This document shows positions 1-64,000 of a stretch of 64,000 nt of DNA, one piece after another. Position 1 is the first letter of the stretch, and each line of letters begins with the position of its first letter. The notes under the pieces were generated by a model, which worked only from the letters and a program-made list of their open reading frames with translations, did not search any database and had not been told where the DNA came from. Source of the DNA: Ruegeria sp. THAF33 (lineage in GTDB: Bacteria; Pseudomonadota; Alphaproteobacteria; Rhodobacterales; Rhodobacteraceae); assembly GCF_009363615.1 (NCBI RefSeq), contig NZ_CP045384.1, positions 556,501 to 620,500 on the forward strand, read 5' to 3'. A program made the translations under genes and the position numbers.

Positions 1-1
1 C

Positions 2-856
2 GCGTACAATTTCGCCTATCTGGACGAACAAACCAAGCGAATGATCCGGCGGGCGATCCTCAAGGGCCTGGCCATACCGGGGTATCAGGTGCCGTTTGCC
101 AGCCGCGAGATGCCGATGCCCTATGGCTGGGGTACCGGGGGCGCACAGGTTTCAGCCGCGACGTTGACGCCCGAGGATACGTTCAAGGTGATCGATCAGG
201 GCGCAGACGACACGACCAACGCCGTATCCATTCGCAAGTTCTTTGAAAACACCGCAGGGGTCGCCACCACGGAAAAGACGGAACAGGCCACAATCATTCA
301 GACCCGCCACCGCATCCCCGAGGCGAAGTTGCGCGAAGACCAGATCATCGTTTATCAGGTGCCGATTCCGGAACCTCTGCGCTTTTTGGAACCGCGCGAG
401 ACCGAGACGCGCAAGATGCACAGTCTTGAGGAATACGGGCTGATGCATGTGAAACTGTACGAGGATATCAGCCAGCACGGGGCGATTTCGACCGCTTATG
501 CCTATCCGGTGAACGTGGCTGGACGCTATGTCATGGACCCGTCCCCAATTCCGAAATTCGACAATCCAAAGCTTGAGATGGACGCGATCCAGCTGTTTGG
601 TGCCGGGCGCGAGCAGCGGATTTACGCGGTGCCTCCGCATACCAAAGTCGTGAGCCTCGATTTCGAGGACTACCCGTTCGAGGCCACCAAGGCCGATCAT
701 CCCTGCGACCTGTGCGGGGCCGAAGACAGCTATCTGGACGAGGTCATCACGGATGACGCGGGCAACCGGATGTTTGTTTGTTCCGACACGGATTACTGCC
801 GGTCACGCCGCGAGGCGGGTTACGAGGATCGATTGGCTGAAGAGAACGCGCAATGA
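2..856 (+). CDS. phnJ: PhnJ, C-P lyase (alpha-D-ribose 1-methylphosphonate 5-phosphate C-P-lyase), 5' partial
   Basis: Radical-SAM enzyme that breaks the carbon-phosphorus bond of ribosyl alkylphosphonate 5-phosphate. The reading frame is open to the left edge and begins inside the family-typical stretch YNFAYLDEQTKRMIRR, so only about five residues are missing compared with E. coli PhnJ. The four conserved cysteines lie near the C-terminus in the spacing C-x2-C-x21-C-x5-C (CDLC, then VCSDTDYC). In the family these hold the 4Fe-4S cluster and supply the catalytic cysteine. The stop overlaps the phnK start as ATGA. phnG, phnH and phnI are expected just outside the window. Identification is very secure from near-continuous similarity along the whole length. 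Confidence 0.97.
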   Translation, partial: AYNFAYLDEQTKRMIRRAILKGLAIPGYQVPFASREMPMPYGWGTGGAQVSAATLTPEDTFKVIDQGADDTTNAVSIRKFFENTAGVATTEKTEQATIIQTRHRIPEAKLREDQIIVYQVPIPEPLRFLEPRETETRKMHSLEEYGLMHVKLYEDISQHGAISTAYAYPVNVAGRYVMDPSPIPKFDNPKLEMDAIQLFGAGREQRIYAVPPHTKVVSLDFEDYPFEATKADHPCDLCGAEDSYLDEVITDDAGNRMFVCSDTDYCRSRREAGYEDRLAEENAQ

Positions 857-1623
857 TCCCTCTGTTGCAAGTCAAAGGCATTGAGAAAAGCTATGGCCGC
901 CGGATCGGCTGTGCGGATGTGAATTTTGATCTCTTCCCCGGAGAAGTGATGGGGATCGTTGGTGAAAGTGGGTCGGGCAAGTCGACCTTGCTCAACTGTA
1001 TGGCCGGCCTTCTGAAGCCGGATGCCGGGCAGGTGATCTTTGATACCCGTGCAGACGGCCCGGTCGATACGGTCACAATGTCCGAGCCAGAGCGCCGGAT
1101 GCTGAGCCGCACCGATTGGGCCTTTGTCCACCAACACGCGCGCGACGGGTTGCGGATGTCTGTCAGCGCCGGAGGCAACATCGGCGAGCGGCTGATGGCT
1201 GTCGGCGGTCGCCACTATGGCAGCATTCGGGGCAAGGCCATTGACTGGCTGGGCCGGGTCGAGATTGACGAGAGCCGCGTCGATGACCGCCCCAGCGCGT
1301 TTTCGGGCGGGATGCAGCAGCGTTTGCAGATCGCGCGCAATCTGGTGACAGGTCCTCGGCTGGTGTTCATGGACGAACCGACCGGTGGTTTGGATGTGTC
1401 GGTACAGGCGCGTTTACTGGATTTGTTGCGTGGACTCGTGCGTGAGATGAGGTTGAGTGCGATCATCGTCACCCATGATCTTGCCGTGGTGCGTCTGCTG
1501 GCGGATCGGTTGATGGTGATGAAAAGCGGTCGCGTGGTCGAGGCCGGGCTGACGGATCAGGTGCTGGACGACCCGCAACATGCCTATACGCAGTTGCTGG
1601 TGTCCAGCGTTTTGCAGGTTTGA
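853..1623 (+). CDS. phnK: PhnK, C-P lyase complex ABC-type ATPase
   Basis: ABC ATPase subunit that docks on the PhnGHIJ core during phosphonate breakdown. It is cytoplasmic and not a transporter component. The 256-residue protein has Walker A GESGSGKST (residues 37-45), signature FSGGMQQRLQIARN, Walker B LVFMDEPTGGLD and the switch histidine in IIVTHDLAVV, so all catalytic motifs are intact. It starts in a 4-base ATGA overlap with phnJ, which points to translational coupling. The family length (about 250) and the position between phnJ and phnL separate it from dipeptide-transporter ATPases, which it resembles. Confidence 0.95.
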   Translation: MIPLLQVKGIEKSYGRRIGCADVNFDLFPGEVMGIVGESGSGKSTLLNCMAGLLKPDAGQVIFDTRADGPVDTVTMSEPERRMLSRTDWAFVHQHARDGLRMSVSAGGNIGERLMAVGGRHYGSIRGKAIDWLGRVEIDESRVDDRPSAFSGGMQQRLQIARNLVTGPRLVFMDEPTGGLDVSVQARLLDLLRGLVREMRLSAIIVTHDLAVVRLLADRLMVMKSGRVVEAGLTDQVLDDPQHAYTQLLVSSVLQV

Positions 1624-1645
1624 GGCTTTGGGGAAAGATGAAGCG

Positions 1646-2329
1646 ATGATTGAACTTGTTGACGTCAGCAAAAGCTTCACCCTGCACAATCAAGGCGGCG
1701 CCACGATCCCGGTGGTTAAAGGCGCGTCTCTGAAAGTGGAGCCGGGTGAGTGCGTCGCCCTGACCGGGCCGTCGGGTGCAGGCAAATCCACGCTGATGCG
1801 TGTGATCTACGGCAACTATCTGGCGGCCACTGGTCAGGTGCTGGTCGCAGGGTTGGACGTGGCCAGGGCTGAACCGCGGCAGATCTTGTTGCTGCGTCGT
1901 GACACCTTGGGCTATGTCAGCCAGTTCCTGCGGGTCGTGCCTCGGGTGTCGGCGTTGGACGTTGTGGCAGAGCCGCTGCTGGCCGTGGGCTGTGACAGGC
2001 AAGTGGCAATGGACAGGGCAGCCGGGTTGCTGAAACGGCTGAATATTCCCGAACGTCTGTGGACCCTCAGCCCGACGACCTTCTCGGGCGGCGAAAAGCA
2101 GAGAGTGAACATTGCGCGGGGCTTTGCGCATGAATATCCGGCAATGCTGTTGGATGAACCGACCGCAAGCCTGGATGCGCAGAACCGGGAAACCGTTTTG
2201 TCCCTGATCGAAGAGGCCAAGAACAATGGCGTGACGATTGTCGGGATTTTTCACGATCTCGACGCGCGCGAACGGGTCTGTGACCGCGAGGTCGATGTCT
2301 CGGACTTCACGCCGGGGATGGCTGCATGA
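1646..2329 (+). CDS. phnL: PhnL, C-P lyase system ABC-type ATPase
   Basis: Second ABC ATPase of the C-P lyase machinery. It is associated with the first step that couples phosphonate to ATP-derived ribose. 227 residues with Walker A GPSGAGKST (41-49), signature FSGGEKQRVNIARG, Walker B AMLLDEPTASLD and H-loop FHDLDARE. An in-frame start lies upstream at 1580 inside phnK. The ATG at 1646 is chosen because it follows a GGGGAAAGA ribosome site and opens with MIELVDVSKSF, typical of the family. Its stop overlaps the phnN start by ATGA. Confidence 0.95.
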   Translation: MIELVDVSKSFTLHNQGGATIPVVKGASLKVEPGECVALTGPSGAGKSTLMRVIYGNYLAATGQVLVAGLDVARAEPRQILLLRRDTLGYVSQFLRVVPRVSALDVVAEPLLAVGCDRQVAMDRAAGLLKRLNIPERLWTLSPTTFSGGEKQRVNIARGFAHEYPAMLLDEPTASLDAQNRETVLSLIEEAKNNGVTIVGIFHDLDARERVCDREVDVSDFTPGMAA

Positions 2330-2874
2330 CGCTTGCTCCGGTCATAGCGGTCGTGGGTCCTTCGGGGGTCGGAAAGGACAGCGTAATGAACGCGCTGGTG
2401 GCCCGGACGCCGGGTGTTCAGAGGCTGCGGCGGGTGATTACCCGTCCCGAAGGCGAAGACGGCGAAGATTTCGACCGCGTCTCGGCCGAAACATTTCAGC
2501 GGATGGAACGGGATGGCGCGTTTGCGCTGAGTTGGCATGCGCATGGGCTGTATTACGGTGTGCCGAAGACGATCACGCGGCAGCGGCAGGTGGCCGAGGC
2601 CGTTTTGGTCAACCTGTCACGAACGGTGTTGCTTGAGGCGCAGGAGGTGTTTGGTGATCTGATCGTGATTTCCCTGACGGCAAAGCCCGAGGTTCTGTCC
2701 GAACGCTTGTCCTTAAGAGGGCGGGAAAGCAAGGCGGAACAGACGCGGCGTCTGGACCGGGCCCAAACGTCTTTGCCCAACGGTTTGAACCAGGTCCTGG
2801 AAATCGACAACTCCGGTGCGATGGAAGATACGGTTGCCGAAATCCTGTCGCACCTTCAACCGGAAAGCCCGTAG
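2326..2874 (+). CDS. phnN: PhnN, ribose 1,5-bisphosphate phosphokinase
   Basis: Kinase that converts ribose 1,5-bisphosphate, the end product of the C-P lyase route, to PRPP for nucleotide synthesis. 182 residues, guanylate-kinase-like, with P-loop GPSGVGKDS at residues 11-19 and the RVITRP substrate-region motif after it. Coupled to phnL by an ATGA overlap. The last 19 bases overlap the 3' end of the convergent DUF1045 gene, so two messages share complementary 3' ends here. Standard length for PhnN. Confidence 0.94.
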   Translation: MTLAPVIAVVGPSGVGKDSVMNALVARTPGVQRLRRVITRPEGEDGEDFDRVSAETFQRMERDGAFALSWHAHGLYYGVPKTITRQRQVAEAVLVNLSRTVLLEAQEVFGDLIVISLTAKPEVLSERLSLRGRESKAEQTRRLDRAQTSLPNGLNQVLEIDNSGAMEDTVAEILSHLQPESP

Positions 2875-3539
2875 CGATGGATAAGGTGGAAGCGCCCGTC
2901 CTCAGCCTCGCCCGCAAGGGCCAGATCCGTGATCTGGAAGGGCTGCGGCAGCAATGGGACCAGACGGGTTTGCAGCGCGTTCCGAGTTGCTCTCAGGGTT
3001 GGTTTGTCCAGCTTGCCGCTCAGCGTGATGTGAAAGCGGAACGCGTCCAGTACGTAAGGATAGCCCCACTGAGCCAGGTTGGCGTCTTGCTCTGGGGTCA
3101 ACCCGGCGGCGCGGCGGCGGGCCAGTTCGGCCCCAGAGGTGGGCGCACGAAAACAGTCCAATTCCCGAACACAGGCCGCGGCAAGCGCATTCAGCGCCTG
3201 GATCTCACCCAGTGGACGCAGGGCCAGAAAACGCCCAAACCGGGCGATCTCCAGGCCATCCAGCGACACAGGTGGTTGGCGGGAGGCGAGCGAGCTGCAC
3301 GCCTCTTGCAGGGCTTCGAATGTTTTGCCGTCGCGCAGTCTGAACGGTGGCTTCAGTGTCGCGTGCAGCCCGTACTTGCGCGGCACCTCCGTGACGGCGG
3401 CAACGTCGATTCCTTCGACAATCGGATGGGCAACCGGCTTTCCCGCCTCGATGTCCCAACCCAGCCAGCTTGTTGCAAATTTCGCCCATTCCTTTCCCGC
3501 GGGCGGCGCAAAATAGATCGCGTATCGCGTGAATGTCAT
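2856..3539 (-). CDS. DUF1045 phosphonate-locus protein (2H phosphoesterase superfamily)
   Basis: 227 residues. Two H-x-T-L motifs are visible, HATL (residues 59-62) and HITL (around 175). This is the signature of the 2H phosphoesterase fold, whose members open 2',3'- or 1'',2''-cyclic phosphates. DUF1045 proteins are known companions of phn operons. A role in hydrolysing 5-phosphoribosyl 1,2-cyclic phosphate, the product of PhnJ, is my inference. The longer frame reaches 3578, but the ATG at 3539 sits behind a clear AGGAGG and begins MTFTRYAIYF. It is convergent with and overlaps phnN, and divergent from phnM. Confidence 0.85.
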   Translation of the reverse strand: MTFTRYAIYFAPPAGKEWAKFATSWLGWDIEAGKPVAHPIVEGIDVAAVTEVPRKYGLHATLKPPFRLRDGKTFEALQEACSSLASRQPPVSLDGLEIARFGRFLALRPLGEIQALNALAAACVRELDCFRAPTSGAELARRRAAGLTPEQDANLAQWGYPYVLDAFRFHITLSGKLDKPTLRATRNALQTRLVPLLPQPFQITDLALAGEAEDGRFHLIHRYGLSG

Positions 3540-3591
3540 ATCGGCCTCCTTTTGCGTGGCCTTCCTCGGTCTCAACATGCGTGAAGTTCAG

Positions 3592-4734
3592 ATGACAGAA
3601 GACTTGATCCTTGCCAATGCCACGCTTGTATTGCCGAACGAAACCGTAACCGGCAGTGTCCGGATAGTGGGTGAGGCCATCGCTGAAATCGACACCGGAA
3701 GCGGGGTTCCCGCGGGCGCGATAGATTGCGAAGGCGACTATGTCAGCCCCGGCCTTGTCGAGTTGCACACGGACAACCTTGAACGTCACATTCAACCGCG
3801 CCCACAGGTGAACTGGCCCCATGCCGCCGCAATTCTTGCGCATGATGCGGAATTGGCCGGCGCCGGGATCACGACAGTGTTCGATGCCATGCGGGTTGGA
3901 TCGATCCCGTCGGGCGCGCGGCGGTATGGGAAATACGCCCGAGGCCTGTCGCAGGAGCTGTGGGATCTGCGCGAACAGGATGCGCTCAAGATCAGCCACT
4001 TTCTGCACTTGCGGGCCGAGGTGTGTTCGGAAACTCTGGTTGAAGAGCTGAGCGAATTTGGAGCGGAAGACAGGGTTGGTATTGTGTCCATAATGGATCA
4101 CACGCCCGGTCAGCGTCAGTTTCGAGATATGGGCAAGCTGGAGACCTTTCTGAAGGGCAAATATGCCATGGATGATGACACGTTCTTTCAGCACGTGGCG
4201 CAATTGAAAGGGCTTCGAGATCGCAATGGCGCACTGCACGAGGTCGAAGCTGTCAAAGCTGCCCGCCGTTTCGGAGCAGTATTGGCCAGCCATGACGACA
4301 CGACTGAAGATCAGGTGAAAGTGTCCGCAGGTCACGGCATCCGTCTGGCCGAGTTCCCCACAACCGTCGAAGCGGCACGCGCCTGCCACAAGAACGACAT
4401 TCGGGTCATGATGGGCGCGCCGAACATAATCCGCGGGGGGTCGCATTCAGGCAATGTTGCTGCCTACGAGCTGGCCCAGCTTGGGTATCTGGACATCCTG
4501 TCTTCGGATTATGTGCCGTCGGCCTTGTTGCTTTCGGCGGTTAGGCTGGGCGAGATCTGGGGCGACATGGCGCGGGGGATGAAGACAGTAACGCTGGCCC
4601 CGGCTCGGGCCGCAGGGTTGGAGGAGCGGGGCGAGTTGCGCGCCGACGCCCGCGCCGATGTCATCCGCTTCCGGATGCGCGCGGGTGTACCCGTCCCGAG
4701 TTCGGTCTGGGTGCGCGGTCGACGCGTGGCGTAA
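3592..4734 (+). CDS. phnM: PhnM, alpha-D-ribose 1-methylphosphonate 5-triphosphate diphosphatase
   Basis: Amidohydrolase-fold enzyme that releases pyrophosphate from the ribosyl-triphosphate phosphonate before C-P cleavage. 380 residues, close to the 378 of E. coli PhnM. The metal-binding segment HTDNLERH lies near residue 60, and later motifs MDHTPGQRQF, HDDTTEDQV and SSDYVPSALL match the family. The ATG at 3592 is chosen over in-frame ATGs at 3529 and 3577 because it gives the family N-terminus (MTEDLILANATLVLP). It is divergent from the DUF1045 gene with only about 50 bases between, so both probably share a control region. Confidence 0.95.
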   Translation: MTEDLILANATLVLPNETVTGSVRIVGEAIAEIDTGSGVPAGAIDCEGDYVSPGLVELHTDNLERHIQPRPQVNWPHAAAILAHDAELAGAGITTVFDAMRVGSIPSGARRYGKYARGLSQELWDLREQDALKISHFLHLRAEVCSETLVEELSEFGAEDRVGIVSIMDHTPGQRQFRDMGKLETFLKGKYAMDDDTFFQHVAQLKGLRDRNGALHEVEAVKAARRFGAVLASHDDTTEDQVKVSAGHGIRLAEFPTTVEAARACHKNDIRVMMGAPNIIRGGSHSGNVAAYELAQLGYLDILSSDYVPSALLLSAVRLGEIWGDMARGMKTVTLAPARAAGLEERGELRADARADVIRFRMRAGVPVPSSVWVRGRRVA

Positions 4735-5211
4735 TCAGGCCGTGTAGAACAGGTAACGGTCCGGGGCGATTGTCTTGGGCCCCTGGATCTGGGCAAAGCC
4801 GACCAGGGGCTGACCTGAAATCAACAACCCTCCGGGCTGCATGACTTTTGCGATCAGCGGGCTGAGACGCTCTGCTTCGGCGACGTCCTCGTGCTTGATG
4901 CCGCGTCCGAAATCGTAATGCGCCAGCGCGATCCTATGCCCGTCGGCCGCCAGTCTGAGCAGCATCGGTTCAGCCTCACCTTGCAGGAAATCCTCGGCCG
5001 GGGGGGTGCTGTCCGGATGGCATTGCAGGACCCGGTCCATCACCCAGATCCGGCGCTCTGGCAGGATTTCACGCAGATGGTCATAGGTGCGGCCATTGCC
5101 CAGGCCCATATCCAGCACATCCCCCGGCTGGCCACTGATCCGCTCGGCCGCCCAGTTCAGTCCGTCACGTTGGGCCGTCAGTCGGCGCAGCATGGAATCC
5201 AATCGGCTCAT
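4735..5211 (-). CDS. Small class I SAM-dependent methyltransferase-like protein (copy 1)
   Basis: 158 residues. The SAM-binding loop appears as DMGLGNGRTYDHL (around residues 34-46), followed by HPDSTPP and a C-terminal PGGLLISGQPL strand region. It is shorter than typical methyltransferases and has no obvious substrate domain. It is the last gene of the glycosyltransferase operon, 10 bases after the deacetylase-like gene. A clear paralogue lies at 21472-21969, sharing SRLD, GLGNGRTY-HL, HPDSTPP, SPLI and PGGL. The methylated substrate is unknown. Confidence 0.8.
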   Translation of the reverse strand: MSRLDSMLRRLTAQRDGLNWAAERISGQPGDVLDMGLGNGRTYDHLREILPERRIWVMDRVLQCHPDSTPPAEDFLQGEAEPMLLRLAADGHRIALAHYDFGRGIKHEDVAEAERLSPLIAKVMQPGGLLISGQPLVGFAQIQGPKTIAPDRYLFYTA

Positions 5212-5221
5212 GGTGATGTCC

Positions 5222-5977
5222 TCATTCGTTCTCTGGCGCGACCCAGGCTGTGGCGGGCCCGCTCAGCAATTTGCGCAACAGGGCCTCGGTAAAGGTCCAG
5301 ATGTCCTGATCATGGACCAGATGATGGGTCAATATGCCGAAGGGCTCGGTGTTGTCTGAACGGCCTTCGCGTCGGTCTCGCAGAAGACCAGCAGTCTGCG
5401 CGATCAGGGCGTCGGGTGAGATCAAGCCACGCGACCCGCGCCAGTCGATCGGATCAAGGTGGGTATTGATCTGCTCAAGCCCCGGTGCGGCCAGACGTGA
5501 TTTGCGGGGCGTTGCGGTGGACAGGATGCGGTATCCCAGCTTTGGCAACTGCTTGGCCATCTCGGGTGCAATGCGATTCCAGGGGGGCACGAACATCTGT
5601 CGCATATTGTCACCAAACACGGACCGAAGACGCGCCATCCCGGCCTGCGCATCCGTCACCATCACGTCCAGCGGACGGTCGAGCCGAAACTCGGCCTTCT
5701 TCTCGCCGCGGGGCGCATGGTTTGTATGCGCCCACCCGTGTACGACCGGAATAAGAGACGCGCGCCCGGCGACGTATTCCGCCAGCGCGGGCGTCGCGTC
5801 GCGTGGAATGACGGCCAGATGCACGGGCAGGCCCAGTTTGTCGGCCAGCTCGGAAAGGCGGTCCAATTGCGGTGTTGGCGCAATGGCATCATCATCGCGC
5901 CACCACACAGGCAAGGGCAAGCTTTCGGCACGCCAATGGTTCAACTCGACGTCAAGTGGGCGCCAGTCGGGGTTCAT
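5222..5977 (-). CDS. Polysaccharide deacetylase-like protein
   Basis: 251 residues with features of the NodB-type deacetylase fold: an early WWRDDDAI stretch (about 24-31) that can supply the catalytic Asp and metal Asp, VHGWAHTNHAP (about 79-89) with the H-x3-H metal histidines, and FVPPWNR (about 126-132) matching the substrate-groove motif. This suggests removal of N-acetyl groups from a sugar. There is no signal peptide, so it would act in the cytoplasm on an intermediate. Start overlaps the stop of the preceding glycosyltransferase by ATGA. Substrate unknown. Confidence 0.8.
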   Translation of the reverse strand: MNPDWRPLDVELNHWRAESLPLPVWWRDDDAIAPTPQLDRLSELADKLGLPVHLAVIPRDATPALAEYVAGRASLIPVVHGWAHTNHAPRGEKKAEFRLDRPLDVMVTDAQAGMARLRSVFGDNMRQMFVPPWNRIAPEMAKQLPKLGYRILSTATPRKSRLAAPGLEQINTHLDPIDWRGSRGLISPDALIAQTAGLLRDRREGRSDNTEPFGILTHHLVHDQDIWTFTEALLRKLLSGPATAWVAPENE

Positions 5978-7116
5978 GTGCGCTGCTCCAGCAGGCGCTT
6001 GGCGATGTGGACGGATTGGATGGCCCCGTCAAAACCGAAATCCTGTTGTACACGGGGGCCGTCGGCCACGACACGCTCCACCGCCCGAGCCAATGTCGCC
6101 CCGCTCAATGCTCTGCTTTCCAGAACTTCGATTGCGGGCAGATCGGACAGGCTTTGCCCGCGCAGCCCTTGTTCCACCTCTTTGCCGTCGTCGAAAGGCA
6201 CAAACACGGCGGGGGTGCCACTTTGAAGGATATCCATGGCAGTGTTGTAGCCGCACATGCTCACTGACGCCGCTGCCAGGGGCAGCATCTGGCGGAAATC
6301 CGGCCGCACAGGTTCCAGAACAACCGAAGCACCTTCGGCCATCCGGGACAATTCCGCGATCCGAGCCTTTGCATCCGTTCCACCGACCAGCAGGCGCCAG
6401 CGCCTGTTGGGCATCTTTCGGGCGGCCTCGATGGCCGCGCGAAAGATCGGTTGCCCGACGGATCCGCCGCCAGCGCTGACCAGGATTTCATCCTGGCCCG
6501 CCGCGTCGGGGTGAGGTTGGGGCAATGCAGGCGCCACAAAGCCGGTGTAGTGAAGTCGCTTGGCCAATCGGTCCGACACCGGCCAGCTGACCGACAGGGG
6601 CGTAACGCTTTCGGTCGAATGAACCAGAATGCCGTTATAATACCGAGACACGATTTCATCCGCGCGCTCGGCCTTGGCGGGTTTGGAGGGCGGAGCCAGA
6701 ATGTCGCGGACCGATCCGAGAATGACGGGACGCTCAGGCAACGCGCTTGCCGCATTCAGGGCCGCATCGAACTCGGCCGACAGTGATCGGCGACCAAAGG
6801 GGTAAAGCTCGGTGATCAGGATCTGCGGCTGGAAGCTGTTCACCGCCTGCACCAGGGCGGCCTCGCGCGTGGCGTGATAGGCCGCGTCAGCCTCGTCGCC
6901 GCTTTCGGTCAGCAAACGGGTGAAGTTGGTTCCGTCTGATCTGAGCGGCGGCAAGCCGAACAGGGTCATGCCCGTGCTGTCCAATTGCGGCGCGGGCACG
7001 CCACCCGTCACGACCATGACGTCGTGGCCATCATCCCGAAAGGCCCGCCCCAATGTCAGCGCCCGGCTGAGATGCCCGGTGCCCAACAGGTGCGTGACGA
7101 TGATCATCACCTTCAT
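5974..7116 (-). CDS. GT-B glycosyltransferase, MurG-like (operon copy 2)
   Basis: 380 residues. The N-terminus MKVMIIVTHLLGTGHLSRAL has the glycine-rich loop of MurG/UGT-type GT-B enzymes. The C-terminal half has VSAGGGSVGQ and CGYNTAMDILQSGTPAVFVPF, the nucleotide-sugar binding region of this clan. It resembles the first gene of the operon (10014-11228), suggesting an old duplication. Overlaps both neighbours by ATGA. Donor sugar and acceptor cannot be read from the sequence. Confidence 0.82.
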   Translation of the reverse strand: MKVMIIVTHLLGTGHLSRALTLGRAFRDDGHDVMVVTGGVPAPQLDSTGMTLFGLPPLRSDGTNFTRLLTESGDEADAAYHATREAALVQAVNSFQPQILITELYPFGRRSLSAEFDAALNAASALPERPVILGSVRDILAPPSKPAKAERADEIVSRYYNGILVHSTESVTPLSVSWPVSDRLAKRLHYTGFVAPALPQPHPDAAGQDEILVSAGGGSVGQPIFRAAIEAARKMPNRRWRLLVGGTDAKARIAELSRMAEGASVVLEPVRPDFRQMLPLAAASVSMCGYNTAMDILQSGTPAVFVPFDDGKEVEQGLRGQSLSDLPAIEVLESRALSGATLARAVERVVADGPRVQQDFGFDGAIQSVHIAKRLLEQRT

Positions 7117-7697
7117 TGCGGGGCCTCGTATTTGATCAGGCGAACGGGGTCGGCGTCGGCGGTCATGGTCTTCATGTCGACGATATACAGCCGATTGCGT
7201 TTGATCTTAAAGGGGGCAGGTCCTTCGAAATTCCAACCCCATGCCCAAGCCAGAATGACCCGCATGATACCGATATGACAGACCGCGACCGTATCTTGCC
7301 GCAGCGCGGACAGCCAGGGGCGAAGCCTGTCCCGAACCTCGGCCGGGCTTTCTCCGTTTGGTGGACGGAAATCCCAGCCCCAATGCTCGATATGACGATA
7401 TCCGCTGGATGCGTCCGCGATCAGGTCGACCCCGCGCTGACCTTCCCAATCGCCCCAGTTCATCTCGGTCAACGCGTCCGCGGTTTTCGGGTCGCGACCG
7501 GTCACGATTTGCGCCGTCTCACTGGCGCGGTGCAGGGGGCTGGACCAGATGTCAGCCTCGGCCCAGTCCTGTGGCAATCCATAGCCCGCCAATTCGGCTC
7601 GGGCGTCATCGTCCAGCGGTATGTCGCTGCGCCCCTGGATTCGTCCCGCTCGGTTCCAATGGGTGTGCCCGTGTCGGAGCAGTGCAAGCCGGGTCAT
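7113..7697 (-). CDS. Histidine phosphatase family protein
   Basis: 194 residues. The catalytic RHG motif is at residues 8-10 (LALLRHGHTHWN) and a second active-site histidine is in VAVCHIGIMR. This is the phosphoglycerate-mutase-like fold that works through a phosphohistidine. In this operon it probably dephosphorylates a sugar or lipid-linked intermediate, which is an inference from context. The frame extends to 7733, but the ATG at 7697 gives the family start and overlaps the upstream stop as ATGA. Confidence 0.85.
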   Translation of the reverse strand: MTRLALLRHGHTHWNRAGRIQGRSDIPLDDDARAELAGYGLPQDWAEADIWSSPLHRASETAQIVTGRDPKTADALTEMNWGDWEGQRGVDLIADASSGYRHIEHWGWDFRPPNGESPAEVRDRLRPWLSALRQDTVAVCHIGIMRVILAWAWGWNFEGPAPFKIKRNRLYIVDMKTMTADADPVRLIKYEAPQ

Positions 7698-8770
7698 GAT
7701 ACGTCCTTCAGCAGGGGTCGGAGGGTTGCCCACAAGCGCTCGGTCGCCTGTGGCATCAGGTGGCGCTCTGCCACGTAGTTGCGTGCCGCAGCGCCCAGAG
7801 TGTGGCGCAGCGTGGAATCCGACAAAAGGGCCTGCATGCCATCCGCAAATCCCCTGGCGCCACTTTCGACGGATGGATAGGCCGCCGGGGACAGAACATC
7901 GCGTACGCCGGGCCGATCCTGAGCAACCACAGGCAATCCCGCAGCCTGCGCCTCGAGGTAAATCATGCCGTAAGCCTCATTCACTCCGGGCCATGCAAGC
8001 AGAGATGATTGTTGATAGACGCGTTGCAGTTCTTCCCGGTCAAGCTGACCCAGAAAACGCACCCGCTGTCCGAACGGCGCCATCAGCGCCTCAACCTGCC
8101 TGCGCGCCGGGCCGTCTCCTGCGATGTTCAGGTGCCAGTCCCCGGTCAAATGCGCCAGGGCCTCGGACAATATCTGATAGGACGCCAGCTTGTCCCCATG
8201 CCGCATCATGCCGACGGTCAGCATGGGTGCGCCACCTGTAGCGGCCGGAGGCAGTTCCGAGATCGGCAGGAACGGAGGCAATTCGACCAAAGCCTGATCG
8301 CCAAAGCGATCCCGCTCCAAAGTGATCAGGTCGTTGGCTGTATGGTAAAAGATCACATCCGCTGCATCGCAGGCCTGATGCGCCGCCTTGGCGAACTCAG
8401 CCCACGGTCCGTTTAACCGACTGGATGCGCGGGTGCTTTCCAGTTGCACATAGGGAATGCCGCGCGCCTTGCAAACCCGAGGGCCCAGCAGGTCAGGTGC
8501 CTTGTAATAATTGTGGTAGGTCACCCACAGATCGGTATCTGATGGCATGTCAGAGACAAGTCGTTTCGCTTCATCTTCTGCCGCGCGCCTCAAGGCTTGT
8601 TGCAGGTCTTCGTCGCCGCTTTTGTCATAGATGCGCAAGTCGGTCGCCAGAGCGACCGTATCACCCTCGGCGGTCAGCGCCTGCATCAGATTCCGGGCCA
8701 TTTCACGGTCGCCCGAAGGTTTCGGGCTGTCAGGAGATTTCATCGGGGCATAAAACGCGACCCGCGCCAT
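7694..8770 (-). CDS. Glycosyltransferase family 4-type protein (operon copy 3)
   Basis: 358 residues, GT-B fold. N-terminus MARVAFYAPMKSPDSPKPSG carries the loop seen in GT4 enzymes, and the C-terminal half has FLGQLDREELQRVYQQSSLLAWPGVNEAYGM followed by EAQAAGLPVVAQ, the E-x7-E donor-phosphate region. The start at 8770 overlaps the stop of the previous gene as TAATG. An in-frame start 18 bases upstream is less likely. Product unknown, part of the seven-gene operon. Confidence 0.85.
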   Translation of the reverse strand: MARVAFYAPMKSPDSPKPSGDREMARNLMQALTAEGDTVALATDLRIYDKSGDEDLQQALRRAAEDEAKRLVSDMPSDTDLWVTYHNYYKAPDLLGPRVCKARGIPYVQLESTRASSRLNGPWAEFAKAAHQACDAADVIFYHTANDLITLERDRFGDQALVELPPFLPISELPPAATGGAPMLTVGMMRHGDKLASYQILSEALAHLTGDWHLNIAGDGPARRQVEALMAPFGQRVRFLGQLDREELQRVYQQSSLLAWPGVNEAYGMIYLEAQAAGLPVVAQDRPGVRDVLSPAAYPSVESGARGFADGMQALLSDSTLRHTLGAAARNYVAERHLMPQATERLWATLRPLLKDVS

Positions 8771-10017
8771 TACGCGTTTTCCATGCACATGGAATTGAGG
8801 CGTTCCGACAGCCGTGCGATGCCGGGGGACATCCGGAACTCGGCGATCAGGCGATCATAGGCCGCATGCGCCATCTGTGACGCTTGCTGCGGATTGGCTG
8901 ACAAACGTTCCACGGCTTCCGCAAGTGCAGAGGGGGCGTCATCGGACAGAACCCCATGTGTTCCGGTTTCGATAAACTCGGGGATCGCCGAGACCGGTGT
9001 CGACAGGATTGGCAACAACTGAGACGCGGCCTCCATCAACACATTCGGCAACCCGTCGCGGTCTCCGTCCTTCGCGATGCGGCTGGGCAGAACGAACAGG
9101 TCGGCATCACGCATCGCTGCGATGACCTCGGGCTGGTCGCAAGCCCCTTTCCAGGTGATCCGGTTCGCAATGCCGGCTGCGTTCGCCTGTGCCCGCAAAA
9201 CGTCACCCAATGCGCCGCCGCCGATATGGGTCCAGTGCCAGTTCAGGTCATCGGGCAGCAATTCAAAGGCCGCGATCAGACGATCGAAGCCTTTTTTCTC
9301 GACCAGCCGCCCGACGGAAATCATGTGAAAAGGGTCATTCACAGTACGCAGCTTTCGCGTCGGAGGCTTGGGAAAGCGAGACAGGTCCAAACCGTGATAG
9401 ATCAGGTCCACGCGCTTGGGGTCATCGGCCAGGCTGCGCAGATGCTCGGCTCCGATGGCTGTGCAGGTGGCGCCAAACGTCGCCCCGTAGGATGCGGCTT
9501 GCAGCTTTTCACGTTTTTCCCAATCCGGCGACGTCCAGATATCCTTGGCATGAGCCGAAAAACTCCACGGCAATCCGCGCATGATGGCGGCGTAACGGGC
9601 AACGGATGACGGCGTGTGCATGAAATGAGCGTACAGCCCTTGCGTCCGGGCTGGCAATTCCGCGGCCAGAACGCAGGCTTGCCCAAACCGGCGGATGCGA
9701 TTGGGCGTCGGGTCGCGCTTCAAGTCCTGACGCCAGATCCGATAGGCCCTGTCGTAACCGGGAAGCGTTTGGGCCAGGGCCCGTGCCGCCCAGACCCGTT
9801 TGGGTTCGTCGTGAAGATACTCGGGCAGGTATCGAACCCGTCCTGTGAACCGGTCGTGCAAGGGATGGCGTTTCGTATCGGTCGGATGCCGCAAAGACCA
9901 GATGTCAAAGCGATGCCCGGCCTCCTGCAAGGCGACAAGTTCCTGCGCAATGAACGTTTCGGACAGTCGTGGCCAGCCTTTGACCACAACCGCCAATCGA
10001 GGAGAATCTGAGGTCAT
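8770..10017 (-). CDS. Glycosyltransferase family 4-type protein (operon copy 4)
   Basis: 415 residues. GT4 features: RLSETFIAQELVALQEAGH near the N-terminus, which is typical of colanic-acid or exopolysaccharide-type glycosyltransferases, then MISVGRLVEKKGFDRLIAAFELL and LPSRIAKDGDRDGLPNVLMEAAS carrying the retaining donor-binding E-x7-E. Overlaps the first operon gene by ATGA and the next by one base. Donor and acceptor unknown. The N-terminal SETF motif suggests transfer to a growing glycan. Confidence 0.87.
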   Translation of the reverse strand: MTSDSPRLAVVVKGWPRLSETFIAQELVALQEAGHRFDIWSLRHPTDTKRHPLHDRFTGRVRYLPEYLHDEPKRVWAARALAQTLPGYDRAYRIWRQDLKRDPTPNRIRRFGQACVLAAELPARTQGLYAHFMHTPSSVARYAAIMRGLPWSFSAHAKDIWTSPDWEKREKLQAASYGATFGATCTAIGAEHLRSLADDPKRVDLIYHGLDLSRFPKPPTRKLRTVNDPFHMISVGRLVEKKGFDRLIAAFELLPDDLNWHWTHIGGGALGDVLRAQANAAGIANRITWKGACDQPEVIAAMRDADLFVLPSRIAKDGDRDGLPNVLMEAASQLLPILSTPVSAIPEFIETGTHGVLSDDAPSALAEAVERLSANPQQASQMAHAAYDRLIAEFRMSPGIARLSERLNSMCMENA

Positions 10018-11228
10018 CCGGTGGCTCGTTCCTGTTCCCAGGTCAGCAGGCTTTCGATGCGGTCGGTGACATAGTCCAGCCCGTCCAGCAATCCGCTTTG
10101 TATCGCCTGCGACGGCAGGGATTGGTGCGGCAATTCCCGAATGGCGCGGATCATCGCCTCTGGCGTCAGGCCATCCCGGTTTTCATCCAGCATTCGGACA
10201 AGGCCCAGCCCTTCTGCGCGCGAGGCCCTTATCCACTGTTCCAGACGGGGCGTGGTGCGCGGGACGATGACAGCGCGTTTGTCAAAGGAAAGAACCTCGC
10301 AGAACGTGTTGTAGCCGCCCATGCAGACGACGCCTTCGGCCCCTGCAAACAGCGTTTCGATCTGGGATTCGAACCCAACGGCGGTGACGCGACCGTTCAA
10401 TGCGGCAACGCGGGTTTCGAAATCTTCGCGCAACTCACCGGACAGGAAGGGGCCATAGACCAAAACCGCCCGCGGCGACAGGTTTGGATCTTTTTCATAG
10501 GCAGACAGGACGAGGTTGACCATCGCCTTGCCGTCGCCGCCGCCGCCGGGCGTGATCAGGATATAGGGTTGTTGCGGAGGCTCACCGACCGGACCAAGAT
10601 CGCGGCGCAGATATCCCGTCCAGTGGATGCGGGACTGTGCCGCGGCGCTCAGCGGCAACCCCTTTGTCGGGTCGTAAATCGACTGCAAACCGTAAACCCA
10701 GATTTCGTGATAAAACCGTTCGGTGGCTTCAACCGCTTCCTTGCGCGCCCACTCGGCGGCCAGGACTTCGGGTTCATCCAGAACATCGCGCAACCCAAGC
10801 ACCATTTTGGTTCCGCAGTTCTGTTGCAGGTGGTTCAGTGTCGGCAGCAGCTCACCCCGGAACCCCGTCGGTTCCTTGTCGACGATCAGCACATCAGGGT
10901 CGAACTGCTGAACAGCGGTTTGAATCAGACCCGACCGCAACTCGGTCACTTCTTCGATGCCCATCCCGATGGTGCGTGCAGCATAAGACCCGTCTGCGCG
11001 TTTGGTGACACCGGGCAGGCGCACGTGGTCAACGCGACGGGGAAAGGTAAACCGTCCGGCCACGGGTGATCCCGTCAGGATCAGCGCAGACGCGCTTTGG
11101 TCCGCCTGCGTGATCGCGGCCGCCAAAGCCCGAGACCGGCGAAGATGGCCCAGCCCGAACGTGTCGTGACTGTAAAACAGGATACGCGGTGCGCGGCCCG
11201 GTTTGGAATTGGTTTTGCCTAGGCTCAT
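10014..11228 (-). CDS. COG4671-type predicted glycosyltransferase, first gene of operon
   Basis: 404 residues. Distinctive PRILFYSHDTFGLGHLRRSRAL near the N-terminus and GGYNTFCEVLSFDKRAVIVPRTTPRLEQWIRA near the C-terminus place it in the predicted GT-B family COG4671, whose members are mostly uncharacterised. The frame extends to 11276. I prefer the ATG at 11228, because a predicted promoter -10 box at 11284-11289 leaves no leader for the longer form. It heads seven coupled genes. Relation to the protein at 5974-7116 is visible in the glycine loop and C-terminal GGYNT/CGYNT motifs. Confidence 0.85.
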   Translation of the reverse strand: MSLGKTNSKPGRAPRILFYSHDTFGLGHLRRSRALAAAITQADQSASALILTGSPVAGRFTFPRRVDHVRLPGVTKRADGSYAARTIGMGIEEVTELRSGLIQTAVQQFDPDVLIVDKEPTGFRGELLPTLNHLQQNCGTKMVLGLRDVLDEPEVLAAEWARKEAVEATERFYHEIWVYGLQSIYDPTKGLPLSAAAQSRIHWTGYLRRDLGPVGEPPQQPYILITPGGGGDGKAMVNLVLSAYEKDPNLSPRAVLVYGPFLSGELREDFETRVAALNGRVTAVGFESQIETLFAGAEGVVCMGGYNTFCEVLSFDKRAVIVPRTTPRLEQWIRASRAEGLGLVRMLDENRDGLTPEAMIRAIRELPHQSLPSQAIQSGLLDGLDYVTDRIESLLTWEQERATG

Positions 11229-11283
11229 AGTGTTGCCTGTCTTCTTGATCCCGGTTCGAAATCCGCGCGTTTGCAAGCGTTAC

Positions 11284-11310
11284 TGTATATATCCCCGTCA
11301 CACTTGCCAA
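11284..11310 (-). promoter_or_regulatory. Predicted promoter of the glycosyltransferase operon
   Basis: Reading the minus strand, TTGGCA (11305-11310) and TATACA (11284-11289) are separated by 15 bases. The spacing is short of the usual 17, but the -10 match is good and the position fits a leader of about 45 bases before the ATG at 11228. Weak call. Confidence 0.35.
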
Positions 11311-11552
11311 AGGAGGAATTGCTCTTCCGCAAATGTTCCAAGCATTGCGATTTGGCAACAGCATATTGACGGTTTCGCGTCATGTCGCACCAAGGCTTGA
11401 GAGGGATCGCAAAAGAACCGGTGAACTGGCAAAGGGGCAGGGCCTACAGATCCCGTTCATATTCAATTTTCGCCAGATTGAAAACATCCGGAATCAGGCA
11501 GTGCGCCAAGAACACGCCCGGACACGATATTGAGCAGGGCGCGCCCGAGTGT
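11311..11552. other. Intergenic region between glycosyltransferase operon and mscS
   Basis: The non-coding stretch between the divergent start codons (11229-11602) is about 370 bases. Apart from a predicted promoter at each end I see no convincing gene here. Two short plus-strand open frames (11333-11533 and 11382-11618) lack ribosome sites and recognisable sequence. AGGAGG occurs near 11311 but is not followed by a suitable start codon. Confidence 0.5.
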
Positions 11553-11581
11553 TTGAACTGCCTGAAACCCTTCTGTAATCT
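11553..11581 (+). promoter_or_regulatory. Predicted sigma-70 promoter of the mscS-family gene
   Basis: TTGAAC (11553-11558), 17-base spacer, TAATCT (11576-11581). The transcript would begin near 11588, just ahead of the start codon at 11603 or 11615. Confidence 0.5.
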
Positions 11582-11602
11582 GACCGCTATCGGAAAAACT
11601 GG

Positions 11603-13990
11603 ATGCAAAACCCCATGAAACATACCTTTCTGGCCGCAACACTTCTGGCTTTGTGGGCTTTTGTACTGGCGCTTCCGGTCAGCGTTTCAGCGCAAACATC
11701 CTTGATTCCGGGATACAACGCGGACAGTTCGTCTGCGTCCTCGCCGGAAAGCGATCTGGCTGCCGCAATTCGCGCCGCCAGCGAAGCCGGGGCCAGTGTG
11801 ATTGTCATCGACAGCGCCGGGCAGGTTGTGACAACGGCAGGCGGCACGGATGCGGGCACGAATGATGCGGCGGGCGATTCGAACAATCCCATGGGTGAGG
11901 GATCGCAGCTGATGAAGGCGCAGGAGCGGTTCTCGAAATTCCGTGAGTCCATGCAATCGCGGCTTGAGGCGCTGCCGTATTCGGTGTTCGAAGTAAAGTA
12001 TATCCTGCGCCAGACCAGTCCGGACGGTCGCATTCAGACCTATGTGGAAGTTCTGGGCTGGAACATCCTGTTCCTGTTGTTGGGGCGCTGGCTGTCTATC
12101 GAGATATACGGGAAACGCATCGCGCGCCGCTGGGTCGTGGCGCGGATCAAGGATGAACCGCAGGGTTACCGAGAAAAGATGCCCTTCCTTCTGTTCCGGT
12201 TCCTGATGGGGATCGGAGCGACGATCTTTGCCATGCTCATGGCCCTGATCGTCGGATATCTGTTTTTTGGCGAAGCGGACGATATCTCGATCCAGTTCAC
12301 GGTCACGGCGATCTTCACGGCGTTCTTCCTGTCGCGCACGGTGTCCGATCTTTGGCGGATGGTATTGTCACCTTACCTGAGCCAATATCGGCTGCCACCG
12401 TTCTCGGACCGGGACGCCAAGCGGCTGTATCTGTGGGCTTCGGCACTCGCGACCTATGACATCACGGTTGTCCTGTTTTCGACCTGGGTTGCGGATTTCG
12501 GGCTGAACTACAACGTCTACGCCATGGTCTATGGCTGCCTTACAATGGTGGGCGCTTTCGGCAATATTCTGATGATCCTGTTCAATGCCCGGGCCATTTC
12601 AAATGCCATCCGGGGCGGAAGAGCGCCGGATCAGGTCTCGTGGTTGTTGCGGTTCGTATCCTTCGGCTGGGCACCTGCACTGATCGTCTATGTCGTGTTC
12701 AGCTGGTTCCGTCTGGCGGTTGATCTTGCACTGGAGAACCCAACGCCGCTGCCGCTGATCGCAAGCAGCTATATGATCTTCATGTCCGTCGTCGTTGCCT
12801 ATGGTGCGATGAACTACGTGCTGGAGCGGTATTTTGACCGTTCGCGCAAGATCAACGAGATAAACGAAGAAACCGCCGCTGCCGAAGCGGATGCCGAGCC
12901 CGTGGAAACGCCCGAGGCAGAACAGCGCAAACAGTATCTTCTGACCTATGAGGATCTGGCGCGCCGGGTGGCCGGAATTCTGGCCTTTGTGATTGGTGTC
13001 TATGCCCTTGTGGTGATTTGGTATCCCGATGCGGACTGGAGCGAGGACCTGCCAGTTGCACGCGTGCTGGATGTAATGGTCATCATTTTCATCGGCTACA
13101 TCCTGTTTCATTTCTTTCGCATCTGGATCGACAGCAAGATAGCGGAAGAAGTAGATGATGGCACCGAGGCCGAACTGGGCGATGAGGGCGGGGAAGGCGG
13201 GCAAAGCCGGCTGGCGACGCTGCTGCCATTGTTCCGCGGCGCAATTCTGGCCGTTGTGGTCGTGACCATCATGCTGATCGTTCTCATGGAACTTGGTATC
13301 AATGTCAGCCCGCTGTTTGCCGGTGCCGGTGTGGTTGGCCTGGCTGTCGGTTTCGGATCTCAAACACTGGTGCGAGACATCTTTTCCGGGGCGTTTTTCC
13401 TGATGGATGATGCCTTTCGGAAGGGTGAGTACATCGATATCGGAGACGTCAAGGGAACGGTCGAGAAGATCTCGGTCCGGTCCTTCCAGCTGCGTCACCA
13501 TCTTGGTGCGCTGAACACGATTCCTTTTGGCGAAATCAAGGTTCTGACGAACTATTCCCGTGACTGGGTGATCATGAAACTGCCGCTGCGCGTGACCTAT
13601 GACACTGACGTGGAAAAGGTGCGAAAGCTGATCAAGAAGCTGGGGCAGGAGTTGCTGAGCGATCCTGTGATCGGCGAAAACTTCATACAGCCGCTGAAGT
13701 CCCAAGGCGTGATCGAGATGCAGGATTCAGCGATGATCATCCGGGTCAAGTTCATGACCAAACCGGGCGATCAGTGGCTGGTGCGCAAGAAGGTCTATCA
13801 GGAAATTCGCGAATTGTTCGCGCGGGAAGGCATCAAATTCGCGCATCGCGAAGTCACCGTGAGGTTGGCAGACGGCAAAGAGGCCGATGACCTGACGCCG
13901 AAACAGCGTGAGGCGGTAACAGGCGCGGTGCAGGCCGCGATCGATGAGGACTACCTGGACGATATCGGCCCTGGGGGCGATGATCGATAG
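11603..13990 (+). CDS. Large MscS-family mechanosensitive channel
   Basis: 795 residues, much larger than E. coli MscS (286) and closer to the MscK/YbiO-type class. A signal peptide (MKHTFLAATLLALWAFVLALPVSVSA region) leads into a periplasmic stretch, then about ten hydrophobic helices from residue 150 on. The conserved pore and beta domain follow at about 560-700: LFAGAGVVGLAVGFGSQTLVRD, IFSGAFFLMDD, YIDIGDVKGTVEKI. It acts in the inner membrane as a safety valve at osmotic downshock. Start may be 11603 or 11615 (second ATG). Divergent from the glycosyltransferase operon. Confidence 0.92.
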   Translation: MQNPMKHTFLAATLLALWAFVLALPVSVSAQTSLIPGYNADSSSASSPESDLAAAIRAASEAGASVIVIDSAGQVVTTAGGTDAGTNDAAGDSNNPMGEGSQLMKAQERFSKFRESMQSRLEALPYSVFEVKYILRQTSPDGRIQTYVEVLGWNILFLLLGRWLSIEIYGKRIARRWVVARIKDEPQGYREKMPFLLFRFLMGIGATIFAMLMALIVGYLFFGEADDISIQFTVTAIFTAFFLSRTVSDLWRMVLSPYLSQYRLPPFSDRDAKRLYLWASALATYDITVVLFSTWVADFGLNYNVYAMVYGCLTMVGAFGNILMILFNARAISNAIRGGRAPDQVSWLLRFVSFGWAPALIVYVVFSWFRLAVDLALENPTPLPLIASSYMIFMSVVVAYGAMNYVLERYFDRSRKINEINEETAAAEADAEPVETPEAEQRKQYLLTYEDLARRVAGILAFVIGVYALVVIWYPDADWSEDLPVARVLDVMVIIFIGYILFHFFRIWIDSKIAEEVDDGTEAELGDEGGEGGQSRLATLLPLFRGAILAVVVVTIMLIVLMELGINVSPLFAGAGVVGLAVGFGSQTLVRDIFSGAFFLMDDAFRKGEYIDIGDVKGTVEKISVRSFQLRHHLGALNTIPFGEIKVLTNYSRDWVIMKLPLRVTYDTDVEKVRKLIKKLGQELLSDPVIGENFIQPLKSQGVIEMQDSAMIIRVKFMTKPGDQWLVRKKVYQEIRELFAREGIKFAHREVTVRLADGKEADDLTPKQREAVTGAVQAAIDEDYLDDIGPGGDDR

Positions 13991-14013
13991 GGGCGCGGCT
14001 GCGTACCGGATGG

Positions 14014-15369
14014 TCAGTTGGCGTCGAGCGGCCAGACAGGTTCCGAACTGCCCAGTTTCGACGCAGGCAAATCCCAGCGCATCGTCGCTTCGCCGACCCT
14101 CAGCGCAGGGTTGAGGCGATGGCCCGGCCCCCAGCCGGACACCTCCGTCGCCGTGCCGTAATCCGTTGTTGCCGGGGTGATGGGCGCGGATTGTGCTTCG
14201 TCTTTGCCGAGCACGGCCAGAAGTTCGGCGGTGCGCGCCAGAGAGAGATGCGCGTGCATGATGGAATTGCCTGATGCGGCCTCGGCCAGTGCGGACAGGA
14301 CGGCAGCCGCCATCAGATAGCCGGTCGCGTGGTCCAGAGCTTGAACCGGCAACGGGGTCGGCTTGTCCGCGTTCGCCCACTCCATCCCGGCATGGGCGAT
14401 ACCCGCGCTCATCTGGACAAGGCTGTCAAACCCGCGCCGGGTCGACCATGGACCTTGCCAGCCATAGGCATCCAGCGTGACTTCGATCCGGTTCGGAGCC
14501 AGCTCGTCACGTTTGGCCCGGGTCAGACCCAGTGCCTCCAGCGCGCCGGGTCGATACCCGTGTACGAACACATCCGCCTGAGCCAGCAACCCATGCAATC
14601 GTTCAAGGCCGGTTTCGGATTTCAAATCAAGATAGGCGCAGCGCTTTCCCAGCGATATGTCGGGGATCACCCCCGGTTCATCCCAGCCAGGTGGGTCGAT
14701 GCGCAAGACCTCGGCTCCGAACCCTGCAAGCGTTCGGGTAGAAACCGGGCCGGCCAGAACGCGCGTCAGATCCAGCACCCGTAACCCGGCCAGAGGCCGA
14801 TCAGCGGTGGCCCGAGGTCTGTCGCGCAGATTGACATAGCGCGGTCCCTGCCATCCGATCAAAGGGTCGCGCGACACGGCGCGGCCTTGTGGGTGATCAA
14901 GCCATTCCGCCCGGCTGCGCATGGCAGCGGCCACCCCACCTTCGGCAACAACCGCCGTTTCCAGATCCGATATCGCCCACGACCTGACGGCTTTTGCCAC
15001 GGCTTCACGCTCTGGCCGGGTGCCAAGGACTTTCAACGCGGCAGAGCGATGGCGGGGCAGGTTTGTGTGCAGCCTGATCCAGCCATCAGCGGCTTTGTAG
15101 TCGCCCGCGACCGCATCCCACAAACTGGGCATGTCCCAACCTTCCGGTTTGAAGGAATAGCCGAACCACAGAGATGCCAGCCGATGATCGATCGAGACTT
15201 CGGGTGCGTTCGTGGACAGGTTGATCGCCTGGATCAGCCGGGCCATTTCCCGCCCCACGGCTGCGAAACTGGCGGTGGCCAATTCGGAAACGGCAAAGGC
15301 GCTTGGCAGAACACCGGCACCGACCCTGTGATAGCTGCCGGCAGCGGGAAGCGTGGCAAGAAGACTCAT
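14014..15369 (-). CDS. CaiB/BaiF (family III) CoA-transferase
   Basis: 451 residues. The typical family core LAGLRVLDLTRVLAGPVSTRTLAGFGAEVLRIDPP begins around residue 193, with an N-terminal extension of nearly 200 residues that looks like a diverged half (family proteins can be two-domain). The Asp nucleophile region follows in the core. Family members move CoA between carboxylic acids. It is the last gene of the peptide-type transporter operon, its start overlapping the permease stop by ATGA, so it may activate the imported compound. Substrate unknown. Confidence 0.87.
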   Translation of the reverse strand: MSLLATLPAAGSYHRVGAGVLPSAFAVSELATASFAAVGREMARLIQAINLSTNAPEVSIDHRLASLWFGYSFKPEGWDMPSLWDAVAGDYKAADGWIRLHTNLPRHRSAALKVLGTRPEREAVAKAVRSWAISDLETAVVAEGGVAAAMRSRAEWLDHPQGRAVSRDPLIGWQGPRYVNLRDRPRATADRPLAGLRVLDLTRVLAGPVSTRTLAGFGAEVLRIDPPGWDEPGVIPDISLGKRCAYLDLKSETGLERLHGLLAQADVFVHGYRPGALEALGLTRAKRDELAPNRIEVTLDAYGWQGPWSTRRGFDSLVQMSAGIAHAGMEWANADKPTPLPVQALDHATGYLMAAAVLSALAEAASGNSIMHAHLSLARTAELLAVLGKDEAQSAPITPATTDYGTATEVSGWGPGHRLNPALRVGEATMRWDLPASKLGSSEPVWPLDAN

Positions 15370-16520
15370 TGCTGATAGGGGTCGAGACTGTCGCGCAGCC
15401 CGTCACCAAGGAAGTTGAACGCCAATACCACGACAATGATCGGCAGCATCGGGATTGCCGTCCAGGGATAGATCTCGATCGACGCGAGGTTCTGCGCGTC
15501 ATTCAGCATCACGCCCCAACTGACTGCGGGTGCGCGCAGGCCGAGGCCAAGAAAACTGAGCGCCGTTTCCCCCAGGATCATGGCAGGGATCGACAATGTG
15601 GCCGATGCAATCAGGTGCGACATGAAGTTGGGCAGCAGGTGCTTGCGGATCACACGGCCCGAACTTGCCCCCATCATCTCGGCGGCTCTGACATATTCCT
15701 CTTCCCGCAAAGACAGGAACTTCGCCCGAACCGAGCGCGCCAGGCCCGGCCAGTCTAAGATGCCCAGAATGATCGAAATGATGAAGAACACCGCGACCGG
15801 GCTCCAGTTCGAAGGCACGGCGGCGGAAAGGGCCAGCCACAGCGGCAGTTCCGGCAACGAACGCAGGATTTCGATGACGCGGTTGATGGTCCAGTCGATA
15901 CGCCCGCCGAAATAGCCGGCCATCGAACCGAACAGGATGCCAAGGAAGAAGGACACCGAGATACCGATCAGACCCACCGTCAAAGACAGTTGCGCGCCAT
16001 AGAGAATACGGCTGAAGATGTCTCGGCCCAGACGGTCGGATCCCCACAGGAACAGCGTTGTCCCCTCTGGCGGGCAGAACAGGTGTGTGTCCGACGGTAT
16101 GAAACCGGCCAGCTTGTATTCAGAGCCTTCGCAGAAGAACCGGATCGGGCGCGGGTCTTCCGTGTCGGGGACGAACTTCCATTGGAAGGTTTCAAGGTCC
16201 GCCTCGGCGACGATCGGATAGACATGTGGGCCGATGAACTCACCCTCGTGAAACCAGTTTACCGATTGTGGCGGCGCGTACAGGTGCTCTCCGTTTCGGT
16301 CATTTGGCCCGTAAGGCGCAATAAACCCGGCAAAGGGCAGCATTAGATAGCAAAACAGCAGGAAGATGCCTGAGATCAGGCCCAGCTTGTGGGTTTTGAA
16401 CTTGCGCCAGACCAGAACCCAGTTGGGGGCATCCAGATCGGCGCGTTCCAGCTGTTGAATCGAGGCCTGTGGATCAAACGGCGCGTCATCGACATAGCGG
16501 TTGTCAGGACGATCAGTCAT
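15366..16520 (-). CDS. ABC transporter permease, DppC/YejE type
   Basis: 384 residues, inner-membrane subunit of a peptide/nickel-type importer. First membrane helix near residues 45-65, then a large periplasmic insertion (about 68-155), then WGSDRLGRDIFSRILYGAQLSLTVG, the classical entry of the transmembrane domain. The EAA loop is VRAAEMMGASSGRVIRKHLLPN. The long loop is typical of the YejE-like subgroup. Overlaps the other permease gene by ATGA and the CoA-transferase gene by ATGA. Confidence 0.92.
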   Translation of the reverse strand: MTDRPDNRYVDDAPFDPQASIQQLERADLDAPNWVLVWRKFKTHKLGLISGIFLLFCYLMLPFAGFIAPYGPNDRNGEHLYAPPQSVNWFHEGEFIGPHVYPIVAEADLETFQWKFVPDTEDPRPIRFFCEGSEYKLAGFIPSDTHLFCPPEGTTLFLWGSDRLGRDIFSRILYGAQLSLTVGLIGISVSFFLGILFGSMAGYFGGRIDWTINRVIEILRSLPELPLWLALSAAVPSNWSPVAVFFIISIILGILDWPGLARSVRAKFLSLREEEYVRAAEMMGASSGRVIRKHLLPNFMSHLIASATLSIPAMILGETALSFLGLGLRAPAVSWGVMLNDAQNLASIEIYPWTAIPMLPIIVVVLAFNFLGDGLRDSLDPYQQ

Positions 16521-17545
16521 GCCTCGCGCCCCTCATACCGAATGCGCGGATCCAGCATCACCAGCAGGATATCAGAAATCATCGTGCCGATCAGCGTCAG
16601 CAGGGCGACGAACATCAGGATGAACGCGGACAGGAATTGATCCTGCGTCTTCAAAGCAGTCAGCAGAGTAGGGCCAATGGTTTGCAGGCCCAGAACGACC
16701 GATACCAGAACCGAGCCGGACACCATCGACGGCAACAGGTTGCCGATATCGGCGACAAAGGGGTTGAAGGCCACCCGCAGGGGATACTTGGTCAGCATCC
16801 GTGACGGGGCCATGCCCTTCGCGATGGCGGTTTCCACATAGGGTTTGCCGAGTTCGTCCAGCATATTCGCGCGCAGACGCTGCATCATCGCCGATGCCCC
16901 TGAAGTGCCGATGACGAAGGTCGGTACGATCAGGTGGATGAGGATGGACTTCAATTTCTCCCAGCTCATCGGCTGGCCTTCGAAACTGGGATCCATCAAG
17001 CCCCCGATCGGCAGGTTGAAATACTGGTGGCCATAATAGAACAGGATCAGCGCCAGCAAAAAGTTCGGCGTTGCAAGCCCCAGATACCCCACGAAGGCCG
17101 AGGTATAGTCGATCCATGTCCGGGACCGAGCGGCGGCAATCACACCCAGCGGCAATGCGACGGCATAAACAAACAGGATCGCAGCCAGATTGACCACAAC
17201 CGTCAACCAGAGTGTGTCACCGACGATTTCGGAAACGGGACGGTCGAATTCAAAGGACCACCCGTAATTGCCCTGGATCAACCCCGAAAACCCGTGCGGT
17301 CCGGGCCAGAATCCCATCCAGATCAGGTATTGTTCCCACATCGGACGGTCCAGAGCGTATTCAGCGCGCAGGAACTCTGCCTTTGCGACACCTGCCGACT
17401 GGCCCGAGGCCTGAAGTTCAGCGATCTGGTTGCTCAGATAGTCGCCGGGCGGAAGGTTGATGATTACAAAAACCAGAACCGAGACCACCAACAAAGTCAG
17501 CAGCATCGTGAAAAAGCGATACACCACGTAGCGCAGCATGATCAT
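16517..17545 (-). CDS. ABC transporter permease, DppB/YejB type
   Basis: 342 residues. N-terminal YVVYRFFTMLLTLLVVSVLVFVI helix, the DppB-type segment LDRPMWEQYLIWMGFW, and an EAA loop VETAIAKGMAPSRMLTKYPLRVAFNPF near residues 225-250. About six membrane helices. The ATG at 17545 follows GCAGGAG with a 7-base spacing. A second in-frame ATG at 17539 is possible. Lies 14 bases after the substrate-binding protein gene. Confidence 0.92.
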   Translation of the reverse strand: MIMLRYVVYRFFTMLLTLLVVSVLVFVIINLPPGDYLSNQIAELQASGQSAGVAKAEFLRAEYALDRPMWEQYLIWMGFWPGPHGFSGLIQGNYGWSFEFDRPVSEIVGDTLWLTVVVNLAAILFVYAVALPLGVIAAARSRTWIDYTSAFVGYLGLATPNFLLALILFYYGHQYFNLPIGGLMDPSFEGQPMSWEKLKSILIHLIVPTFVIGTSGASAMMQRLRANMLDELGKPYVETAIAKGMAPSRMLTKYPLRVAFNPFVADIGNLLPSMVSGSVLVSVVLGLQTIGPTLLTALKTQDQFLSAFILMFVALLTLIGTMISDILLVMLDPRIRYEGREA

Positions 17546-17559
17546 TTAGCTGCTCCTGC

Positions 17560-19473
17560 TCAGTCGGCGAAAAAGAACTCGTCCGGGCGGTGAATGCCGA
17601 AATGTGCACCGGGTTCCCAGGCCCACATAGCCTGTTCCGGAACATTTCGCAGGCGGTTTGACACCACAATGGGCTGGGGCGCGCCGTTCAGGATGCCTAT
17701 GGCATAGACCTGATCGGCATGGATTTTCAACATCTCGGTCCAGACAGCTGCGCGTTCTTCATCGGTCGTGGCGATTTGCCATTCATGCTCCAATTCCATC
17801 AGGCGCTGCGCCTCTGGCATGTCGGGGGCTTCACCCGCTTCGCCACCGGTCTGATAGTGCTGCCCCCATTTTGGCCAGGCCAGGAACACCTGATCTGTCG
17901 GGGCCAGATAAGCCGGGGACGTATGCGCCTGCGGAATACCATCATCCCAACCGAACCAGACGGACGCCATCGAATTGCCCGCGAACACGCGGTTGCGTAG
18001 GATGTCCCTGTCCAGCGGGCGCATGACCAGTTTGACACCGATTTCACGCCAGGTATCGGTTACGATCTGAAGCGCGTTTTCGACTTCCTGCCGCTCACCT
18101 GCGGTTTCGATTACCAGTTCCATTGGGCGACCGTCAGGCAACAGGCGAATGCCGTTCTTGTCGCGCTGATCCAGACCAGCATCATCCAAAAGCGCATTGG
18201 CCTGATCAACATCGTATTGCGCCCAGGCCGCAGCGTTTTCTTCACTGTAGAAGGGCGAGGCGGGAAGAACCGAGTTCGCGGCGGGGTGTGCGAGTTTGAA
18301 GTAAAGCGCCTGGTTGATGGTCTGCCGGTCGATGGCCAACGACAAGGCGCGCCGCACGCGAACGTCCCTCAGTACATCGCGCCAGACATCATCAGAAAAG
18401 TTCAGGTTCGGGTAGATCGCGATCTGCGAGGCCACGCCGGTTTTCCACAACAGCGTTTTGTATCCGCCTTGTGCTTCGCCTTTCTTGAGGATCGACGCGT
18501 CTCGGAAGGCAAGGCCACGGCCTTGCAGGTCGCTTTCACCGGCGTTGGTCTTGGCCGCAACAAGACCGGGGGCGACGATCTCCATCTCGACCACGTCAAT
18601 ATAGGGAAGTTGCACCCCCTTGCTGTCGATCCGGTGATAATAGGGGTTGCGCACAAAGTTGTGACGGATTTTCTTGCCCGAACTGGCGTTCAGCCATGGC
18701 TGCAACGTGGGAAGTTCGTGGTTGTCGAACTTGTAAAGATTATCCAGCTTGTTGTGCAGCGCCGCCCAGCTTTTGACCCGGGCATCTTCAACCTGAAAGG
18801 CAAGCTCTTCCGCGTCCGCGTATTTCTCGTGATACTGTTTCAGAAACGCGGCCGGCCGGTAAATAAACGGCGGTCGTGCTTGTGCCAGAGATTGCAGGAA
18901 GTTCGGGTTCGGGTCGTCCCATTCGAAGATCACGGTGGTCTCATCGGGAAACGTGACCGTGGGCAATTTACCTTCGACGATCAGAAAATCGGGTGGGCCT
19001 GACGGGCTGAGCAACTCGTTGTTGGCGACGTCTTCCCACCAATAGCGGAAGTCTTCCGAGGTAAAGGGTGAGCCGTCCGACCACTTGTGCCCTTCGCGCA
19101 GTTTCAGGGTAAATTTGCGATTGCCCTCGTTTTCATACGAGGCCAGCAGGTCGGGTACCAATTCGTAATCTTGGTTGAACCCAACCAACCTTGCATAGCC
19201 ATAGACAACCATCTGCCGGATATCTTTGGATCGCGTGACCATGGTGCGCAGAGTGCCACCCGGTTTCCCGAATTCTCTTCCTTTTGCGGCCAGATCCACA
19301 ATCAGAGGGTCCTTGGGCAAACGCTCCTGCACTGGCGGAAGATTGCCGCTTTCAACCTCGGCGCTCCAGAAGGCGCTTTCCTGAGGTGTTGGGATTGTAT
19401 CTGCCGCCGCGGGCAGGATCCCTGAAAACGCCAGCATAGCAGCCAGCAGCAGAGGGCGAATGGTATTAAACAT
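17560..19473 (-). CDS. ABC transporter substrate-binding protein, family 5 (peptide type)
   Basis: 637 residues with a Sec signal peptide (LLLAAMLAFSGILPAAAD) and the family-5 pattern: YGYARLVGFNQDYELVPDLLASYE, FTLKLREGHKWSDGSPFTSEDFRYWW, then VRRALSLAIDRQTINQALY. It is longer than DppA (about 535) and nearer the YejA-like group, which binds larger or modified peptides. It acts in the periplasm and hands ligand to the two permeases. Overlaps the ATPase gene by 8 bases. Ligand unknown. Confidence 0.92.
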   Translation of the reverse strand: MFNTIRPLLLAAMLAFSGILPAAADTIPTPQESAFWSAEVESGNLPPVQERLPKDPLIVDLAAKGREFGKPGGTLRTMVTRSKDIRQMVVYGYARLVGFNQDYELVPDLLASYENEGNRKFTLKLREGHKWSDGSPFTSEDFRYWWEDVANNELLSPSGPPDFLIVEGKLPTVTFPDETTVIFEWDDPNPNFLQSLAQARPPFIYRPAAFLKQYHEKYADAEELAFQVEDARVKSWAALHNKLDNLYKFDNHELPTLQPWLNASSGKKIRHNFVRNPYYHRIDSKGVQLPYIDVVEMEIVAPGLVAAKTNAGESDLQGRGLAFRDASILKKGEAQGGYKTLLWKTGVASQIAIYPNLNFSDDVWRDVLRDVRVRRALSLAIDRQTINQALYFKLAHPAANSVLPASPFYSEENAAAWAQYDVDQANALLDDAGLDQRDKNGIRLLPDGRPMELVIETAGERQEVENALQIVTDTWREIGVKLVMRPLDRDILRNRVFAGNSMASVWFGWDDGIPQAHTSPAYLAPTDQVFLAWPKWGQHYQTGGEAGEAPDMPEAQRLMELEHEWQIATTDEERAAVWTEMLKIHADQVYAIGILNGAPQPIVVSNRLRNVPEQAMWAWEPGAHFGIHRPDEFFFAD

Positions 19474-21238
19474 GGCAACGTACCTTATGGCCCGGTTCCA
19501 ATTCCACCAGTGAGGGTATCACGGTGTCCGAGAAACGAAAGGCTTCATCCCAACTGTCCGGCGCGCCGGCACCCAGAGAAACCAATTGAAGGTCAATCGG
19601 GCGATTGATGTCGGGTTCGGGTTGAGCGGCAATCAGCGCCTTGGTGTATGGATGGCGCGGATTGTAGAAAAGAGTTTCGGGCGGTGCCTGTTCGACGATC
19701 AGACCCCGCCTCATGACAGCAACTTCGTCAGCGATCCGTGCGACAACGGCCAGATCATGTGAGATGAACAGGTAGGACAGGTTCAGGCTGTCTTGCAGGT
19801 TTTCCAGCAAGGTCAGGATTTGTTCCTGAACAGACACGTCCAATGCCGAGGTCGGTTCGTCGCACACGATCAACTGCGGGTCCAGCATCATGGCCCGCGC
19901 CACTGAAAGGCGCTGTCGCTGCCCTCCGGAAAACGCGTGCGGATAGCGTTTGAGCATATCACCCGTCAGGCCGACGCGCTGCAACATCTCGGCGGCCTTG
20001 TCCCGCTGTTCGGCTGTTGTGCCGATGCGGTGGATTTCCAGTGGTTCGGTCATGGCGTCCTGAATGCGCATCCGGGGGCTGAGCGAACTGTAAGGGTCCT
20101 GAAAAACCATCTGTGCCTTGCGCTGAAACGCTGTGCGCTGGGCTCGGGTCATGTTGTGCACCGTGATCGGGTCGGCATCGGGGGCGGTACGAAACAGGAC
20201 TTCACCACCGGGGTCGGGCAATTCAGCCCCCAAGGCGATGCGGGCCGCCGTTGTCTTTCCCGATCCGCTTTCACCGACAATTGCCAAAGTCTTGCCGCGC
20301 GCCAGGTTCAGGTCGACACCTCGGCAGGCATAGATTGCTTTGTCAGACTGCCATCCTTTGCTGGACCGCATGGTGTAGGTCTTGGACACATCCTTCATCT
20401 GCAGGATCAGATCCGTGTCGGGCATCGGTATACCCACCGCGTCCTGATCCGGTATTTCCGGCGCGGCTTCAAACAGCTGCTTGGTGTACGGGTGTGCGGG
20501 CGCGGTCAGGATCGGGGCGGCGGGGCCGGCCTCCATGATACGTCCCTTGTGCATGACGACGACCTGCTCGGCCATGTTGGCGACGACACCCAGATCATGA
20601 GTCACCAGAATGAGCGCCATGCCGGTTTCACGCTGCAATTCCTTGATCAGGCCCAGAACTTGCGCCTGCGTGGTCACATCCAGTGCGGTGGTCGGTTCGT
20701 CCGCGATCAGCAATTCTGGTTTTGACACCATGGCCATGGCGATCATGGCACGTTGGCGCATACCGCCGGACAACTCGAAAGGGTAGGAGTCATAGGCGCG
20801 CTGTGGATCAGGGAACCCGACGCGTTCGAACTGCGTCAGGACCTTTTTGCGTGCCGCGGACTCGGACAGCCCACGATGTAGCCACAAAACCTCGCTGACC
20901 TGATTGCCAATCTTGTGCAGCGGGGACAGCGATCTCATGGGCTCCTGAAAGATCATTGAAACCCGATTGCCGCGGATGTCGCGCAGCTCACGTTCGGAAA
21001 CCGTGGTGAGCTCGCACATGCCCTTGGAATCGTTCAAGGTAATCGTGCCGCTTCGAATCTGCGCCGTGCGGGGCAAGATACGTAAGGCGGCGCGGCATGT
21101 GATTGTTTTTCCCGATCCCGATTCACCGACCAGGGCAAGCGTCTGTCCGGCTTGGACATCGAAGTTCACATCCGTGACCACGGAATTGCCCGTACCAAAG
21201 CCGATGCTGAGGTCTCTTACGGACAACAACGCGCTCAT
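19466..21238 (-). CDS. Double ABC ATPase of the peptide-type transporter (DppD-DppF fusion, YejF-like)
   Basis: 590 residues with two complete nucleotide-binding domains. First half: [36 protein letters not shown]. Second half: [37 protein letters not shown]. Both include H-loops ([16 protein letters not shown]) and end with the peptide-transporter motif HPYTK. One gene replaces the usual separate D and F subunits. First gene of the operon, which is unusual because the binding-protein gene normally leads. Confidence 0.94.
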
Positions 21239-21471
21239 GCGGGTTTTCCACCCGTTTGACCGTTCGATGACATCGGTTACTTCAACTCCCCGTGATTTTT
21301 TGTTCAGTGTCGCGCGGTTCCGCCCGTCTAGTCAAACCCGTTCTTGGGCCGAAATGTCGCGAAATCGTGAAACTATGGGCTTCGTCGCTACACAAAGTCT
21401 TGAGATTTTGCCATCAAGGACGGCATCGGGCGCATTTATGCTCTCGATTGCTATCAAGGAGATATTTTCCG

Positions 21472-21969
21472 GTGTCCGAGAATCAAAGCCGTCTGGATCT
21501 GTTCATTGATCGCATGGTGTCACAGCGCGCTTGTCTGGATTACGCAATCCGGCACACTGCGGGCATGACAGGTCCGGTTTTCGAATTGGGTTTGGGCAAC
21601 GGGCGTACGTATCACCATCTTGTGCAGCACATGGATGGCCGCCCGGTCTATGTGTTCGAACGCGCGGTGGCCTCGCACCCCGACTCGACCCCGCCCGAAG
21701 ATCACGTGATTCTGGGCGATGTGCGGGATACCCTGCCTGCATCGGTTGAGCGGTTCGGCGCGTCAGCCAGCCTGATCCACGCGGATCTTGGTGGGCACAA
21801 TCGCGAAAAGAATGACAAATTCGCGCGGTTTGTATCTCCGCTCATCGAGCCTTTGCTTGCTCCGGGCGGGCTGATGGTCTCAAGTGATCGGATGTATTTC
21901 GAAGGGCTGACCGAGATGCCGTTGCCCGAAGGCGCCGTCGAAGGGCGCTGTTTCATATATCGCCGCTGA
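21472..21969 (+). CDS. Small class I SAM-dependent methyltransferase-like protein (copy 2)
   Basis: 165 residues. GTG start at 21472 is chosen because AAGGAGA precedes it by 9 bases and the resulting N-terminus aligns with copy 1 at 4735-5211. Shared blocks: SRLD, GLGNGRTY-HL, HPDSTPP, SPLI, PGGL. The open frame extends upstream to 21292 without a good ribosome site. It stands 18 bases before a GST gene, away from any glycosyltransferases. Substrate unknown. Confidence 0.8.
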   Translation: MSENQSRLDLFIDRMVSQRACLDYAIRHTAGMTGPVFELGLGNGRTYHHLVQHMDGRPVYVFERAVASHPDSTPPEDHVILGDVRDTLPASVERFGASASLIHADLGGHNREKNDKFARFVSPLIEPLLAPGGLMVSSDRMYFEGLTEMPLPEGAVEGRCFIYRR

Positions 21970-21987
21970 CCGAAAAGGGGTAACGGC

Positions 21988-22617
21988 ATGATTTTTTACG
22001 ATTGCTCCACTGCTCCAAACCCTCGTCGTGCGCGGATGTTCATTGCCGAAAAAGGATTGGATATCGAAACGCGTGAGGTCTCGATTGCGAAAGGTGAACA
22101 ATTGAGCGAAGCCTTTCGCGCCGTGAACCCTCGGGCCACGATCCCGGTTCTGGTAACGGATGACGGAACCGTTCTGACGGAAAATCTGGGCATTGCAGCT
22201 TTTCTGGAGGCACGGTTTCCCGAACCGCCTTTGATGGGCCGAACCCCCGAGGAAAAAGGATTGGTTCTGATGTGGAACGCGATCGTCGAACATCAGGGCG
22301 GGGCATCGATTGCCGAGGCTCTGCGCAATGGACATCCTGCCTTCAAGGATCGCGCCATTCCGGGCCCCTCCAATCATGCGCAGATTCCCGAACTTGCACA
22401 GCGCGGGCGCGAGCGTGTGGCATCCTTCTTTGAAATGCTGGAATCACGTCTGACGAAAAGCCCTTTTGTGGCCGGTGACGTGTTTTCCCTGGCGGATATC
22501 TCGGCTTTCGTTTTTGTCGATTTCGCCCGCGTCATCAAGATGCGTATCCCGGAAGACAACGCGGCCACCCTGGCGTGGTTTCGAGCCATCCAATCTCGTC
22601 CAAGCGCAAGTCTGTAA
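21988..22617 (+). CDS. Glutathione S-transferase family protein
   Basis: 209 residues. N-terminal thioredoxin-fold domain (about 1-80) with the NPRATIPVLVTDDGTVLTENLGIAAFLEARFP block that binds glutathione, and a C-terminal all-helical domain (about 90-205) with FVAGDVFSLADISAFVFVDF, the N-capping segment of the family. Cytoplasmic detoxification or thiol-transfer role, substrate unknown. Probably co-transcribed with the methyltransferase-like gene in front. Confidence 0.9.
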   Translation: MIFYDCSTAPNPRRARMFIAEKGLDIETREVSIAKGEQLSEAFRAVNPRATIPVLVTDDGTVLTENLGIAAFLEARFPEPPLMGRTPEEKGLVLMWNAIVEHQGGASIAEALRNGHPAFKDRAIPGPSNHAQIPELAQRGRERVASFFEMLESRLTKSPFVAGDVFSLADISAFVFVDFARVIKMRIPEDNAATLAWFRAIQSRPSASL

Positions 22618-22650
22618 ACCTGCCGAACCGTGCCGTGTTGCGTTGTGATC

Positions 22651-22690
22651 GGCACTGTACAGAAATGTCTAGACAGATGTGAACAGTGCC
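22651..22690. promoter_or_regulatory. 40-bp nested dyad operator upstream of the GcvT/MttB operon
   Basis: A perfect 10-base palindrome TGTCTAGACA (22666-22675) sits at the exact centre of a wider inverted repeat, GGCACTGT (22651-22658) and ACAGTGCC (22683-22690), with 7 bases on each side. All parts share one symmetry axis. No T-run follows, so it is not a terminator. This looks like a double site for a dimeric repressor. The TetR gene at 26679, inside the operon it precedes, is the natural candidate. Confidence 0.65.
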
Positions 22691-22728
22691 ACTAGCGTCT
22701 CCTCAGATTCTGTTCAGGGGAGGTCGGG

Positions 22729-25131
22729 ATGAAATCCCAATATCGCGTCGTGATCATCGGAGGAGGCGTTGTCGGGGCCTCGGTTCTGTATCACCTGGCC
22801 AAGTTTGGCTGGTCGGATGTCGTCATGTTGGAGCGGCGGCGGCTGGCGTCTGGGTCGTCCTGGCACGCAGCGGGAGGAATTCATGCTTTGAACGCCGATC
22901 CGAACATGGCGTCTTTGCAGGCCTATACGATTGATCTGCTCAGCGAGATCGAGAAGGAATCAGGCCAGAATATCGGCCTGCACATGACCGGTGGTCTGAC
23001 GCTGGCGGGAACCCCCGAGCGGTGGGAGTGGTTGCAGGCCAATTACCGCATCTTCCAGTCCATCGGCATTGATGACTGTGAACTGCTGAGCCCGGAAGAG
23101 GCGCAGAAACGCTGCCCGATCATGTCCACCGATGGCATTCTGGGCGCGATGTGGGCCGACCGCGAAGGCTATATCGACACCACAGGCACCGTGCAGGCCT
23201 ATGCCACAGCCGCGAAAAAGCGCGGGGCGGAATACTATGAGGAAACCAAGGTCGAGGATTTGATCCAGACGGCGGATGGCTGGCAGGTGGTGACCGACAG
23301 GGGCACGATCACTTGCGAACATGTGGTCAACGCCGCCGGCCTGTGGGCCAAGCAGGTGGGGCGCATGGCAGGGGTCGAACTGCCGGTTTCTCCGCTGAAA
23401 CACCATTACCTGATCACCGACACGGTGCCCGAGGTCGCAGCGGCCGATTTCGAGATGCCGATGACCGTGGATCTTGAGGGCTTCACCTATATGCGGCAGG
23501 ACCAGAAGGGCGTTCTGGTCGGCATTTATGAGGTCGATCACGAACACTGGGCCATGGACGGCGCGCCGTGGAATTATGGCGAAGAGCTATTCCAGGAGCA
23601 GCTGGACCGCATCGAAAACGAACTGACGCTGGGGTTCGAACGCTATCCGGCGATCCAGAACGTGGGCATCAAGACATGGGTGAACGGCGCGTTCACCTTC
23701 TCGCCCGACGGCAACCCTCTGGTCGGTCCGGTGCCGGGCAAGCGCGGCTATTGGACCGCCTGCGCGGTGATGGCCGGGTTCCTGCAAGGCGGCGGCGTCG
23801 GCAAGACGCTGGCCGAATGGATGATCCATGGCGAGCCCGAGGCCGACGCCTGGCCGATGGATGTGGCGCGCTATGGCGACTATGCCCAGAACAAGCGCTA
23901 TATCCGCGAGACGACCGGGCAGTTCTATTCCCGCCGCTTCGTGATGACCTATCCGAACGAGCAACTGCCCGCCGGACGGCCGCTGAAAATGGCACCGGCG
24001 CATGATGCAATGACCGAGGCGGGTTGCAAATGGGGCGTCAGCTGGGATCTTGAAGTACCGCTTTATTTCGCGCCGAAAGGGTTCGAGGAAACGCCGACGC
24101 TCAAGCGTTCGAACGCGCATGACATCGTGGCCGAGGAATGCAAAGTGATCCGCGAAGGTGCGGGCTTGCTGGATATTTCGGGCTTTTCTCGGTTCGAGGT
24201 TTCCGGTCCGAACGCAGAAGCCTGGCTGGATATGGTAATGGCCTCCAAGCTCCCCGGCCCGGGTCGTGCGAAACTGGCCCCGATGTTGGGTGAGGATGGG
24301 CGGCTGAAGGGCGATCTGACGGTGCTGAACTGGGGCGACGGGACCTGGTGGATCATGGGCAGCTATTACCTGCGAGCCTGGCATATGCGCTGGTTCGACG
24401 ATCACATGATGGATGGCGTCAATATCCGTGATTTGGGCGAGGAATATTGCGGCTTTGCCGTGGTCGGGCCGAAGTCACAGGCGGTTGTGGAAAAACTGGC
24501 GGAACAGGATATCTCGGGCTTGAAGTTCATGGGGTGCGGCAATTTCGATATCGGCCTCGTGCGCGCCCGCGTCGCCCGCATGTCGGTGACCGGAGAAAAG
24601 GGCTACGAGATCAACTGCCGCTATGGCGACCATATCAAGCTGCGCCGCATCCTGCTGGAAGCGGGGGCCGAGCAAGGCATCCGCGAATGCGGCTTCAACG
24701 CGATGCTGTCAACACGGCTTGAAAAAAGCTTTGGCATCTGGTCGGCGGAATTCACGCAAGCCTATACACCGGGCATGACCGGAATGGATCGCTGGATCGA
24801 CTGGGACAAGGACTTTGTTGGAAAGGTGGGCGCGCTTGCCGAACGTGACGGCAACGGCCCCGCGCAAATTCAGGCGACATTGGAAATTGATGCTCTGGAC
24901 GCAGATGCCAGCGGATACGAACCGGTCTGGGCCAATGGCGAACGCGTTGGGTTCGTAACCTCGGGCGGCTACGGGCACTACACCGGCAAGTCACTGGCGA
25001 TGGCCCTGATCGATCGGGACAAGGCGGAACCGGGCACGGAACTGTCCGTTCACGTGGTGGGGGTTGAACGTCCGGCGCGTGTGATCGCGCCGTCACCTTA
25101 TGACCCCGAAGGCAAAGCGATGCGAGGCTGA
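22729..25131 (+). CDS. FAD-dependent dehydrogenase/GcvT fusion (dimethylglycine/sarcosine dehydrogenase family)
   Basis: 800 residues. N-terminal DAO domain with GGGVVGASVLYHLAKFG (residues 11-27). GSSWHAAGG follows near residue 45, where the His is the position that covalently holds FAD in dimethylglycine dehydrogenase. From about residue 430 a GcvT-type folate-binding domain (DISGFSRFEVSGPNAEAWLD, GLVRARVARMSVTGEKGYEI, FGFVTSGGYG-like end) follows. The family demethylates N-methylated glycines and passes the one-carbon unit to tetrahydrofolate. First gene of the operon, ribosome site GGGGAGG before the ATG. Confidence 0.9.
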   Translation: MKSQYRVVIIGGGVVGASVLYHLAKFGWSDVVMLERRRLASGSSWHAAGGIHALNADPNMASLQAYTIDLLSEIEKESGQNIGLHMTGGLTLAGTPERWEWLQANYRIFQSIGIDDCELLSPEEAQKRCPIMSTDGILGAMWADREGYIDTTGTVQAYATAAKKRGAEYYEETKVEDLIQTADGWQVVTDRGTITCEHVVNAAGLWAKQVGRMAGVELPVSPLKHHYLITDTVPEVAAADFEMPMTVDLEGFTYMRQDQKGVLVGIYEVDHEHWAMDGAPWNYGEELFQEQLDRIENELTLGFERYPAIQNVGIKTWVNGAFTFSPDGNPLVGPVPGKRGYWTACAVMAGFLQGGGVGKTLAEWMIHGEPEADAWPMDVARYGDYAQNKRYIRETTGQFYSRRFVMTYPNEQLPAGRPLKMAPAHDAMTEAGCKWGVSWDLEVPLYFAPKGFEETPTLKRSNAHDIVAEECKVIREGAGLLDISGFSRFEVSGPNAEAWLDMVMASKLPGPGRAKLAPMLGEDGRLKGDLTVLNWGDGTWWIMGSYYLRAWHMRWFDDHMMDGVNIRDLGEEYCGFAVVGPKSQAVVEKLAEQDISGLKFMGCGNFDIGLVRARVARMSVTGEKGYEINCRYGDHIKLRRILLEAGAEQGIRECGFNAMLSTRLEKSFGIWSAEFTQAYTPGMTGMDRWIDWDKDFVGKVGALAERDGNGPAQIQATLEIDALDADASGYEPVWANGERVGFVTSGGYGHYTGKSLAMALIDRDKAEPGTELSVHVVGVERPARVIAPSPYDPEGKAMRG

Positions 25132-25133
25132 TC

Positions 25134-26678
25134 ATGACTGCTGCAGAGCGCGGGCGCCGACGGCGGGGGCGGGGGGCTGAAGCCGCCCCGCAGCCCGGTC
25201 GCGATGTGAACTATCGCCAGCTCAGGAACCCTTTCCCACATATGGAAGTGTTCCCGGCCGATCAGATCGCGGATATGCATGACACCGCCTTGCGGACACT
25301 GGAAGAGTTGGGGGTAAAGACCCTGCTGCCCGAGGCGCGGAAACTGTTCAAACAGGGCGGCGCGCGGGTGGATGAAGACACTGAGATGGTGTTTATCGGG
25401 CGCGAGATGGTTGAAGCCGCAGTCGCGTCAGCGCCCAAATCCATCGCCTGTCGCGCCGGCTCGCGGCGTCGCGATTTTACTCTCGAACTGGGCTCGCTGG
25501 TGTTTCAACCCGGAGCCGGCGCGCCGAACGCAACCGATCTTGAACGTGGTCGGCGCCCGGCGACAGGTCAGGATTATCTGGAGTTTCTGAAGCTCACGCA
25601 TCATTTCGACGTGTTCCAGATGATTTCGCCACAGGTCGAGCCGCAGGATGTGCCGACCCATCTGCGTCATTACTTCACGACTCGGGCGCAGATGGAACTG
25701 ACGGACAAGTTTCCGTTCTTCTTCTCGCGCGGGACGCCGCAGGTGATGGACTGTTTTGAGATGCTGACCACGGCACGCGGTCTTTCGGATGATGCGTTCC
25801 GGGGCAACGCGCATTGCTATACGATCATCAACACCAACAGCCCGCGCACATTGGATATCCCGATGGCGCAAGGTCTGATCGACTTTGCCCGCCACGGTCA
25901 GATGTCGATCATCACACCCTTTACCCTGATGGGCGCGATGGCGCCGATCACCGTGGCCGGGGCGATCACCTTGTCTCATGCCGAGGCCCTTGCCGCGCTG
26001 ACTTTGACCCAACTTGCCAATCCTGGTGCGCCGGTCTGTTATGGCACGTTCACCAGTAACGTGGACATGAAGTCCGGCGCGCCCGCCTTTGGGACACCGT
26101 CGCACTTTCAGGCATCACTGGCTGCGGGCCAACTGGCGCGGCATCTTGGTTTGCCCTGGCGGTCGGCTGCCGGATCGGCGTCAAACACAAACGACGTACA
26201 GGCCGCAAACGAGAACCAGTTTGGCCTTTGGGGATGCCTTATGGCCGGTGCAACGGTGATCATCCACTCCGCAGGCTGGTTGGAAGGCGGGTTGACGGTT
26301 TCCTTCGAAAAGCTGGTCTGCGATGCGGAAGTGCTGAATATGGTCGCCGAACTGTGCGCGGGCGTTCAGGCAGGGCCGTCCGAGATCGGGTTTGAAACTG
26401 CATTGAGTGAGGTTGAACCCAGTGGCCACTTCTTTGCATCAAGCCAGACGATGGAGCGCTATAATACTGAGTTCTATCAACCGCATGTCCATGACTACGC
26501 CAATTTCGGCACCTGGGCCGAACGCGGGTCTGTGGACGCAAACCATCGGGCAACGGATGTTTGGAAAGGCATTCTGAACGACTTCCAGGCGCCCGCTGTC
26601 GACAATGATCGGACAGGTGATTTACATGAGTTCATTGCCCGTCGTACCGCCGAGGGCGGGGCACCGCCGGAGAGTTGA
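25134..26678 (+). CDS. Trimethylamine-methyltransferase-family (MttB-like) protein without pyrrolysine
   Basis: 514 residues with no in-frame amber codon, so it belongs to the pyrrolysine-free branch of MttB, which includes the glycine betaine methyltransferase MtgB. An Arg-rich tail (residues 5-13) precedes the barrel. Conserved blocks include YGTFTSNVDMKSGAPAFGTPS and SAGSASNTNDVQAANENQ. Members transfer a methyl group from quaternary amines, classically to a corrinoid protein, and none is encoded here. Starts 2 bases after the GcvT-fusion gene. A quaternary-amine substrate feeding that enzyme is an inference. Confidence 0.85.
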   Translation: MTAAERGRRRRGRGAEAAPQPGRDVNYRQLRNPFPHMEVFPADQIADMHDTALRTLEELGVKTLLPEARKLFKQGGARVDEDTEMVFIGREMVEAAVASAPKSIACRAGSRRRDFTLELGSLVFQPGAGAPNATDLERGRRPATGQDYLEFLKLTHHFDVFQMISPQVEPQDVPTHLRHYFTTRAQMELTDKFPFFFSRGTPQVMDCFEMLTTARGLSDDAFRGNAHCYTIINTNSPRTLDIPMAQGLIDFARHGQMSIITPFTLMGAMAPITVAGAITLSHAEALAALTLTQLANPGAPVCYGTFTSNVDMKSGAPAFGTPSHFQASLAAGQLARHLGLPWRSAAGSASNTNDVQAANENQFGLWGCLMAGATVIIHSAGWLEGGLTVSFEKLVCDAEVLNMVAELCAGVQAGPSEIGFETALSEVEPSGHFFASSQTMERYNTEFYQPHVHDYANFGTWAERGSVDANHRATDVWKGILNDFQAPAVDNDRTGDLHEFIARRTAEGGAPPES

Positions 26679-27353
26679 ATGAGCCCGAAACCGATCCTTC
26701 ATCGCGATGACCCCGAGGCCGAACCATTGATCGGCAACATCAAGGTCACGCGTGACGACTGGCTGAACGTGGCAATGGATGTGCTGATTTCGGACGGGGT
26801 GGACCAGATCAAGGTCCTGAACCTGGCCGAACGGATGGCAGTATCGCGGTCGTCGTTCTATTGGTACTTCAAATCCCGGCAAGAGTTGCTGGATGCATTG
26901 CTGGCGCGCTGGCAGGCCACCAACACCGCCGCCTTGGTCGCGCAGGCCGAAGCACCGGCCGAGACGATAACGGCGGCCGTCTGCAACGTTCACCGGTGCG
27001 TGGTGAACACCGATCTGTTCGATACTGCGCTGGATTTTGCGGTACGTGACTGGGCGCGAAAATCAGGCAAGGTGCGGCGTATGCTGGATCAGTCGGACGC
27101 CCGCAGGCTGGAAGCGCTGCACGCCATGTTCGCCCGCTACGGCTATTCCGAGATCGAAGCGGAAACCCGGGCGCGCGTGCTGTATTACATGCAGATCGGT
27201 TATGATCTGGCGCAATTGAATGAACCTATCGAAATGCGGCTGTCGATGGTGCCGCATTACCTCTACGCCTTCACAGGCGTCGAGCCGAAACCCGAGGAAG
27301 TTGAAGAATTCAGCGCGTATTCCCTGCGCTTTTGGAAAGGAAACCAGACATGA
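26679..27353 (+). CDS. TetR/AcrR family transcriptional regulator
   Basis: 224 residues. N-terminal helix-turn-helix around residues 30-75, ending in the recognition segment LAERMAVSRSSFYWYFKSRQELLDALL. The C-terminal ligand-binding domain is unassigned. It begins directly after the MttB-like stop (TGAATG) and overlaps the next gene by ATGA, so it is co-expressed with the enzymes it probably controls. The nested dyad at 22651-22690 is a good candidate for its binding site, giving autoregulation. Confidence 0.9.
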   Translation: MSPKPILHRDDPEAEPLIGNIKVTRDDWLNVAMDVLISDGVDQIKVLNLAERMAVSRSSFYWYFKSRQELLDALLARWQATNTAALVAQAEAPAETITAAVCNVHRCVVNTDLFDTALDFAVRDWARKSGKVRRMLDQSDARRLEALHAMFARYGYSEIEAETRARVLYYMQIGYDLAQLNEPIEMRLSMVPHYLYAFTGVEPKPEEVEEFSAYSLRFWKGNQT

Positions 27354-28654
27354 GCCAACCAGACGCAATCATCATTGGAACTGGCGTGATCGGCGCGGCC
27401 ATTGCGTTCGAGATGTCCAAAGCGGGATGGAAAACCCTGTCTTTGGACCGGAATTCTCAGGTCGGGCACGGTTCTACCGCGGGGTCCTGCGCGATTATCC
27501 GGATGCATTATTCCACATTCGATGGAACCGCGTTTGCCTGGGAAGGCTACCACTACTGGCGTGACTGGGCCGAGTATCTTGGCTTGCCGGAAGACGCCAA
27601 CCTTGCGCAGTTCCGCGAAACCGGCTGTCTGGTCATGAAAACCGAGGCGAACGGGATGCTGGAAAAGCACATGCGCAATTCGTCCGAGCTGGATTGCCCG
27701 TTCGAGGAATGGTCAGATGAAAAAGTGCTGGAACGCTTGCCGGTCTATTCGCTGGACAGCTTTGCTCCCGCACGACGAATGGACGATCCTGAATTCGGCC
27801 AACCCAACGGACGCAAAATGACGGGCGGGGTGTACTGGCCTCAAGCGGGTTATGTCACCGACCCGGCCCTGTCGGCCCAGAACCTTATGGATGCCGCGAA
27901 ACTGCATGGGGCCGAGGTGCGCACCGGCGCTGAAGTCACGGAAATCCTGACCGAGGGCGGGCGCGTTTCCGGCGTCAAGCTGGCCTCGGGCGAGGAAATC
28001 CACGCCAAGGTTGTGGTCAATGTGGCAGGACCTGGTTCGTCCATCATCAACAAGATGGCCGGCGTTCTGGACGATATGACCATCAAAACCCGGCCCTTGC
28101 GGCAAGAGGTCGTGCACGTTCCAGCCCCTGAAGGGTTCGATTTTGAACACGACGGAACCATCGTTTCGGACAGTGACATTGCCTGCTATTGCCGCCCGGA
28201 ACACGGCAATCACATCCTTGTCGGATCTGAGGATCCGGAATGTGATCCGCATCAGTGGTGCGAGGACGATGTGAACTACAATCGTGAATTCACCGATCAA
28301 TGGACCACGCAGGCCATGCGGTATGCGCAGCGTGTGCCCAGCCTTGGCATTCCATCAAAAACGCGGGGTGTGGTTGACCTGTATGATGCGTCGACCGACT
28401 GGATTCCGATCTATGACAAGTCCAGCCTGCCGGGGTTCTACATGGCTTGTGGTTCAAGCGGAAACCAGTACAAGAATGCGCCGATTGCGGGCAAGATGAT
28501 GGCGTCACTGATCGGTTACTGTGAAGGTGGCGCCGATCACGACGCGAAACCGTTGCAGTTCGAATTGCCATATATCAAGCGGACAATCGACGTGGGCTTC
28601 TACTCGCGCAAACGCCCAATCAATGAGGAAAGCAGTTTCTCGGTTCTGGGCTAG
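27350..28654 (+). CDS. DAO-family FAD-dependent oxidoreductase (sarcosine-oxidase-like)
   Basis: 434 residues. Rossmann dinucleotide motif GTGVIGAAIAFEMSKAGW (residues 9-26), then DRNSQVGHGSTAGSCAIIRMHYS, the flavin-contacting region, and a C-terminal GFYMACGSSGNQYKNAPIAGKMM that closes the FAD site. It fits oxidases or dehydrogenases of N-methyl or cyclic amino acids. The ATG at 27350 overlaps the tetR stop. A TTG-led longer frame from 27332 is less likely. The exact substrate cannot be read, but the operon suggests a methylated amine. Confidence 0.88.
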   Translation: MSQPDAIIIGTGVIGAAIAFEMSKAGWKTLSLDRNSQVGHGSTAGSCAIIRMHYSTFDGTAFAWEGYHYWRDWAEYLGLPEDANLAQFRETGCLVMKTEANGMLEKHMRNSSELDCPFEEWSDEKVLERLPVYSLDSFAPARRMDDPEFGQPNGRKMTGGVYWPQAGYVTDPALSAQNLMDAAKLHGAEVRTGAEVTEILTEGGRVSGVKLASGEEIHAKVVVNVAGPGSSIINKMAGVLDDMTIKTRPLRQEVVHVPAPEGFDFEHDGTIVSDSDIACYCRPEHGNHILVGSEDPECDPHQWCEDDVNYNREFTDQWTTQAMRYAQRVPSLGIPSKTRGVVDLYDASTDWIPIYDKSSLPGFYMACGSSGNQYKNAPIAGKMMASLIGYCEGGADHDAKPLQFELPYIKRTIDVGFYSRKRPINEESSFSVLG

Positions 28655-28710
28655 TCGCGTTTCGCAAACGGTCTATGTCGTGTGTGGCTGTCAACAAGCC
28701 CGGCCCTGAC

Positions 28711-29442
28711 ATGACCGACCGAAAGACAACCGTATTGATCCTTGGCAGCGCCCCATCGGCGCTGGAGGCGCGGGCATGGTCGCGCGCGCCTTTCACGCAT
28801 ATCGTCGCCATCAACAACGCGTGGCGCATCCGAGAAGACTGGGATTACCTGATCCACCCCGAAGACTTCCCGGCAGAGCGCCGCCCTGGAAAAGTTTTTG
28901 GCACTCAACACATAGTCACTGCCGACGAATACGTCCCAAGACAGAATGACTATGGCGGGTTCGTCTATGCCGGCGGAACGATGGCTTTCACGGCAGGCTA
29001 TTGGGCTTTGTCAGCCCTGAAGCCGGATGTTCTGGCTTTTTCCGGTTGCGACATGATGTATTCAGGATCGGGACGAACACATTTTTACGGAAATGGCACT
29101 GCGGACCCTTTGCGAGAGGACGTGACACTGCGTTCGCTTGAAGCGAAGGCCGCCCGACTGGGACTTTACGCAGCCGCTCAGGGGTGCAGAACCGTACGGT
29201 TGTCCAGCGCGCCAAGCCGGCTGGTGTTTCCATCCGTCAACATATCTGACCTGACGGCCGCACCGCTTCCCGATATTGCAGCCATGCACAGTGTGCAGCG
29301 AATGGAAGATGATCTTGGATATTATGTAGCCTCTGGTCGGTATTGGGAAGTTGAACACCGGTTCGACCCTGCTGCGATTGACGCATTGGATCGGATGTGG
29401 CTAAGGGCCTATCGGCTTGCCGTATCGGAGAACGCGGCCTGA
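28711..29442 (+). CDS. Unknown protein with N-terminal GSAPSA nucleotide-loop-like motif
   Basis: 243 residues. Not recognised. It opens with TTVLILGSAPSALEARAW, a strand followed by a glycine/serine loop, then IVAINNAWRIREDWDYLIHPEDFP and DVLAFSGCDMMYSGSGRTHFYG. This arrangement recalls the Rossmann-like start of GT42 sialyltransferases and MAF-type sugar-handling proteins, but the match is loose. Start uncertain: the frame reaches 28675, and the ATG at 28711 gives the cleanest N-terminus although its ribosome site is weak. Stands alone between an oxidoreductase gene and convergent DUF3307. Confidence 0.6.
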   Translation: MTDRKTTVLILGSAPSALEARAWSRAPFTHIVAINNAWRIREDWDYLIHPEDFPAERRPGKVFGTQHIVTADEYVPRQNDYGGFVYAGGTMAFTAGYWALSALKPDVLAFSGCDMMYSGSGRTHFYGNGTADPLREDVTLRSLEAKAARLGLYAAAQGCRTVRLSSAPSRLVFPSVNISDLTAAPLPDIAAMHSVQRMEDDLGYYVASGRYWEVEHRFDPAAIDALDRMWLRAYRLAVSENAA

Positions 29443-29448
29443 CACCGT

Positions 29449-29841
29449 TCAGGCGGCGGCGAAAGTAACCCAGGCCCAAACCATCGCAACATAAGTTAGG
29501 TTGTGCATCAACTGATCCAAACCTGCAGCGCGCCAAAAAGCGGGTTGCGTTGGCTCAAGTCGTTTTTTGTCTGAATAGCTGGCCTTGATGAAATCGATAT
29601 TGAAATGGATGAACCATTCCAGCGCCCCGACAATCAGAATAAAAGACAACGGCGCGCCGAACACCAAAAAAACGACGACAGAACCCACAACATGCACAGC
29701 GGCATGTTGCGCGCGTCCCAAGTGAAAATACTCACCCCGACCGGAAAGCATCTTCGGTGTCTGGAGGTAGTAGTCAGCGAACATATGCTTGATCAGCAAA
29801 AGACAAAGCATAAGAAACACTGCGCCAATACTGGCAGTCAA
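29449..29841 (-). CDS. DUF3307 membrane protein
   Basis: 130 residues, about four hydrophobic helices. N-terminal LCLLLIKHMFADYYLQTPKML, with the conserved H-x2-A-D-Y-Q-like stretch, and a central EWFIHFNIDFIKASYSDKK match the DUF3307 family, small inner-membrane proteins of unknown function. Convergent with the preceding gene (6 bases apart) and divergent from the large ABC-like gene. The upstream region between them holds two dyads. Confidence 0.8.
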   Translation of the reverse strand: MTASIGAVFLMLCLLLIKHMFADYYLQTPKMLSGRGEYFHLGRAQHAAVHVVGSVVVFLVFGAPLSFILIVGALEWFIHFNIDFIKASYSDKKRLEPTQPAFWRAAGLDQLMHNLTYVAMVWAWVTFAAA

Positions 29842-29901
29842 AAGAACCCTCCCGATATCGTTCTGACGCCAACATTAGGCAATAAAACGGGCACGCGTAA
29901 A

Positions 29902-29913
29902 TGAACTAGTTCA
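29902..29913. promoter_or_regulatory. Perfect 12-base palindrome, probable operator
   Basis: TGAACTAGTTCA is fully self-complementary. It lies in the 130-base divergent gap between the DUF3307 gene and the ABC-like gene. Length and symmetry are typical of a dimeric repressor site. Regulator unknown. Confidence 0.45.
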
Positions 29914-29925
29914 CATTCGGTCAAG

Positions 29926-29949
29926 AAATTTTCCAAAAGGGAAAAATTT
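29926..29949. repeat. Imperfect AT-rich inverted repeat upstream of the ABC-like gene
   Basis: Left arm AAATTTTCC (29926-29934), four-base loop, right arm GGAAAAATTT (29940-29949) with one extra A. Just 13 bases beyond the 12-base palindrome. It may be part of the promoter region or a second operator. Confidence 0.35.
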
Positions 29950-29971
29950 GCTTATCCTGTCTGGATGATAT

Positions 29972-32900
29972 TTGATTCATGCTGTTGAAATTGCATGCAT
30001 TGCGTTTAATCCACGTCGAAGGTCAGCAGCAGGGGCAGGTTCCATAGAACGCACAATTTTCCGCTTTATCTGGAAATACTCCAAGCGCGAACAGCTGATC
30101 CTGCTGGCCGTGACGGCGACGCTGTTTCCTTTGCTGTACCTCACACTTGAGTTGCCAAAACGAATAATCAATGACGCGATCGGGTCGTCCACCTCTGAGG
30201 TGACGATCTGGGGCTATTCCATGTCGCAGACCAGTTTTCTGGTCGTTCTGTGCTTTGCCTTTCTGGCGGCCGTGCTGTGCCACGGCCTGATGAAAATGCG
30301 CATCAACACCATGAAGGGCGTGCTGAGTGAACGGATGCTGCGGCGCTTTCGCTATCAGTTGATCAGCCGGGCGCTGCGCTTTCCTCAACCCTATTTCGAG
30401 CGTGTAAGCCAAGGTGAAATGGTGTCAATGATCACCGCCGAAAGCGAGCCGATGGGCGGCCTGATGGGCGATGCGATCAGCCAGCCGGTTCTTCAGGCCG
30501 GCCAAATGATCACCATACTTTCCTTCCTGTTCCTGCAAAGTGTCTGGTTCGGGCTGGCCGCGGTGGCGCTGATACCCTTGCAGGCCTGGTTGATCCCCAA
30601 GCTGCAACGCCAGATCAATCTGCTGAACAAAAAACGCATTCAGGAGGTTCGGGTTCTGGCGGCGCAGATCGGCGAGAACGCAGCGGGCGCGTCCACCCTG
30701 CGGACCAATGGCGGCTGGCGTTTTCGCCGGTCGATGATCTCAGAGCAATTGGGACGCCTGTTCGGCATCCGTTTCGAGATCTATCAAAAGAAGTTTTTCA
30801 TGAAATTCCTGAACAACTTCATCTCGCAGCTTACACCGTTCATGTTCTATCTGGTTGGTGGTCTGTTGGTGCTTCAGGGCTCGGTTTCGCTGGGGGCGCT
30901 GGTTGCCGCATTGGCTGCGTACAAGGATCTCAGCTCACCTTGGAAGGAACTGCTGACCTATTACAACCAGACCCAGGACATGTCGCTGCGCTGGGATGTG
31001 GTTCTTGACCGTTTTGCCCCGGCCGGAATGCATGATGAAACCTTGTTCAAAGGTGAACCTACCGAGTGGCCGCACCTGAACGGCGACATCGTGCTGGATC
31101 ACGTTTCGGTGCGCGACATGGATGGCAATCAGGTGCTTGATGATCTGGACCTCAGTTTTCCTGCCGGAAAGACAATTGGGATCGCCGCCCCCAGCGAGGA
31201 AGATCGACGCGCCATCGGCGAATTGCTGACACGGGAAATACGTCCAAGTGCTGGCCAGGTTCGGATCGGGGATCTGAAACTGGCCGAGGTGCATCAGGCG
31301 GTTGTCGCCGCGCGTATCGGGTATGTCACATCACGCCCTGTCATGTTTCAGGGTACGCTGGGCGACAACGTGATGATGCCGATGCGGTTCAAACCGCTGA
31401 CTGACCCGCCGGACGATCCGGATTTTCTTGAAACTCTGAGGGCGGGCAACAGTGCCGATCCGTTCAGGGCGGAATGGCTGGACCCAACTCTGGCCGGCTT
31501 TCAGGACGCCGCAGAACTGCGTGCCTGGTGGTTGCAGTTGATTGATGGAATGGGGTTTGGCGCAGCGCTGTTCCAACGAGGCGCCGAGCAGAGTTTCGAT
31601 GCGGCCGAGCATTGTGAATTGGCAAAGAAACTGATCGAGCTGCGCCCGGTCGTGCAGCAGGCCGTTCGGGAGGCCGGGCTGGAACAACAGGCGCTTGTCT
31701 TTGACCGGAACACCTACAACGCGGCCCTGCCTGTGGCTGAAAATCTGCTTTTCGCAACGCCACGTGTTCCTGTGACACAAGCTTTGCTTGCGCAGCAAAA
31801 GGTCTTTCTCGGACAGTTGCGTGAACTGGGGCTGGACGAGACATTGATCGCGTTGACCCGCGATGTGATCGACATGCTGCGCCAGATCTTCGGGATCGAT
31901 GGAACCGACCACCCGTTGTTCCAAAAGCTGGGTCTTGATGCAAAAACCTATGAAATTGCGGTGGATCTGGTGGACCAGACCCGCAAAGAAGGTTCGGACG
32001 GGCTGGATGACGAACAGCTTGCCAACATGTTGGCGGTGCCATTCGTGATCTCTGCCGAGCAGATCGGGCCTGCGTTCACGGATGAACTGAAGGATCGCAT
32101 CCTCGAACTCCGGAACAGCCATTCCGAGAAACTGATGGAGCGTTTGCAAGACGTCTTCGTCCCATTGGATCCGAACGTCTTTGCGCCCGGATTGACGGTC
32201 ATGGAAAATGCGCTGTTCGGAAAAGTCAGCCAGATCGGCGGTTCCCGTTCGGACGAAGCCCGCAAGGTGATTGTCGATGTGCTGGCTGAAAACGGCGCGC
32301 GCCCATTGGTCACAGAGCTGATCTATGATGTGCAGGTTGCTTTGGGCGGTCAGAATCTTCCGGCGGTATTTGCCGAACCCTTGGCCTTTACCCGTGCGAC
32401 GATCAAGAAACCTGACATCCTGATTCTGGAAAATGCGCTGGCCAGCTATGACATGAAAACGCAGGTGGCGGTCTATAAACGGCTCCGTGAACTGCTGCCG
32501 GACACCACCGTCGTCTATCTGAATGATCAGTTCGAAAACCCCGGTGCATTCGACATGTATGTAGAAATCCGGCAAGGTCGTGTGGTCTCGGACGGAGGGC
32601 CTGTGGAGGTGGAGGAAGACAGTGCGGCATCGGCGGATTTGACGCGGAAACTGCGCGCCTTGGAGCAAACCCCCTTGTTTTCGGGTCTGGATCGGCGTCA
32701 GCTGCGCCTGCTGGCCTTTGGCGCGCGCTGGTTTGATGCCGAGCCGGGGCAGGTGGTGTTCTTGAAAGATGACCAACCCACCGACGGTGCCTATGTGGTG
32801 CTGGAGGGCGAAGCAGGTCTGTACCTGCCGCAAGAACAGGGGCCTGACCAATTGATCACCAAAGTCGGGCCTGGTGCTTTGGTCGGAGAGTTGGGCCTGA

Positions 32901-33052
32901 TCAGAAAAGAACCGCGTGCGCTGAGCATGGTGGCGGAAACCCAGCTTTCCTGCCTGCGGATCGGAGAAGAAGAATTCCTTGCCGTTGTGGAAAACGATGC
33001 GGCGACCGCATTCAAGCTGTTGCAGGTGATCGCCGGCTATGTGTCCAATTAG
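29972..33052 (+). CDS. ABC-type membrane protein with degenerate ATPase site and C-terminal cyclic-nucleotide-binding domain
   Basis: 1026 residues. Transmembrane exporter-type domain at about 40-340 (FPLLYLTLELPKRIINDAI, FVVLCFAFLAAVLCHG). The nucleotide-binding domain starts near 370, but its Walker A is replaced by APSEEDRR, the Walker B end reads ILILENALASYD where ILLDE is expected, and the H-loop reads VYLNDQFE without His. The signature is reduced to LGGQN. About 270 extra residues lie between Q-loop and signature and contain two further Q-loop-like segments. A cNMP domain (about 898-1023, GALVGELGLIRKEPRALSM) ends the protein. Start codon unclear: TTG at 29972 is the only in-frame standard start before the first helix. 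Confidence 0.85.
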   Translation: MIHAVEIACIAFNPRRRSAAGAGSIERTIFRFIWKYSKREQLILLAVTATLFPLLYLTLELPKRIINDAIGSSTSEVTIWGYSMSQTSFLVVLCFAFLAAVLCHGLMKMRINTMKGVLSERMLRRFRYQLISRALRFPQPYFERVSQGEMVSMITAESEPMGGLMGDAISQPVLQAGQMITILSFLFLQSVWFGLAAVALIPLQAWLIPKLQRQINLLNKKRIQEVRVLAAQIGENAAGASTLRTNGGWRFRRSMISEQLGRLFGIRFEIYQKKFFMKFLNNFISQLTPFMFYLVGGLLVLQGSVSLGALVAALAAYKDLSSPWKELLTYYNQTQDMSLRWDVVLDRFAPAGMHDETLFKGEPTEWPHLNGDIVLDHVSVRDMDGNQVLDDLDLSFPAGKTIGIAAPSEEDRRAIGELLTREIRPSAGQVRIGDLKLAEVHQAVVAARIGYVTSRPVMFQGTLGDNVMMPMRFKPLTDPPDDPDFLETLRAGNSADPFRAEWLDPTLAGFQDAAELRAWWLQLIDGMGFGAALFQRGAEQSFDAAEHCELAKKLIELRPVVQQAVREAGLEQQALVFDRNTYNAALPVAENLLFATPRVPVTQALLAQQKVFLGQLRELGLDETLIALTRDVIDMLRQIFGIDGTDHPLFQKLGLDAKTYEIAVDLVDQTRKEGSDGLDDEQLANMLAVPFVISAEQIGPAFTDELKDRILELRNSHSEKLMERLQDVFVPLDPNVFAPGLTVMENALFGKVSQIGGSRSDEARKVIVDVLAENGARPLVTELIYDVQVALGGQNLPAVFAEPLAFTRATIKKPDILILENALASYDMKTQVAVYKRLRELLPDTTVVYLNDQFENPGAFDMYVEIRQGRVVSDGGPVEVEEDSAASADLTRKLRALEQTPLFSGLDRRQLRLLAFGARWFDAEPGQVVFLKDDQPTDGAYVVLEGEAGLYLPQEQGPDQLITKVGPGALVGELGLIRKEPRALSMVAETQLSCLRIGEEEFLAVVENDAATAFKLLQVIAGYVSN

Positions 33053-33055
33053 CGA

Positions 33056-33430
33056 TCAGCAGTCCGTGTTGCAGAACAAATCATAAAGCAGATGGATCAT
33101 TTTTTCCGTGGCTCCGTCGCGCAATGAATAATAGATCGTTTTGCCTTCCCGACGCGTCGAGACCAACTCTTCCTCGCGCAGGCGCGCCAGCATCTGGCTG
33201 ACTGCGGCCTGCCGCAGCTGAAGCAGCTCTTCAAGTTGGCCGACGGATTTTTCACCACCGCCAAGATGGCACAAGATCATCAGGCGCCCTTCGTGCGCCA
33301 GTGTTTTAAGAAATGCAGCCGCGCGTGCAGCATTGTCTTTCATGTCCGGCAGAGCGTCTGTTGGGTGTGCCTGAGGTTCGGTTTCGTTGAGTGCCACTTT
33401 CTGACCGTCATATCGCGTTTGTGCTGCCAA
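33056..33430 (-). CDS. ArsR-family repressor, BigR/SqrR-like
   Basis: 124 residues, winged helix. The segment AHEGRLMILCHLGGGEKSVGQLEELL and LVSTRREGKTIYYSLRD closely match BigR and SqrR, repressors that sense persulfide through two cysteines. Here Cys54 (ILC) and Cys120 (LFC) are at those positions, with an extra Cys124 at the C-terminus. The N-terminal 29 residues before MKDNAARAAAF are unlike the family, so the start may be the ATG at 33343. No sulfur-oxidation genes lie nearby, and its targets are unknown. Convergent with the ABC-like gene, 3 bases apart. Confidence 0.88.
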   Translation of the reverse strand: MAAQTRYDGQKVALNETEPQAHPTDALPDMKDNAARAAAFLKTLAHEGRLMILCHLGGGEKSVGQLEELLQLRQAAVSQMLARLREEELVSTRREGKTIYYSLRDGATEKMIHLLYDLFCNTDC

Positions 33431-33454
33431 TATGCATCAAGGCCATTGATATTG

Positions 33455-34687
33455 TCACCCCTCGGTTGCCGGGGCGCCCCCTTGAAAAGCGTTGCCTTCA
33501 ACGTAATCGCATGGGTCTTCCTGCATTTGCAGATGCAAACCGTCTCCGTCATATGGGTGCGCGCGGGCGAGGTCTTCATCGACATCGATCCCAAGGCCCG
33601 GAGCATCCGGGGCGGCGACAAAGCCATTCTCCACCCGGATCGAGCCCTTGATCAGTTGATCGTGGAAAGGTGTTTCGATGGTTTCCAGAAGCAGCAGGTT
33701 GGGAATGGACGCCGCCAGATGAATATTGGCGGCCCATTCCACCGGGCCGGCATAGAGGTGCGGTGCCATCTGCGCGTTGAAGACCTCGGCCATGGCGGCG
33801 ACTTTCTTCATCTCCCAGATTCCGCCTGCGCGTCCCAGGGCCGGTTGCAGGATTTCGGCGGCTCCGGCGCGCAGGACGGCTCCGAATTCGGCCTTTGTGG
33901 TCATCCGCTCTCCGGTTGCAACCGGAATGCGTACATTGCGCGCGACGCGGGCCATGTCTTCGATATTGTCCGGCGGCGTAGGTTCTTCGAACCACAGGGG
34001 TTGGTATGGTTCCAACGCCTGCCCCAGGCGAATTGCACCGGCTGTGTTGAACTGGCCATGGGTACCGAACAGCAGATCGGCCCTGTCCCCCGCGGCCTCG
34101 CGGATCGCCTTGCAGAAGGCGACGGACATGGAAATGTCGTTCATCGCGGGCATGTGCCCGCCGCGGATGGTATAGGGGCCTGCAGGGTCGAATTTCACGG
34201 CGGTGTAGCCACGGCTTACCATTTCCGCCGCCGTTTCACCGGCCTGTTCGGCAGAGGTCCAGAAGTCGTTCAGGTTGTGCTGGGGCAGGGGGTACAGGTA
34301 AGTATAGGCCCGGATCCGGTCATTCATCCTGCCGCCCAGCAGCGCATGGACCGGCCTGTCGCGATCTTTGCCCAGAATGTCCCAGCAGGCGATTTCCAAC
34401 CCCGAGAATGCGCCCATCACCGTCAGGTCCGGGCGCTGCGTAAAGCCGCTGGAATAGGCGCGGCGGAACATGAGTTCAATGTTTTCGGGGTTTTCTCCCA
34501 ACATATGCCGGTCGAACACGTCCTGAATGACATGCCGCATCGCTTCGGGGCCCACGGACGAGGCATAACACTCACCCCATCCCGTGATGCCGGTATCGGT
34601 CGTCACTTTGACAAGTATCCAGTATCGCCCTCCCCAGCCAGGAGCGGGCGGGGCGGTGACGATGACGTCTAGATCCTGAAGTTTCAT
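33455..34687 (-). CDS. Mandelate racemase/muconate lactonizing enzyme family protein (enolase superfamily)
   Basis: 410 residues with the enolase-superfamily capping domain (about 1-130) and barrel. Blocks: GLEIACWDILGKDRDRPVHALLGG, YTAVKFDPAG, FEEPTPPDN, ATGERMTTKAEF, MAPHLYAGPVEWAAN. Relatives are sugar-acid dehydratases such as galactonate dehydratase. Two glutamate metal ligands are present, but the place of the first metal Asp reads FGTHGQ (Gly instead of Asp) and the QPD motif reads QPA, so chemistry may differ. Downstream of the alcohol dehydrogenase gene by 19 bases. Substrate unknown. Confidence 0.87.
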   Translation of the reverse strand: MKLQDLDVIVTAPPAPGWGGRYWILVKVTTDTGITGWGECYASSVGPEAMRHVIQDVFDRHMLGENPENIELMFRRAYSSGFTQRPDLTVMGAFSGLEIACWDILGKDRDRPVHALLGGRMNDRIRAYTYLYPLPQHNLNDFWTSAEQAGETAAEMVSRGYTAVKFDPAGPYTIRGGHMPAMNDISMSVAFCKAIREAAGDRADLLFGTHGQFNTAGAIRLGQALEPYQPLWFEEPTPPDNIEDMARVARNVRIPVATGERMTTKAEFGAVLRAGAAEILQPALGRAGGIWEMKKVAAMAEVFNAQMAPHLYAGPVEWAANIHLAASIPNLLLLETIETPFHDQLIKGSIRVENGFVAAPDAPGLGIDVDEDLARAHPYDGDGLHLQMQEDPCDYVEGNAFQGGAPATEG

Positions 34688-34706
34688 CCCAAATCCTTTC
34701 GGTGGG

Positions 34707-35801
34707 TCAGGTCCTGTCGAACAGGATCACATTTCGCTTGGCCGATCCGGTTTTGGTGTCGGCGATGGCCTCGTTGATCTGATCCAGAGACCAGCGGCCC
34801 GAGATCAGCTCGTCCAGTTTCAACCGCCCCTGCTTATACAGGTCCACCATCCAAGGTATGTCGCGCTGAATGACCACGTCGCCCATTTTCGACCCGACGA
34901 CACCCTGACCCAGGGCTGCCAATACAACGGGTTCATAGCTGGCCATGTCACCGGAATGTGGCATCCCGATCATGATCGCCTTGCCGCCGCGCCCAAGATA
35001 GCGCGGAGCCTGATCATAAGCGGGAACCGCGCCGACAGTGATCAGAACGGCATCGGCACCGCGCCCCCCCAGCGCCCTGTATGCGGCTTTCCAAGGTTGA
35101 TCCAAGCTGGCCAGGACGCCGTGGGTTGCGCCGAACTCTTTGGCGATCTCAAGCTTTTCTTCGGTCATGTCCACGGCCACGATCCGCCGGGCGCCTGCAA
35201 TCCGCGCGCCTTGAATTGCGTTCAGGCCTACACCGCCCGCCCCAATGACCACCACGTCCTGACCGGGGCGCACGCCTGCCGCATTCACCGCAGCGCCGAC
35301 CCCGGTGATCACACCGCAGGACAGCAGGCTGGCCAGTTCCTTGGGCAGGTCATCCGGGATTTTGACGATCTGGCGGTGGCTTACCACGACCTTTTCGGCA
35401 AAGGCCCCGCATGCCATCGCCTGTTCGAGCGGGCCGCCATCGCCTGTTTTCAACGGACCTTTGACAGTGTCGTAGGGTGTTTCGCAAATTGTCGGTTGCC
35501 CGCCTGCGCAGGCAGGGCAAGACCCGCAGGCGCGGATCAGGGTCACCACCACAGGGTCGCCGACCTTGAAATCCCCGGCCGCCTCTCCGACTGCTGTGAT
35601 CACGCCTGCGGCTTCGTGCCCATAAACGGCTGGCAGGAACCCTCCCCATGCGCCTTCGGCATAGGAAATGTCCGAATGGCAGATGGCCACGGCATCCAGT
35701 GTCACCTCGACCTCGCCCGTGCCAGGGGGGGCCAGATGAACGTCTTCGATCACCAGTGGCTCGCCAAATGCCCGGCAGACTGCGGCTTTGATTTTTTGCA
35801 T
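34707..35801 (-). CDS. Zinc-dependent alcohol dehydrogenase (MDR superfamily)
   Basis: 364 residues. Catalytic zinc ligands in ICHSD and GHEAAG, a four-cysteine structural zinc loop in CGSCPACAGGQPTIC, and the NAD-binding GAGGVGLNAIQGARIAG. The layout is like class III and related dehydrogenases. The ATG at 35801 follows AGGGA and gives MQKIKAAVCRAFGEPL, and the longer frame to 35870 has no ribosome site. Between the exporter gene and the enolase-superfamily gene, it may oxidise a hydroxyl intermediate of the same pathway. Confidence 0.92.
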   Translation of the reverse strand: MQKIKAAVCRAFGEPLVIEDVHLAPPGTGEVEVTLDAVAICHSDISYAEGAWGGFLPAVYGHEAAGVITAVGEAAGDFKVGDPVVVTLIRACGSCPACAGGQPTICETPYDTVKGPLKTGDGGPLEQAMACGAFAEKVVVSHRQIVKIPDDLPKELASLLSCGVITGVGAAVNAAGVRPGQDVVVIGAGGVGLNAIQGARIAGARRIVAVDMTEEKLEIAKEFGATHGVLASLDQPWKAAYRALGGRGADAVLITVGAVPAYDQAPRYLGRGGKAIMIGMPHSGDMASYEPVVLAALGQGVVGSKMGDVVIQRDIPWMVDLYKQGRLKLDELISGRWSLDQINEAIADTKTGSAKRNVILFDRT

Positions 35802-35883
35802 GTTGTCCCTCACTCCCGTTGGGTTCACGGTGGCGCGGGAAAAGGCGGCTCGCAAGGCAGAAACCGCCATTTGCGTGTCGTTG

Positions 35884-37083
35884 TTACGCTACGACAGGCC
35901 GGGACCGTCTAAACAGAAGGAACCCTGCCAGCATCAACAAAAGTGCCAGTAGAAAAGGGGCGCCGGGCAGGTAGAGCGGGGTGTCAGGTCGAATGAACTG
36001 CGCGAATACGCTGGTCATCACCAACGGTGAGATCACCATCGAAAGCGCATGCAACGCAGTCAGGACACCTTGCAATTCGCCTTGCTGCGAATCTGGTGTG
36101 GCCCGTGACATCATCGCCTGAAGGGCGGGCGTGATGACGGCCCCAATGGCGGTAATCGGAATGAGAAGCAGTGCGATCAGGCCGTTGGTCAGAAAGGCCA
36201 GAATGGCGAAGCTCATGATTTCAAAGATCATGCCATAGATGATTGTTGCCCGCTCGCCCAAAAGCCGGATGGCCGGGCGGATCAGACCGCCTTGCACGAC
36301 GGCCATGCCGATACCATAGATTCCAAGCGACAGGCCGATCATCTGCGCGGACCAACCGAAGCGCTCGGTCGTGAAATAGGACCAGATGGCCGGATAGACG
36401 TAGATTGAAACCGAATACAGGAAATAGACCCACAGCATCGGCCGGATGCCGGGCAATGACGCTATGGCGCGAAGCGAGTTCACCGGATTTGCGCGTCGCA
36501 AGTTGAAGGCACGCCTGTTTTCATTGGTCACCGTTTCCGGCATCACGAAACATCCGATGCAGAAGGTCAGCGCCGCCAAACCCGCCGCGGCCCAGAATGG
36601 TGCGCGGGTTCCAAATTCGCTCAGCAATCCGCCGATCACCGGACCCAGAACGAACCCCACGCCAAATGCCGCGCCCAAAAGGCCGAAATTTGCGGCCTTG
36701 TCTCTTGGGGCGGACACATCGGCCATGAAAGCCGCCGCTGTCGAATGGGTGGCCGCCGTGATGCCGCCGACGATACGTCCGACCAGCAAAAGCCAGATGC
36801 TGCCCGCCATGGCCATGACGACGTAGTCCAGCGCCATGACGAACAAGGACACCAGCAATACCGTTCTGCGCCCGTAAGCATCGGACAGATTTCCCAGAAT
36901 GGGGCCGAAGATGAATTGCATCGCGGCAAACGCAGTACTCAGCACGCCGCCCCAGATCGCCGCATTGGCCAGGGTGCCGCCCTGAACCTCGACGATCAGT
37001 TGCGGCATGATCGGCATCACAAGACCAATGCCCATAGCATCGATCATGACGATGCCGAGGATGAAGAAAAACGGCAGACGCAT
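35884..37083 (-). CDS. MFS transporter, TetA-like (TCR/Tet family)
   Basis: 399 residues with about twelve membrane helices. MRLPFFFILGIVMIDAMGIGLVMPIMPQLI and GNLSDAYGRRTVLL (the motif A region between helices 2 and 3) match the tetracycline-efflux group of the major facilitator superfamily. The resemblance does not show drug specificity, and many environmental members export unknown compounds. Sits between hydrolase and alcohol dehydrogenase genes on the same strand, with 100 bases upstream that may hold its own promoter. Confidence 0.9.
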   Translation of the reverse strand: MRLPFFFILGIVMIDAMGIGLVMPIMPQLIVEVQGGTLANAAIWGGVLSTAFAAMQFIFGPILGNLSDAYGRRTVLLVSLFVMALDYVVMAMAGSIWLLLVGRIVGGITAATHSTAAAFMADVSAPRDKAANFGLLGAAFGVGFVLGPVIGGLLSEFGTRAPFWAAAGLAALTFCIGCFVMPETVTNENRRAFNLRRANPVNSLRAIASLPGIRPMLWVYFLYSVSIYVYPAIWSYFTTERFGWSAQMIGLSLGIYGIGMAVVQGGLIRPAIRLLGERATIIYGMIFEIMSFAILAFLTNGLIALLLIPITAIGAVITPALQAMMSRATPDSQQGELQGVLTALHALSMVISPLVMTSVFAQFIRPDTPLYLPGAPFLLALLLMLAGFLLFRRSRPVVA

Positions 37084-37183
37084 GGGACATGAACAAATGA
37101 GTTGTGAGCGGCACCCTAGTCATGCACGACGAATGAGGAAAGAGACAGTTCCGCCGGACACCCCATGTCGTTGCGGCAGGTTG

Positions 37184-37897
37184 CTAGAGTTTGCCCGCCA
37201 GTCCGGACAGAAGCTCAGCCAATTCCTGCGGATGTGAAAAAAACGGCGAATGCGAGCTGTCGATTGTACGTCGAAGATTTTCGGGGACGCAGGCGCTCAT
37301 GTCTGCCTGGTACTCGGTCGGTATCGTGTGGTCGTCGGTTGTTCGGATATAGGCCTTGGGAACTTTGGCAAAGCGCGGACCGACAGGCAGCGGTGTTTCT
37401 TGTGGCAGGATGGCTTGCGGACACAGGCGCGCGTATGCGTATGGCAGGACGTCGTCCGGGCAATCGTGATAAAACAGCTGTGGGATCGCATCCACGGACA
37501 CGGTATAGGAAAGCCCGTCCGCAGATTTTTCCACTGCGTGCGCAATGGTTTGCCGCGGCCCGCGCCTGCGCATTTCCGCCATCGAAAGACCATCCCGGGG
37601 GACATAGGCACACAGGTAAATCAAAGCGCGCATTGCATCCGGGCGCGCCTCGGCCGCTGCGCTGATCGGAAAGCCGGCCCAGGAATGGCCGACGACGATC
37701 GTATCGGGTGTACAGGCGTTCAAAATGGCATCGCGGCAACTGTCCAGCGTGACGTCGGCCACCGGCGTGGGGTCTGCACCATGGCTGGGCATGTCGATGG
37801 CGCGGGCGGTATGGCCCAGGGCTTCCAAAGCGGGGATCAGGTCGCGCCAGCACCAGGCGCCGTGACACGAGCCATGGACCAACAGGAAGGACGCCAT
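37184..37897 (-). CDS. Alpha/beta-fold hydrolase (esterase/hydroxynitrile-lyase-like)
   Basis: 237 residues. Oxyanion segment LVHGSCHGAWCWRDLIPALEALGH, nucleophile elbow GHSWAG and a C-terminal SSHSPFFSHPQEL with the catalytic His. The overall pattern is that of small esterases related to plant hydroxynitrile lyase and methylesterases. The ATG at 37897 is preferred to the one at 37903, because AAGGAG then lies 7 bases upstream instead of one. Last of the hydrolase group. Confidence 0.87.
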   Translation of the reverse strand: MASFLLVHGSCHGAWCWRDLIPALEALGHTARAIDMPSHGADPTPVADVTLDSCRDAILNACTPDTIVVGHSWAGFPISAAAEARPDAMRALIYLCAYVPRDGLSMAEMRRRGPRQTIAHAVEKSADGLSYTVSVDAIPQLFYHDCPDDVLPYAYARLCPQAILPQETPLPVGPRFAKVPKAYIRTTDDHTIPTEYQADMSACVPENLRRTIDSSHSPFFSHPQELAELLSGLAGKL

Positions 37898-37909
37898 TGT
37901 CATTCTCCT

Positions 37910-38698
37910 TCAGACATGTCCGATTTCGGTCAGAAATCCGGTCAGGATCTCTGCGTATTCCGCGGGATTCTCAACGCAAGGCAAATGTCCTGCGCGGCGG
38001 ATCAGCCGAAATCGGGATCCGGGAACAAGATCAATCGTTTCCCGCACCAGATCGGGCGGGGTCGATCCGTCTTCGCTGCCCGCAATCCCAAGCGTGGGCA
38101 GGCGCAGGCCGCTTGTGGGGGTAAAAAAGTCGGTACCGGCAATGGCAGCACAGCAGCCCAGATACCCTTCGACTGGTTGGCTGACCATCATATCGCGCCA
38201 GGGCAGGTGATTTTGGGCGCGGCGGAATTCGCGCGAGAACCAACGCTCCATCGTGGCATCGGCCAGAGTCTCGATCCCGCCCTTTCGCACCGCCTGAATA
38301 CGCTCTTGCCAGATCGAAGGCGTGGCGATCTTGGCAGCGGTGTTCGACAGCACCAGCGCACGAATCTGGTCCATGCGTTTGACCGCCAGCCCCTGCGCGA
38401 TCATCCCGCCAATCGAGAGACCGACAAAGACGCAATCGCGAACCTGAAGGTGATCCAGCAGCGCCTCGGCATCCCGCACCAAAGCGCCCATCGAATAGGG
38501 TGCAGGGGGCACCGAGGATTGCCCGTGCCCACGTTTGTCATACCGGATGACGTGCAGCCCGTCGGGCATGTATGGCAGCACCGCGTCCCAGAGATGCAGG
38601 TCGGTTCCCAAGGAATTGGCAAACACAATGGGTGCACCGTCCGTGGGGCCGTCGATGCGATAGTTCAGTTTCACGTCGCCCAGATCAGCGATCATCAT
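37910..38698 (-). CDS. Alpha/beta hydrolase, 3-oxoadipate enol-lactonase (PcaD)-like
   Basis: 262 residues. Motifs FANSLGTDLHLWDAVLP, IRYDKRGHGQSS, nucleophile elbow GLSIGGMIAQG and GHLPCVENPAEYA with the catalytic His are typical of PcaD-like enol-lactonases. No other protocatechuate-pathway gene is nearby, so the true substrate may differ. The frame extends to 38752. The ATG at 38698 follows AAGGAC by 8 bases. Downstream of the dehydratase gene by about 60 bases. Confidence 0.85.
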   Translation of the reverse strand: MMIADLGDVKLNYRIDGPTDGAPIVFANSLGTDLHLWDAVLPYMPDGLHVIRYDKRGHGQSSVPPAPYSMGALVRDAEALLDHLQVRDCVFVGLSIGGMIAQGLAVKRMDQIRALVLSNTAAKIATPSIWQERIQAVRKGGIETLADATMERWFSREFRRAQNHLPWRDMMVSQPVEGYLGCCAAIAGTDFFTPTSGLRLPTLGIAGSEDGSTPPDLVRETIDLVPGSRFRLIRRAGHLPCVENPAEYAEILTGFLTEIGHV

Positions 38699-38757
38699 GA
38701 CAAAGGTCCTTGTCGTCATGCGGTCCTGATGCAATTTGCACAGCTTTCGCACCCATG

Positions 38758-39732
38758 TCAGGTCAGGAATTCCAACGCCTTAGCAAATATTCCCGGATCG
38801 ACATTCCCGCCCGATGTGACGACGATCACGTCGTCGCCTTCGATCTCGTCGCCCCGGAAAAGGGCCGCGGCCAGGGCTACGGCGCCGCCGGGTTCCAACA
38901 CGACTTTAAGGCGCAGAAAGGCATATGCCATGGCCTGCAATGCCTCGTCTTCGGTGACAGAAAGTCCGGGGCCGCAAAGACGGTGAAGGATCGGAAAGGT
39001 GATGTCGCCGGGCTGCGGTGTCAGGATCGCATCGCATATGTTACCCGACGCCGCATTGTTGTTTTGAATGCGACCTGACGCCAAGGATCGTTTGACGTCG
39101 TCGAACCCTTCCGGCTCACAGGGGCGCGCCCGCAAATTCGGCGCGTGTTTCTCCAGCGCCAGCGCAATGCCCGAGGTCAAACCTCCGCCGCCGCAACAGA
39201 TCAGAACATCCGCCTGCGAAACCCCAATTTCCGCTGCCTGCCTGGCGATTTCCAGCCCGGTTGTGCCTTGCCCCGCGATGACCTGCGGTTCGTCATAGGG
39301 GCGGATCAGGGTCAGACCCCGTTCGGCCGCGATGGCTTCGCCTATTTCCTCCCGTCTTTCATTCGCACGATCGTACAAAACGACTTCGCCGCCCAACGCG
39401 CGGGTGTTGTCGATCTTGAGTTGCGGCGCGTCCGACGGCATGACAATGACCGAGGCAATCCCGTGCTTCGCGGCGGCCATCGCAACGCCTTGCGCATGGT
39501 TGCCTGATGAATATGCGATCACACCACGCTGGCGTATGCCCTCATCCAGCGCCGAAATGGCCGACCACGCGCCGCGAAACTTGAAACTGCCGGTATGTTG
39601 CAGGCATTCCGGTTTGACCCAAATCCGGCGGCCCGCAAGCGTGTCGAGAAAGGGCGACGACAGGATCGGCGTTTCGCGAACGTGTCCTTTCAGCCGCTCT
39701 GCGGCGGCTTCGATCATCTCAAATGTGCTCAT
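38758..39732 (-). CDS. PLP-dependent threonine/serine dehydratase family protein
   Basis: 324 residues, type II PLP fold. PLP-Lys motif GSFKFRGAW (near residue 50), YSSGNHAQGVAMAA, the phosphate-binding glycine loop CCGGGGLTSG (near 175) and VTSGGNVDP close to the end. It has no regulatory C-terminal domain, so it is of the catabolic or hydroxyaspartate/ectoine-utilisation dehydratase type. The start at 39732 overlaps the stop of the preceding hydrolase by ATGA. A longer frame to 39939 only adds sequence shadowing that hydrolase. Confidence 0.9.
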   Translation of the reverse strand: MSTFEMIEAAAERLKGHVRETPILSSPFLDTLAGRRIWVKPECLQHTGSFKFRGAWSAISALDEGIRQRGVIAYSSGNHAQGVAMAAAKHGIASVIVMPSDAPQLKIDNTRALGGEVVLYDRANERREEIGEAIAAERGLTLIRPYDEPQVIAGQGTTGLEIARQAAEIGVSQADVLICCGGGGLTSGIALALEKHAPNLRARPCEPEGFDDVKRSLASGRIQNNNAASGNICDAILTPQPGDITFPILHRLCGPGLSVTEDEALQAMAYAFLRLKVVLEPGGAVALAAALFRGDEIEGDDVIVVTSGGNVDPGIFAKALEFLT

Positions 39733-40559
39733 GCGGCGTTCTTCAATACCTTCTGTATCAGGTCCAGTGATTGGGGTTCGTTCAGGAACGGAACGTGCCC
39801 GCGATCCGGTACCTCGACCGAGATCAGGCCCGGGTGTCGGTGCCGCATCTCGGCCAGAGTGTCCGCGCCCAGAACATCGGAATTCGCGCCCCGGATCACA
39901 CCGGTGGGAATGTCGCGCAAGGCTTCGAAGAACACCCATAGATCAGGGGCTGCCCCGCTTGCAGCTTGTTCAAGAAGCGCCTTGCGCAAGGCTGGATCAT
40001 ATCGCAACTTCAGCCCATCCTTGCGCATTTCATACTGAAATTCTGCCTGTTTGCGCCAGGTTTCCAGTGGAACACCGGGAAATTGCGGCTCCATTATGTG
40101 TTTCAATTCGGCGGCGGCTTCATCATAGGTTTTGGCCGTGGGCTGGGCCCCGACGTAGGCCATGATCTTGGCGATACCTGACGGCTCGATAACTGGCCCC
40201 ACGTCATTCAGAATTACGGCGGCCAGACGTTCGGGGTGGCTTGCGGCCAGCGCCATGGCGATCAGCCCGCCGCGCGATGTGCCCAGAATGACTGCTTTAG
40301 CGATCCCCAGATGATCGAGCAGCTCAATCGCGTCATGGGATTCGCGGAAGATATTGTAGTTCATGAAATCGGGGTCGTATTCCGAACGTCCGCGCCCCCT
40401 GTAATCCATGGCGATCATGCGCAGGCCCGAGGCATGTGGCGCAAAAAACGAAAAGTCGCGGCTGTTTCGGGTCAGACCGGCCAGACACAAAAGCGGCGTG
40501 CCGGTGCCGGACTCTTTGAAATAGATGCGCCTGCCGTCCGTTGTCATGAATTCTGACAT
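39729..40559 (-). CDS. Alpha/beta-fold hydrolase
   Basis: 276 residues. LLCLAGLTRNSRDFSFFAPH, IAMDYRGRGRSEYDPDF, nucleophile elbow GTSRGGLIAMALAASHPERLAAVILND and PDRGHVPFLNEPQ with the catalytic His. Complete triad. Related to epoxide hydrolase and enol-lactonase groups, specific reaction unknown. Its start shares one base with the dehalogenase stop (TGATG), and its stop overlaps the dehydratase start. Confidence 0.88.
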   Translation of the reverse strand: MSEFMTTDGRRIYFKESGTGTPLLCLAGLTRNSRDFSFFAPHASGLRMIAMDYRGRGRSEYDPDFMNYNIFRESHDAIELLDHLGIAKAVILGTSRGGLIAMALAASHPERLAAVILNDVGPVIEPSGIAKIMAYVGAQPTAKTYDEAAAELKHIMEPQFPGVPLETWRKQAEFQYEMRKDGLKLRYDPALRKALLEQAASGAAPDLWVFFEALRDIPTGVIRGANSDVLGADTLAEMRHRHPGLISVEVPDRGHVPFLNEPQSLDLIQKVLKNAA

Positions 40560-41245
40560 CAGAGACCGGCCAGCTTGGGAATCGAGGTCAGATCGGACAG
40601 CACATGCGCAGGTGTCCAGGGAAGGCGATCCATGGGTTCACCAATCCGATTGACCCATGCGGTCACAAAACCGTACCCGCTGGCCCCGGCAGCGTCCCAG
40701 CCATTCGAACTGACGAACAAGACCTCATCGCGTGCGCAGCCAAACCTGTCTTGCACCAGATCATAGACGCGGGCGTGGGGTTTGAAGACGCCGACGCTTT
40801 CGACCGACAGCACATCATCCAATGCATCCCCGATTCCCGCGGATTTCACGGCTCCGTCCAGCATGGGGGGCGACCCGTTGGACAGGATCGCCGTGTGCAG
40901 CCCACCATCCTTGAGGGCTTTCAGCATGGCCGGAACTTCGGGATAGGCCTGCAATTCCCAATAGAGATCAAGCAGACGTTGTCGCAGTTCCGGGTTGCCT
41001 TGCAGGCCTGCGGCCTCCAGAGCCCAATCCAGCCCGTCCTGGGTGACGTCCCAGAAATCCGCATGCGCATCCGCCACGGCGCGCAGCCACGTGTATTGCA
41101 GCTGTTTCAGACGCCAATGCCCCGCAACGGTGGTCCATTTGTCTTTCAGGGCTTCGAAACCCGGCTCGTCTGCCGCCTGTCGGGCAGCCGCGGCGACATC
41201 GAACAATGTTCCGTAGGCGTCGAACACACAGGTCGTGATCGCCAT
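40559..41245 (-). CDS. Haloacid dehalogenase type II family protein
   Basis: 228 residues. Nucleophile Asp in CVFDAYGTLFDV (residues 6-17), the Ser/Asn motif LSNGSPPML, and SSNGWDAAGASGYGFVTAWVNR, which matches the L-2-haloacid dehalogenase subgroup. It probably removes halide from short 2-haloacids by an ester intermediate, though many members act on other substrates. The ATG at 41245 follows AAGGAGG. First gene of a five-gene minus-strand block. Confidence 0.9.
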   Translation of the reverse strand: MAITTCVFDAYGTLFDVAAAARQAADEPGFEALKDKWTTVAGHWRLKQLQYTWLRAVADAHADFWDVTQDGLDWALEAAGLQGNPELRQRLLDLYWELQAYPEVPAMLKALKDGGLHTAILSNGSPPMLDGAVKSAGIGDALDDVLSVESVGVFKPHARVYDLVQDRFGCARDEVLFVSSNGWDAAGASGYGFVTAWVNRIGEPMDRLPWTPAHVLSDLTSIPKLAGL

Positions 41246-41322
41246 ATGATCCTCCTTTGATTGCGCGCAGGTTGGCACATCGGCGCAGGGGGTGAAAGAG
41301 CCGAGGGTTTACAACATTGTGT

Positions 41323-41337
41323 CAACCTATAGGGTTG
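41323..41337. promoter_or_regulatory. Small dyad between the dehalogenase and FKBP genes
   Basis: Arms CAACC (41323-41327) and GGTTG (41333-41337) flank TATAG. It lies in the divergent 126-base gap, possibly over a -10 region. Weak evidence. Confidence 0.3.
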
Positions 41338-41371
41338 GCCGCTTAACCCCTTGGAACGGCCGGAGGCCACG

Positions 41372-41800
41372 ATGACCGAAATCAAACAAGGCGACACGGT
41401 TCGCATCCGCTACACCGGGACGTTGCTGGACGGCAAAGTCTTTGACAGCTCGGACGGGCGTGATCCGCTGGAATTCGTGGTCGGGTCGGGCCAGATCATC
41501 CCGGGTCTGGACCGTGCCATGCCGGGCCTGTCCACCGGGGACAAGACGCGGGTCGAGATTGCCTGCACCGACGCCTACGGCCCGATCAACCCGGCGATGC
41601 GTCAGGAAATTCCCCGTGAAGGCATTCCAGACGACATCCCCCTGGATCCAGGGACACAGTTGCAGATGCAAACGCCAGAAGGTCAGGCCGTGCCTGTAAC
41701 GGTTGTGGATTCAAACGAAGCCACTGTTACCCTGGATGCAAATCATCCGCTGGCAGGGCAGGATCTGGTTTTCGAGATCGAAGTCGTTTCAGTCAACTGA
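41372..41800 (+). CDS. FKBP-type peptidyl-prolyl isomerase, SlyD-like
   Basis: 142 residues. VRIRYTGTLLDGKVFDSS, PLEFVVGSGQIIPGLDRAMPGLSTGDK and DAYGPINPAMRQEIPREGIP show an FKBP domain with the inserted flap of SlyD-type isomerases. There is no His-rich metal tail, so it is a short form. Cytoplasmic folding catalyst. The ATG at 41372 follows GGAGG. The TTG-led longer frame from 41351 is rejected. Confidence 0.93.
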   Translation: MTEIKQGDTVRIRYTGTLLDGKVFDSSDGRDPLEFVVGSGQIIPGLDRAMPGLSTGDKTRVEIACTDAYGPINPAMRQEIPREGIPDDIPLDPGTQLQMQTPEGQAVPVTVVDSNEATVTLDANHPLAGQDLVFEIEVVSVN

Positions 41801-41809
41801 GACATGGTT

Positions 41810-41829
41810 CGGGCCGGGTGTCCGGCCCG
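41810..41829. terminator. GC-rich hairpin between convergent FKBP and small membrane protein genes
   Basis: Perfect 8-bp stem CGGGCCGG / CCGGCCCG with a GTGT loop. No U-run on either strand, so it may pause or block transcription or protect 3' ends in both directions. Confidence 0.45.
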
Positions 41830-41833
41830 GATC

Positions 41834-42013
41834 TCACCCTATCAGAGCGTGAATCGCAGCCCGCACCTGTGGCTGCGTAAAGAAGACAAATACCAGCAAC
41901 AGCGAAGTCAACGTAAGCAATAGCACCCTGGCCCGTTGGCTGAGAAAGCCGGGCTTTCGCCTGCTTTGCGTCACGCGTGCATTATTTGCAATGATTTGGT
42001 CAAGTTTGCTCAT
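41834..42013 (-). CDS. Small membrane protein of unknown function
   Basis: 59 residues: a charged N-terminal half (MSKLDQIIANNARVTQSRRKPG) and one hydrophobic helix, VLLLTLTSLLLVFVFFT (about residues 33-49). Likely a single-pass inner-membrane protein, N-terminus inside by the positive charges. The longer frame to 42157 runs into fabI and is rejected. Downstream of fabI by about 60 bases on the same strand, so possibly the tail of the fab operon. Confidence 0.6.
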   Translation of the reverse strand: MSKLDQIIANNARVTQSRRKPGFLSQRARVLLLTLTSLLLVFVFFTQPQVRAAIHALIG

Positions 42014-42071
42014 ATCGATTACCTGCCGCTTAATGATGGTAAAATCTGGGCAGCGGCAGGGAAAGATATGG

Positions 42072-42863
42072 TCACATGGATTCGGGTTGAGGCATGCCCA
42101 GAACGTGGAAACCACCGTCAACGCGGATGATCTCACCCGTCGTGCAGGCGCCGGCATCTGACGTCAGGTACACTGCCGTTCCGCCGACAGCTTCAAGTGT
42201 GGCGTTAGAGCGCATCGGTGCATTCTGATCGCAGAATTTGTAGGTCTTGCGTGCACCGCCGATGGCTGCACCGGCAAGGGTTCTCATCGGCCCCGGGGAA
42301 ATCGCATTCACGCGGATGCCATCGGGGCCAAGATCGTTGGCCAGATAGCGCGTTGCTGATTCCAGCGCAGCCTTTGCGACACCCATCACGTTGTAGTTGG
42401 GCACAACCCGGTTGGAGCCCTGATACGTCAGGGTCAGCAGGGAACCGCCATTGTCTTTCATCAACGGATAGGCGCGGCGCGCGACCTCGATGAAGGAATA
42501 GGCCGAAACATCCATCGAATGCTTGAAATTGGCCCGTGTGGTATTCAGGAACCGACCTGTCAGCTCGGACTTATCCGAATAGGCGATAGCATGGACCACG
42601 AAATCTATGGTGGGCCAACGTTCGGCCAACTCGCCAAAAGCGCGATCCAGAGACTCGTCGTCGGTGACATCCGCATCGACCATGAAATCGCTGCCCAGGC
42701 TCTGAGCCAGCGGCTCCAGCCGCTTTCCGAATGCCTCGCCCTGATAGGTGAATGCCAGTTCGGCGCCGGCCTCGTGCATGGCCTTGGCAATGCCCCACGC
42801 AATCGAGCGGTCATTGGCCACGCCCATGATCAGGCCGCGTTTACCTTTGAGAAGATCCGACAT
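42072..42863 (-). CDS. fabI: FabI, enoyl-[acyl-carrier-protein] reductase (NADH)
   Basis: 263 residues, short-chain dehydrogenase fold. GVANDRSIAWGIA cofactor loop near the N-terminus, catalytic Y-x6-K in NYNVMGVAKAAL, and ISPGPMRTLAGAAI following it, all typical of FabI. It performs the last reduction of each fatty-acid elongation cycle. Starts as ATG at 42863. A GTG at 42872 overlapping the fabB stop is an alternative. Third gene of fabA-fabB-fabI. Confidence 0.94.
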   Translation of the reverse strand: MSDLLKGKRGLIMGVANDRSIAWGIAKAMHEAGAELAFTYQGEAFGKRLEPLAQSLGSDFMVDADVTDDESLDRAFGELAERWPTIDFVVHAIAYSDKSELTGRFLNTTRANFKHSMDVSAYSFIEVARRAYPLMKDNGGSLLTLTYQGSNRVVPNYNVMGVAKAALESATRYLANDLGPDGIRVNAISPGPMRTLAGAAIGGARKTYKFCDQNAPMRSNATLEAVGGTAVYLTSDAGACTTGEIIRVDGGFHVLGMPQPESM

Positions 42864-42868
42864 TACTT

Positions 42869-44098
42869 TCACCCGTTATACTTTGAAAGAACCATGGACC
42901 CGTTTGTGCCGCCAAAGCCGAAGCTGTTGGTCATGACACTGTCCAGTCCTGCGTTTTCAACCACTTGAGTTGCAATTTCACCGGGCTGAATGCCTTCGGC
43001 AAGCGTGTCGACATTGATCGATGGTGTAATGAAATCATTTTCCAGCATCAGCAGGCAGAAAATCGTCTCAAGCGCGCCCGCCGCACCCTGAGCGTGGCCT
43101 GTCATCGACTTGGTCGAGGAGATGGGGGGTACATTGCCTTCGCCAAAGATGCGGCGCACCGCCTCTACCTCACCCACATCGCCGACGGGGGTCGAGGTGC
43201 CGTGGGCATTGATATAGCCGACCTTGCGCCCCTCGGGCAGGGTACCCAGAGCAAGTCGCATCGCGCGCTCGCCGCCCTCACCTGAAGGAGCAACCATGTC
43301 GTGGCCGTCTGAAGTTGCGGCATAACCCGTAACTTCAGCATAAATCTTGGCGCCGCGGGCCAGGGCGTGGTCCAGCTCTTCCAGAACAACGATTCCACCG
43401 CCGCCCGAAATCACGAAACCATCGCGGTTTTCGTCGAACGCGCGCGAGGCTTTATCGGGTGTGTCATTATATTTCGACGACATCGCGCCCATTGCATCGA
43501 ACAGGCAGGAAAGCGTCCAGTCCAGTTCTTCACCGCCGCCGGCGAACATCACGTCCTGTTTGCCAAGCATGATCTGTTCGGCCGCGTTGCCGATGCAATG
43601 CAGCGAGGTCGAGCAGGCCGACGTGATCGAATAGTTGATGCCCTTAATCTTGAACGCGGTCGCCAGATTGGCCGAGATCGTCGAGCACATGCATTTCGGC
43701 ACGGCAAACGGCCCGATGCGCTTGGTCGCGCCCGTCTTCAGAACAGTCTGATGCGCCGTCAGCATCGCGCTGGTCGATGGTCCGCCAGAGCCCGCAACCA
43801 GCCCAGTGCGCGGATTGATGATCTGGTCTTCGGTCAGACCAGAATCGGCAATCGCCTGGCTCATGGCGATATGTGCATAGGCCGCCCCTGGACCCATGAA
43901 GCGCAATGTGCGCTTGTCCACATGCTGGGCCACGTCGATCTTGAGCGTTCCCGCGATCTGGCTGCGAAAACCATGTTCCGCCATCTGTTCGCTGGCCACT
44001 ATCCCGGATTTACCTGCTTTGAGCGAGGTCAGAACCTCTTCGGCATTGTTCCCGATCGAGGACACAACCCCCAGACCGGTGACGACTACTCGACGCAT
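42869..44098 (-). CDS. fabB: FabB, beta-ketoacyl-ACP synthase I
   Basis: 409 residues. Thiolase-fold condensing enzyme with the Cys nucleophile in TSACSTSLHCIG and the two catalytic histidines in NAHGTSTPVGD and MTGHAQGAAGA. The gene pairs with fabA for the anaerobic-type unsaturated fatty acid pathway, extending the cis-3-decenoyl chain. 31 bases after fabA. Its stop region overlaps a possible GTG start of fabI. Confidence 0.95.
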   Translation of the reverse strand: MRRVVVTGLGVVSSIGNNAEEVLTSLKAGKSGIVASEQMAEHGFRSQIAGTLKIDVAQHVDKRTLRFMGPGAAYAHIAMSQAIADSGLTEDQIINPRTGLVAGSGGPSTSAMLTAHQTVLKTGATKRIGPFAVPKCMCSTISANLATAFKIKGINYSITSACSTSLHCIGNAAEQIMLGKQDVMFAGGGEELDWTLSCLFDAMGAMSSKYNDTPDKASRAFDENRDGFVISGGGGIVVLEELDHALARGAKIYAEVTGYAATSDGHDMVAPSGEGGERAMRLALGTLPEGRKVGYINAHGTSTPVGDVGEVEAVRRIFGEGNVPPISSTKSMTGHAQGAAGALETIFCLLMLENDFITPSINVDTLAEGIQPGEIATQVVENAGLDSVMTNSFGFGGTNGSMVLSKYNG

Positions 44099-44129
44099 GT
44101 GCGCACTCCTTGTTTCAGACCGTTCAGGC

Positions 44130-44639
44130 TCAGGCCTCGGACAGAACGACCTTCATGTCCTTGACATCATAAATCATCTCGCCATCGGCTTCGACAATGC
44201 CATCCGCCACACCCATTGTCAGGCGGCGCGTTTGAATCGCTTTTTTGAAATCGATTTTATACGTCAGCATCTTACGGTCCGGGCGCACCATGCCGGTCAG
44301 CTTTACTTCGCCGACGCCAACGGCCATGCCGCGCCCTTGCCATCCACGCCAGCCAAGGTTGAAACCGGTCAGTTGCCAAAGCCCGTCCAGCCCCAGACAG
44401 CCCGGCATGATCGGATTGCCCGGAAAGTGGCACTCAAAAAACCAAAGGTCGGGTGTGATGTCGAATTCGGCCAGCACATGGCCTTTGCCGTGCAGGCCGC
44501 CATCGGCAGAGATGTCGGTGATCCGGTCCATCATCAGCATCGGCGGGGCGGGCAATTGTGCGTTGCCGGGGCCAAATAACTCACCGCGAGCGCATTTCAG
44601 CAGATCATCTTTGTCAAAACTGCTAGGGAACTGGGCCAT
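44130..44639 (-). CDS. fabA: FabA, 3-hydroxydecanoyl-ACP dehydratase/isomerase
   Basis: 169 residues. Active-site His in [26 protein letters not shown], the FabA signature. It dehydrates 3-hydroxydecanoyl-ACP and isomerises the double bond to start unsaturated fatty acid synthesis. It is divergent from irr, an arrangement recurrent in Rhodobacteraceae. Ribosome site AAAGGTGG precedes the ATG. Confidence 0.95.
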
Positions 44640-44749
44640 TCTGCCACCTTTCCTGCCGGGGGTCTGTCTTTACATCTGGCTTCGTCTAACACCCGTTTGC
44701 AAGGTCCTGCAAGAGCGGCGCGCCACATCATGTTGTGTTGGTTCTTATC

Positions 44750-44772
44750 TTGCGAATGAATTTCATTTGTAA
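44750..44772. promoter_or_regulatory. Fur-family-like operator upstream of irr
   Basis: Perfect arms AATGAA (44755-44760) and TTCATT (44762-44767) around a central T, with matching outer pairs that extend the symmetry to 23 bases. The pattern resembles Fur/Mur boxes of alphaproteobacteria. It ends exactly at the predicted -35 box of irr, so binding would block irr transcription. Confidence 0.55.
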
Positions 44773-44800
44773 TTGCCGGTGATGCGCCCCTATATATAAA
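44773..44800 (+). promoter_or_regulatory. Predicted irr promoter
   Basis: TTGCCG (44773-44778), 16-base spacer, TATAAA (44795-44800). The transcript would begin near 44807, which leaves almost no leader before the ATG at 44811 and favours the ATG at 44826. Confidence 0.45.
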
Positions 44801-44825
44801 GGCAGCAATAATGGGTATCGGATTG

Positions 44826-45242
44826 ATGACACCTCAGAGCCGCGAAATCGCAACAGGTTGGCTGGTGAATGCCGGCTTGCGACCGACGCGTCAGCGCGTG
44901 GCGCTGGCCGAGCTTCTGGTGGGCGACGGCCGCCATCGCCATGTCACCGCAGAAAGCCTTTTTGAATCGGCAAAGGCGAACGGGGATGCGGTGTCTCTGG
45001 CAACGGTCTACAACACTCTGCGCGCTTTTTGCGATGCGGGTGTGCTGCAAGAAATCACAGTGGACGGATCGAAAAGCTATTTCGACACGAACACGCATGA
45101 TCATCCCCACTTTTTTTGGGAAGACGACGCAAGGCTAAGCGATGCGCCGTCGGATCAGCTGGTCATTCAGCGTCTACCCGAGGCGCCGGAAGGTGTCGAA
45201 ATCGCGTCTGTCGATGTCGTCATTCGCTTGCGCAAGAAGTAA
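44826..45242 (+). CDS. irr: Irr, iron-responsive Fur-family regulator
   Basis: 138 residues. Fur fold: LRPTRQRVALAELLVGDGRHRHVTAESLF and SLATVYNTLRAFCDAGVLQEI form the winged helix, and the dimerisation domain has NTHDHPHFFWED, the histidine-rich stretch typical of Irr (heme/iron response), in place of the CxxC zinc motifs of Fur. Controls iron, heme and Fe-S genes in alphaproteobacteria. Start at 44826 (MTPQSREIATGWL) is preferred over 44811 on leader length. Divergent from fabA. Confidence 0.92.
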   Translation: MTPQSREIATGWLVNAGLRPTRQRVALAELLVGDGRHRHVTAESLFESAKANGDAVSLATVYNTLRAFCDAGVLQEITVDGSKSYFDTNTHDHPHFFWEDDARLSDAPSDQLVIQRLPEAPEGVEIASVDVVIRLRKK

Positions 45243-45248
45243 CAGACC

Positions 45249-46145
45249 TTAAACGCCTGTCAGCCCGGCCACCAAAACACGTTCGGCCTTTTCTATGACC
45301 GTGTCAGGGGGCCCTGTGCCGTGCCGTGCCAGAACGACGGATTCTGCTGTGTCCGGATTGGCAATCGGTACGCTGACCAGATGCTTGTTGTCATAACTGA
45401 AGCTGCTGGGTGGGCTGGCATAGCTGATCCCGATTCCCTCACCATGAGCCGCAAGGCTGCGTTGAATCTCAAGGGATGCGGCCCGGTGCGCGACGGTAGG
45501 GCGCAGCCCGTGTTGGCGGAACAGGCCGAGAATGTGTTGAGCGGACAATCCTTCCGAAGACAGAATCAGCGGATAACCTTCCAGCGCTGCAAGGGTGACT
45601 TCTGTGGTTGCCGCCAACGGATGATCCGGGGACATCAAGGCCTTTGGTCTGCTGTCGAACAGCTTTGTACGGGCGAACCCCGCATCCATGGTCAGGTCGT
45701 ATGTGATTGCGATGTCAATCTGGCCATCCATCAATCCATTCAGCAGCCCTTCGAAGGACCCGGCCACATACGTAAGGTTGATATCGGCGAATGTGTCGCG
45801 AAGAAGTTGCAGGGCCGGAGCCAACAGGAAGGGCGCCAGGTCCGTAAAGCAGCCCAATCTCAGTTTGGTTGTTTCCGGTACGGAGGTATCGGACGCCTCG
45901 ATTCGGGCGGCATTTTTCAGCAGGACCTCGGCCTGGTCTATGAACATACGTCCCTGAGGTGTCAGTGCCATGGCCGCACCTCGGCGGCGAACGAACAGCG
46001 GATACCCCAAATGGGCTTCAACACGCGTCAGCGCAGTGGACAAGGCCGGTTGCGAAACATTGAGATGCTGGGCTGCCGCCGACAAACTGCCGTGACGCCC
46101 GACTGCACAGATATATTCATATTGGCGCAGCGAAATATATAACAT
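45249..46145 (-). CDS. LysR-family transcriptional regulator
   Basis: 298 residues. Helix-turn-helix at about 3-65 (LRQYEYICAVGRHGSLSAAAQHLNVSQPALSTALTRVE, within the standard LysR pattern) and a periplasmic-binding-like effector domain from about 90. The ATG at 46145 gives the family N-terminus. Frames to 46190 and 46235 would run into the divergent gene. It faces the dioxygenase gene across 83 AT-rich bases and probably activates it in response to its substrate. Confidence 0.91.
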   Translation of the reverse strand: MLYISLRQYEYICAVGRHGSLSAAAQHLNVSQPALSTALTRVEAHLGYPLFVRRRGAAMALTPQGRMFIDQAEVLLKNAARIEASDTSVPETTKLRLGCFTDLAPFLLAPALQLLRDTFADINLTYVAGSFEGLLNGLMDGQIDIAITYDLTMDAGFARTKLFDSRPKALMSPDHPLAATTEVTLAALEGYPLILSSEGLSAQHILGLFRQHGLRPTVAHRAASLEIQRSLAAHGEGIGISYASPPSSFSYDNKHLVSVPIANPDTAESVVLARHGTGPPDTVIEKAERVLVAGLTGV

Positions 46146-46228
46146 GAGCTTAATAATAACTTCGAAAGATATGATTTGAACAGAATACATTGTTCCGGGC
46201 AAAAACAAAAAAACTTCAGGAGCTTCCG

Positions 46229-47050
46229 ATGCCACACCCTCTTGTTTCTCAGCAGATGATCGACACTTATCAGGCCGACGGTGTCGTACTGGTCAAGGGG
46301 CTGTTTGCGGATCACGTGGATCAACTGCGCGATGGTGTGGCCGTGAATATGGCCGATCCCGGTCCCTATGCCTCGGAAAACAAGAAGGCGGGTGAAACAG
46401 GTCGTTTCTTTGATGATTACTGCAATTGGACTCGGATTCCGCAGTTCCGCGACGTGATCGAGACGTCTCCCGCAGCTGAGGTTGCCGCGGATCTGATGCA
46501 ATCGAGACGCGTTCAGATGTTTCACGATCACGTGCTGGTCAAGGAACCCGGTACGTCGATGGCGACACCGTGGCATCAGGACGGCCCATATTATTTCGTC
46601 GAGGGTCAGCAGACGATCAGCTTCTGGTCTCCGCTTGATCCGGTCAGGCAGGCGACGCTGCGGTGTGTCGCCGGGTCGCACCGATGGGAGAAAGAAGTTC
46701 TGCCGACCCGATGGGTTTCCGAGGACGGCTTTTTCCCGGATGAAGGTCAGTACATCCCTGTGCCGGATCCGGATGCCGAAGGTATGAAGATCGTCGAATT
46801 CGAGATGGAGCCCGGCGATGCCGTCGCTTTCAACTATCGCACGCTGCACGGTGCGCGCGGAAACCAGTCGGACAGCCGTCGCCGCGCCTTTTCACTGCGG
46901 CTGGTGGGCGACGATGCCCGGTATGTAGAGCGCCCCGGCCGAACCTCGCCCCCGTTTCCCGGTCATGACATGACGCCGGGACAGCGCCTGCGCGAGGATT
47001 GGTTTCCGATTTTGTTGCAGCGCCAGGCCGGCTCAGAACCACTGACCTGA
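46229..47050 (+). CDS. Phytanoyl-CoA dioxygenase (PhyH) family protein
   Basis: 273 residues. Fe(II)/2-oxoglutarate dioxygenase with metal ligands H-x-D in TPWHQDGPYYF and a distal His in YRTLHGARGNQ, followed by the Arg that binds 2-oxoglutarate in RRRAFSLRLVG. PhyH relatives include ectoine hydroxylase and small-molecule hydroxylases. The substrate is unknown here. AGGAG lies 6 bases before the ATG at 46229. Its last 18 bases overlap the convergent gene that follows. Confidence 0.9.
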   Translation: MPHPLVSQQMIDTYQADGVVLVKGLFADHVDQLRDGVAVNMADPGPYASENKKAGETGRFFDDYCNWTRIPQFRDVIETSPAAEVAADLMQSRRVQMFHDHVLVKEPGTSMATPWHQDGPYYFVEGQQTISFWSPLDPVRQATLRCVAGSHRWEKEVLPTRWVSEDGFFPDEGQYIPVPDPDAEGMKIVEFEMEPGDAVAFNYRTLHGARGNQSDSRRRAFSLRLVGDDARYVERPGRTSPPFPGHDMTPGQRLREDWFPILLQRQAGSEPLT

Positions 47051-47896
47051 TTCGATCAGCCCGAGATCCAGCAGCTGGCGGGACTGCCATTCAAACGGCA
47101 CCGAGTTGCGCCAGCGAAAGCTTCGGATGTCAAAGGTTGACCCCGCATTGGATTTCAGAGCCTTCGCGGCACGGAAGGAACAAATGGCTGCCGTCAGGTT
47201 GTGATGCCAGGGGCAGGAATAGGTATTGTATTCCGGTTCGTTGAAGGTGTGATCGGGTTTCAGCACCAGGTTTTTTTGCGCTTTGAACAATGCGATGCGG
47301 TCGATCCTGCGACGTTCGTAGGGAACGTGGTCCTCGAACCGCCATCGCAACCCACCGGAAAGATCCACCTGACGGTCCAGCGGTTGGCCGCTTGGGTCGT
47401 GGCGGGTATGGGCATAATAGCCAACGCTGTCGAACATGGCCTGATCGGGGGCCACGCCATTGGGATGTGCGGTCAGATCCTCGGCGTATAGGTCAACGAC
47501 ATAGCTGAGCATCGCATTGCGACGCTCTTCACCATGAAAGACAAGCATCTCGCCCACGCTGCGCGTTTCGCAGTAGGGAAAGAACAGGTATTCGGCGTTG
47601 TAACAATAATACATCCAGATGCCGGGTGCGGCCTGAATGATCCTGTTTATGGTTTCGAACACAACCAGCCGGGGAACACATTTCAAATTGACCCGATGCA
47701 CCTTGGCGGACAGGTCCTCTGTCAGGTGAAACTCGTCCGGGGCAAAGACGATCACGGATTTGAAGTCGAGCCTTAGATGATGGTGCAGCGTGCTGGCCAG
47801 CTCTACGTCGTCCTCGGCAAAAATCAATGCTACGGGGCCTTTGGACAGTGCGGCCTGTCCCGATTTCAGGAAATGGTCGAGGGAATCGTACGTCAT
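47033..47896 (-). CDS. Unknown protein, loosely glycosyltransferase-like
   Basis: 287 residues, no signal peptide. Not firmly recognised. VALIFAEDDVELASTLHHHLRLDFKSVIVFAPDEF and a later PGIWMYYCYNAEYLFFPYCETR recall the start and the acidic metal-site region of GT-A enzymes (GT2/GT92-like), and HTFNEPEYNTYSCPWHHN may be part of an active site. The frame reaches 48172, but the ATG at 47896 gives the plausible N-terminus and keeps clear of the miaB start. Convergent with the dioxygenase, divergent from miaB. Confidence 0.65.
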   Translation of the reverse strand: MTYDSLDHFLKSGQAALSKGPVALIFAEDDVELASTLHHHLRLDFKSVIVFAPDEFHLTEDLSAKVHRVNLKCVPRLVVFETINRIIQAAPGIWMYYCYNAEYLFFPYCETRSVGEMLVFHGEERRNAMLSYVVDLYAEDLTAHPNGVAPDQAMFDSVGYYAHTRHDPSGQPLDRQVDLSGGLRWRFEDHVPYERRRIDRIALFKAQKNLVLKPDHTFNEPEYNTYSCPWHHNLTAAICSFRAAKALKSNAGSTFDIRSFRWRNSVPFEWQSRQLLDLGLIESGQWF

Positions 47897-48019
47897 CGGG
47901 TGCTTTTTGGTCCGGTCTTGCTGGAAAGTCCTGCCAAATTCGGGTAATTGCGCCCGCATTGCAAGCGGCGTTCGAAGCGTATAGATGACGCCGATCCAGC
48001 GAATGCAAAGGCCCGTCCC

Positions 48020-49339
48020 ATGTCCGAACCGAAGAAGCTGTTTATCAAGACTTATGGCTGTCAGATGAACGTCTATGACAGTGAACGCATGTCCGAGGCG
48101 CTGGGCGGGCAGGGCTATGTCGAAACCAAAACGCCTGACGATGCCGACATGATTCTGCTGAACACTTGTCACATCCGCGAAAAAGCGGCTGAGAAAGTGT
48201 ATTCAGAACTCGGTCGCTTCAAGGGTCTGAAGGCCGAAAAGCCTGACCTGAAAATCGGTGTGGCAGGCTGTGTTGCGCAGGCCGAAGGTGAAGAAATCAT
48301 GCGCCGCCAGCCGCTGGTCGATCTGGTCGTCGGTCCGCAAAGCTATCACCGTTTGCCCGAGATGGAGGCCAAGACCCGTGCGGGCGAAAAGGCGTTGGAC
48401 ACCGATTTCCCCGAGGAAGACAAGTTCGAAAAACTGAAAAACCGTCCCAAGGCCAAACGCGGCCCGACGGCGTTTCTGACCGTTCAGGAAGGGTGCGACA
48501 AGTTCTGCGCCTTCTGCGTGGTGCCTTATACGCGTGGGGCCGAAGTCAGCCGCCCCGCGGATCGCATCATCCGCGAAGCCCATGATCTAGTTGAACGCGG
48601 CGTGCGCGAGATCACGCTGTTGGGCCAGAACGTGAACGCCTATCACGGGGCCGGCCCCGACGGAGACATGACCCTGGCAGGGCTGATCTGGGAACTGAAC
48701 AAGGTTGACGGGCTGGAACGTATTCGTTTCACCACGTCGCACCCCAATGACATGGCCGACGACCTGATCGAGGCGCATGGCAGCTGTGAGAAATTGATGC
48801 CATATCTGCACCTGCCGGTTCAGTCGGGCTCGGACCGTATCCTCAAGCGAATGAATCGCAGCCACACGGCAGAAAGCTATCTGCGCCTAATCGAACGCAT
48901 TCGTGCGGCGCGCCCGGATATCGTGATGTCAGGGGATTTCATCGTCGGCTTCCCCGAAGAAACCGAAGAGGATTTTCAGGCAACGATGGATTTGGTTGAA
49001 GAGGTCAAATACGGCTACGCCTATTCCTTCAAGTATTCCACACGCCCGGGAACACCGGCGGCCGAGCGGGCTCAGGTTGATCCGGCTGCGGCGGATGATC
49101 GATTGCAGCGCCTTCAGGCCCTTATCACAAGACACCAAAGGGAAATTCAGGACGGTATGGTCGGTCTTACAGTCCGCGTTTTGTTTGAAAAACCGGGCCG
49201 CCTGCCGGGCCAGATGGTCGGAAAATCCGAGTATCTGCATTCGGTGCACGTGAAGGGCACCGGGATTGCCGTTGGTGATCTGAAAGAGGTCCGGATCACC
49301 GACTCGGGCGCCAATTCTTTGGCGGGTGAGCTGCTCTGA
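48020..49339 (+). CDS. miaB: MiaB, tRNA-2-methylthio-N6-isopentenyladenosine synthase
   Basis: 439 residues. Radical-SAM methylthiotransferase that adds a methylthio group to i6A37 of tRNAs reading UNN codons. N-terminal domain with the auxiliary-cluster cysteines in [15 protein letters not shown] and VAGCVAQ. Radical-SAM CxxxCxxC in [17 protein letters not shown] (near residue 155). C-terminal TRAM domain from about 375. The ATG at 48020 gives the family N-terminus, and a longer frame to 47948 is rejected. Followed by a terminator-like hairpin. Confidence 0.96.
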
Positions 49340-49360
49340 GTCGGTAAGATTCCGCCGTTC

Positions 49361-49384
49361 AGACACCATAGTTGGTGTTTGTTT
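49361..49384 (+). terminator. Probable intrinsic terminator after miaB
   Basis: Stem AGACACCA / TGGTGTTT with loop TAGT, followed by GTTT. Eight pairs including terminal G-U and A-U. Confidence 0.6.
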
Positions 49385-49450
49385 CGAAAATTTACCCTTG
49401 ATTTATTGCTTGGAACTATGCTCGGAGAGGAGCCATGTTTTTTCAGGCGC

Positions 49451-49495
49451 CGTTTTTGCGTCAAAAAAACGATTATTCGCCGATCCCGAGATCGG
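49451..49495 (+). promoter_or_regulatory. Two tandem hairpins in the leader of the outer-membrane protein gene
   Basis: Hairpin one: CGTTTTT (49451-49457) with AAAAACG (49465-49471). Hairpin two: CCGATC (49480-49485) with GATCGG (49490-49495), loop CCGA. The second stands 6 bases before the GGAGG at 49502, so structure could affect translation or bind a small RNA. Confidence 0.4.
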
Positions 49496-49511
49496 AGTGA
49501 TGGAGGTACGA

Positions 49512-50276
49512 GTGCCAATCTTGAACAGCTTCAGGACCCTGAGCCTAGTGAAAACCTTGCCTTTGGCCTCGGTTGTCACTTTTTTTGCCAGCGCGACGAT
49601 TGCCGGAGACCTGAAGGGCACGACAACCGATCCTGTCGTTATCAGCCCCAAAAAGTTCAGCAGTGACGTCAGTGCATTTTACCTGGGGATTGCTGGCGGC
49701 TACGCCTCTGGCTGGGACGATCGATTTGGTCTGAGAACGCCCGCCGGACTGTTTGATATTGGCGACCTGAACGTATCCGGCGCATACGGTGGCTTTCGTG
49801 GTGGTTGGCGTGGTGTTCTGCCTTCAAGGTGGGGGCGTGATTTCGTCTATGGTTTTGAAGTGGGATATGATTTTGGATCCTTGGACGACAGCGTCAGGAC
49901 CCAGATCGGCGGTTCGAACGTTGAGGGTGGGGCAGAGATATCTGACGTTTTGTCCCTCAAATATCGGAGCGGCCTGACAAGCCGAAACGGTCGAGTTCTG
50001 TACTTTTTCAGCGTCGGTTACCTGTGGGGCGATGTTGAAACAACCAACAGCATCACATCCGGAACTACAGTACAGAGCTTTTCGGCATCGGATCGGCGGG
50101 GCGGATATACCGCAAGCATCGGTGCCGAACACAAGCTGACAGACAATTGGTCGGTCACCGGCGAATACGAATACGTCCAGTTCAAATCCGAAGACGTTCA
50201 ATTCGGTTCGGGCTTTTCCACGAAGTCCACACCGAAATACGGCGGCTTGAGATTCGGGCTGAACTATACGTTCTGA
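49512..50276 (+). CDS. Outer-membrane beta-barrel protein (opacity/OmpW-like)
   Basis: 254 residues. Sec signal peptide (LVKTLPLASVVTFFASATIAG region) and alternating-strand sequence with glycine/aromatic girdles: FYLGIAGGYASGW, AYGGFRGGWRGVL, FVYGFEVGYDFG, GRVLYFFSVGYLWG, YTASIGAEHKLTDNWSVTGEYEYV, ending in the barrel-typical terminal Phe (LNYTF). About eight strands. GTG at 49512 is chosen because GGAGG lies 5 bases before it. The ATG at 49500 has a poorly placed site. Function beyond membrane barrel unknown. Confidence 0.75.
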   Translation: MPILNSFRTLSLVKTLPLASVVTFFASATIAGDLKGTTTDPVVISPKKFSSDVSAFYLGIAGGYASGWDDRFGLRTPAGLFDIGDLNVSGAYGGFRGGWRGVLPSRWGRDFVYGFEVGYDFGSLDDSVRTQIGGSNVEGGAEISDVLSLKYRSGLTSRNGRVLYFFSVGYLWGDVETTNSITSGTTVQSFSASDRRGGYTASIGAEHKLTDNWSVTGEYEYVQFKSEDVQFGSGFSTKSTPKYGGLRFGLNYTF

Positions 50277-50411
50277 TGCGCGTCTGACAGGCTTTTTCTT
50301 TTGTATGATCGGCGCTTTTGTCATCTGTGGGCTTATTTTTGAAACTGTGGCTTGCGCCCACCGAGATTTGTTGTCTACGCTCAGGGTGAACCGCCAAGAC
50401 AGGAGAACGGA

Positions 50412-51434
50412 TTGGCCATCGGTGCCCTGACCCCACCGCAAGACGAAATGCCCCAACGCGAGGCGTTTTTAGAGTTTCCCGACAACCGATTGTTGATTGA
50501 CCTGTGCGGCGAATACGACCGCAATCTGACCGACATCGAAAGCAAGCTTTCCGTCCAGATCGTACGCCGCGGCAACCAGCTTGTCGTGATGGGCGATGAA
50601 GACGCCCAGAAGCAGGCTATTGAGGTGCTTCAATCGCTTTACACGCGATTGGAAGGCGGGCGCGAGGTCGAGGCCGCGGACGTGGACCGAGAGCTGCGGA
50701 TGGGTGGTTCGGAACAGGGGACCGGCAGCCGCGACGGCGATCAGTTGGAAATGTTCAAGGGCGGTTCAGTCGAGATCAAAACCCGCAAGAAACTGGTGGA
50801 ACCGCGCACGGACGCCCAGAAGGCTTATGTGCAGTCACTGTTTCAAAATGAGCTTGCATTTGGCATCGGGCCTGCTGGCACGGGGAAAACCTATCTGGCT
50901 GTCGCCGTGGGCGTGTCGATGTTCATTGGCGGGCACGTGGATCGAATCATCCTCAGCCGCCCGGCGGTCGAGGCGGGTGAAAAACTGGGCTATCTGCCTG
51001 GTGACATGAAGGACAAGGTCGACCCCTACATGCAGCCGCTGTACGACGCGCTGAATGATTTTCTGCCCGGCAAGCAGCTGGCCAAGCTGATCGAGGAAAA
51101 GCGAATCGAAATAGCGCCGCTGGCGTTCATGCGTGGACGCACGTTGGCCAATGCTTTTGTGGTGCTGGACGAGGCACAGAATGCCACGACCATGCAGATG
51201 AAGATGTTCCTGACTCGTCTGGGCGAAGGCAGCCGCATGGTAATCACCGGCGACAGGTCTCAGGTGGATTTGCCACGCGGCGTTCAGTCGGGTTTGCAGG
51301 ATGCGGAAAGACTGTTGAAAACGATCCCCAACATCAGTTTCAACTATTTCACGTCCAAGGACGTGGTTCGCCACCCGCTTGTGGCCGCGATCATCGAGGC
51401 GTATGAGGCGGATGCGGGCCGCGAAACCAGTTGA
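50412..51434 (+). CDS. phoH: PhoH-family ATPase (PhoH/PhoH-like)
   Basis: 340 residues. KH-like N-terminal part (FPDNRLLIDLCGEYDRNLTDIESKLSVQIVRRGNQLVVMG), then the ATPase with Walker A GPAGTGKT (near residue 150), RPAVEAGEKLGYLPGDMKDKVDPYMQPLYD and Walker B FVVLDEAQN. The family is linked to RNA processing and to YbeY. The first frame start is a TTG at 50352. I choose the TTG at 50412 because AGGAG lies 6 bases upstream. No ATG fits before the conserved domain. ybeY follows 36 bases later. Confidence 0.93.
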   Translation: MAIGALTPPQDEMPQREAFLEFPDNRLLIDLCGEYDRNLTDIESKLSVQIVRRGNQLVVMGDEDAQKQAIEVLQSLYTRLEGGREVEAADVDRELRMGGSEQGTGSRDGDQLEMFKGGSVEIKTRKKLVEPRTDAQKAYVQSLFQNELAFGIGPAGTGKTYLAVAVGVSMFIGGHVDRIILSRPAVEAGEKLGYLPGDMKDKVDPYMQPLYDALNDFLPGKQLAKLIEEKRIEIAPLAFMRGRTLANAFVVLDEAQNATTMQMKMFLTRLGEGSRMVITGDRSQVDLPRGVQSGLQDAERLLKTIPNISFNYFTSKDVVRHPLVAAIIEAYEADAGRETS

Positions 51435-51470
51435 TTGCAAGGCTCATTCACAGGGCTGTTGTGCGATAAG

Positions 51471-51965
51471 ATGAATCTGGAACTCACTGTCGAAGACGAC
51501 CGGTGGCAAGGGCTTGAAGCTTTGTCGCGGCAAGCGATATCCGCCGTCCTGTCCCATGCGGAACTGGACCCTGAGCTTTGCGAGATCAGCGTTCTGGGAT
51601 GCGATGATGCGCGCATTTCGGAGCTGAACGCCGAGTTTCGCGGCAAACCAGCCGCCACCAATGTTCTGAGCTGGCCGGTAGAAGATTTGGCCCCGGACGA
51701 AGCCGGGCAAGCGCCCCATCCGCCACAGCCGGATTTCACCGGTGAAATTCCTTTGGGCGATATTGCGATTTCCTTCGACACCTGCGCGCGTGAGGCGGAT
51801 GAGGCGGGCAAGGACATCGATGATCACGTCATCCATTTGCTTGTTCACGGAACGTTGCATTTGCTGGGATATGATCACATTCGTGACCCCGATGCCGCTT
51901 TGATGGAAGGGATTGAGGTCGAGATACTTGGCAAATTGGGTATCGATGACCCATATAAGGTATAA
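51471..51965 (+). CDS. ybeY: YbeY, rRNA maturation RNase
   Basis: 164 residues. Zinc-binding HGTLHLLGYDH (near residue 125) preceded by DHVIHLL is the YbeY signature. Acts in 16S rRNA 3'-end maturation and ribosome quality control. The ATG at 51471 is taken. The frame can start as TTG at 51435 but without a ribosome site. Between phoH and the CorC-like gene, as in most proteobacteria. Confidence 0.95.
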   Translation: MNLELTVEDDRWQGLEALSRQAISAVLSHAELDPELCEISVLGCDDARISELNAEFRGKPAATNVLSWPVEDLAPDEAGQAPHPPQPDFTGEIPLGDIAISFDTCAREADEAGKDIDDHVIHLLVHGTLHLLGYDHIRDPDAALMEGIEVEILGKLGIDDPYKV

Positions 51966-52001
51966 GGTGGGTCATGTGACCCGATCAGTTGGAACAAGGT
52001 A

Positions 52002-52889
52002 ATGGGCGAAACAGACGGCAGTTCTAGGGCGGCGCAAAGCGCGCAACCTCAGGACAGCGGCAATGATACAGAAGAGAAAAGCGGGTTTATTTCCCGCATT
52101 TTCGACGCGTTTTCGGGTCATGAGACTCAGCAAAACCCGGGGATGAATGGGCAGAGCGCAGCGGCCGCTCGGCCTCACGGGATGATGAACCTGCGCCGGA
52201 TGCGCGTCGAAGACGTGGCCATTCCCACGGCCGAGATCATCGCGGTTCCTTCCACCATCACCAAGGATGAACTGGCCGACGTGTTCCGGGACAGTGGGTT
52301 GTCCAGAATCCCGGTTTATGAAGGAACGCTGGATACGCCGTTGGGCTTTGTTCACCTCAAGGATTTCGCACTGACCCATGGTTTCAACGGCGGTGCAGAC
52401 AAGTTTGACCTGAAATCCATGTTGCGCACGCTTTTGTTCGTGCCGCCTTCAATGCCGATCGGTGTCCTGCTGACCAAGATGCAGACCGAACGTCGCCATA
52501 TGGCGTTGGTGATTGATGAATATGGCGGCGTCGACGGGCTGCTGACGATCGAAGACTTGATCGAGCAGGTCGTGGGTGAGATCGCGGACGAACACGATGC
52601 AGACGAAGATCAGCTTTGGGTGCAGGAAAAGCCGGGTTGTTACGTTGTGCAGGCACGTGTGCCGCTTGAGGATTTCGAGGCCGAGATCGGCAGATCCCTG
52701 ACCAGCCACGAGGATGTGGATGAAGAAGACATCGACACGCTGGGGGGGCTGGTGTTCATGCTGTCCGGGCGTGTTCCGGCACGGGGTGAGGTCGTGATTC
52801 ATCCGGAAGGGCCGGAATTCGAAGTGATCGAAGCCGACCCGCGACGCATCAAACGGTTGCGCGTCATGCTGCCGGACGTCGCTGCATGA
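52002..52889 (+). CDS. CorC/HlyC-type CBS-domain protein
   Basis: 295 residues. Acidic disordered N-terminus (about 1-60), then two CBS motifs (MRVEDVAIPTAEIIAVPSTITKDELADVFRDSGLSRIPVYEG and TERRHMALVIDEYGGVDGLLTIEDLIEQVVGEI) and a CorC_HlyC domain (about 205-285). There is no DUF21 membrane part, which is normal for CorC. Linked to divalent-cation homeostasis. Its stop overlaps the lnt start by ATGA. Confidence 0.92.
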   Translation: MGETDGSSRAAQSAQPQDSGNDTEEKSGFISRIFDAFSGHETQQNPGMNGQSAAAARPHGMMNLRRMRVEDVAIPTAEIIAVPSTITKDELADVFRDSGLSRIPVYEGTLDTPLGFVHLKDFALTHGFNGGADKFDLKSMLRTLLFVPPSMPIGVLLTKMQTERRHMALVIDEYGGVDGLLTIEDLIEQVVGEIADEHDADEDQLWVQEKPGCYVVQARVPLEDFEAEIGRSLTSHEDVDEEDIDTLGGLVFMLSGRVPARGEVVIHPEGPEFEVIEADPRRIKRLRVMLPDVAA

Positions 52890-54391
52890 CGCCTGTCCGG
52901 GGCTGGCCGTTATCGTTGAGATTGTTTGCCGCCGCCGCACTGGGCGCCTTCGGCGCTTTTGGTCAGGCACCGCATGGGTATTGGGGCGCTACGGTTGTTG
53001 CACTGGTTTTGATCGTTCCGGTGTTCCTCGCCAGTGAAACTCGTGCTCGCGCGGGGTGGATCGGCTGGTTCTTCGCCACCGGCTATTTTGCCCATGCGCT
53101 CAGCTGGATCATCGAGCCCTTCCAGGTGGATGCAGAGCGCCACGCCTGGATGGCACCGTTTGCGCTGGTGTTTATGGCCGGCGGGCTCGCCCTGTTCTGG
53201 GCGGTTGCGTTTCGACTGGCGCGGCATGTTGGCGCGACCGCCATGCAGCAAAGCGTTTTGCTGATCGCAACGCTGTCGCTGGCTGAACTGGCACGGGGAT
53301 ACGTGCTGACCGGGTTCCCCTGGGGCGGAGTGGCGCAAATCTGGGTGAATACGCCCGTGGCGCAAGTGCTGTCTCTGGTAGGGCCGTATGGCCTGAATGC
53401 GCTGACATTTGCCGTGGCGTTTCCGATAGGGGCGGCACTGATTCAGGAAAGACGCTTGCGGGCACTGCTCCGTCCACTGGGATTTACATCTGCGGCGGCG
53501 GCGCTGGCAGCTGGCTATGCGTCGATGCGGCCAATAGTGCAGGAAGGCCCGCACACAGTTCGTGTTGTTCAGCCCAACGCGCCGCAGCACCAAAAGTGGG
53601 ACCCGGCATATGCGCCCTTGTTCTTTGCCCGTCAGATTGAATATTCCGCCGCTTTGCCCAGACCGGACCTGATCGTCTGGCCCGAGACCGCAGTTCCAGC
53701 CTGGCTGGGCAGCGCGCAACCGTATTTGACGGCCATTGCGGATGCCGCTCAGGGGACGCCCGTGGTTTTGGGGATCCAGCGCGGAGACGGCCCGAGGATT
53801 TTCAACTCGATGGTCTATCTGGATGAAGCCGGGCAGCAGGGCGGTCTGTATGACAAACACCATCTGGCCCCGTTTGGAGAATATTTGCCTTTTGGCGAGT
53901 TGATGGGCCGTTTTGGGATTTATGGGATGGCGGCCACAACGGGGCATGGATTCAGCGCAGGGCCGGGGCCCGAGCTCTTGGGCCTTGGCAAATTGGGAAA
54001 GGCGCTGCCTCTGATCTGTTACGAAGCCGTGTTCCCGCAGGATGTGAACGGGGCGGCGGGTCGGGCGGACTTTCTGTTGCAGATCACCAATGACGCGTGG
54101 TTCGGAACGCGTTCGGGACCGTTTCAGCATCTGGCACAGGCCCGGATGAGGGCAATTGAACAGGGTCTGCCGATGATCCGTTCGGCCAATACCGGCATAT
54201 CGGCCATGATTGACCCATTGGGTCAGGTCACGGCCTCATTGGCGCTGGGCAAGGCGGGATATGTGGATGCGATCCTGCCGCAGCCACATCAGCCAACAGT
54301 TTATTCCCGCATCGGGGACAGCCCTGTTCTTGGACTGCTATTGTTTCTTACTGCATTGGCGTGGTTCAACATCCGTCGCCTGACCAAATAA
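52886..54391 (+). CDS. lnt: Lnt, apolipoprotein N-acyltransferase
   Basis: 501 residues. About seven N-terminal membrane helices, then a nitrilase domain in the periplasm with the Glu-Lys-Cys triad in VWPETAVPAW, YDKHHLAPFGEYLPF and LICYEAVFP. It adds the third acyl chain to lipoproteins. C-terminal membrane helix LGLLLFLTALAWF. Coupled to the CorC-like gene. The metK promoter sits right behind its stop. Confidence 0.95.
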   Translation: MTPVRGWPLSLRLFAAAALGAFGAFGQAPHGYWGATVVALVLIVPVFLASETRARAGWIGWFFATGYFAHALSWIIEPFQVDAERHAWMAPFALVFMAGGLALFWAVAFRLARHVGATAMQQSVLLIATLSLAELARGYVLTGFPWGGVAQIWVNTPVAQVLSLVGPYGLNALTFAVAFPIGAALIQERRLRALLRPLGFTSAAAALAAGYASMRPIVQEGPHTVRVVQPNAPQHQKWDPAYAPLFFARQIEYSAALPRPDLIVWPETAVPAWLGSAQPYLTAIADAAQGTPVVLGIQRGDGPRIFNSMVYLDEAGQQGGLYDKHHLAPFGEYLPFGELMGRFGIYGMAATTGHGFSAGPGPELLGLGKLGKALPLICYEAVFPQDVNGAAGRADFLLQITNDAWFGTRSGPFQHLAQARMRAIEQGLPMIRSANTGISAMIDPLGQVTASLALGKAGYVDAILPQPHQPTVYSRIGDSPVLGLLLFLTALAWFNIRRLTK

Positions 54392-54398
54392 TTTAAGA

Positions 54399-54427
54399 TT
54401 GACCCCATCTTTAAGCGAGCGTATGCG
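54399..54427 (+). promoter_or_regulatory. Predicted metK promoter
   Basis: TTGACC (54399-54404), 17-base spacer, TATGCG (54422-54427). The transcript would begin near 54434, immediately before the riboswitch. Confidence 0.6.
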
Positions 54428-54437
54428 TCTGTGACCT

Positions 54438-54483
54438 GTCACAACGGCTTCCTGGCGTGGCGGAGAAACCCCTAATGGAGCGC
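54438..54483 (+). ncRNA. SAM/SAH riboswitch upstream of metK
   Basis: Stem GTCAC (54438-54442) with GTGGC (54457-54461) encloses the loop AACGGCTTCCTGGC. Loop bases GCTTC can pair with GGAGC (54477-54481) to form a pseudoknot that hides the ribosome site 7 bases before the ATG. The loop sequence and layout match the small SAM/SAH riboswitch class known from Rhodobacterales metK leaders (for example Roseobacter SK209-2-6). It represses MetK synthesis at high SAM. Confidence 0.88.
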
Positions 54484-54487
54484 ATTT

Positions 54488-55669
54488 ATGTCCCGACAGA
54501 ACTATACATTTACTTCGGAATCCGTTTCCGAAGGGCATCCCGACAAGGTCTGTGACCGCATCTCGGATGCTGTCCTTGATGCATTTCTCAATGAAGAACC
54601 AGAAGCCCGTGTGGCCTGCGAAACTTTCGCCACGACCAACCGGGTTGTGATCGGTGGCGAAGTAGGTCTGTCTGATCAAGACAAGCTGCACGATTACATG
54701 GGTCGCATCGAACAGATCGCCCGCGACTGTGTCAAAGACATCGGTTACGAGCAGGACAAGTTTCACCACGAAACCGTCGAAGTAACCAACCTGCTGCACG
54801 AACAATCCGCCCATATCGCTCAGGGCGTTGACGCTGCGGACGACAAGGACGAGGGTGCCGGCGACCAGGGCATCATGTTCGGTTATGCCACGACTGAAAC
54901 TCCGGCGCTGATGCCCGCACCGATCCAGTATTCGCACGCTATCCTGCGGCGACTGGCGGAAGTACGTAAGAATGGTACCGAACCTGCTTTGGGCCCTGAT
55001 GCAAAGTCGCAGCTTTCAGTCGTTTATCGCGACGGCAAGCCGGTCGGCGTCAGCTCGATCGTTCTGTCTACGCAGCACCTGGATGAAGCGTTGTCTTCGG
55101 ATGATATCCGCGCCATCGTCGAGCCTTATATCCGCGAAACCCTGCCTGACGGCTGGCTGTCGGCCGAAACCGAATGGCACGTCAACCCGACCGGCAAATT
55201 CGTTATCGGCGGACCGGATGGTGACGCGGGCCTGACCGGGCGCAAGATCATCGTGGATACCTATGGCGGAGCGGCCCCTCATGGCGGCGGCGCGTTCTCG
55301 GGCAAAGACCCGACCAAGGTTGACCGCTCGGCAGCATACGCAGCACGCTATCTGGCCAAAAACGTCGTGGCGGCGGGCATGGCCGAACGCTGCACGATTC
55401 AGCTGAGCTATGCGATTGGCGTGTCCAAGCCGCTGTCGATCTATGCCGACACGCACGGAACCGGCCAATTGGCGGATGCGGTTATCGAAAAAGCTGTGGG
55501 TGAGGTCATGGATCTGACACCGCGCGGCATTCGCCAGCATCTGCAACTGAACAAACCGATCTATCAGCGCACAGCTGCTTACGGCCACTTTGGTCGCCAG
55601 CCGAGCGATGATGGGGGTTTCAGCTGGGAGCGCACCGATCTGGTCGATGCGTTGAAAGCCGCAGTCTGA
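54488..55669 (+). CDS. metK: MetK, S-adenosylmethionine synthase
   Basis: 393 residues. [21 protein letters not shown] near the N-terminus and [25 protein letters not shown] are the MetK signatures. It makes SAM from methionine and ATP and closes a feedback loop with the riboswitch in its own leader. Followed by a strong intrinsic terminator 13 bases after its stop. Confidence 0.97.
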
Positions 55670-55681
55670 TCTGAACAACAC

Positions 55682-55709
55682 AAAGCGCGCCTTGGAGGGC
55701 GCGCTTTTT
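55682..55709 (+). terminator. Intrinsic terminator after metK
   Basis: Perfect 10-bp stem AAAGCGCGCC / GGCGCGCTTT with a 6-base loop, ending in a five-T run. Confidence 0.9.
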
Positions 55710-55766
55710 CCTTGTGCGTACCGCGCGCCCTTGCAACGTTCTCTGGCGCGCAGTATGGCGACCGCC

Positions 55767-56477
55767 ATGAGCACCGAGACCCCACAACGCCCGCGCAGAA
55801 ACTTCTATGGCCGCTTCAAGGGCAAGACCCTGAAGCCCAGCCAAAAGACCTATCTGAACGAAGATCTGGCGGCTTTGTCGCCCGGTGCGGTGGATTGGGA
55901 TACAAACCCCGAACGCAGGCCGTTGGACCTGAACGCGTTGTTCGGCGGCAAGCCGGTCTGGCTGGAAGTCGGCTTTGGCGGCGGCGAACACCTGGTTCAT
56001 CAGGCGCAAAGCAACCCCGACATCGGCATCATCGGGGCCGAGCCCTATATCAACGGTGTTGCCATGCTGCTGGGCAAAATTCGGCAGGCGGGGGTTGATA
56101 ACCTTGCTGTGCATCCCGGCGATGCCCGAGACCTGTTCGACGTGCTGCCAGAGGCCAGCATATCGCGCGCCTTCCTTCTGTATCCTGACCCGTGGCCCAA
56201 AACCCGGCATCATCGTCGCCGTTTCGTGACGCCGGAACATCTTGAACCCTTGGCAAAGGTCTTGAAGCCTGGATCGATCTTCCGAGTCGCCACGGACATC
56301 CCCGACTATGTGCGGCAGACTCTCGAGGAAGTTCCCCGCGCCGGGTTCGAGTGGCTGGCCGAACGCCCCGCAGATTGGCGCGAGCCGTGGGACGACTGGA
56401 TTTCCACACGCTACGAGCAGAAAGCCTTGCGTGAAGGTCGCACGCCCCATTACCTGACCTTCCGCCGCAAAGACTGA
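55767..56477 (+). CDS. trmB: TrmB, tRNA (guanine-N7-)-methyltransferase
   Basis: 236 residues. [15 protein letters not shown] is the SAM loop, followed by [28 protein letters not shown] (the TrmB signature with the catalytic Asp and base-recognition residues) and [10 protein letters not shown] at the end. It methylates G46 of tRNAs. Start at 55767 ([19 protein letters not shown]). In-frame ATGs at 55692 and 55755 are possible, but the first lies inside the metK terminator. Confidence 0.95.
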
Positions 56478-56545
56478 TTGCCGCTGGACCAACCGGTGCC
56501 AATTCGCTAATCGGCTTGAGCACTGATAGCGCAAAAGGAGCCCCC

Positions 56546-57892
56546 ATGTCCGGACACGGAACGCCCATCCCAATGACTTCGCATCCCTGCGGCCCGCTGA
56601 CTGGCACGGCAGAGGTGCCGGGCGACAAGTCGATTTCGCACCGGTCGTTGATCCTTGGCGCGATGGCTGTGGGCGAGACCAGGATCTCGGGGTTGCTCGA
56701 AGGTGAGGACGTCTTGGACACCGCAAAGGCAATGCGGGCGTTCGGGGCAGAAGTCACAGATCATGGCGGCGGCGAATGGACCGTGCATGGCGTGGGCGTG
56801 GGCGGGTTTGCCGAACCGGATCAGGTGATTGACTGCGGCAATTCCGGCACCGGAGTCCGGCTGATCATGGGTGCCATGGCGACCTCGCCGATTACGGCAA
56901 CCTTTACCGGCGATGCCAGCCTGAACAAACGCCCCATGGCGCGGGTAACGGATCCGCTTGCGTTGTTTGGTGCGCAGGCCGTGGGCCGCTCGGGGGGGCG
57001 TTTGCCCATGACGATCGTCGGTGCGTCGGACCCGACTCCGGTCCGGTACGAAGTTCCGGTGCCCTCGGCGCAGGTGAAATCAGCGGTTCTGCTGGCGGGG
57101 CTGAATGCCCCCGGTAAAACCGTGGTTATCGAGAAAGAGGCAACCCGCGATCATTCCGAGCGGATGTTGTCCGGTTTCGGTGCCGAAATTACGGTGGAAG
57201 ACACTGATGAAGGCCGGGTCATCACTTTGACGGGTCGCCCGGAGTTGAAGCCGCAAGTCATCGCCGTTCCACGCGACCCGTCCAGCGCGGCCTTCCCGGT
57301 TTGCGCGGCGCTGATCACGCCCGGTTCGGACGTACTGGTGCCGGGTATCGGTCTGAACCCCACGCGCGCGGGCCTGTTCACGACGCTGCGCGAGATGGGC
57401 GCCGACCTGACCTATGAAAACGAGCGCGAAGAGGGCGGCGAGCCGGTTGCCGATCTGCGCGCGAAATACTCGCCAGACATGAAGGGTATTGACGTACCGC
57501 CTGAACGCGCGGCCTCGATGATCGACGAATACCCCGTTTTGTCCGTGGTTGCCGCAAACGCCACGGGCACCACGATGATGGGCGGAGTGAAGGAACTCCG
57601 GGTGAAGGAAAGCGACCGCATCGATGCCATGGCACGCGGTCTGCGCGCCAACGGCGTCACGGTCAACGAGGGTGACGACTGGTGGTCGGTCGAAGGGTTG
57701 GGTATCGGCAAGGTTCCGGGCGGCGGGACGTGCGAAAGCTTCCTGGATCACCGCATTGCCATGTCCTTCATGGTGATGGGCATGGGCGCGCAGAACCCGG
57801 TAAGCGTGGATGATGGTAGTCCGATCGCGACATCCTTCCCGATTTTTGAACCGTTGATGGCGTTGCTTGGTGCAAAGGTAGAGCGCAGGTGA
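56546..57892 (+). CDS. aroA: AroA, 3-phosphoshikimate 1-carboxyvinyltransferase (EPSP synthase)
   Basis: 448 residues. [22 protein letters not shown] near the N-terminus, [14 protein letters not shown] and [16 protein letters not shown] are EPSP-synthase hallmarks. It joins phosphoenolpyruvate to shikimate 3-phosphate in aromatic amino acid synthesis. AAGGAG lies 5 bases before the ATG at 56546. A TTG-led longer frame from 56516 is rejected. Its stop overlaps the cmk GTG start. Confidence 0.96.
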
Positions 57893-58506
57893 GCTTCACT
57901 GTCGCCATTGACGGACCTGCGGCTGCGGGCAAGGGCACGATCTCCAAGGCCGTTGCGGCGCATTTCGGGTTCGCGCATCTGGACACCGGCTTGCTGTATC
58001 GCGCCGTTGGGCGGCGTACTCTTGAAGGGTTTGGCGCGCTTGAAGCAGCGCAGGCCCTGACCGCCGAAGAGCTTGAGCAGGGTGATCTGCGCACGGCTGA
58101 AATCGCGCAGGCCGCATCCAAAGTGGCGGTGATCCCCGAGGTTCGCGCCGCCTTGGTGGATTTTCAGCGCGCCTTTGCCCGAAGGTCGGGCGGGGCCGTC
58201 TTGGATGGGCGCGACATCGGGACGGTGATTTGTCCCAATGCCGAGGTGAAGCTGTTTGTAACAGCCAGCCCAGAGGTGCGAGCCGAACGCCGGTTTCTGG
58301 AGCTTAGTACAAAAGGTGCTGACGTGACGCGCGAACAGGTTCTGGCAGATGTCAAAGAGCGGGATGCCCGCGACGCAGAGCGCAGCGCTGCGCCGATGAA
58401 GCCAGCTGAGGATGCAGTGCAACTGGACACAACGGACCTCAGTATCGAGGCTGCATTGGCCAAAGCGCTTGAAATCATAAGCGCAAAACTGCCCGCGACG
58501 CGCTGA
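57889..58506 (+). CDS. cmk: Cmk, cytidylate kinase
   Basis: 205 residues. P-loop [12 protein letters not shown] (residues 8-19), [13 protein letters not shown] and [31 protein letters not shown] are typical of bacterial CMP kinase. GTG start in a GTGA overlap with aroA, so coupled. Lies between aroA and rpsA as in many proteobacteria, though here four genes separate it from rpsA. Confidence 0.95.
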
Positions 58507-58527
58507 CGTCGCAGGCAGGGGCGGAGT

Positions 58528-59004
58528 TTACAGCTCGCCTACGGCGATGCTCTTGATGTTTGCCCACTGTTCGTCCGCCGTTTTTGCGGTGGCGGGAACG
58601 TCCTTCAGGAAGGCCGCGCGGGTTTCGGCGTTCAGGAACAGGTACAGTTTTCCATCTGCCACCAGGTACTGATCCGGGTCTCCGTCGAACTTCTTGCCGA
58701 CCGATACGCCGAATGAACAGAACCCACCATGCTGCGGCAGGTAGGCCTCGGGGTTCGCCTCGAACGCCTCGAGGTTGGCGGCGGTGGTAAAGTAATAGGA
58801 TGCGCCGTCATAGGTCGCCGAGTGGGTGGCGAAGCCTTCGACCGGGTTGCCATCATTGACCAAAGCAACCAGATCGACCCCATGTGCGGCAAGCGGGGCA
58901 CCTGCGGCCGAGATGCCGTTCGACACGTTGATTTCGTCCGCGGCAAAAGCCGGAGTGGACAGGGCGATGGCGGCTGCCAGGGCGGTGAAGACGATAGTTT
59001 TCAT
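58528..59004 (-). CDS. Exported YHS-domain protein
   Basis: 158 residues with a clear signal peptide (MKTIVFTALAAAIALSTPAFAAD). The YHS-type region (about 45-105) contains GFATHSATYDGASYYFTTAANLEAFEANPEAYLPQHGGFC, a fold often linked to metal binding. Periplasmic, function unknown. Convergent with cmk 21 bases away. Confidence 0.82.
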   Translation of the reverse strand: MKTIVFTALAAAIALSTPAFAADEINVSNGISAAGAPLAAHGVDLVALVNDGNPVEGFATHSATYDGASYYFTTAANLEAFEANPEAYLPQHGGFCSFGVSVGKKFDGDPDQYLVADGKLYLFLNAETRAAFLKDVPATAKTADEQWANIKSIAVGEL

Positions 59005-59099
59005 TACACGTTTCCTCTTGGTTCTGGGTTCGGGTCGATCGGATTGTCGACCGGTGAAACATAGTTAGGGGATGAAAGCTGGACGTGTAATCGCAGATA

Positions 59100-59140
59100 G
59101 GCCATCAGATATTGCAGATCGTACAAGTATCTGAATGGCC
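59100..59140. repeat. Long inverted repeat in the divergent gap
   Basis: Left arm GGCCATCAGATA (59100-59111) and right arm TATCTGAATGGCC (59128-59140) pair over twelve positions with one bulged base, around a 16-base loop. No T-run. It stands between the YHS gene and the next gene, which are divergent. Confidence 0.5.
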
Positions 59141-59165
59141 AGAAGGCGCGTTCACCAAGCTTTGT

Positions 59166-59195
59166 TTGGTCAGTGTGGATTTGCGTACCTATGCT
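59166..59195 (+). promoter_or_regulatory. Predicted promoter of the exported unknown protein
   Basis: TTGGTC (59166-59171), 18-base spacer, TATGCT (59190-59195), about 25 bases before the ATG at 59222. Confidence 0.45.
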
Positions 59196-59221
59196 GAAAG
59201 AATGCCCGCAGGAGTGCCATC

Positions 59222-59758
59222 ATGATCCGATTAGCCCTCGTTCTTGTTTTCATTGCCCGAAGCCTTGCCGCGCAAGAGCCCGTGCAAAGCCCACCCGAAG
59301 CCGAGCCGCCCATGACGTATGAACGGCTGGGCAACATTCTTTTTGCGCTTGACCCCGAAGCAGAGCCGAGCGGCCCCGGGTTTCAAATGACGATTGCAGG
59401 GGTGCAGGTCTTGGTCATCACCGACACCAATGCGGATCGGATGCGGGCCATGGTCTCGATCCGCAGCGCCGAGGCGCTGTCGGAGGAAGACTTGATCCGA
59501 ATGATGCAGGCCAATTTCGACAGCACGTTGGATGCCCGCTATGCGATTGCCAATGGCACCTTGTGGGCTGCGTTTATCCACCCGTTGTCCCTGTTGGAAA
59601 AAGACCAGCTGATCTCGGGGCTGGCCCAGACTGTGAACATCGCCAGGACATATGGCACCCTGTATTCCGGCGGCGCGGCAGAGTTCGGAGGTGGCGACAG
59701 CACCGATCTGCAACGTGAGTTGATTGAGGAACTGCTGAAGAAAGGCGAAGAGATCTGA
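59222..59758 (+). CDS. Exported protein of unknown function, CesT/YbjN-like
   Basis: 178 residues. Weak signal peptide (MIRLALVLVFIARSLAAQ), a mixed region with GFQMTIAGVQVLVITDTNADRMRAMVSIRSAEALSEEDLIRMMQANFDSTLDARYAIANGTLWAAFIHPL arranged as alternating strands and helices, and an acidic C-terminal helix. The pattern resembles the type III chaperone/YbjN fold, but this is a loose fold-level guess. AGGAG lies before the ATG. Single gene. Confidence 0.6.
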   Translation: MIRLALVLVFIARSLAAQEPVQSPPEAEPPMTYERLGNILFALDPEAEPSGPGFQMTIAGVQVLVITDTNADRMRAMVSIRSAEALSEEDLIRMMQANFDSTLDARYAIANGTLWAAFIHPLSLLEKDQLISGLAQTVNIARTYGTLYSGGAAEFGGGDSTDLQRELIEELLKKGEEI

Positions 59759-59965
59759 CCTGCACCGTGAATATGGGACTGGCGGGACGCCAGCTGGTTG
59801 GCCGACGTTGCGCGGACGGGCCTTCAGGCCGGTGCGTCATAGACCCTAGATGGATTCAGGAAAGCTGTTATAGTTTCTTCCCAGCGAAAAGGGAAAGCTG
59901 CGACACAACCCGCAAAAAAGCAGGGGCGCAGCAAAAAATTCCCAAGCCAACAGGGACAAAACTAC

Positions 59966-61651
59966 ATGAACAATCGTTTGAACAAAATCACCATCGTGGG
60001 TGGCGGTACGGCTGGATGGATGACCGCGCTGATCCTGGACATGGTGTTTTCCCGCACGTCAGCGCCCAAGGATCGACCGCAAATCTGCCTGATCGAAAGC
60101 CCGAACATCTCGACCGTGGGGGTGGGTGAAGCCACGGTTCCGCGGATGCCTGTCACGCTGCGTCAGGCGGGTATTTCAGAGCGGAGTTTCTTCCGCGAGA
60201 CCAACGCGTCCTTCAAGCTGGGTGTGAAGTTCTGCAATTGGAACAATGACGCCAAGGGCAATCGCATCGACTACATGAACCCCTTTGCGCACGGCCAGAT
60301 GCTTGAGGGGCTGGAGGCCGCCGAGTATTTCCTGCGCTTCGGCAATGGCGACAGGGATTTCACGCAGTCCATATCGCCGCATGATGATCTGGCCCGTTTG
60401 TGCAAGGGCGCGCGTCAGTTGGGGCAGCCGGAATTCGAACAACGGTTTGGTTATGCCTATCATCTGGATGCCGTAAAGTTTGCAGGCATGCTGACCAGGG
60501 TCTGCACGAAGCGCGGAGTGGAGCATATCCGGGATGAGGTGCAAACGGTTGAACTGGATGAACAGGGCAATGTCAGTCATCTCATGCTCGAGGCAAAAGG
60601 CCGCCATGACATTGAGATGGTCGTGGATTGCACCGGATTTCGTGGGCTGATCATCAACAAGGCACTTGGTGAGCCATTTTTGGATTACTCTGACTACCTG
60701 CCCAATGATCGGGCCATGGCGTTGCAGATCGAGCATCCGGATCCTGACAAGATCGAAAGCGCCACCAGATCCACTGCCTTGGGTGCAGGTTGGACGTGGC
60801 GCGTGCCGCTTTTTAACCGTGTGGGCACAGGATATGTCTATTCGTCGGCACACCGCACGGATGATCAGGCAGCGGACGAATACCTTGAGTGGCTGGGTGA
60901 CAGCGGCAAAGGTTTGACACCGCGCGTGATCCCGATGCGCGTCGGTCGCGTGCGCAATGCCTGGGTCAAGAATTGCGTGGCCATAGGCCTGTCCGGCGGG
61001 TTCATTGAACCGCTGGAAAGCACGGCGATCCACATGATTGACCATGCGATACGCTGGTTCGCCGAGCATTTGCCCACTCGAGACATCGAGCCTTCGCTGA
61101 GGGACAGATACAATCGACAGATGGACAAGCTCTATAATGAGGTTCTGGAATTCATCTGTTTGCACTATCGGTTGGGCAACCGTACCGATGACCAATACTG
61201 GATCGATGCGCGCACCGAGATGAAGATACCGGATCGGTTGGCCGAAAATCTTGACTTGTGGCAGTATCGCCTGCCGATGGATCACGATATCGAGTTCGCC
61301 ACTTTGTTTGACAGCCGCGTTTATCAGACCGTTCTGTTGGGAAAACAGGTTTATGATACGGGCTATGGTTCGGGCATCCGTGATCGTCTTCGACCGTTGA
61401 AGAAACCGATTTGGTTCCAGGGTATGAAGAACGCGAAAATGGATCTGGCGAAGATCGTTAAATCCATGCCGGATCACAAAACACTGTTGCGCGATATCCG
61501 GGGGGAACTTGATCAACCTGCCTTTGGAATGGCGGCGGCAATGAAGCCTACAGTGGCGATGCCGGGCACGGCGCCAGCCCCTGTTGTCATCGAGAACATG
61601 CCGAACTTTGCTGAAATCCAAAGCGGCAAAAAGGATCTGCAACTGTTCTGA
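59966..61651 (+). CDS. FADH2-dependent halogenase of the tryptophan-halogenase family
   Basis: 561 residues. FAD loop VGGGTAGWMTA (residues 11-21), STVGVGEATVPR, the catalytic Lys84 in ASFKLGVKF, the WxWxxP motif as GAGWTWRVP (near 275) and the conserved Glu in GFIEPLESTAIH (near 350). All the key residues of flavin-dependent halogenases are there. They chlorinate or brominate aromatic rings via a lysine-bound HOX. No biosynthetic cluster, carrier protein or flavin reductase lies nearby, so the substrate is probably free and unknown. A good terminator follows. Confidence 0.9.
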   Translation: MNNRLNKITIVGGGTAGWMTALILDMVFSRTSAPKDRPQICLIESPNISTVGVGEATVPRMPVTLRQAGISERSFFRETNASFKLGVKFCNWNNDAKGNRIDYMNPFAHGQMLEGLEAAEYFLRFGNGDRDFTQSISPHDDLARLCKGARQLGQPEFEQRFGYAYHLDAVKFAGMLTRVCTKRGVEHIRDEVQTVELDEQGNVSHLMLEAKGRHDIEMVVDCTGFRGLIINKALGEPFLDYSDYLPNDRAMALQIEHPDPDKIESATRSTALGAGWTWRVPLFNRVGTGYVYSSAHRTDDQAADEYLEWLGDSGKGLTPRVIPMRVGRVRNAWVKNCVAIGLSGGFIEPLESTAIHMIDHAIRWFAEHLPTRDIEPSLRDRYNRQMDKLYNEVLEFICLHYRLGNRTDDQYWIDARTEMKIPDRLAENLDLWQYRLPMDHDIEFATLFDSRVYQTVLLGKQVYDTGYGSGIRDRLRPLKKPIWFQGMKNAKMDLAKIVKSMPDHKTLLRDIRGELDQPAFGMAAAMKPTVAMPGTAPAPVVIENMPNFAEIQSGKKDLQLF

Positions 61652-61690
61652 CTGCTTCCTGCCCGTCGCGCAGGGAATGTTTGCAGGAAA

Positions 61691-61718
61691 GGCGGGGTGC
61701 AAACTCCCCGTCTTTTTT
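61691..61718 (+). terminator. Intrinsic terminator after the halogenase gene
   Basis: Seven-pair stem GGCGGGG / CCCCGTC (one G-U) with a short loop and a six-T run. Confidence 0.8.
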
Positions 61719-61734
61719 ACTTCCGTGTGCTTTG

Positions 61735-61763
61735 TTGATATGTAATGTAATTACATACATATT
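61735..61763 (+). promoter_or_regulatory. Predicted promoter with a palindromic operator in its spacer
   Basis: TTGATA (61735-61740), 17-base spacer, CATATT (61758-61763). Inside the spacer is the perfect 12-base palindrome ATGTAATTACAT (61745-61756). A dimer bound here would sit between the -35 and -10 boxes and block or remodel the promoter of the DUF6525 gene. Confidence 0.5.
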
Positions 61764-61779
61764 GCGAAAGGCGACCGTA

Positions 61780-62097
61780 TTGCAACAACAGAAGAAACAA
61801 GGGCAAACAAGGGGTCGGAACTTGCGGAGTACCCTCAAACGTCGGAGACGACAGGCGGCGCCTATGCAGGTCTACGACTCTCTGCCGTCAGGGCTGCGCC
61901 TGTGGTTGGCCTCGGCAAGCTTGCCGTGGAGCCCCGTTTCTGCGAAAAAAATCTGGAACCGGGCCGGAGGTGCGCGCAACCCATCCGCAGCGTTGATGCG
62001 ACTTGACGCAATTGAACAGGCCATGCTGCGGCGCGATGCCGGGGTTTGGACCTTCAAAACCGGCAACGCGCCTGGGCACAGAGCCGCCAAACCTTGA
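61780..62097 (+). CDS. DUF6525 family protein
   Basis: 105 residues, very basic at the N-terminus (RSTLKRRRRQAAPMQVYDSLPSGLRLWL). It resembles the small Rhodobacteraceae DUF6525 family by the block DSLPSGLRLWLASASLPWSP and SAALMRLDAIEQAML. Function unknown, and RNA or ribosome binding is plausible from charge and location before rpsA. TTG start at 61780 behind AAAGGCG is my choice. The ATG at 61864 is an alternative, because the predicted promoter leaves a leader of only about 10 bases. Confidence 0.65.
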   Translation: MQQQKKQGQTRGRNLRSTLKRRRRQAAPMQVYDSLPSGLRLWLASASLPWSPVSAKKIWNRAGGARNPSAALMRLDAIEQAMLRRDAGVWTFKTGNAPGHRAAKP

Positions 62098-62114
62098 AAA
62101 TATGGGCTTTGCCC

Positions 62115-62143
62115 TTGCACATACCGGGGAATCCGCCTATACG
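62115..62143 (+). promoter_or_regulatory. Predicted rpsA promoter
   Basis: TTGCAC (62115-62120), 17-base spacer, TATACG (62138-62143). The transcript would begin near 62150, giving a leader of about 180 bases before the rpsA ATG. Confidence 0.6.
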
Positions 62144-62191
62144 CGCGCTGTCGATACAAGGGCGGTCAACGTCCGGATGACGTTTCTGAGC

Positions 62192-62220
62192 AGGGCCGGG
62201 TTACCTCGGCCCTTTGTGTT
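62192..62220 (+). terminator. Terminator-like hairpin inside the rpsA leader
   Basis: Perfect 7-bp stem AGGGCCG / CGGCCCT with an 8-base loop, followed by TTGTGTTTGTTTG. It lies between the predicted rpsA promoter and the start codon. The T-run is interrupted, so it may attenuate and not fully terminate. Confidence 0.5.
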
Positions 62221-62328
62221 TGTTTGCTCAGGGGCGCACCGGATCACGCCTGAAGACATCATGAAACAAGACCGGCGGAGACAACCGCTCGGCCAGCAAA
62301 AACGTATTGTAAAGGAAAACAACGCCAC

Positions 62329-64000
62329 ATGGCTAACGCATCCATGGAGGAATTCGAAGCCCTCCTGAATGAAAGCTTCGAAATGGACACACCCGAAGAG
62401 GGGTCTGTTGTCAAAGGCAAGGTTCTGGCGATCGAAGCCGGCCAAGCCATCATCGACGTAGGCTACAAAATGGAAGGCCGCGTTGATCTGAAAGAATTCG
62501 CAAATCCCGGCGAAGCCCCTGAAATCGCTGTTGGTGACGAGGTCGAAGTTTACCTGCGTGCCGCAGAAAACGCCCGTGGCGAAGCCGTCATCTCGCGCGA
62601 GATGGCCCGCCGTGAAGAGGCATGGGACCGTCTGGAAAAAGCATATGCCGACGACCAGCGCGTCGAAGGTGCTATCTTTGGCCGCGTCAAAGGTGGCTTC
62701 ACCGTCGATCTGGGTGGCGCAGTTGCGTTCCTGCCCGGCTCGCAGGTTGACGTTCGCCCCGTGCGCGACGCCGGCCCGCTGATGGGTCTGAAGCAGCCGT
62801 TCCAGATTCTGAAAATGGACCGCCGCCGTGGCAACATCGTTGTGTCGCGCCGCGCCATCCTGGAAGAATCGCGTGCCGAACAGCGTGCCGAAGTCATCGG
62901 TAACCTGTCCGAAGGTCAGACCGTCGAGGGTGTTGTCAAGAACATCACCGAGTACGGTGCATTCGTTGACCTGGGTGGCGTTGACGGCCTGCTGCACGTC
63001 ACCGACATGGCATGGCGCCGTGTGAACCACCCATCCGAGATCCTGACGATCGGCGAAACCATCAAGGTTCAGGTCATCAAGATCAACAAAGAGACCCACC
63101 GCATCAGCCTGGGCATGAAGCAGCTGCAGGAAGATCCGTGGGATCTGGTTGCTGCCAAGTACCCGCTGGGCTCGGTTCATCAGGGTCGCGTCACCAACAT
63201 CACCGACTACGGCGCGTTCGTCGAGCTGGAAGCCGGTGTCGAAGGTCTGGTGCACGTGTCCGAGATGTCCTGGACCAAGAAAAACGTCCACCCCGGCAAG
63301 ATCGTTTCGACCAGCCAGGAAGTCGACGTCATGGTTCTGGAAATCGACGGCGCCAAGCGTCGCGTGTCTCTGGGCCTGAAGCAGACTCAGCGCAACCCGT
63401 GGGAAGTGTTTGCAGAAACCCACCCCGAGGGCACCGAGGTCGAAGGCGAAGTCAAGAACATCACCGAATTCGGTCTGTTCATCGGCCTCGAAGGCGACAT
63501 CGACGGCATGGTTCACCTGTCCGACCTGTCCTGGGACGAGCGTGGCGAGGATGCGATCCAGAACTACCGCAAGGGCGATGTCGTTCAGGCGGTTGTCTCG
63601 GAAGTTGACGTCGAAAAAGAGCGTATCTCGCTGTCGATCAAAGCCCTGGGCGGTGACAAGTTCGCCGAAGCCGTGGGCGGCGTAAAGCGTGGTTCGGTCA
63701 TCACCGTCGAAGTCACCGCGATCGAAGATGGCGGCATCGAGGTCGAATACGAAGGCATGAAGTCGTTCATCCGTCGTTCGGATCTGTCGCGTGACCGTGC
63801 CGAACAGCGCCCCGAGCGTTTCTCGGTCGGCGACAAGGTCGACGTCCGCGTCACCAACGTCGACAGCAAGACCCGTCGTCTGGGCCTGTCGATCAAGGCG
63901 CGCGAGATCGCCGAAGAGAAAGAGGCCGTGGAACAGTACGGTTCTTCCGATTCGGGCGCATCGCTGGGCGATATCCTGGGTGCGGCGTTGAAATCCGGCG
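62329..64000 (+). CDS. rpsA: 30S ribosomal protein S1, 3' partial
   Basis: Open from the ATG at 62329 to the right edge (557 codons visible, no stop). Six S1 RNA-binding repeats can be followed: about 24-95, 109-177, 195-265, 280-350, 367-437 and 452-525, with the typical KNITEYGAFVDLGGVDGLLHVTDMAW, TDYGAFVELEAGVEGLVHVSEMSW and TEFGLFIGLEGDIDGMVHLSDLSW. S1 helps 30S subunits bind mRNA. AAAGGAAAA precedes the start. Only a short C-terminal tail should be missing. Confidence 0.97.
   Translation, partial: MANASMEEFEALLNESFEMDTPEEGSVVKGKVLAIEAGQAIIDVGYKMEGRVDLKEFANPGEAPEIAVGDEVEVYLRAAENARGEAVISREMARREEAWDRLEKAYADDQRVEGAIFGRVKGGFTVDLGGAVAFLPGSQVDVRPVRDAGPLMGLKQPFQILKMDRRRGNIVVSRRAILEESRAEQRAEVIGNLSEGQTVEGVVKNITEYGAFVDLGGVDGLLHVTDMAWRRVNHPSEILTIGETIKVQVIKINKETHRISLGMKQLQEDPWDLVAAKYPLGSVHQGRVTNITDYGAFVELEAGVEGLVHVSEMSWTKKNVHPGKIVSTSQEVDVMVLEIDGAKRRVSLGLKQTQRNPWEVFAETHPEGTEVEGEVKNITEFGLFIGLEGDIDGMVHLSDLSWDERGEDAIQNYRKGDVVQAVVSEVDVEKERISLSIKALGGDKFAEAVGGVKRGSVITVEVTAIEDGGIEVEYEGMKSFIRRSDLSRDRAEQRPERFSVGDKVDVRVTNVDSKTRRLGLSIKAREIAEEKEAVEQYGSSDSGASLGDILGAALKSG

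Follow-up and report, generated by a model that had tools for sequence, protein, structure and literature searches.

The seven genes at 4735-11228 on the minus strand of the window (the whole stretch of 64,000 nucleotides of Ruegeria sp. THAF33 DNA that was analysed) on balance probably carry out the cytoplasmic assembly steps of an envelope-glycan system conserved in Alphaproteobacteria, and would correspond in Roseobacter to the "PPP" cluster of Sinorhizobium meliloti. The operon keeps its gene content and order among relatives, shares its inheritance with an importer and with a protein resembling ABC exporters, and is homologous to a region of S. meliloti pSymB. Within the literature searched the gene set as a whole is undescribed; the original prediction that nothing related had been described needs correction, since a mutant phenotype of the S. 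meliloti counterpart has been published (PMC10128002). The relationship would tie an uncharacterised Roseobacter operon to a rhizobial envelope polymer that is genetically defined and chemically unknown, and loss of the genes would be expected to lessen protection against antimicrobial peptides.

Layout and enzymes of the operon

The open reading frame (ORF) list and the sequence letters give seven genes, A to G, as follows.

10014..11228, minus strand: A, GT-B glycosyltransferase with a GT28 C-terminal domain (ATG start; Pfam Glyco_tran_28_C)
8770..10017, minus strand: B, GT4 glycosyltransferase (Pfam Glycos_transf_1; closest in NCBIfam to EpsE and WcaL, reaching the cut-off of neither)
7694..8770, minus strand: C, GT4 glycosyltransferase (Pfam Glycos_transf_1; counterpart of S. 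meliloti smb21252, number by counting)
7113..7697, minus strand: D, histidine phosphatase, branch 1 (PF00300, His_Phos_1, 128.9 bits)
5974..7116, minus strand: E, second GT28-type glycosyltransferase (Pfam Glyco_tran_28_C; counterpart of S. meliloti smb21265, number by counting)
5222..5977, minus strand: F, predicted cytoplasmic CE4/NodB-type deacetylase (modelled fold)
4735..5211, minus strand: G, small S-adenosylmethionine methyltransferase (PF12692, Methyltransf_17, 240.8 bits)

The longest form of A given by the ORF caller starts with TTG at 11276. A single coupled seven-gene unit had been proposed and was confirmed: five junctions overlap (A/B, C/D, D/E and E/F by ATGA, B/C by TAATG), F and G are separated by a 10-base gap, and the complete set stands together in 77/80 named loci (150 loci were found, of which these are the best 80). 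Among the named relatives, the predicted junctions overlap by four bases at A/B in 66/80, at C/D in 73/78, at D/E in 59/78 and at E/F in 62/78; B/C overlaps by one base in 40/78 and by four in 12/78, and F/G by four in 34/77, with varied spacing in the remainder. A simple hydropathy scan of A-G revealed no transmembrane or signal-like stretches.

The enzyme families support the earlier suggestion of a set able to assemble a short glycan, remove N-acetyl groups from it and methylate it. A glutamate pair spaced E-x7-E is invariant in C across nine sequences, and B and C both weakly match the NCBIfam models MshA and BshA. In D, residues R8, H9, G10, R57, E78 and H141 are invariant across seven sequences. 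The former label of D as a phosphohistidine phosphatase was too specific, and a SixA-like assignment is unsupported, as D belongs to the branch-1 histidine phosphatases and its nearest NCBIfam model is alpha-ribazole phosphatase, scoring 91 bits where the cut-off is 163; one among its 36 matches is glucosyl-3-phosphoglycerate phosphatase 4pz9 (E 1.6e-08). G has a solved relative in 3iht (E 1.1e-22). F has no Pfam or NCBIfam match and, up to E 1, no sequence relatives among solved structures; PF10096, which we take to be DUF2334, falls on 1 of the 120 relatives listed for F. The structure model of F has the CE4/NodB fold, and the protein carries conserved Asp and His residues of CE4 type, which presumably form the CE4 motif. 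F is predicted to be a cytoplasmic deacetylase of this type.

Spread of the operon and linked transport genes

Across Rhodobacteraceae and relatives in the class, the neighbourhood survey found the genes together and not scattered. The lead gene A occurs in about a third of the sampled Alphaproteobacteria (78 of 240), F in 70 and both in 68 (22.8 expected), at E up to 1e-30 for A and up to 1e-20 for F; the count of A includes two weak matches (G328 and G189) and omits weaker second A rows in G176 and G344, genomes already counted. A and F lie on the same contig and strand within 13 kb in 52 of the 68 genomes with both, F is absent from 10 of the 78 A-positive genomes, and a plasmid of Agrobacterium pusense carries an A-like gene with no other member of the set annotated within 12 kb. 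On a plasmid of Azospirillum lipoferum, G, an exporter with a fused cNMP domain, four importer genes and A-F form a single run. The operon had been described as standing without sugar-nucleotide genes; a TviB-like nucleotide-sugar dehydrogenase lies directly upstream of A in 14/80 named relatives, though in Ruegeria the operon has no such gene beside it and the genome none that exceeds 26 percent identity. A-G are part of an ancient gene set of Alphaproteobacteria whose probable product is a protective coat of sugars.

The earlier view of an operon without transport genes also has to be modified: relatives carry an importer and an exporter-like protein in the same run, and both are encoded elsewhere in the window, the importer at 15366-21238. 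These genes and two neighbours are listed below.

11603..13990, plus strand: MscS-type mechanosensitive channel, divergent neighbour (Pfam; role in the system putative)
15366..16520, minus strand: OppC-like importer permease (homologue upstream of A in 72/80 named loci)
16517..17545, minus strand: importer permease (ORF; relatives have a homologous permease next to the operon)
17560..19473, minus strand: importer substrate-binding protein (SBP), SBP_bac_5 (in 23/24 F-positive genomes among 120 Rhodobacteraceae)
19466..21238, minus strand: importer double ATPase (two ABC_tran stretches)
29449..29841, minus strand: DUF3307 gene, conserved in Rhodobacteraceae next to the exporter-like gene (Pfam; link to the system uncertain)
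29972..33052, plus strand: ABC-exporter-like protein with a degenerate nucleotide-binding domain and a C-terminal cyclic-nucleotide-binding domain (Pfam)

Outside Rhodobacteraceae, a peptide-type ABC importer often adjoins operon genes, as does an exporter-like protein with a cyclic-nucleotide-binding partner, in 40 class stretches that were chosen by hand and had their genes called by a crude ORF picker. Both follow A closely in Rhodobacteraceae, the one family counted: among 120 genomes F occurs in 24, the importer SBP in 26 and both in 23 (5.2 expected), the three SBP-positive, F-negative genomes all having A, and the exporter occurs in 24 and together with F in 22 (4.8 expected). In the window, 24 kb separate the exporter-like gene from the operon, and the gene has a second copy; it is within 40 kb of F on the same contig in 9/22 genomes with both, and two genomes with the operon (G003 and G054) give only short exporter matches. 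Distances between the gene families correlate at r 0.84-0.95 within A-G (pairwise distances), which adds little, because MscS against A-G also gives 0.61-0.88.

The exporter-like protein of the window was found through a class-wide protein with 36 percent identity, and its true start may be about 20 codons further in. It has an ABC transmembrane domain (PF00664, E 4e-15). The Walker A motif GxxGxGK[ST] is present in 0/52 rows of the exporter family (the window protein being counted twice), after 4/56 rows were dropped for a wrong-strand ORF and with six further loci giving no row; the control exporter L221 has GPSGAGKT, and at a second control locus (L220) no ORF of this kind was obtained. The nucleotide-binding domain of the family also holds about 260 extra residues with a repeated element. 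Active export is doubtful because the ATPase motifs are degenerate, yet the protein may still use ATP, since the signature, Walker B and H-loop are retained in some class members (L190). The question this raises is whether an ABC protein can take part in transport when its ATPase site is abnormal. An alphaproteobacterial system of cyclic-nucleotide-gated glycan transport and turnover, in which a descendant of an ABC exporter with a repeated insert moves the glycan over the inner membrane without normal ATP hydrolysis and the importer recycles fragments, is a tentative and somewhat unlikely proposal, and was not described as such in the literature searched. DUF3307 occurs in 17/18 loci of the nearer exporter type (L234-L251) and was rejected as a class-wide partner, with no match in the wider stretches compared; the ORF at 28675-29442 was likewise rejected as a partner, being present only at the window's own locus among 30 exporter loci of about 6 kb.

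The Sinorhizobium cluster and the proposed glycan

Identities of the S. meliloti pSymB proteins to those of the window are 42 percent for A, 50 for B, 40 for C, 34 for E and 37 for F; for D and G no match was seen in the gene calls of that S. meliloti stretch. The region also has an importer, an exporter, a cNMP protein, a nucleotide-sugar dehydrogenase and an MscS gene, the last beside the C homologue. Searched against the Ruegeria genome, the S. meliloti C protein has window C as its best match (E 2.0e-65 vs 3.6e-13 for the next), and the E protein has window E (E 2.8e-58, with A second at 4.6e-31). The gene numbers rest on counting, since the S. meliloti 1021 record lacks a gene table: smb21252 (C) and smb21265 (E) were counted on from genes named in PMC5498481, whose order fits, and the ml47 table has two numbers between 21232 and 21240 without a gene. 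By this counting, the pSymB set is the smb21252-smb21271 "PPP" cluster, reported to specify a polysaccharide of the envelope, itself uncharacterised, that protects the cell from phazolicin, "polysaccharide" being the authors' proposal and not an analysed structure (Travin et al., 2023; PMC10128002). Mutants of the two PPP glycosyltransferase genes smb21252 and smb21265 fall in phazolicin MIC from 1.47 to 0.18 ug/ml, a sensitivity that the study attributes to a defective barrier (PMC10128002), and attack by Myxococcus raises the expression of seven of the nine PPP genes (PMC10315480). Homologues of both phenotype-bearing glycosyltransferases (C-like and E-like, numbers by counting) are present in the operon, and the PPP-type importer and exporter-like protein with a cyclic-nucleotide domain are present in Ruegeria near the operon, not inside it. 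The nucleotide-sugar dehydrogenase may not be a defining trait of the cluster.

For the product, its carrier and its transport we infer the following route. A, B, C and E would act in turn, adding sugars to a small acceptor or a carrier, and one or more of these sugars would be an N-acetylhexosamine or its uronic acid. F would strip the N-acetyl group before export, in the manner of ArnD, which trims a lipid-linked amino sugar. D would take off a phosphate left from an earlier step, and G would methylate the product. The exporter-like protein, under cyclic-nucleotide control, would pass the product through the inner membrane or help to do so; the importer would take fragments back, and the product would end in or on the envelope as a barrier. 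The envelope-glycan reading draws on the seven-gene conservation, the co-occurrence of A and F, the co-inheritance of importer and exporter, the Azospirillum lipoferum run, the pSymB homology, in which the S. meliloti C and E proteins have window C and E as best matches, and the reported MIC drop and Myxococcus response. Counted against it are the product's lack of an analysed structure, the lack of D and G matches in the S. meliloti stretch, the missing TviB-like dehydrogenase, the genomes with A and no F, the isolated A-like gene of Agrobacterium pusense, the distant exporter gene with its second copy, the two operon-bearing genomes with only short exporter matches, the degenerate ATPase motifs, the counted smb numbers and the crude gene calls in hand-chosen stretches.

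An unlikely alternative to the envelope glycan is a small soluble glycoside, secreted and re-imported by the linked importer like a metallophore or signal. The SBP_bac_5 type of that importer and a linkage as tight as the exporter's would suit it, and among the ORFs of window positions 1-21238 no priming transferase, Wzx-like flippase or polymerase was recognised. The combination of GT4 enzyme, phosphatase and deacetylase, with the weak MshA and BshA matches of B and C, also resembles two-step glycoside pathways such as that of mycothiol. Against this stand the polysaccharide lyase beside the Sinorhizobium importer, which suits a larger glycan, and the antimicrobial-peptide sensitivity of the S. 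meliloti mutants, read as a barrier defect (PMC10128002).

An ordinary step of LPS core, O-antigen or capsule synthesis, with no separate system, would fit the resemblance of B to EpsE and WcaL and the TviB-like dehydrogenase of some relatives. Typical O-antigen loci are not known to keep gene content and order across families; the operon does so, and its co-occurrence with importer and exporter-like genes makes this reading distinctly improbable.

The remaining readings start from neighbouring genes and are very improbable. A phosphate-starvation glycolipid route is suggested by the adjoining phn (C-P lyase) genes at 41-4734, which follow the annotated gene order of Ruegeria sp. TM1040, but phnM adjoins the operon in only 43/80 named loci, for which a phosphate link was rejected as a general feature, and no gene of the 40 class stretches clustered with phnM (one ATPase grouped with phnL/phnK in L188). 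Another such reading is a compatible solute that the cell would produce in its cytoplasm in response to osmotic stress, for which the MscS gene upstream of A in 79/80 named loci and near C in S. meliloti and the 4pz9 match of D can be cited; no gene of the 40 class stretches clustered with MscS (a loose relative could be missed), and four glycosyltransferases and a deacetylase exceed the expected need. Anti-phage defence was rejected, PADLOC giving no match at 1e-10.

Comparison with known systems

The Ruegeria importer shares its binding protein, two permeases and double ATPase with YejABEF-like SBP_bac_5 peptide importers and differs from them in its linkage to glycosyltransferases. Similarly, the exporter-like protein has the ABC_membrane domain of ABCB-type exporters (MsbA, PglK, ChvA/NdvA), and the MsbA, glucan exporter and PglK models match its class-wide relative below cut-off, whereas the family differs in its missing Walker A GK[ST], its extra repeated insert and its cNMP domain or partner. 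F shares the CE4 fold and the conserved Asp and His with ArnD and other CE4 deacetylases, but is only 15 percent identical to ArnD over 207 residues and is without a Pfam or NCBIfam match.

The PPP cluster differs from the operon in that no D or G match was seen in the S. meliloti stretch, C and F lie apart from A, B and E, and the cNMP protein is separate. The cluster has extra genes for an adenylate cyclase, a DUF3095 protein, a polysaccharide lyase and a metallo-hydrolase, and its dehydrogenase is closer to UDP-ManNAc dehydrogenase than to the TviB models. The two sets are alike in the homologues of A, B, C, E and F, the four importer genes, the exporter-like protein, the cNMP protein, the MscS neighbour and the nucleotide-sugar dehydrogenase, found also in 14/80 relatives of the window operon.

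Conservation of the seven-gene unit

The seven minus-strand genes (A–G) were originally predicted to form a single coupled unit, and this observation stands after a neighbourhood survey of Ruegeria and other Rhodobacteraceae, in which all seven occur together in 77/80 loci (the best 80 of 150 from a scan with B, a sample biased toward close relatives). The features discussed here are as follows.

11228–4735, minus strand: A and E, GT28-type glycosyltransferases; B and C, GT4 glycosyltransferases; D, histidine phosphatase; F, predicted CE4/NodB-type deacetylase; G, small methyltransferase
41–4734: C-P lyase genes phnJ, phnK, phnL, phnN, DUF1045 and phnM, abutting the operon
15366–21238: peptide-type ABC importer
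29972–33052: ABC-exporter-like protein fused to a cyclic-nucleotide-binding (cNMP) domain, its ATPase motifs degenerate and its nucleotide-binding domain carrying a repeated insert

Two of the three incomplete loci are short contigs, and G was not detected in the third, L096. Among the same best 80 of 150 loci, a divergent MscS gene lies upstream of the operon in 79, an importer permease gene upstream in 72, and phnM adjoins the operon downstream in 43. A TviB-like nucleotide-sugar dehydrogenase gene sits between MscS and A in 14/80; in another locus, L112, a 127-residue ORF upstream of A (4117–4500) resembles by eye a remnant of this dehydrogenase, which suggests that the gene has been lost in that lineage.

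Across 240 sampled Alphaproteobacteria, A (E up to 1e-30) is present in 78 genomes and F (E up to 1e-20) in 70, and the two occur jointly in 68 against 22.8 expected, with A lacking F in 10 genomes and F lacking A in 2. Both genes lie on the same contig and strand within 13 kb in 52 of the 68 genomes, while 14 of the other 16 have them split between contigs and 2 have them far apart on one contig. The seven-gene unit belongs to a gene set that is widespread in Alphaproteobacteria; no published description of the whole set was found in the literature searched, which mostly falls outside subscription papers. Ten plasmid records labelled Escherichia were listed with a match to A at <60 percent identity. 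Another Rhodobacteraceae locus (L110, 6709–8354) carries, within a ribosomal-protein gene region, a second F-like deacetylase beside a protein that looks by eye like an acetyltransferase.

Importer, exporter-like protein and cyclic-nucleotide-binding partners

Class-wide neighbourhoods were compared in 40 hand-chosen stretches of the class sample, including some that cover half of a split locus, to which seven other stretches were added; the genes of all of them were called with a crude gene caller and then clustered. Of the 40, 26 have the exporter-like protein, 27 the importer binding protein, 18 a separate cNMP protein and 10 a G-like protein. Outside Rhodobacteraceae, the recurring order on one side is G-like, cNMP and exporter-like protein, then A to F and often a small protein without a Pfam match; the importer genes come next, first the double ATPase, then the family-5 binding protein and the two permeases. 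Azospirillum lipoferum 4B has a single run of G, exporter, importer and A–F, and its exporter-like protein has the cNMP domain fused on. Both partners also lie inside the window, where the exporter-like protein is likewise fused and matches the class-wide protein in a genome search (36 percent identity, E 1.6e-168); the same genome holds a second copy of its gene on contig C2. Several adenylate/guanylate cyclase genes lie near the Mesorhizobium version of the cluster (L229, 1834–9664), consistent with cyclic-nucleotide control.

Among 120 Rhodobacteraceae genomes, F is present in 24, the exporter in 24 and the binding protein in 26 (the latter two at E up to 1e-100). F occurs jointly with the exporter in 22 genomes against 4.8 expected, and with the binding protein in 23 against 5.2; kinship among the genomes makes the co-occurrence P values too small, but mismatches are nevertheless few. 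All three genomes having the binding protein without F carry A, and G119, which gave no binding-protein match, is a genome 78 percent complete. Two operon-bearing genomes (G003 and G054) have only short exporter-like matches, which is evidence against a fixed need for this protein. The exporter and F lie within 40 kb on the same contig in 9 of the 22 genomes having both.

None of 52 aligned exporter-like rows, two of which are the window protein, contains a Walker A sequence with K[ST] at its end; 4 of 56 rows were dropped as wrong-strand ORFs, and six loci gave none. K is followed by D, E or Q in 15/26 class sequences, and the Walker A lysine is likewise missing from most Rhodobacteraceae rows, whereas a normal exporter from the window's own genome (L221) has GPSGAGKT; a second control locus, L220, yielded no such ORF. 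The signature, Walker B and H-loop positions are also variable and are kept in some class members such as L190, which may therefore still use ATP. An insert of ~260 residues interrupts the nucleotide-binding domain (alignments to solved exporters often stop near 505 and restart near 770), and a repeated element of the type YNxxASVxENLLFG is present. Profile comparison relates repeat copies 2 and 3 (probability 98.3, E 1.9e-14), 1 and 2 (92.1, E 6.1e-07) and 1 and 3 (47.9, E 1.9e-04). Judged from sequence, the partner looks like an exporter in its membrane domain but not in its ATPase site. Cyclic-nucleotide binding is predicted for the separate cNMP proteins, 9/18 of which have the strict phosphate-binding-cassette pattern. 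A DUF3307 gene (29449–29841) adjoins the exporter-like gene in 17/18 Rhodobacteraceae loci that carry the nearer type of exporter. The neighbouring ORF at 28675–29442, a 255-residue protein without a Pfam match, does not occur at the other exporter loci, each compared over about 6 kb, and is perhaps a strain-specific insertion.

Proposed product and Sinorhizobium counterpart

In the proposed scheme, soluble A, B, C and E would add sugars to a carrier or small acceptor, D would clear a phosphate, G would methylate and F would deprotect an amino group ahead of export; transport is the least certain step. The TviB-like dehydrogenases of relatives, another nucleotide-sugar dehydrogenase in S. meliloti and a Sinorhizobium polysaccharide lyase (PF14099) suggest that the product contains hexosamine and uronic acid units. 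Polysaccharide lyases of PF14099 prefer uronic acids.

A related gene set is found on Rhizobium and Sinorhizobium plasmids, while an Agrobacterium pusense plasmid has an A-like gene alone, the remaining set not being nearby. The order on pSymB of S. meliloti ml47 is GT4, MscS, C-like, F-like, metallo-hydrolase, DUF3095, nucleotide-sugar dehydrogenase, adenylate cyclase, polysaccharide lyase, importer, A, B, E, methyltransferase, exporter and cNMP protein. The ml47 gene table lacks the binding-protein and exporter genes, which were read as ORFs in strain 1021. Percent identity to the window proteins is 42 for A, 50 for B, 40 for C, 34 for E and 37 for F. In the Ruegeria genome, the S. meliloti C and E each match their window namesakes best; G gave no BLAST match to the methyltransferase of the pSymB set.

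The smb numbers were obtained by counting along ml47, as the strain 1021 record has no gene table. Genes named in PMC5498481 match the ml47 order, with no slack from 21240 to 21249, although the ml47 table has no gene for two of the numbers between 21232 and 21240. When the count is continued and the binding protein is given a number, we infer that C is smb21252 and E is smb21265. According to one report, nine genes between smb21252 and smb21271 are required for PPP, an uncharacterised surface polysaccharide, and smb21252 and smb21265 are called glycosyltransferases, mutation of which lowers the phazolicin MIC from 1.47 to 0.18 ug/ml (PMC10128002). The fit of these two gene names gives good support for the match. 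In PMC10315480, 7/9 PPP genes are described as up under Myxococcus attack. The seven-gene unit is best read as the PPP locus's counterpart in Roseobacter, D and G being two further enzymes on the Ruegeria side.
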